From Gulosibacter massiliensis (GTDB lineage Bacteria > Actinomycetota > Actinomycetes > Actinomycetales > Microbacteriaceae), in the NCBI GenBank assembly GCA_943325745.2, contig CALPQP020000007.1:1-14001 (forward strand): 14,001 bases of DNA, given 5' to 3'. Position 1 is the first letter of the stretch. Each line of letters begins with the position of its first letter. This document shows positions 1 through 14,001 of the stretch, piece by piece. Under the pieces are notes generated by a model. It did not search any database. It saw only the letters and a list, made by a program, of their open reading frames with translations, and was not told the origin of the DNA. A program made the position numbers and the translations under genes.

Positions 1-304
1 AACCCACAATCGGGAGAAGGACAAAGAGATAGTAAGTTCCCTTGCGCCCGACGTCGTGTAGTCGTCGGACGGACAACGCAATCGACGGAACAAAAATGGC
101 GAGCTGCCAAAGATTCGACGGGAGGGAGGATTGCTGGAACGACATTCCGTCGAGAACGAGGGTCGTGCTCGGCCAGATAAGCCCAATCACAGCGCTGACG
201 AGAGTCGTGAATAAGACCGCGTACCAAAATTCACTGCGTCGCGCACGTCCGCTGAACGTGGCGTACTTCGAGAAAAAACTTCCGATTGCTGCGCCGAATG
301 ACAT
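1..304 (-). CDS. DUF805 family membrane protein (3' part cut by window edge)
   Basis: Partial gene: it starts at ATG 304 and runs off the left edge after about 101 codons. Reading the minus strand gives MSFGAAIGSFFSKYATFSGRA at the start, then RRSEFWY, a hydrophobic segment (about residues 29-43), and later PSIALSVRRLHDVGRKG. The F-x-GRARRSEFWY and RRLHDxGRKG motifs are hallmarks of DUF805, a family of small membrane proteins of unknown function with about four membrane segments. The start lies 7 bases past the stop of the upstream membrane-protein gene, and a TAGGGA ribosome-binding site overlaps that stop, so the two genes are probably one operon. The family call is firm; no function can be given. 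Confidence 0.85.
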   Translation of the reverse strand, partial: MSFGAAIGSFFSKYATFSGRARRSEFWYAVLFTTLVSAVIGLIWPSTTLVLDGMSFQQSSLPSNLWQLAIFVPSIALSVRRLHDVGRKGTYYLFVLLPIVG

Positions 305-311
305 GAGATCC

Positions 312-572
312 CTACTTGTTGGAGTTTTTTGCCCGGTAAAGGTACCTGGCAAGGACAACCATACCCCCGCCTATGAGAATAACGATTGCGCCGACGATAT
401 ACGCGAGCCCAGACAGGTGATTTGAATCGAGCACGTTGGGCACAATGGTGGCAATACCGTAACCCGCCAAAGTGATGCCAACGAAATAGGACAATACGAG
501 CGACCACCGTTGTTTGAGAAACGGGAGGGCGAAAACGCCAGCGATAAGCAAGAGAAACACGAGAGATTCCAC
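312..572 (-). CDS. Small three-helix membrane protein, unknown function
   Basis: Hypothetical protein of 86 residues. A GTG start at 572 is chosen because a GGGGG ribosome-binding site lies 5 bases before it and a strong promoter (601-629) predicts a transcript start near 594. That would exclude the upstream TTG at 599 and any extension into ssrA. Three hydrophobic segments are visible (about residues 2-16, 21-42 and 55-77), with a basic C-terminal tail (ARYLYRAKNSNK). No catalytic motif or recognisable family. It directly precedes the DUF805 gene with a 7-base gap, so the two membrane proteins are probably made together. Real gene is likely; role unknown. Confidence 0.6.
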   Translation of the reverse strand: MESLVFLLLIAGVFALPFLKQRWSLVLSYFVGITLAGYGIATIVPNVLDSNHLSGLAYIVGAIVILIGGGMVVLARYLYRAKNSNK

Positions 573-600
573 TGATGCCCCCAGGCTCGATTTGCTCAAA

Positions 601-629
601 ACTATAGTGACGTGTCGCGTGAAGCTCAA
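601..629 (-). promoter_or_regulatory. Sigma-70-type promoter for the small membrane protein operon
   Basis: On the minus strand a -35 TTGAGC (624-629) and a -10 TATAGT (601-606) are separated by exactly 17 bases. It sits between the 3' end of ssrA (651) and the GTG start at 572 and gives a predicted transcript start near 594, leaving a leader of about 22 bases with a ribosome-binding site. Quality is good by eye; no transcript data. Confidence 0.6.
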
Positions 630-650
630 TGTGGAATATGACCCACCTAA

Positions 651-1025
651 TGGTGGAGATGGGGGGAATTGAACCCCCGTCCAATACGAACAGTCGGAAA
701 CTTCTACGGGTGTAGTCAGTGAAGACGTTTTGCTCGGCCCCGACATTTGTCACTAACACCTAAGTCGACGAGCCCAGTATCAGTTAATGTCCTGCGAACC
801 CCTGACACACAAGTTCGTAGCAAGCCTTCTAAATGGCGCCAGGATCCGAGCCGAAGGCAGAACTCGGTCTGACGGACTTCGATGGCGGCTTATTAGGCAG
901 CGAGAGCGAAGTCGGTGCGCTTTGCGTTGGCACCTATTGGTTTGCAAGGGGCGTTTACGAGATAACCCTGCATCCTCGACCCGCTTCTATCCGGCTTAGA
1001 CGCACTGTCGAAACCGATCATCCCC
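651..1025 (-). ncRNA. ssrA: tmRNA (transfer-messenger RNA)
   Basis: Rescues stalled ribosomes together with SmpB by acting as both alanyl-tRNA and short mRNA. The mature RNA is about 375 nt. Its 5' end reads GGGGATGATCGGTTTCGAC and its 3' end reads GGGTTCAATTCCCCCCATC followed by TCCACCA, including a T-arm and encoded CCA. The 5' GGGGATG pairs with 3' CATCTCC (one G-U) to form the acceptor stem. The tag frame on the minus strand (931 down to 890) encodes ANAKRTDFALAA followed by two stops (TAA TAA), typical of actinobacterial tags and ending in the ALAA protease signal. smpB lies 89 bases upstream on the same strand. Confidence 0.97.
890..931 (-). other. tmRNA tag-peptide reading frame
   Basis: Resume codon GCC at 931-929 starts the tag ANAKRTDFALAA, closed by tandem TAA stops at 895-890. 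The hydrophobic C-terminal LAA is the known ClpXP-type recognition end. The resume codon is placed by likeness to other actinobacterial tags; the exact first Ala could differ by a codon. Confidence 0.9.
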
Positions 1026-1065
1026 GTGTGGGGAGGCGAGTCACATTCCACACTGTTGAGTTATC

Positions 1066-1080
1066 AAAACCCTTTCGGGT
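1066..1080 (-). terminator. Possible weak terminator or leader hairpin between smpB and ssrA
   Basis: The minus strand reads ACCC-GAAA-GGGT followed by a short T run: a 4-bp stem with a GNRA-type tetraloop. It is the only hairpin with a T tract between the smpB stop and mature ssrA. The stem is short for an intrinsic terminator, and because the candidate ssrA -10 lies upstream of it, it could instead be part of the ssrA precursor leader. Confidence 0.3.
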
Positions 1081-1088
1081 GCTTCACG

Positions 1089-1094
1089 ATTATA
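1089..1094 (-). promoter_or_regulatory. Candidate -10 element of the ssrA promoter
   Basis: A perfect TATAAT on the minus strand sits 64 bases before the mature 5' end of tmRNA and 20 bases after the smpB stop. No good -35 is visible 16-18 bases upstream (TAACGC at 17). It would give a precursor leader of about 55-60 nt, to be removed by RNase P. Moderate confidence because the -35 is weak. Confidence 0.42.
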
Positions 1095-1114
1095 GAACGC
1101 TCGTCCGACATGCG

Positions 1115-1591
1115 TTATTCCCCGCGCAGACGTTTCGACTTCATCGCGCGCTCGGCCTCGCGCTTGTCTTCCTTTTCGCGCAGAGTGTGACGCTTGTCGT
1201 AATCCTTTTTTCCCTTGGCGATGGCTAGTTCCACCTTGGCGCGGCCATCCTTGAAATAGATCTTCAACGGAACCAGCGTGTACCCGCCGTCGTGAATGCG
1301 GTGACTAATCTTGATGATCTCGGCGCGGTGCAGCAGCAACTTGCGCTTGCGCCGCGTCGCGTGGTTGGTCCACGTCCCCTGCGTGTACTCGGGGATGTGA
1401 ACCGACTCCATCCACATTTCACCATCGACTATCTGTGCCCAGCCGTCAACGAGTGACGCTTTGCCTAAACGAAGGGCCTTTACTTCGGTACCGACTAGCG
1501 AGAGGCCGCACTCAAAAGTGTCCTCGATGTGGTAATCGTGGCGCGCCTTGCGGTTCGTCGCAACGACTTTTTCGCCGAGTTCCTTTGGCAT
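1115..1591 (-). CDS. smpB: SsrA-binding protein SmpB
   Basis: 158-residue RNA-binding protein that delivers tmRNA to stalled ribosomes; length is normal for the family. Signature blocks are all present: [15 protein letters not shown] (13-27), GTEVKALR (34-41), HIPEYTQGT (65-73), the RKRKLLLH block (81-88) and the C-terminal GKKDYDKR (127-134), followed by the basic tail that mimics an mRNA in the decoding channel. ATG 1591 is preceded by AAGGGGGTG, a good ribosome-binding site. It lies 56 bases downstream of ftsX and just upstream of its RNA partner ssrA, an arrangement common in actinobacteria. Confidence 0.97.
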
Positions 1592-1647
1592 GGCGCACCC
1601 CCTTTCCGGTCATCTGGTGAGTCCAAGCCCTCCAGTTTACATCCGGG

Positions 1648-2562
1648 CTAGACGCGAAGGTAACGGGAAATGGCGACGTACGCGCTGGTGGCAGCCAGCA
1701 CCGCACCGGCGAGGAGCAAGCCGGGGAACACAATCACGACGTCGGCGAGCGTGATGAAAGACGTTGTGGGCAGGGCGGCCGCGAGGTACCCGTCAACGAA
1801 AAAGACGACGATGCCCGCGATTGCGCCACACGCAAGGACCGAACCGATTGTCGCGGCAACCACGCCCTCCACGATGAACGGTGTTTGGATGTACCAATTC
1901 GATGCGCCGACGAGCCGCATGATTGCGAGTTCCCGGCGACGCGAGAACGCCGAGAGCCGGATCGTCGTCGCGATGAGCAGCGCGGCGGCAATGAGCATCA
2001 ACACCGCCACGCCAACCGCCGTCAGACTCGCGGCGTTTAGCGTCGCGAATATTCCGTCAAGATACGACCGTTGGTCGATGACCGACTCAACGCCACTCAT
2101 GCCACCCAATGCCTCGAAGACGAGGGCGGACTGCGTGGGGTCCTTGAGATTCACCCAGAAGGTCTGGGGCAACAGATCTGGGGTGACAAGGTCAACGACG
2201 GGGCTTCCCTTGAATTGCTGGGAGAAGTTTGCGTAGGCGTCGTCGTGGTTTTCGAAGTACCACTCATCGATGTAAGGAGTGAGCGTATCCGAATCCAGTT
2301 GCGTTTCGACCGCGGCGATTTGCTCGGCACTGGCCTCTTGCTGGTCGCACGCGCCGAGCGTCGAGTACTGCGTGCACAAATAGACCGCGACCTGCGCCTT
2401 GTCATACCAATACGACTTCATATTGCCAATTTGCAGTTGCAGCAACGCGGCCGATCCGACGAACGTCAGAGAGACCAGGGTCACCAAGATGACGGATACG
2501 ACCATCGAGATATTGCGCCGCACACCATTCCACGCCTCGATTAAGACGAAGCTCATTTTCAT
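1648..2562 (-). CDS. ftsX: Cell division protein FtsX (permease-like subunit)
   Basis: Membrane partner of FtsE in the FtsEX complex, which uses ATP hydrolysis to activate cell-wall hydrolases at the septum rather than to transport a substrate. 304 residues: a short cytoplasmic N-terminus, TM1 at about 20-43, an extracellular domain (about 46-175), then three more membrane segments (about 178-200, 230-256 and 270-296). The loop after TM2 carries [14 protein letters not shown] (208-221), the typical FtsX/MacB coupling segment. Cys63 and Cys72 in the outer domain could form a disulfide (inference). ATG 2562 overlaps the ftsE stop by four bases (ATGA); a second ATG two codons on is an alternative start. 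Confidence 0.95.
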
Positions 2563-3413
2563 AGCGGGTCTTCCTCGAGTCGATCGAGGTAGCTCAGGTC
2601 GACCGCCTCGCTGGTCGGCGTCATGGGGTCGAATGCCGGAATCGGGTCAAAGTCAATCGGTTCGATCGCGATGGGCTGCGAGTCGGCGCGGGAGGGAAAC
2701 GCGTCATCCACGTTGACAATCGGGTTAGCGCGCGTCCGGTATTGACCGCCCGCCTCGTCACGGATGATCCGTCCGTCACTCAGCTCGACGACCCGGCGCT
2801 TCATGTCGTTCACAATCGCGGTGTCGTGGGTGGCCATCAGAACCGTCGTTCCGGCGGCGTTGATGTTGCGCAACACGTCCATGATTCCCGCCGAGGTTGC
2901 GGGGTCGAGGTTTCCGGTCGGTTCGTCGGCCAACAGGATTGCGGGTTTGTTCACGACCGCGCGGGCGATCGCGACGCGCTGTTGCTCACCACCCGACAGC
3001 TCGTGCGGAAGACGGTTTTCCTTGTTCCCCAAACCGACGAGCCCGAGAACCTCGGGGACAGCGTCGTGAATGTAGGCCTCGCTCCGGCCGAGGACGCGAA
3101 GGGCGAATGCGACGTTGTCGAACACGGTCTTGGTCGGCAGAAGGCGGAAGTCCTGGAAAACAACCCCGAGGTTGCGGCGGTAAGCGGGTACTTTGCGATT
3201 CGACAGTCGACCGAGATCCTGCCCGAGGACGTGAATGAGTCCGGTCGACGAGCGCTCTTCACGCAGGATGAGACGCAAGAACGACGACTTGCCACTGCCG
3301 GAAGCGCCCACGAGGAAAACGAACTCCCCGGGCTTTACCTCGAGGGTCGCGTCGTGCAAGGCGGGTCGGTTTCCCGACTTGTAGACCTTGGACACACCAT
3401 CAAATCGAATCAT
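2559..3413 (-). CDS. ftsE: Cell division ATP-binding protein FtsE with long C-terminal tail
   Basis: Cytoplasmic ATPase of FtsEX. Walker [10 protein letters not shown] at 36-44, Q-loop VVFQDF at 84-89, ABC signature LSGGEQQ at 139-145, Walker B ILLADEP at 159-165 and H-loop His196 are all intact. At 284 residues it is about 55 longer than classical FtsE (roughly 225-230): residues after about 228 form an acidic, proline-rich tail (for example [17 protein letters not shown]) with no ABC homology. The tail overlaps the ftsX start, so the frame is constrained. ATG 3413 lacks a clear ribosome-binding site; a TAGGCT hexamer 7 bases before it would fit a leaderless transcript, though without an obvious -35. 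Confidence 0.95.
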
Positions 3414-3466
3414 CGCGTTTAGCCTAATCGCGGGCTTTCAACCAGCGTGGAGCGACACTCGACCAA

Positions 3467-4573
3467 CTAGTGCGTCTTCTGTTTGCGGTGGCGGATGCCC
3501 GCCGCGATGAAACCGTCGAGATCGCCGTCGAAGACCGCTTGCGGACTGTTGACTTCGTGGTTCGTTCGAAGGTCCTTGACCATCTGATACGGCGCGAGAA
3601 CATACGACCGCATCTGGTCACCCCACGACGCCGTGATGACACCCGCGAGTTCCTTCTTCTTTTTTGCTTCCTCTTCCTTTTGGATGAGCAGCAGGCGACT
3701 CTGCAGGACGCGAAGAGCCGCGGCGCGGTTTTGAATCTGACTCTTCTCGTTTTGGCACGACACCACCGTTCCCGTGGGTAGGTGGGTGATGCGAACCGCC
3801 GAGTCAGTCGTATTGACCGACTGACCGCCAGGGCCAGACGAACGGAAAACGTCGACGCGAATGTCCGAGTCAGGAATGTCGATCACTTCGGTCGCCGCCA
3901 ACAGGGGTACGATCTCGACGGCGGCGAATGACGTTTGGCGCTTACCCGCCGAGTTGAACGGACTCATGCGAACGAGGCGGTGCGTTCCCGCCTCGACCGA
4001 CAAGGTCCCAAACGCGAACGGGGCGTCGACTTCGAAAGTCGCGCTTTTAATTCCCGCTTCTTCGGCGTAGGACGTGTCCAGCACTCGCACCGAGTATTTG
4101 TGTTGTTCGGCCCAGCGCAAGTACATCCGCAGAAGCATCTCGGCGAAATCCGCCGCATCAACACCACCCGCACCGGATCGAATCGTGACGATTGCGGGCA
4201 ACGGGTCGTACTCGCCATCGAGAAGAGTCTGGACCTCCAACGTGCCGATTACTGACTCGAGGGCCAAGAGTTCATTGAGCACCTCGGTCGCCGAATCGTC
4301 GTCACCGGCTTCTTTCGCCATGTCGAGAAGAACATCGAGGTCGTCCAGGCGTTGTTGCACGTCGTTCACGAGGTCGCGCTGGGTTTGCGCATGGGACAGT
4401 GCACTGGTCACTGCCTGCGCCGATGCCTGGTCATCCCACAGGTCGGTCGCTCGGGCCTTCTCGGAAAGCTCGGTTATCCGAGTCGTCAGTTCGGGCAAAT
4501 CCACGACACTGACGATGTCCGCGAACGACGAGCGAAGTGCCGCGATGCGGTCGGAAACGTCCAACGAAATCAT
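3467..4573 (-). CDS. prfB: Peptide chain release factor 2 (RF2)
   Basis: Reads UGA and UAA stops and triggers peptide release. 368 residues, normal length. The stop-recognition tripeptide SPF is at 204-206 (RMSPFNSAGKRQTSFA context), which marks RF2 rather than RF1 (PxT). The catalytic GGQ is at 249-251 in SGPGGQSVNTTDSAVRI. The N-terminus (MISLDVSDRIAALRSSF...) is in one continuous frame, so the autoregulatory +1 frameshift known from E. coli and many other prfB genes is absent. ATG 4573 lies 12 bases after the TadG-like stop and has a poor ribosome-binding site, suggesting coupling or readthrough. Followed by ftsE after 53 bases. Confidence 0.96.
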   Translation of the reverse strand: MISLDVSDRIAALRSSFADIVSVVDLPELTTRITELSEKARATDLWDDQASAQAVTSALSHAQTQRDLVNDVQQRLDDLDVLLDMAKEAGDDDSATEVLNELLALESVIGTLEVQTLLDGEYDPLPAIVTIRSGAGGVDAADFAEMLLRMYLRWAEQHKYSVRVLDTSYAEEAGIKSATFEVDAPFAFGTLSVEAGTHRLVRMSPFNSAGKRQTSFAAVEIVPLLAATEVIDIPDSDIRVDVFRSSGPGGQSVNTTDSAVRITHLPTGTVVSCQNEKSQIQNRAAALRVLQSRLLLIQKEEEAKKKKELAGVITASWGDQMRSYVLAPYQMVKDLRTNHEVNSPQAVFDGDLDGFIAAGIRHRKQKTH

Positions 4574-4585
4574 GAGATTGCCAGA

Positions 4586-5014
4586 CTACCCTTCGTCGCT
4601 TAGAGTCCCGATGTTTGGCCGAGCGGACCCGGTCGCCTCGAGTTGGATTCGAACCGGAAAGAACTGGCTAACGAGAGGCGGGGACCACGTGGACCGGACC
4701 GTCACTCGAGCGGTAACCGAGTCGGGCGTTGACGCAGTCACGAGGCGAATTCCGTCGCTTGACTCGGAGACAAATGCGCTGACCGCGCGCCAAACCTGAC
4801 GGTTCACTAATCGCACGGCCAGCGATGTTCCGTCGAATTGCGCGGTGAGTGGATCGAATGACTCAGCGCCGACGAGCGCCGCCATGTCGGCGGTGGATTG
4901 CAGGCTCGTTCGTGCCAACGCCAAATCAGTCGAATCGATGATTCCCACAACCGCCACGCCGCACAGCGCCACGAGCCCCGCGACCATGGGCAAGAGAGAA
5001 CCGCGATCGCTCAC
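4586..5014 (-). CDS. TadG-like / helicase-secretion-neighbourhood TadE-like protein
   Basis: 142-residue protein with one N-terminal membrane segment (DRGSLLPMVAGLVALCGVAVVGII, cited in outline: residues 3-26) and the family motif ARTSLQSTADMAALVGAESF (34-53), which matches the TadG-like pattern R-x-x-LQ-x-AAD-x-AAL-x-GA. Such proteins accompany actinobacterial tad/flp pilus or related secretion loci as small pseudopilin-like components. The start is GTG 5014, which overlaps the stop of the TadE-like gene as GTGA, so the two are translationally coupled. No tadA ATPase, tadB/C membrane protein or flp pilin gene is in the window. Confidence 0.75.
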   Translation of the reverse strand: MSDRGSLLPMVAGLVALCGVAVVGIIDSTDLALARTSLQSTADMAALVGAESFDPLTAQFDGTSLAVRLVNRQVWRAVSAFVSESSDGIRLVTASTPDSVTARVTVRSTWSPPLVSQFFPVRIQLEATGSARPNIGTLSDEG

Positions 5015-5445
5015 CTGTTTACCGACGTGATCGAAACACGTGCCGTTGCGCTGCGCGACACCGTGACTCGTGGCGCGATGTCGATGCCGGGCAGGGCCGG
5101 AATGAATCGCAACGGCAGATCAAATTGCACCGTCAACTCGACAAGAGCCCCCCGACGTAGACAATTACTCCTCGAGCAGTCGAGTTCCCAATTAGAGGTG
5201 GCGTCGAGCACTCCGTGATCGTCGGCGACCAAAGTCGTAATGGCGCGAACTCGTTCCAACCCGATGTTCGTCGATTCGGCGCGTGTAAAGGCTCGGACAC
5301 CGTGCCGTGCGGCGGCCGTTGCCGCGAAGGTTGCTGACGCAATCTGACTCGTGGTGACCGTCAGTGCCACCAACGGGACGAGCAGGGCGACGGACGCGAC
5401 AATGAATTCGATGCTGGCGCTCCCTCGATCGGGCATCGTGCTCAT
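5011..5445 (-). CDS. TadE-like pseudopilin family protein
   Basis: 144 residues from ATG 5445. N-terminus MSTMPDRGSASIEFIVASV: the DRGSASIEF...Glu motif followed by about 20 hydrophobic residues is the TadE signature (prepilin-like processing site before a membrane anchor). The rest is probably extracytoplasmic and holds two close cysteines (DCSRSNCLRR), a possible disulfide loop. An upstream GTG at 5469 in frame could add eight residues; neither start has a strong ribosome-binding site. It starts 50 bases after the aldehyde dehydrogenase stop, so readthrough from that gene is possible. Role in pilus or secretion assembly is inferred from family only. Confidence 0.72.
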   Translation of the reverse strand: MSTMPDRGSASIEFIVASVALLVPLVALTVTTSQIASATFAATAAARHGVRAFTRAESTNIGLERVRAITTLVADDHGVLDATSNWELDCSRSNCLRRGALVELTVQFDLPLRFIPALPGIDIAPRVTVSRSATARVSITSVNR

Positions 5446-5495
5446 GGACGAAGTTTTTCGCGACAGCACGAGTACCGCTCGCGTTGTCCACAGGA

Positions 5496-6887
5496 TTAGT
5501 GCGCTGCGGTTCGAATCAGCTTTTTGTTGACGAATTCGTCGAGCCCAAAGTGTCCCAGCTCGCGACCGAAACCGGATTTCTTGATTCCGCCGAACGGCAG
5601 GTCGACGTGCGAGTCGGTGTTCTCGTTGATATAGACCATGCCCGATTCGAGTCGATCGGCGACGTAACGGGTGTCGTCAGGGTTGGATCCAAATACTGCG
5701 CCGGACAGTCCGAATTCCGAACCATTCGCCAGCGCAATCGCCTCGTCCTTGTCCGCGACGCGGTAGACCACGGCGACAGGACCAAACAGTTCTTCGCTGA
5801 ACGCCCGTGCCGCGGGCGTGACGTTGGTGAGCAGCGTCGGCGCCATAAACGAACCGACATCCCCCACCCTGTGACCGCCCATCACGAGAGTCGCGCCGTT
5901 GGCGACGGCGTCGTCCACTTGCCCGATCAGGTCCTCAACGGCTCCGAGCGACGACAGCGGACCCAGTTTCGTTTCGGAATCGAGCGGGTCCCCCACGGTG
6001 TAGGTCTGCAGTTGGGCCCCGAAGCCCTCGACGAACCGGTCGTACACGGAATCGAGCACGATAAAGCGCTTCGCGGCGGTACACGCCTGGCCCGCATTGC
6101 TCATCCGGCCCGACGCCGCGGCGGCAATCGTGGCGTCAAGGTTCTCGTCGTCGAGGACGATGAACGGATCGCTTCCGCCCAACTCGAGCACGACCTTCGT
6201 GAGAGCGCGACCAGCGGCTTGGGCAACGGCGGCCCCTGCCTTCTCGCTTCCCGTCAACGAGACGCCCTGAACGCGCGGATCAGCAATGATTGTCTCGATG
6301 TCGCGGCTCTCGACAAACAGGTTGATGTAGGCGCCGTCCGGCAATCCCGCATCGCGGAAAATCTGTTCCTGCGCGAGTGCCGATTCCGGACAGTTGCTCG
6401 CGTGCTTGAGGATGATGGTGTTGCCAAGGAGCAGGTTTGGTCCGGCGAAACGCGCAACTTGATAGTAGGGATAGTTCCACGGCATGATGCCAAGGAGAAC
6501 GCCGAGCGATTGTGAGCGGACAATCGCGTGCCCACCCGACATCGGGTGCATGTCCTGATCGGCGAGGTGCCCCGGCCCCCGGGTGGCGTAGAACTCATAG
6601 ATATCGCCGACGAAACCAGCTTCGCCCCGACCTTGTCGTACCGGTTTTCCCATCTCGCGGGCGATGATGTCGGCGAGATGATTTTTGCGCTCGCGGTACA
6701 AATCCGCGACGCGCTGAAGCACTGCGGCACGTTCGGCGAGGGGTGTTGCGCTCCACGTCGTGTGAGCCGCATCGGCGCGCGAAATTGCTGCGGCGATGTC
6801 GGCAGAGGTCGCGCTCGGGAATTCGCGTTCGACGATTCCAGTGGTGGGATTGGTTACGGCATAGGGCATACATTCATTGTCGTTCAT
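5496..6887 (-). CDS. NAD(P)-dependent aldehyde dehydrogenase, succinate-semialdehyde dehydrogenase-like
   Basis: 463 residues from ATG 6887. ALDH superfamily residues are all in place: Asn138 in PWNYPYY, Lys161 in NTIILKH, the LTGSEKAG cofactor loop (211-218), general base Glu235 in ELGGSDPFIVLDD, and catalytic Cys269 in NAGQACTAAKR. The sequence resembles GabD/Sad-type semialdehyde dehydrogenases, so likely substrates are succinate semialdehyde, aminobutyraldehyde or its gamma-glutamyl form (inference). The start is chosen because a -10 TATTTT ends 8 bases before the ATG, consistent with a leaderless mRNA; a TTG two codons upstream and an ATG at 6869 are alternatives. It is divergent from the FadR-type regulator and precedes the TadE-like gene. 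Confidence 0.93.
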   Translation of the reverse strand: MNDNECMPYAVTNPTTGIVEREFPSATSADIAAAISRADAAHTTWSATPLAERAAVLQRVADLYRERKNHLADIIAREMGKPVRQGRGEAGFVGDIYEFYATRGPGHLADQDMHPMSGGHAIVRSQSLGVLLGIMPWNYPYYQVARFAGPNLLLGNTIILKHASNCPESALAQEQIFRDAGLPDGAYINLFVESRDIETIIADPRVQGVSLTGSEKAGAAVAQAAGRALTKVVLELGGSDPFIVLDDENLDATIAAAASGRMSNAGQACTAAKRFIVLDSVYDRFVEGFGAQLQTYTVGDPLDSETKLGPLSSLGAVEDLIGQVDDAVANGATLVMGGHRVGDVGSFMAPTLLTNVTPAARAFSEELFGPVAVVYRVADKDEAIALANGSEFGLSGAVFGSNPDDTRYVADRLESGMVYINENTDSHVDLPFGGIKKSGFGRELGHFGLDEFVNKKLIRTAAH

Positions 6888-6894
6888 TGACAAG

Positions 6895-6923
6895 AAAATA
6901 CGTTTATCCCTAAACGATTCACA
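6895..6923 (-). promoter_or_regulatory. Promoter of the aldehyde dehydrogenase gene, probably leaderless
   Basis: Minus strand -10 TATTTT (6895-6900) and -35 TGTGAA (6918-6923), spaced by exactly 17 bases. Seven bases separate the -10 from ATG 6887, so transcription would begin at or next to the start codon; there is no ribosome-binding site, which fits leaderless expression common in actinobacteria. The -35 is a weak match. The spacer is almost filled by the palindrome at 6901-6916. Confidence 0.5.
6901..6916. promoter_or_regulatory. Palindromic operator candidate for the FadR-type regulator
   Basis: CGTTTATCCCTAAACG: perfect 6-bp arms (CGTTTA/TAAACG) around a 4-base centre, abutting the -10 of the aldehyde dehydrogenase promoter and lying in the regulator's own upstream region. 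A nearly identical sequence recurs upstream of the permease gene (12880-12892). Position suggests repression of the dehydrogenase gene and autoregulation; binding by the neighbouring regulator is inferred. Confidence 0.6.
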
Positions 6924-6924
6924 G

Positions 6925-6930
6925 TATCGT
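6925..6930 (+). promoter_or_regulatory. Candidate -10 element of the regulator gene
   Basis: TATCGT, with a weak -35 (GTTTAT, 6902-6907) 17 bases upstream that overlaps the palindromic operator. Leader to GTG 6961 would be about 24 bases with a GGAGG site. Only a plausible placement. Confidence 0.35.
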
Positions 6931-6960
6931 GATTGAAGAGTTCAAGCGATCGGAGGTTAC

Positions 6961-7719
6961 GTGGGTGTCCTGAACGGTGTTCAATCCCAAGTTTTCCGGC
7001 CACTCCCGGACGTCCTTCGTGCTGAGGCAATTGTTGATCGCCTCTCGACCGCAATCTCTCTCGGACTTCTTCGTCGGGGCGAGCAACTGCCCATCGAGAA
7101 TCAACTGGCGGTCATGTTTGGCGTCGCCACAGCCACCGTCCGTGACGCGCTCCAAACGTTGCGCGAGCATGGGATCATCGAGACCCGGCGCGGGCGAAGC
7201 GGCGGCACCTTCATCATCGGTTCTCCTCGCCCAAATCTCGATGCTCTGCGTGACAGGTTGTTGGGTCTATCAATGGCGGAATTGCGCGATTTGGAAGACG
7301 AACAGGTGGCTACCGCCCTCGCGGCAGCGCGACTCATCATCGGACGCGCGTTTCCCCACGACTTCGACCGACTCGAACGGGTCGCTCGCACCATGGGCGA
7401 GGCGACAACCGCCGAGTCCTGCATGCGCGCCGACAGTAGATTCCAGAGCGAACTTGCGGTGCTTTCCCAGTCCGAGCGTCTCTTAGCAACACAGATGCGA
7501 CTATTGACCGAATCGATTGAAATCATGTGGACCGTTCTCACCGTCGAAGCCGACAGGGACCGGACGATGAGCGATCAACTGGCGATTGTGGCAGCTCTGC
7601 GAAGTCGAGACCTTATCGCCGCTGAACGGGCCATTCGAGACCACATCTCGCGCGACTTTTATCGACTGATTGCCGCTCGGCTTGATGTTTTGTACCCCAT
7701 TGGTCCGCCGAATGAGTAA
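6961..7719 (+). CDS. GntR-family transcriptional regulator, FadR (FCD) subfamily
   Basis: 252 residues. The N-terminal winged helix-turn-helix (about 20-86) has the GntR pattern: IVDRLSTAISLGLLRRGEQLP, then VATATVRDALQTLREHGIIETRRGRSGG in outline. The C-terminal all-helical FCD effector domain spans about 108-238. FCD proteins usually hold a metal through an Asp and three His; here the first two His positions appear to be Gln (Gln162 in DSRFQSEL and Gln206 in SDQLAIV), with only His228 (RDHI) kept, so the ligand pocket may work without metal (inference). GTG 6961 is used, with GGAGG at 6952-6956. It overlaps the Cache-domain gene and probably controls the surrounding amine genes. Confidence 0.92.
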   Translation: MGVLNGVQSQVFRPLPDVLRAEAIVDRLSTAISLGLLRRGEQLPIENQLAVMFGVATATVRDALQTLREHGIIETRRGRSGGTFIIGSPRPNLDALRDRLLGLSMAELRDLEDEQVATALAAARLIIGRAFPHDFDRLERVARTMGEATTAESCMRADSRFQSELAVLSQSERLLATQMRLLTESIEIMWTVLTVEADRDRTMSDQLAIVAALRSRDLIAAERAIRDHISRDFYRLIAARLDVLYPIGPPNE

Positions 7720-8437
7720 GGCGCGCAGCGACCTCGAACGCGCGAGTGACGCGATTGGTGAGTGGTTTACCGCCATCTATGGCGACTTGACCGCCATGTC
7801 GACGGCGTGCGAAAACCAACTTCGGGATTCCCGCGGTAAGAAAGCCGGTTTGACGGAACGAAATCTGCGCGCAATTCAACCTGCCGCCGCGGCCTTTCTC
7901 CGCCGGCACGACATCCCCACGGCGGCTGGAATCGTCGTTGGTCCGGGAATCATCGAAAACAAAGATGGGTCGATCGAGTGGTGGCAACGAGGTGACTCGG
8001 GTTCAACTCAACGAATCGTGTTCAACCTTTCGCCCGAGGACCCCGGGTTCTATGATTTTGTGACATTTGAATGGTTCAACGAGGTCGTCTCGAACGGAAA
8101 GCCCGCGATTCAGGGTCCCTACCTCGACTACGCCGGGATGGACAAGTACATTCTGACCGCCATGGTTCCCCTGTCCTTGGATGGCGTGCTTATCGGTACC
8201 GCGGGATGCGACACGGAGGTGCGGGAATTAGAACGCGTCGTCATGCCGATTCTGCGCACAATTCCTGGGGACGCGGCGCTCGTGTCGAAATTCGACCGAG
8301 TCATCCTCGGAAACTCCGGTCGCTTTCACGTAGGTAATCGTGTCGCCGCATTGTCGAAGGACGCAATCCGATGTGAAATCCCAGGTCCCGAACTCGGATT
8401 ACAACTCGTGGCGGCACCACGAACCCTGCACAGCTAG
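7712..8437 (+). CDS. Soluble Cache-domain protein, putative ligand sensor
   Basis: 241 residues from ATG 7712, which overlaps the end of the regulator gene by eight bases, so the two are co-translated. No signal peptide or membrane segment is visible, unlike the usual Cache domains of chemoreceptors and histidine kinases. Cache-like features: an N-terminal helical stretch (about 1-65), IVVGPGIIENKDGSIEWWQRGD (74-95, in outline), a DPGFYDF/EWF segment (110-122), and GPYLDYAGMDKYILTAMVPL (135-154) followed by VLIGTAGCD, the typical strand pair lining a small-ligand pocket. No output domain is present. The role is inferred: a cytosolic amine or amino-acid binding partner of the adjacent FadR-type regulator. 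Its stop overlaps that of the convergent hydrolase gene. Confidence 0.75.
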   Translation: MSKARSDLERASDAIGEWFTAIYGDLTAMSTACENQLRDSRGKKAGLTERNLRAIQPAAAAFLRRHDIPTAAGIVVGPGIIENKDGSIEWWQRGDSGSTQRIVFNLSPEDPGFYDFVTFEWFNEVVSNGKPAIQGPYLDYAGMDKYILTAMVPLSLDGVLIGTAGCDTEVRELERVVMPILRTIPGDAALVSKFDRVILGNSGRFHVGNRVAALSKDAIRCEIPGPELGLQLVAAPRTLHS

Positions 8438-9228
8438 CGCGCGGTCCGAACGAGTTTCGTCTGGTCAACGAACGCCTGAAACAGGGCGCGGCGATCAGAG
8501 GCTGAACCGTCATCGTCCTCGGGGTGCCACTGGACTCCAACGACCCACCGCGCCGACGGCATTTCCGTGCCCTCGACGATTCCGTCCTCGGCACGAGCGC
8601 TGACGACAAGTCCCTCGGCCACACGATTGACGGCTTGGTGGTGCCCGGAGCGAACCGCAACTCGGTCGCGCCCGAAAATCTCGTGAGTCTTGCTACCCGG
8701 TTCAAGGATGACGGGCTCGTCCTTAAACATCGGGTCGCCTGAACCGCCGCGGTGCGGGTGGTAGTTCTCGATGTCCGGAATGAGGTCGCCGCCAAGTGCC
8801 ACGTTGAGCAACTGCGATCCGCGACAGATGCACAGCATCGGCGCGTCTCGTTCGATCGTGGCCTTGATGATGTCAATGCAGTAGTCGTCCGCCGCGCGGT
8901 CGACACCGTACTCGTGGTTGACCGGCTCGGAGTGACCGTAAATTCGTGCATCGACGTCTCCGCCGCCCAAAAACAGAACTCCGTCGGCTAGGTCGGCCAC
9001 TGCCGCCGGGTCGAGCGGTGACTTGCTCGAATCCAACAGCACGACCTTAGCTCCGACATTGTTCAGCTCGGTCAGCGCGACACGAGTGAATCGAGCGACG
9101 AGCCCGGCGACTTCGTCTGTCATTTCGGGAATGTTGAGCGACACGATGACCGCGACGGTCGGCGCGTCACTCGGCATCGACGCGTTGCCCTCGGGCATGA
9201 CGTCGCTCGGTGTGATGTTGTGGCTCAT
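8434..9228 (-). CDS. Gamma-glutamyl-gamma-aminobutyrate hydrolase family protein (PuuD-like, class I GATase fold)
   Basis: 264 residues. Hydrolyses gamma-glutamyl amides, in the Puu pathway gamma-glutamyl-GABA to glutamate and GABA. The class I glutamine amidotransferase triad is visible: nucleophile Cys135 in LCICRGSQLLNVALGG, His235 and Glu237 in GVQWHPEDD; the oxyanion-side motif GGGDVDARIYG (88-98) and SGHHQAVN (194-201) fit the peptidase C26/PuuD family. A non-conserved N-terminal stretch of about 22 residues precedes the first strand; ATG at 9195 or 9174 could shorten it. ATG 9228 lies 5 bases after the stop of the solute-binding gene with little ribosome-binding site, implying coupling. 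Last gene of the five-gene operon; real substrate unproven. Confidence 0.9.
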   Translation of the reverse strand: MSHNITPSDVMPEGNASMPSDAPTVAVIVSLNIPEMTDEVAGLVARFTRVALTELNNVGAKVVLLDSSKSPLDPAAVADLADGVLFLGGGDVDARIYGHSEPVNHEYGVDRAADDYCIDIIKATIERDAPMLCICRGSQLLNVALGGDLIPDIENYHPHRGGSGDPMFKDEPVILEPGSKTHEIFGRDRVAVRSGHHQAVNRVAEGLVVSARAEDGIVEGTEMPSARWVVGVQWHPEDDDGSASDRRALFQAFVDQTKLVRTAR

Positions 9229-9233
9229 GGACT

Positions 9234-9932
9234 CTATTTTGCCAGAGGGAACGCCAAGTCCGGCATCCAGGTGCTCCACACCTTCGCGAGTCGACCGTCG
9301 GCGATGACCGCATCGAGCGCACTGTTGAGTTCCCCTAACAGTTCGGCGTTGCCCTTCTGTACTCCGATACCCCACGGGTTTCGGGTTTCAGCTGTGAAGG
9401 CCACGACGAAATCCGGATCGTTGTCGGCCAACGGAATCATGACGACGTCGTCATCAACGAACGCATCGACGGCTCCCGATCGCAGTGCCGCAATCATGTC
9501 TTCGAAGACACTCGGGCCCGTGAATTCGACGATCTCGGCGCCGACGATTGTCTGTGCGACCTTCAGGTTGGCGCTTCCCGCAATCGCGCCCACCTTGTAT
9601 CCGTTCATGGTGGTGTTCGAACGGGCGGGGTCATCGGCACGAACCAACACGGTCTCGTTGAAAACCGCGTAGGGCTGAGTGAAGTCCACGAGTGCGATAC
9701 GTTCGGGAATCATTCCCTGCCCACACCAGACCGCGTCCACTTCACCGCTTTGGACCATGGGGATCATGTTGTCCCAACCGGTGATGACCCACTCGATCTC
9801 GCGACCCATCACACTCGCGACGAGGTCGGCCGCGGCCGGTTCGTAGCCCGTGCGAACAATCCCGTCGGGACTGAGGTTGAACAGCGGTGGCGCATCGGCA
9901 TCGATGCACGCCAGACGGAGCGCGGCGCTCAC
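9234..9932 (-). CDS. Solute-binding protein family 3 domain, apparently cytosolic
   Basis: 232 residues from GTG 9932. Matches the bacterial extracellular solute-binding protein family 3 (amino-acid ABC binding proteins): GYEPAAADLVASVMG near 29-43, WDNMIPMVQSGEVDAVW (53-69), RIALVDFTQPY (78-88), then WGIGVQKGNAELLGELNSAL and a closing GRLAKVWSTW. However it begins directly with the first strand (SAALRLACIDADAPPLF) and has no signal peptide, lipobox or membrane anchor. The GTG overlaps the stop of the GS-like gene (GTGA) with GGGAG upstream, fixing this start. No ABC permease or ATPase gene is nearby. A cytosolic ligand-binding or enzyme-accessory role is inferred; cyclohexadienyl-dehydratase-like enzymes share this fold and remain possible. 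Confidence 0.82.
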   Translation of the reverse strand: MSAALRLACIDADAPPLFNLSPDGIVRTGYEPAAADLVASVMGREIEWVITGWDNMIPMVQSGEVDAVWCGQGMIPERIALVDFTQPYAVFNETVLVRADDPARSNTTMNGYKVGAIAGSANLKVAQTIVGAEIVEFTGPSVFEDMIAALRSGAVDAFVDDDVVMIPLADNDPDFVVAFTAETRNPWGIGVQKGNAELLGELNSALDAVIADGRLAKVWSTWMPDLAFPLAK

Positions 9933-11335
9933 GGGAGGGTCTCCCAGTACTGTGCGAATTCCCATTCGGTGATGACCCCGCAATAACGGGCCCACTCGTC
10001 TTTCTTGAGGTCGATGAAAACATCCCGCAACTCCGCGGGGAATGCTTTCTTCAACAGGGCGCTTCCTTCGAATTCCACGATGGCGTCTCCTAGTGTCATG
10101 GGCATGAGGTCAAACTTCACGACCTTTGCCTTCTCATCCGTGAGGGGATCCCCCGAATTGATCTTTCGTTCCAGACCGTCCTCGATTGACGCTAGAAGCG
10201 CCGTGTGGGACAGATAAGGATTCACACTCGAGTCGGGCTGGCGGTATTCCATTCGCCCGATCGACGAGATGCGAATCATCCCCGCGCGGGAATCGAGTCC
10301 CCACGATGGCGAGCTCGGCGCGAACTGACCGGCGTCCCAGAACCGCTTATACGAGTTGACGGTGCTCGCCATGATGGCGGTCGAGTCAGCGGCGTGGGTG
10401 AGCATTCCACCGACGGCCCAGCGGCCCACTTCCGATAAGTGAATCTGCGTGTTCCCGGGCTCGACACACGCGTTTGCGCCGTCCTTCCACAACGAGAGGT
10501 TGTGGTGGCAGCCGTTACCCATCAATCCGTTGAACGGCTTGGGCATGAATGATGCCGTGACACCCTGTTCGCGAGCGACCTGCTTGCAGATCTGTCGATA
10601 GGTGACAAGACGATCCGAGGTGAGTTCGACCCGGTCGTACATCCAGTTAAGTTCCAACTGTCCGTCGTCCTCGTAGTCGCCTTCGATCATGTCGAGGCCA
10701 AACGCCTGCGCGTAGCGAACCACTTGCTTGAAAATTGGGCGCATACGCTCGAGGTTTTCGACCTGGTAGGCAGGGCTCGAACCCTCCTTCTTGATGACCT
10801 CGAGTCCCGGTCCGGTCCACATCATTTCGGGCTCGGTGCCACTGCGCACCTCGTATCCGGTTCGAGCGGTGAATTCGTGGTGGGCGCGAATCAGCAACCC
10901 ACGCGAGTCGGTTTGTAGGGGGCGTCCGCCAACCTCGGCGAAGTGCATCGGTTCGTAGGCGAGGCAGAGCATCCGGGCAACCGACGTATCCCACGGCAGC
11001 ACGACGAAGGTCGATGGGTCGGGCAGCGCGATCATCTCTCGTGCACCGATTCCGCCGCCGATGAGCTCGCCCTCGCGAGTCGACTGCAGGTCGGCTACGG
11101 CGGTGCGGTGAAGGGCGATGCCCTTTTCGAGGTTGCGACGAAGGTGCCGTGCGGGCACCATCTTGGCCACAACTTTCGCACCGATCGTGGGAAGCATGTA
11201 ATAGATGAATTCGACGCCGGCGGCAGCGATTTTCTGTTCGAGGTCTTTGATGACGTCCGGACGCATGTTCGACGCCTGATGGCGAGAGAACGCGTCGTTG
11301 TCCGTCAGAGCACTCGTTCCGAGTTGGTCAACCAT
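9929..11335 (-). CDS. Glutamine synthetase-like gamma-glutamyl-amine ligase (type III/PuuA-like)
   Basis: 468 residues from ATG 11335 (AAAGGAG site 8 bases upstream). ATP-dependent joining of glutamate to ammonia or, in this subfamily, probably an organic amine. GS landmarks: metal Glu in GTEPEMMW (168, 170), Glu222 and Glu228 in DYEDDGQLELNW, the ATP-site block FMPKPFNG..GNGCHHNLSLW (263-283), SSPSWG..SRAGMIR (341-355) and RMEYRQPDSSVNPYL (361-375). The usual GNGMHxH motif reads GNGCHHN, so the second conserved His is Asn279. The C-terminal adenylylation tyrosine motif (NLY) is missing (KVVKFDLMPMTLGDA), so GlnE-type control is unlikely. Context with a PuuD-like hydrolase, P450 and permease supports an amine, not ammonia, as substrate (inference). 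Confidence 0.9.
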   Translation of the reverse strand: MVDQLGTSALTDNDAFSRHQASNMRPDVIKDLEQKIAAAGVEFIYYMLPTIGAKVVAKMVPARHLRRNLEKGIALHRTAVADLQSTREGELIGGGIGAREMIALPDPSTFVVLPWDTSVARMLCLAYEPMHFAEVGGRPLQTDSRGLLIRAHHEFTARTGYEVRSGTEPEMMWTGPGLEVIKKEGSSPAYQVENLERMRPIFKQVVRYAQAFGLDMIEGDYEDDGQLELNWMYDRVELTSDRLVTYRQICKQVAREQGVTASFMPKPFNGLMGNGCHHNLSLWKDGANACVEPGNTQIHLSEVGRWAVGGMLTHAADSTAIMASTVNSYKRFWDAGQFAPSSPSWGLDSRAGMIRISSIGRMEYRQPDSSVNPYLSHTALLASIEDGLERKINSGDPLTDEKAKVVKFDLMPMTLGDAIVEFEGSALLKKAFPAELRDVFIDLKKDEWARYCGVITEWEFAQYWETLP

Positions 11336-11379
11336 TGATGGGACTCCTTTGTCCTTGTTTTCGGTGGGGTGAATCGGGG

Positions 11380-11568
11380 TCAGTCGGTGACCAGGATGGC
11401 TTGCATTGGGCACACGTCGGCCGCCTCGTCGACGTCCGCGCGCAACGAGTCGTCCGGGTTCTCGTCAAACTGCAATACGCCTTTGTCGTCGAGGCGGAAA
11501 ACGGTCGGCGCCGAAAAAGTGCACTGACCGTGGTTGTCGCACTTGGCGCGGTCTACAGAAACGTGCAT
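11380..11568 (-). CDS. Small [3Fe-4S] ferredoxin, P450 redox partner
   Basis: 62 residues. Passes electrons from a ferredoxin reductase to a P450. The sequence has the actinobacterial P450-ferredoxin pattern: Cys10-DNHGQ-Cys16 and Cys53-Pro, with His13 where an extra cysteine would sit in a [4Fe-4S] protein; three cysteines therefore predict a [3Fe-4S] cluster. SAPTVFRLDDKGVLQ (19-33) is also typical. ATG 11568 is chosen over an upstream in-frame start because AAGGAG lies 6 bases before it. It follows the P450 by 26 bases and precedes the GS-like gene by 44 bases. No ferredoxin reductase gene is in the window. Confidence 0.95.
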   Translation of the reverse strand: MHVSVDRAKCDNHGQCTFSAPTVFRLDDKGVLQFDENPDDSLRADVDEAADVCPMQAILVTD

Positions 11569-11594
11569 GGTGTTCTCCTTGGTGTTGTTTGAGG

Positions 11595-12788
11595 TTATCG
11601 CTTGTCGAACGCGAGCGGAAGACGCACGGGTCCCGTGTTGCCCGAATCGGGCATCCATTCATCCTGCCCGTTGACTCGAATGTTCGTCATCCGCTGCGAC
11701 AGGGTCCTAAACGCGATCGCCATGTCCATTCGCGCAACAAAATGCCCGAGGCAGTGGTGCATCCCCCCGCCAAATCCATAGTGCGGCGCGCGTTCCACGG
11801 TGATGTCAATTCCGGGATTCGGGTACGCCGTTGGGTCGTTTCCGCTCACCTGGGTGAAGAAGTGAACGGTCGATCCGGCTGGCGCGTGAAGGTCTTCATA
11901 TTCGAAATCGACGACGGCTTCGCGCGTCACCCACGTGGTCGTAGGATTCGACCTCATGACCTCTTCCACCGCATTACGAGCCAGTTCCGGGTGTTTCGCG
12001 AGCAACTCCCATTGGTCGGGGTTTCGCATCATGGTCTGAATCCCAAGCCCTAGTTGATTGCGGGTCGTGTCCATTCCGCCAAAGATGAGAAGACACAGCG
12101 CGTTGCGAAGTTCGTCGTCGCTGAGGCTGTCACCATCTCGGTTCGCCTCGACGAGACGCGTCACGAGATCGTCGCGCGGATTCGCCTGGCGATCGGCGAT
12201 GAGCGCTTCGGCATACCCGTAGAGTTCGGCGAGCGCCGATTCAACCTCGGGCAGGTCTTCCTTAATCGTGATTCCCAGCGCTAGCCCGATCGAACTCGAG
12301 ATGCGGGCAATGGTCGGCCATTCACTTTCGGGGATTCCCGTCAGGATGCATAACACGCGTGTTGCGTAGGGTTCGGCAAAATCGTTGACGAACTCGAACT
12401 CGCCGTTGTCAATAAACCCGTCGACGATTTCAGCCGCAAGTTTTTCGAAGCGCGGAACATACGCTTCGATGTGTCGGAACGAGAACGCCGGGTTGAGCAT
12501 GCGCCTGATTCGGTGGTGGTCGTCGCCTTCGAGCACCAACAGGCACTTGGTCCACCAATCGTGGAACAACCCCGAGTGCACTCCGTTGTGGTCCGGCCAT
12601 TTTCCGCTACCCTGGCTCAAGCGGGTGTCTTTGAGAAGGATGCTGACGTACTCGTGGCGCAAAACTGCGAATCCGTAGTTCGTCGTGGCGTACCAGTGCT
12701 GTTCGCGGGCGTTTCGAACTGCTTCGGAATGCATCGCAAAGGACGGGTCCGAAATGTCCAGATACGGTACAGCGATTTCGGTTGACAT
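11595..12788 (-). CDS. Cytochrome P450 monooxygenase
   Basis: 397 residues, soluble bacterial class I type. C-helix HHRIRR (91-96), I-helix oxygen-activation motif GGMDTT (237-242), K-helix EVMR (276-279, ExxR), and the haem loop FGGGMHHCLGH (339-349) with ligand Cys346 are all intact. ATG 12788 is preferred to an upstream ATG because GAGG lies 8 bases before it. First gene of an operon with ferredoxin, GS-like ligase, solute-binding protein and PuuD-like hydrolase. That company recalls the mycobacterial pip/mor (CYP151) loci for piperidine, pyrrolidine and morpholine use; oxidation of a secondary amine or of a gamma-glutamyl amide is inferred, and the CYP family is not established from sequence here. 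Confidence 0.95.
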   Translation of the reverse strand: MSTEIAVPYLDISDPSFAMHSEAVRNAREQHWYATTNYGFAVLRHEYVSILLKDTRLSQGSGKWPDHNGVHSGLFHDWWTKCLLVLEGDDHHRIRRMLNPAFSFRHIEAYVPRFEKLAAEIVDGFIDNGEFEFVNDFAEPYATRVLCILTGIPESEWPTIARISSSIGLALGITIKEDLPEVESALAELYGYAEALIADRQANPRDDLVTRLVEANRDGDSLSDDELRNALCLLIFGGMDTTRNQLGLGIQTMMRNPDQWELLAKHPELARNAVEEVMRSNPTTTWVTREAVVDFEYEDLHAPAGSTVHFFTQVSGNDPTAYPNPGIDITVERAPHYGFGGGMHHCLGHFVARMDMAIAFRTLSQRMTNIRVNGQDEWMPDSGNTGPVRLPLAFDKR

Positions 12789-12837
12789 CGGGTGAACCTC
12801 ATTGTTCGAGCGACTCGGCCGCAAATGGATGTTGTGG

Positions 12838-12892
12838 TAAATCCTATGTCTATTTCCTAAATCCTACAATCATGAATGATTTAGGGAAAACG
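12838..12892. promoter_or_regulatory. Array of TAAATC/TTTAGG operator boxes between P450 and permease genes
   Basis: TAAATCCTA occurs at 12838-12846 and again at 12858-12866, and the inverted core GATTTA at 12878-12883: three cores starting exactly 20 bases apart, about two helical turns. The outer pair 12853-12863 and 12878-12890 also forms an imperfect inverted repeat (TTTCCTAAATC versus GATTTAGGGAAA). The box TTTAGGGAAAACG (12880-12892) differs by one missing base from the palindromic box near the regulator gene. Likely shared operator for both divergent transcripts; the binding protein is inferred. Confidence 0.55.
12841..12869 (-). promoter_or_regulatory. Promoter of the P450 operon
   Basis: Minus strand -35 TTGTAG (12864-12869), 17-base spacer, -10 TAGGAT (12841-12846). 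Predicted start near 12834, leaving a leader of about 46 bases that ends in the GAGG ribosome-binding site. The spacer contains GATTTAGGAAATAGACA, which carries the same TTTAGG box seen in the aldehyde dehydrogenase promoter spacer. Confidence 0.5.
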
Positions 12893-12895
12893 CCG

Positions 12896-12901
12896 TTGAC
12901 A
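12896..12901 (+). promoter_or_regulatory. Candidate -35 element of the permease gene
   Basis: A perfect TTGACA lies directly after the last operator box. No convincing -10 is found at 16-18 bases (TAGAGA at 15; a TATGTT further down at 12934-12939 lacks its own -35). The rest of the roughly 65-110-base leader up to ATG 13011 shows no riboswitch I recognise. Confidence 0.33.
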
Positions 12902-13010
12902 AAAATCATCTGCCACTAGAGAAAAAAACGCGCTATGTTTGCCCCAGCACAACGAGGTGCGACCAACGCCGGTGGCATCTCGCGATTAACACAACAATCG
13001 AAAGGTCACA

Positions 13011-14001
13011 ATGGCTACGTCAGACAAGGCCCAATCCGACAAGGCGCAACTTAGCGCCCTCGGATACGAAGGGTCCTACAACCGCTCCATGACCGTATGG
13101 AGCACAATGGCGCTCGGGTTCACCTACCTGTCGCCGCTCGTCGCAATCTACGCTCTGTTCGGTCTCGGACTCATGACCGGCGGACCCGGCTCCATCTTCT
13201 GGATCCTCATCGTCGGTGGTGGACAAATGCTCGTCGCACTCGTCATGGGCGAGGTCGTCTCGCAGTTCCCGATCGCCGGTGGAATCTATCCCTGGATGCG
13301 CCGCCTCGCCGGCCGCCGATCCGCATGGCTCGCCGCGTGGATTTACGTCTGGGCGATGCTCGTGACGATCGCGTCGGTTGCGGAATACGGCACCGGCTTC
13401 CTCGCCACCGTTCTTGGTGTCACGGAGGTCTCGTCAGAACTCACTCTGATCCTTGCGATCAGCCTCCTCGTGGTTGCGCTTCTCGTAAACCTCGGCGGAA
13501 CGAAGACCCTCGCACGAATCGCGACCATCGGTCTCGCTGCAGAGCTGATTGGTGTCGTCGGACTGGGCCTTTACCTGCTTCTGTTCGAACGCCAGAACGA
13601 GTTCAGCATCTTCACCGAAGGGTTTGCCTCGGCTGATTATGGCACCGCGTTCATGGGTGCCGCCCTCGTCGGTCTCTTCATGTTCTACGGTTTTGAGGCC
13701 TGTGGTGACGTCGCCGAAGAAGTTGGCGACGCCGCTCGTGAAGTTCCGAAGGCCATGATTCTTACCATCCTCATTGGTGGCGTCTCGGCCCTCGCTTCGT
13801 TCTCGGGATATGTTCTCGCCGCGTCGCCCGAACTCCTCGCCGCCACCGCAGCGGGAGAGAACGCCGACCCGATTGGAACCATCCTCAAGGACGTCCTCGG
13901 AGAGACCGGCGCACGCCTGTTCCTCGTCGGTGCCGTCGTTGCATTCATCTCGTGCTGCTTGAGCCTGCAAGCTGCTGCAAGCCGCTTGCTGCACTCGTTT
14001 G
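13011..14001 (+). CDS. APC-family amino acid/polyamine permease (3' end cut by window edge)
   Basis: Open from ATG 13011 (AAAGG 6 bases upstream) to the right edge: 330 residues of a family usually near 450-550. Amino acid/polyamine/organocation superfamily: TM1 start with GFTYLSPLVAIYALFG (36-51), the loop GGIYPWMRRLAG (90-101), and the TM6-7 region GLFMFYGFEACGDVAEEVGD followed by AAREVPKAM (221-249 overall), matching the family's GFE..(x)EE..(x)R.VP.A pattern. About eight membrane segments are visible. The cytosolic N-terminus carries a tandem SDKAQ-SDKAQ repeat. It diverges from the P450 operon across a shared operator region, so it probably imports that operon's amine substrate (inference). 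Confidence 0.92.
   Translation, partial: MATSDKAQSDKAQLSALGYEGSYNRSMTVWSTMALGFTYLSPLVAIYALFGLGLMTGGPGSIFWILIVGGGQMLVALVMGEVVSQFPIAGGIYPWMRRLAGRRSAWLAAWIYVWAMLVTIASVAEYGTGFLATVLGVTEVSSELTLILAISLLVVALLVNLGGTKTLARIATIGLAAELIGVVGLGLYLLLFERQNEFSIFTEGFASADYGTAFMGAALVGLFMFYGFEACGDVAEEVGDAAREVPKAMILTILIGGVSALASFSGYVLAASPELLAATAAGENADPIGTILKDVLGETGARLFLVGAVVAFISCCLSLQAAASRLLHSF

Follow-up and report, generated by a model that had tools for sequence, protein, structure and literature searches.

Organization and conservation of the locus

The stretch of DNA analyzed here (the window) comprises 14,001 nt of Gulosibacter massiliensis (assembly GCA_943325745.2, contig CALPQP020000007.1, positions 1-14,001 of the forward strand). 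An operon on its minus strand encodes, in order, a CYP151-type cytochrome P450 of 397 amino acids (11595..12788; Pfam p450, 2.6e-23), a single-cluster ferredoxin (11380..11568; Fer4_15, 4.6e-12), a GS-like ligase that is probably an amine ligase (9929..11335; Gln-synt_C, 5.4e-72), an SBP_bac_3-fold protein (9234..9932; 4.5e-26), and a PuuD-like class I GATase (8434..9228; Peptidase_C26, 1.9e-45). The genes are separated by 26 nt (P450/ferredoxin), 44 nt (ferredoxin/GS), and 5 nt (SBP/GATase), and the SBP start overlaps the GS stop by 4 nt (GTGA), coupling the two translationally. An APC-family permease gene that runs off the window end (13011..14001, plus strand; AA_permease_2, 1.5e-24) diverges from the P450 gene. 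Next to the operon, a gene for an SSADH-like aldehyde dehydrogenase (ALDH; 5496..6893, minus strand; Aldedh, 3.8e-135) diverges from one for a GntR/FCD regulator (6961..7719, plus strand; GntR, 4e-14; FCD, 1.7e-13), which occupies the PipR position. All of these genes had been listed in the original prediction, and open reading frame and Pfam analysis recovered each of them. Missing from that list was a plus-strand gene for a soluble Cache-like protein (7712..8437; Pfam Cache matches weak and below cut-off), which shares its first 8 nt with the end of the GntR gene.

The cassette is close to invariant among the 58 relatives for which at least 7 kb was available on each side. GS and the SBP were each found in 57 of these, GntR and the Cache-like protein in 54 each, the GATase in 52, the APC permease in 49, and a ferredoxin-like protein in 41. 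By tblastn at fixed identity thresholds, GS, SBP, Cache, GntR, GATase, and APC genes of the cassette kinds were absent from all 20 non-CYP151 P450 loci used as controls, so that the association is not due to chance. One of the six loci in which a GATase of the cassette kind was not found (L054) has another GATase. On Rhodococcus opacus plasmid pR1CP1 no GS was found within 9 kb of a P450 that is 50% identical to that of the window.

The gap between the P450 and permease genes contains a candidate operator, an inverted repeat with 16-nt arms that are 81% complementary (12853..12888), which is partly conserved in three loci of the genus. The sequence TTTAGGGA occurs in the ALDH/GntR gap (6907..6914, minus strand) and again at 12880-12887, with no further copies in the window; none of 200 shuffles reached two matches, for a motif that was chosen after inspection. 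We rejected it as a conserved operator, as among six relatives (five distinct) from which both regions were cut only L024 has it at both promoters.

Relationship of the P450 and its partners to the pip/mor systems

The window P450 contains FGGGMHHCLGHF as its haem-Cys stretch and GGMDTT as its I-helix stretch. Membership of CYP151 is assigned to P450s more than 40% identical to a CYP151 reference, and the window enzyme is 56% identical over 390 amino acids to a Mycolicibacterium smegmatis P450 (P0144). The two proteins fell together in a CYP151-type clade with 100/100 support. This clade, of 28 rows and including 20 of the 80 loci, was set apart from the P450 of the isopropylamine (Ipu) system and from 10 of the 20 non-CYP151 P450s, included as controls. 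The record for P0144 itself bears no CYP name, and among the 297 genomes sampled the best match to M. smegmatis was at 97%, the exact genome not being one of them. However, P0144 is 53% identical to a Gulosibacter P450 (P0096), close to the values published for BioI/PipA of Gulosibacter, which are 53% to PipA of M. smegmatis and 52% to MorA of HE5 (PMC9477822); since the source name also agrees, P0144 fits PipA. By sequence, then, the window P450 is of CYP151 type, the placement against which it was proposed to be checked.

The proposed kinship with the mycobacterial pip/mor loci was likewise upheld. As in the pip/mor operons of Mycolicibacterium, Mycobacterium, and Gulosibacter relatives, the window has a GntR regulator, the P450, a ferredoxin gene directly after it, and a GS gene after the ferredoxin. 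Mycobacterial relatives carry the Cache gene too, in the order GntR-Cache-P450-Fd-GS (L148, L150-L152). The linkage of a GATase, an SBP, an ALDH, and a permease to this core is described here for the window cassette. The ferredoxin has a CxxHxxC...CP pattern, which we take to indicate the [3Fe-4S] type. Operons of the mor type contain a dedicated reductase, whereas the cassette in the window contains no ferredoxin reductase gene. The pip layout is likewise not known to have a reductase adjoining the ferredoxin, so this absence does not exclude membership of the pip/mor group. A ferredoxin plus a reductase is present in 42 of the 80 relatives. Within the MAG, which is 66% complete, an Arthrobacter-type reductase query gave only a match with an E value of 9e-4, and one of the Gulosibacter type (FprA-like) found a single gene, on another contig (C36), which aligned over residues 3-165. 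The product of this gene is a candidate reductase partner.

A GS-like gene adjoining a mycobacterial CYP151 P450 is on record (PMC10516948). We mapped the ammonium-site residues of the window protein onto the canonical GS of the same MAG (L002) and onto GS sequences from the PDB. In 12 of 12 alignments the place of Asp-50 was taken by His-76 and that of Glu-327 by Phe-338 or Gln-337, so the acidic residues of ammonia-forming GS are lacking; His-76 is kept in 70 and Phe-338 in 72 of 73 sequences. The third residue, Tyr-179, aligned with Tyr-190 in nine alignments and with a gap in three, Ala-189 appearing only in the HMMER pairing to 8ool. Tyr-179 is thus probably kept as Tyr-190, and we dropped the view that all three residues are replaced. 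The canonical GS retains Asp, Tyr, and Glu at these places. The amine ligases GlnA4 and PauA7 are reported not to retain Asp-50 and Glu-327 (PMC6529630). With two key ammonium-site residues replaced, the window protein is probably an amine ligase, and the γ-glutamylation of an amine that had been proposed for it is probable. No such role for a CYP151-linked GS was found in the literature searched, which lay mostly outside subscription journals.

The expected catalytic residues of the GATase, Cys-135, His-235, and Glu-237, are kept in 66, 66, and 65 of 66 sequences, respectively. The best NCBIfam match of the ALDH was NF006915 (484 bits, against a cut-off of 730). Because the enzyme is SSADH-like rather than PuuC-like, it may act after deglutamylation. 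An ALDH of the window type was found in 19 of 80 loci and a PuuC-type ALDH in 16, in one of which (L051) it sits between the SBP and GATase genes.

Two predicted cytosolic relatives of extracellular binding proteins

The original prediction included a solute-binding protein. The SBP_bac_3 fold stood, but the product lacks a signal peptide. It begins directly at the first β-strand, with no N-terminal extension, and is therefore predicted to be cytosolic. The hydropathy of its first 40 residues was 0.95, and a single locus of 72 reached 1.63. No importer genes were found among the nine cassette genes typed by Pfam; on this and the missing signal peptide we rejected a role as part of an ABC importer. 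The 4-nt overlap with the GS gene is found in the window and in 52 of 71 loci. The protein, modeled by AlphaFold at a pLDDT of 91.6, has an amino acid-type site that might accommodate an N-substituted glutamine.

The Cache-like protein matched PctA, TlpQ, and PctC among PDB sequences and is soluble by hydropathy. Its model (pLDDT 90.2) was placed by Foldseek near receptors for polyamines and other amines. The corresponding gene is annotated "cache domain-containing protein" on plasmid pGKT2 of Gordonia KTR9, in a region that we take to be the RDX (xplA) region. This region shares GntR, Cache, P450, and GS genes with the window, and a second P450 adjoins the GS there. It differs in that its GS, which matched over query residues 4-397 only, is fused to a reductase within a single open frame, and in that the 21-kb stretch gave no GATase, SBP, or permease match.

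We tentatively suggest, as a proposal that may well prove wrong, that the cassette relies on a pair of binding proteins whose ancestral place was extracellular and which have been relocated to the cytosol. The SBP, made with GS, would hold an N-substituted glutamine (a γ-glutamyl-amine), or pass it on, between the ligase, the oxidation step, and the GATase. The Cache-like protein, made with GntR, would report the amine to the regulator. Combined with a CYP151 P450, this would amount to a route for cyclic amines that is fed by a P450, proceeds through glutamyl capping, and captures its intermediate inside the cell.

Proposed pathway and alternative readings

On balance, we consider the cassette to be an operon of the CYP151 (pip/mor) type that lets the cell grow on a cyclic secondary amine or draw nitrogen from it. 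In this model the P450 opens the ring, GS caps the freed amine, the ALDH oxidizes the aldehyde, and the GATase removes glutamate. Gene content, homology, conservation, and the residue replacements were established directly; the substrate, the order of steps, and the mode of sensing are as we infer them below. The amine would enter through the APC permease. The P450, with its ferredoxin and a reductase encoded elsewhere, would hydroxylate the ring carbon adjacent to nitrogen, after which the ring would open to an ω-aminoaldehyde. Capping of the freed primary amine with glutamate by the GS-like ligase would keep the aldehyde from recyclizing to the imine. Oxidation by the ALDH would follow, of the capped aldehyde and/or of a later semialdehyde. 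The PuuD-like GATase would release glutamate and an ω-amino acid, either 4-aminobutyrate or 5-aminovalerate, from which transamination of the GabT type would lead on to succinate or glutarate. Both divergent promoters would be under the control of GntR, perhaps with the Cache-like protein as amine sensor.

The genes flanking the cassette in some relatives suggest that C5 ring amines are the substrates. A succinate-glutarate-type CoA-transferase was found in 18, glutaryl-CoA dehydrogenase in 16, and GabT in 11 of the 80 loci, and none of the three in the 20 control loci. A glutaryl-CoA dehydrogenase-like gene is present in 12 and GabT-type matches in all 15 of 15 genomes of the genus. However, only 14 of the 80 loci have both the CoA-transferase and the dehydrogenase, the window has neither, and the CoA-transferase matches in the genus are ~40% identical to the CoA-transferase of locus L032. 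The case for a C5 route is therefore weaker for the window organism than for Arthrobacter or Mycolicibacterium.

Whether capping comes before or after oxidation cannot be read from the amine-ligase residues, and the correlation of P450 and GS distances (r 0.82) fits any order of steps. Direct oxidation of a γ-glutamyl amide by the P450 was originally put forward as a possible new design. In such an order the ligase would act first, on a primary amine, the P450 would then hydroxylate the γ-glutamyl amide, and the GATase would release the oxidized amine. The novelty does not hold, since exactly this chemistry is described for isopropylamine in Arthrobacter (Paenarthrobacter) aurescens TC1, where IpuC, a GS-like enzyme, acts together with a P450 system and an amidotransferase that was postulated (PMC6776027). 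As in the window, the ligase, P450, ferredoxin, and amidotransferase are clustered on plasmid pTC1 (GATase-P450-Fd-FdR-ipuC), and the window GATase is 38% identical to one pTC1 GATase. The features listed for pTC1 include no SBP or Cache gene, a GAF-domain gene following ipuC. The capping-first order would suit the amino acid-type site of the cytosolic SBP, and P450 and GS genes are kept together on two alphaproteobacterial plasmids (P450s 49-50% identical). We nevertheless regard it as unlikely for the window. Identity to the pTC1 counterparts is no more than 27% for either the P450 or GS, on which ground we rejected orthology to the Ipu operon, the P450 falls in the CYP151-type clade, and the flanking genes of some relatives better fit a ring-opened ω-amino acid. 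Furthermore, recombinant HE5 MorA with its adjacent reductase and ferredoxin is reported to have oxidized free morpholine (PMC9477822).

A Puu-type pathway for putrescine or polyamines, with the P450 in place of PuuB, is quite improbable. The GS-like ligase, C26 GATase, ALDH, and APC permease are common to the Puu system and the window, PuuC-type ALDHs occur in some relatives, and the Cache model lies near polyamine receptors. However, GS scored 203 against the γ-glutamylputrescine synthetase model (cut-off 650) and the GATase 61 against the PuuD model (cut-off 266), and CYP151 kinship indicates ring amines. As predicted, PuuB does not always accompany the cassette: the window contig has no DAO-family match, and no PuuB was found among those shared flank open reading frame clusters of the 80 loci of which a member was typed by Pfam. 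DAO genes lie elsewhere in the genus, and one genome (G014) has a DAO-family gene, GabT, and an aminobutyraldehyde dehydrogenase-like gene ~60 kb from the cassette. Very improbable, finally, is that GS only reassimilates ammonium freed from the substrate, a reading that has the possible retention of Tyr-179 and the published account of Gulosibacter in its favor, in which overexpression of GMOLON4_438/3052 was taken to be in line with the use of molinate as a source of nitrogen for growth, ammonium assimilation being cited (PMC9477822), but which conflicts with the conserved replacements at Asp-50 and Glu-327 and leaves the PuuD-like hydrolase without obvious use.

The cassette is thus a variant of known designs and not a wholly new pathway. 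The analysis adds a likely role for the pip/mor GS, which residue, context, and conservation evidence makes a likely amine ligase where the one printed reading found is ammonium assimilation (PMC9477822). It also adds two unusual proteins that are related to extracellular sensors but predicted to be cytosolic, the SBP and the Cache-like protein, present in 57 and 54 of the 58 relatives, respectively. The cassette spans mycobacteria, small-genome Microbacteriaceae MAGs, and Halomonadaceae, so that cyclic amines of natural origin may serve as nutrients more often than work on pollutants would suggest.

The P450 and its conserved gene cassette

The window P450 (minus strand, 11595-12788) groups with the CYP151-type enzymes of the pip/mor cyclic-amine operons, in line with the parallel to those loci drawn in the original prediction. 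Of 39 P450s placed in one tree, the 28 CYP151-type sequences lay on one side of a 100/100 branch; the P450 of the isopropylamine (Ipu) pathway and ten control P450s, out of the 20 described below, fell outside. The named relatives among the best 120 of 3,220 phmmer matches in a large protein set (Arthrobacter, Paenarthrobacter, Sinomonas, Glutamicibacter, and Brevibacterium luteolum) were 68-72% identical. Identity was 56% both to P0167 (labelled Q5EGS5_9MYCO) and to P0144, a protein with the source name M. smegmatis cytochrome P450 that was reached via L099, a Mycolicibacterium vaccae relative. The Gulosibacter P450 P0096 was 53% identical to each of these two proteins. A published comparison gives ∼53% identity of Gulosibacter BioI/PipA to M. 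smegmatis PipA and ∼52% to HE5 MorA (PMC9477822); the P0096-P0144 value agrees with these figures and is consistent with, though no proof of, P0144 being M. smegmatis PipA.

The gene content originally described was confirmed, with the cassette occupying the window to the right of ∼5500. A scan of genome contigs yielded 352 relatives, and the counts use the best 80. In these, blastp with identity thresholds detected the glutamine synthetase (GS)-like ligase in 74, the solute-binding protein (SBP) in 72, the Cache protein in 68, the GntR/FCD regulator (plus strand, 6961-7719) and the GATase (minus strand, 8434-9228) in 67 each, the APC permease (plus strand, 13011-14001) in 63, the ferredoxin (minus strand, 11380-11568) in 57, and an aldehyde dehydrogenase (ALDH) like that of the window (minus strand, 5496-6893) in 19. 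The corresponding counts for the 58 of these 80 loci flanked by 7 kb or more on each side were GS 57, SBP 57, GntR 54, Cache 54, GATase 52, APC 49, ferredoxin 41, and ALDH 15. A second count of the best 80 loci by tblastn gave GS 72, SBP 72, GntR 67, Cache 66, GATase 66, APC 62, and ferredoxin 57.

As controls, 20 loci were hand-picked among weaker P450 matches in same-family or same-order genomes, four of which were used more than once. At the same thresholds GS, SBP, Cache, GntR, GATase, APC, CoA-transferase, glutaryl-CoA dehydrogenase, and GabT were each found in 0/20, zeros that refer to relatives of the cassette genes at these thresholds and leave room for other kinds of GS. The controls did contain ferredoxin (2), ferredoxin reductase (4), flavodoxin (2), FprA-like reductase (1), and some ALDH (7, including one PuuC-type and one aminobutyraldehyde dehydrogenase-type). 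Pairwise distances correlated with those of the P450 for GS (r = 0.82, 72 loci), GntR (0.81, 65), ferredoxin (0.80, 57), Cache (0.79, 67), SBP (0.67, 71), and GATase (0.63, 65); the permease was dropped by the length filter.

Some P450 loci lacked parts of the cassette. L096 had a GS at 40% identity and no remaining cassette member. On Rhodococcus opacus pR1CP1 the genes listed up to 9 kb from a P450 with 50% identity include no GS, and the closest plasmid GS match was ∼20 kb away. In Millisia brevis (L071) the SBP gene comes after a CYP151-type P450, and no cassette-type GS was found in 21 kb, which makes this locus a natural experiment on what the SBP does.

The window is of the ferredoxin-only redox type, which accounted for 15 of the best 80 of 352 loci. 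Ferredoxin plus reductase was found in 42, flavodoxin plus FprA-like reductase in 17, flavodoxin alone in one (L066), and no redox gene in five, two of which (L030 and L097) stop at or just past the P450. The flavodoxin (18/80 loci) and FprA-like reductase (17/80) genes are divergent from the P450 and replace the ferredoxin; such cassettes include L048, L049, L062, L072, and other Leucobacter/Gulosibacter/Brevibacterium-type loci.

The metagenome-assembled genome (MAG) bearing the window comprises 0.9 Mb in 141 contigs and is 66% complete. Left of position 5500 lie open reading frames that we take to be smpB, ftsX, ftsE, prfB, and tad-like genes. The loci with the closest P450s (L024-L033) belong to MAGs that carry the labels Microbacteriaceae, Micrococcales, Gulosibacter, or Actinomycetota, and a 95% complete genome of the genus (G014, locus L127) has the identical cassette gene order, ALDH included. 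A 36-bp inverted repeat between P450 and permease is conserved in part in L024-L026. The motif TTTAGGGA, picked post hoc, occurs twice in the window, once per divergent promoter region (two copies were reached in 0/200 shuffles); both regions could be cut in six relatives, of which L024 alone carries it at both.

The GS-like ligase

The GS-like protein (minus strand, 9929-11335) was compared with the canonical GS of the MAG (L002), which has the ammonium-site residues Asp-50, Tyr-179, and Glu-327, in 12 alignment variants. The Asp-50 place was His-76 in 12/12. The Glu-327 place was Phe-338 in 4/12 and Gln-337 in 8/12; the Phe-338 pairing keeps the next Ala-Pro in register, whereas the Gln-337 pairing does not. 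The Tyr-179 place was Tyr-190 in 9/12 and a gap in 3/12, and an HMMER alignment to 8ool gave Ala-189. Over 73 GS sequences these residues were kept in 70 (His-76), 73 (Ala-189), 73 (Tyr-190), 72 (Gln-337), and 72 (Phe-338). PMC6529630 describes Glu-327 and Asp-50 as indispensable for making glutamine and reports that GlnA4 and PauA7 have kept neither, the Glu-327 place being taken by Phe-331 or Trp-296 (Salmonella numbering). Since both residues are likewise replaced here, the window GS is likely an amine ligase. The ligase is not IpuC (27% identity), nor PuuA by model score (203, cut-off 650); the best NCBIfam model was type III GS (277, cut-off 470).

A third GS-like gene of the MAG (L003, contig G000:C33, 1498-2289) is truncated where its contig ends. 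With Phe at the Glu-327 place, it too may encode an amine ligase.

The SBP-fold and Cache-like proteins

With SBP starts in relatives chosen closest to that of the window (9234-9932), a 4-nt overlap between SBP start and GS stop is seen in 52/71 loci. Within the N-terminal 40 residues, the highest hydropathy of any 17-residue stretch was 0.95 in the window and exceeded 1.6 in 1/72 loci (L042, 1.63); the protein is predicted to be cytosolic. Thirty-one residues are invariant over 73 sequences, including Arg-78, Asp-160-Asp-162, Asp-11, Gln-72, Glu-93, Asn-122, and two cysteines, Cys-9 and Cys-70 (a residue-count listing runs one higher than this numbering). From an alignment to AncQR, we take Arg-78 and Asp-160-Asp-162 to stand where this fold contacts the carboxylate and ammonium groups of an amino acid. 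The model (pLDDT 91.6) was closest by E-value to arginine/glutamine-binding proteins, and the highest TM-score among the best 50 matches was to opine-binding SocA (0.89).

The Cache protein (plus strand, 7712-8437) has no evident signal or membrane segment and is coupled to the GntR gene, overlapping it by 8 nt in the window and by 4 nt in 37/66 loci; Cache domains are normally extracytoplasmic. Peak 19-residue hydropathy was 1.56 in the window and exceeded 1.6 in 12/68 loci (maximum 1.98), compared with 62/63 APC permeases. Nearly all of the Cache peaks above 1.6 lie near residues 139-158, which are strands in the window model. Because L076, L097, and L100 exceed 1.6 near the N terminus, solubility of every member is not certain. 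The model (pLDDT 90.2) matched amine receptors or complexes, by title, in six of the top eight Foldseek rows (CqsR-serinol, McpU-putrescine three times, and TlpQ twice; TM 0.59-0.74, 13-15% identity), with uracil and amino-acid receptors close behind. The best PDB sequence match was the amino-acid receptor PctA (5e-5). The Arg of its YDPRSRPWY stretch, presumably the carboxylate binder, aligns with Phe-119 of the window protein; Tyr-114 and Asp-167 are each conserved in 68/68.

Substrate and relation to known routes

PuuC-type ALDHs, by best-match class, occur in 16/80 loci; the two that were tested had PRK09847 as best NCBIfam model, at 607 and 639 bits, below the 850 cut-off. In L051 the order is GS-SBP-ALDH-GATase. 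The L032 ALDH passes the aminobutyraldehyde dehydrogenase cut-off (675 versus 615). This locus also encodes a type III CoA-transferase (best model succinate-glutarate CoA-transferase, 392, cut-off 750) and, adjoining it, an acyl-CoA dehydrogenase best matching solved glutaryl-CoA dehydrogenases (3sf6, 1.3e-149). GabT models were best for the L034 aminotransferase (613, cut-off 639). Among the best 80 of 352 loci, CoA-transferase was found in 18, glutaryl-CoA dehydrogenase in 16, both in 14, and both with GabT in 6. By their sequences, these flanking enzymes fit a route from piperidine through 5-aminovalerate to glutarate. Within the genus, 12/15 genomes have a glutaryl-CoA dehydrogenase-like gene (11 full-length, 63-67%), 15/15 a GabT-type aminotransferase (nine of them aligning at 45-49% along most of the query), and 13/15 a CoA-transferase match, mostly at 40-43%; in G014 the first two do not adjoin the cassette. 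For the window organism the substrate may be a C4 or a C5 ring amine. A GabT-like gene of the MAG (L124, contig G000:C45, 1131-2451) has its match split between two reading frames, probably through a frameshift in the assembly.

Cassette relatives extend to plasmids. In L104 (Gordonia KTR9 pGKT2, 8458-15469), GntR-Cache-P450 is followed by a shortened GS in-frame with a reductase and then a second P450; the RDX-degradation region appears to have a CYP151 cassette as its core. Two alphaproteobacterial plasmids, L106 from Ruegeria and L107 (p2) from Paracoccus sp. TOH, carry versions in which P450 identity is 49-50%, both with two different adjacent GS-like genes plus GATase genes; in L107 PuuC-type ALDHs and a flavoprotein reductase adjoin the P450.

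The original prediction offered, as one of two readings, direct P450 oxidation of a γ-glutamyl amide, which would have been a new pathway design. As described in PMC6776027, IpuC forms γ-glutamyl-isopropylamide and a P450 system converts it to γ-glutamyl-L-alaninol, with a postulated amidotransferase step; PMC11335346 describes a parallel route for aromatic amines with a dioxygenase in the oxidation role. Oxidation of glutamyl-capped amines is therefore not new. None of the literature searched described the GS of CYP151 operons as an amine ligase. The earlier interpretation is partly supported: the window is best read as carrying a CYP151-type operon for cyclic amines, probably with glutamyl capping.
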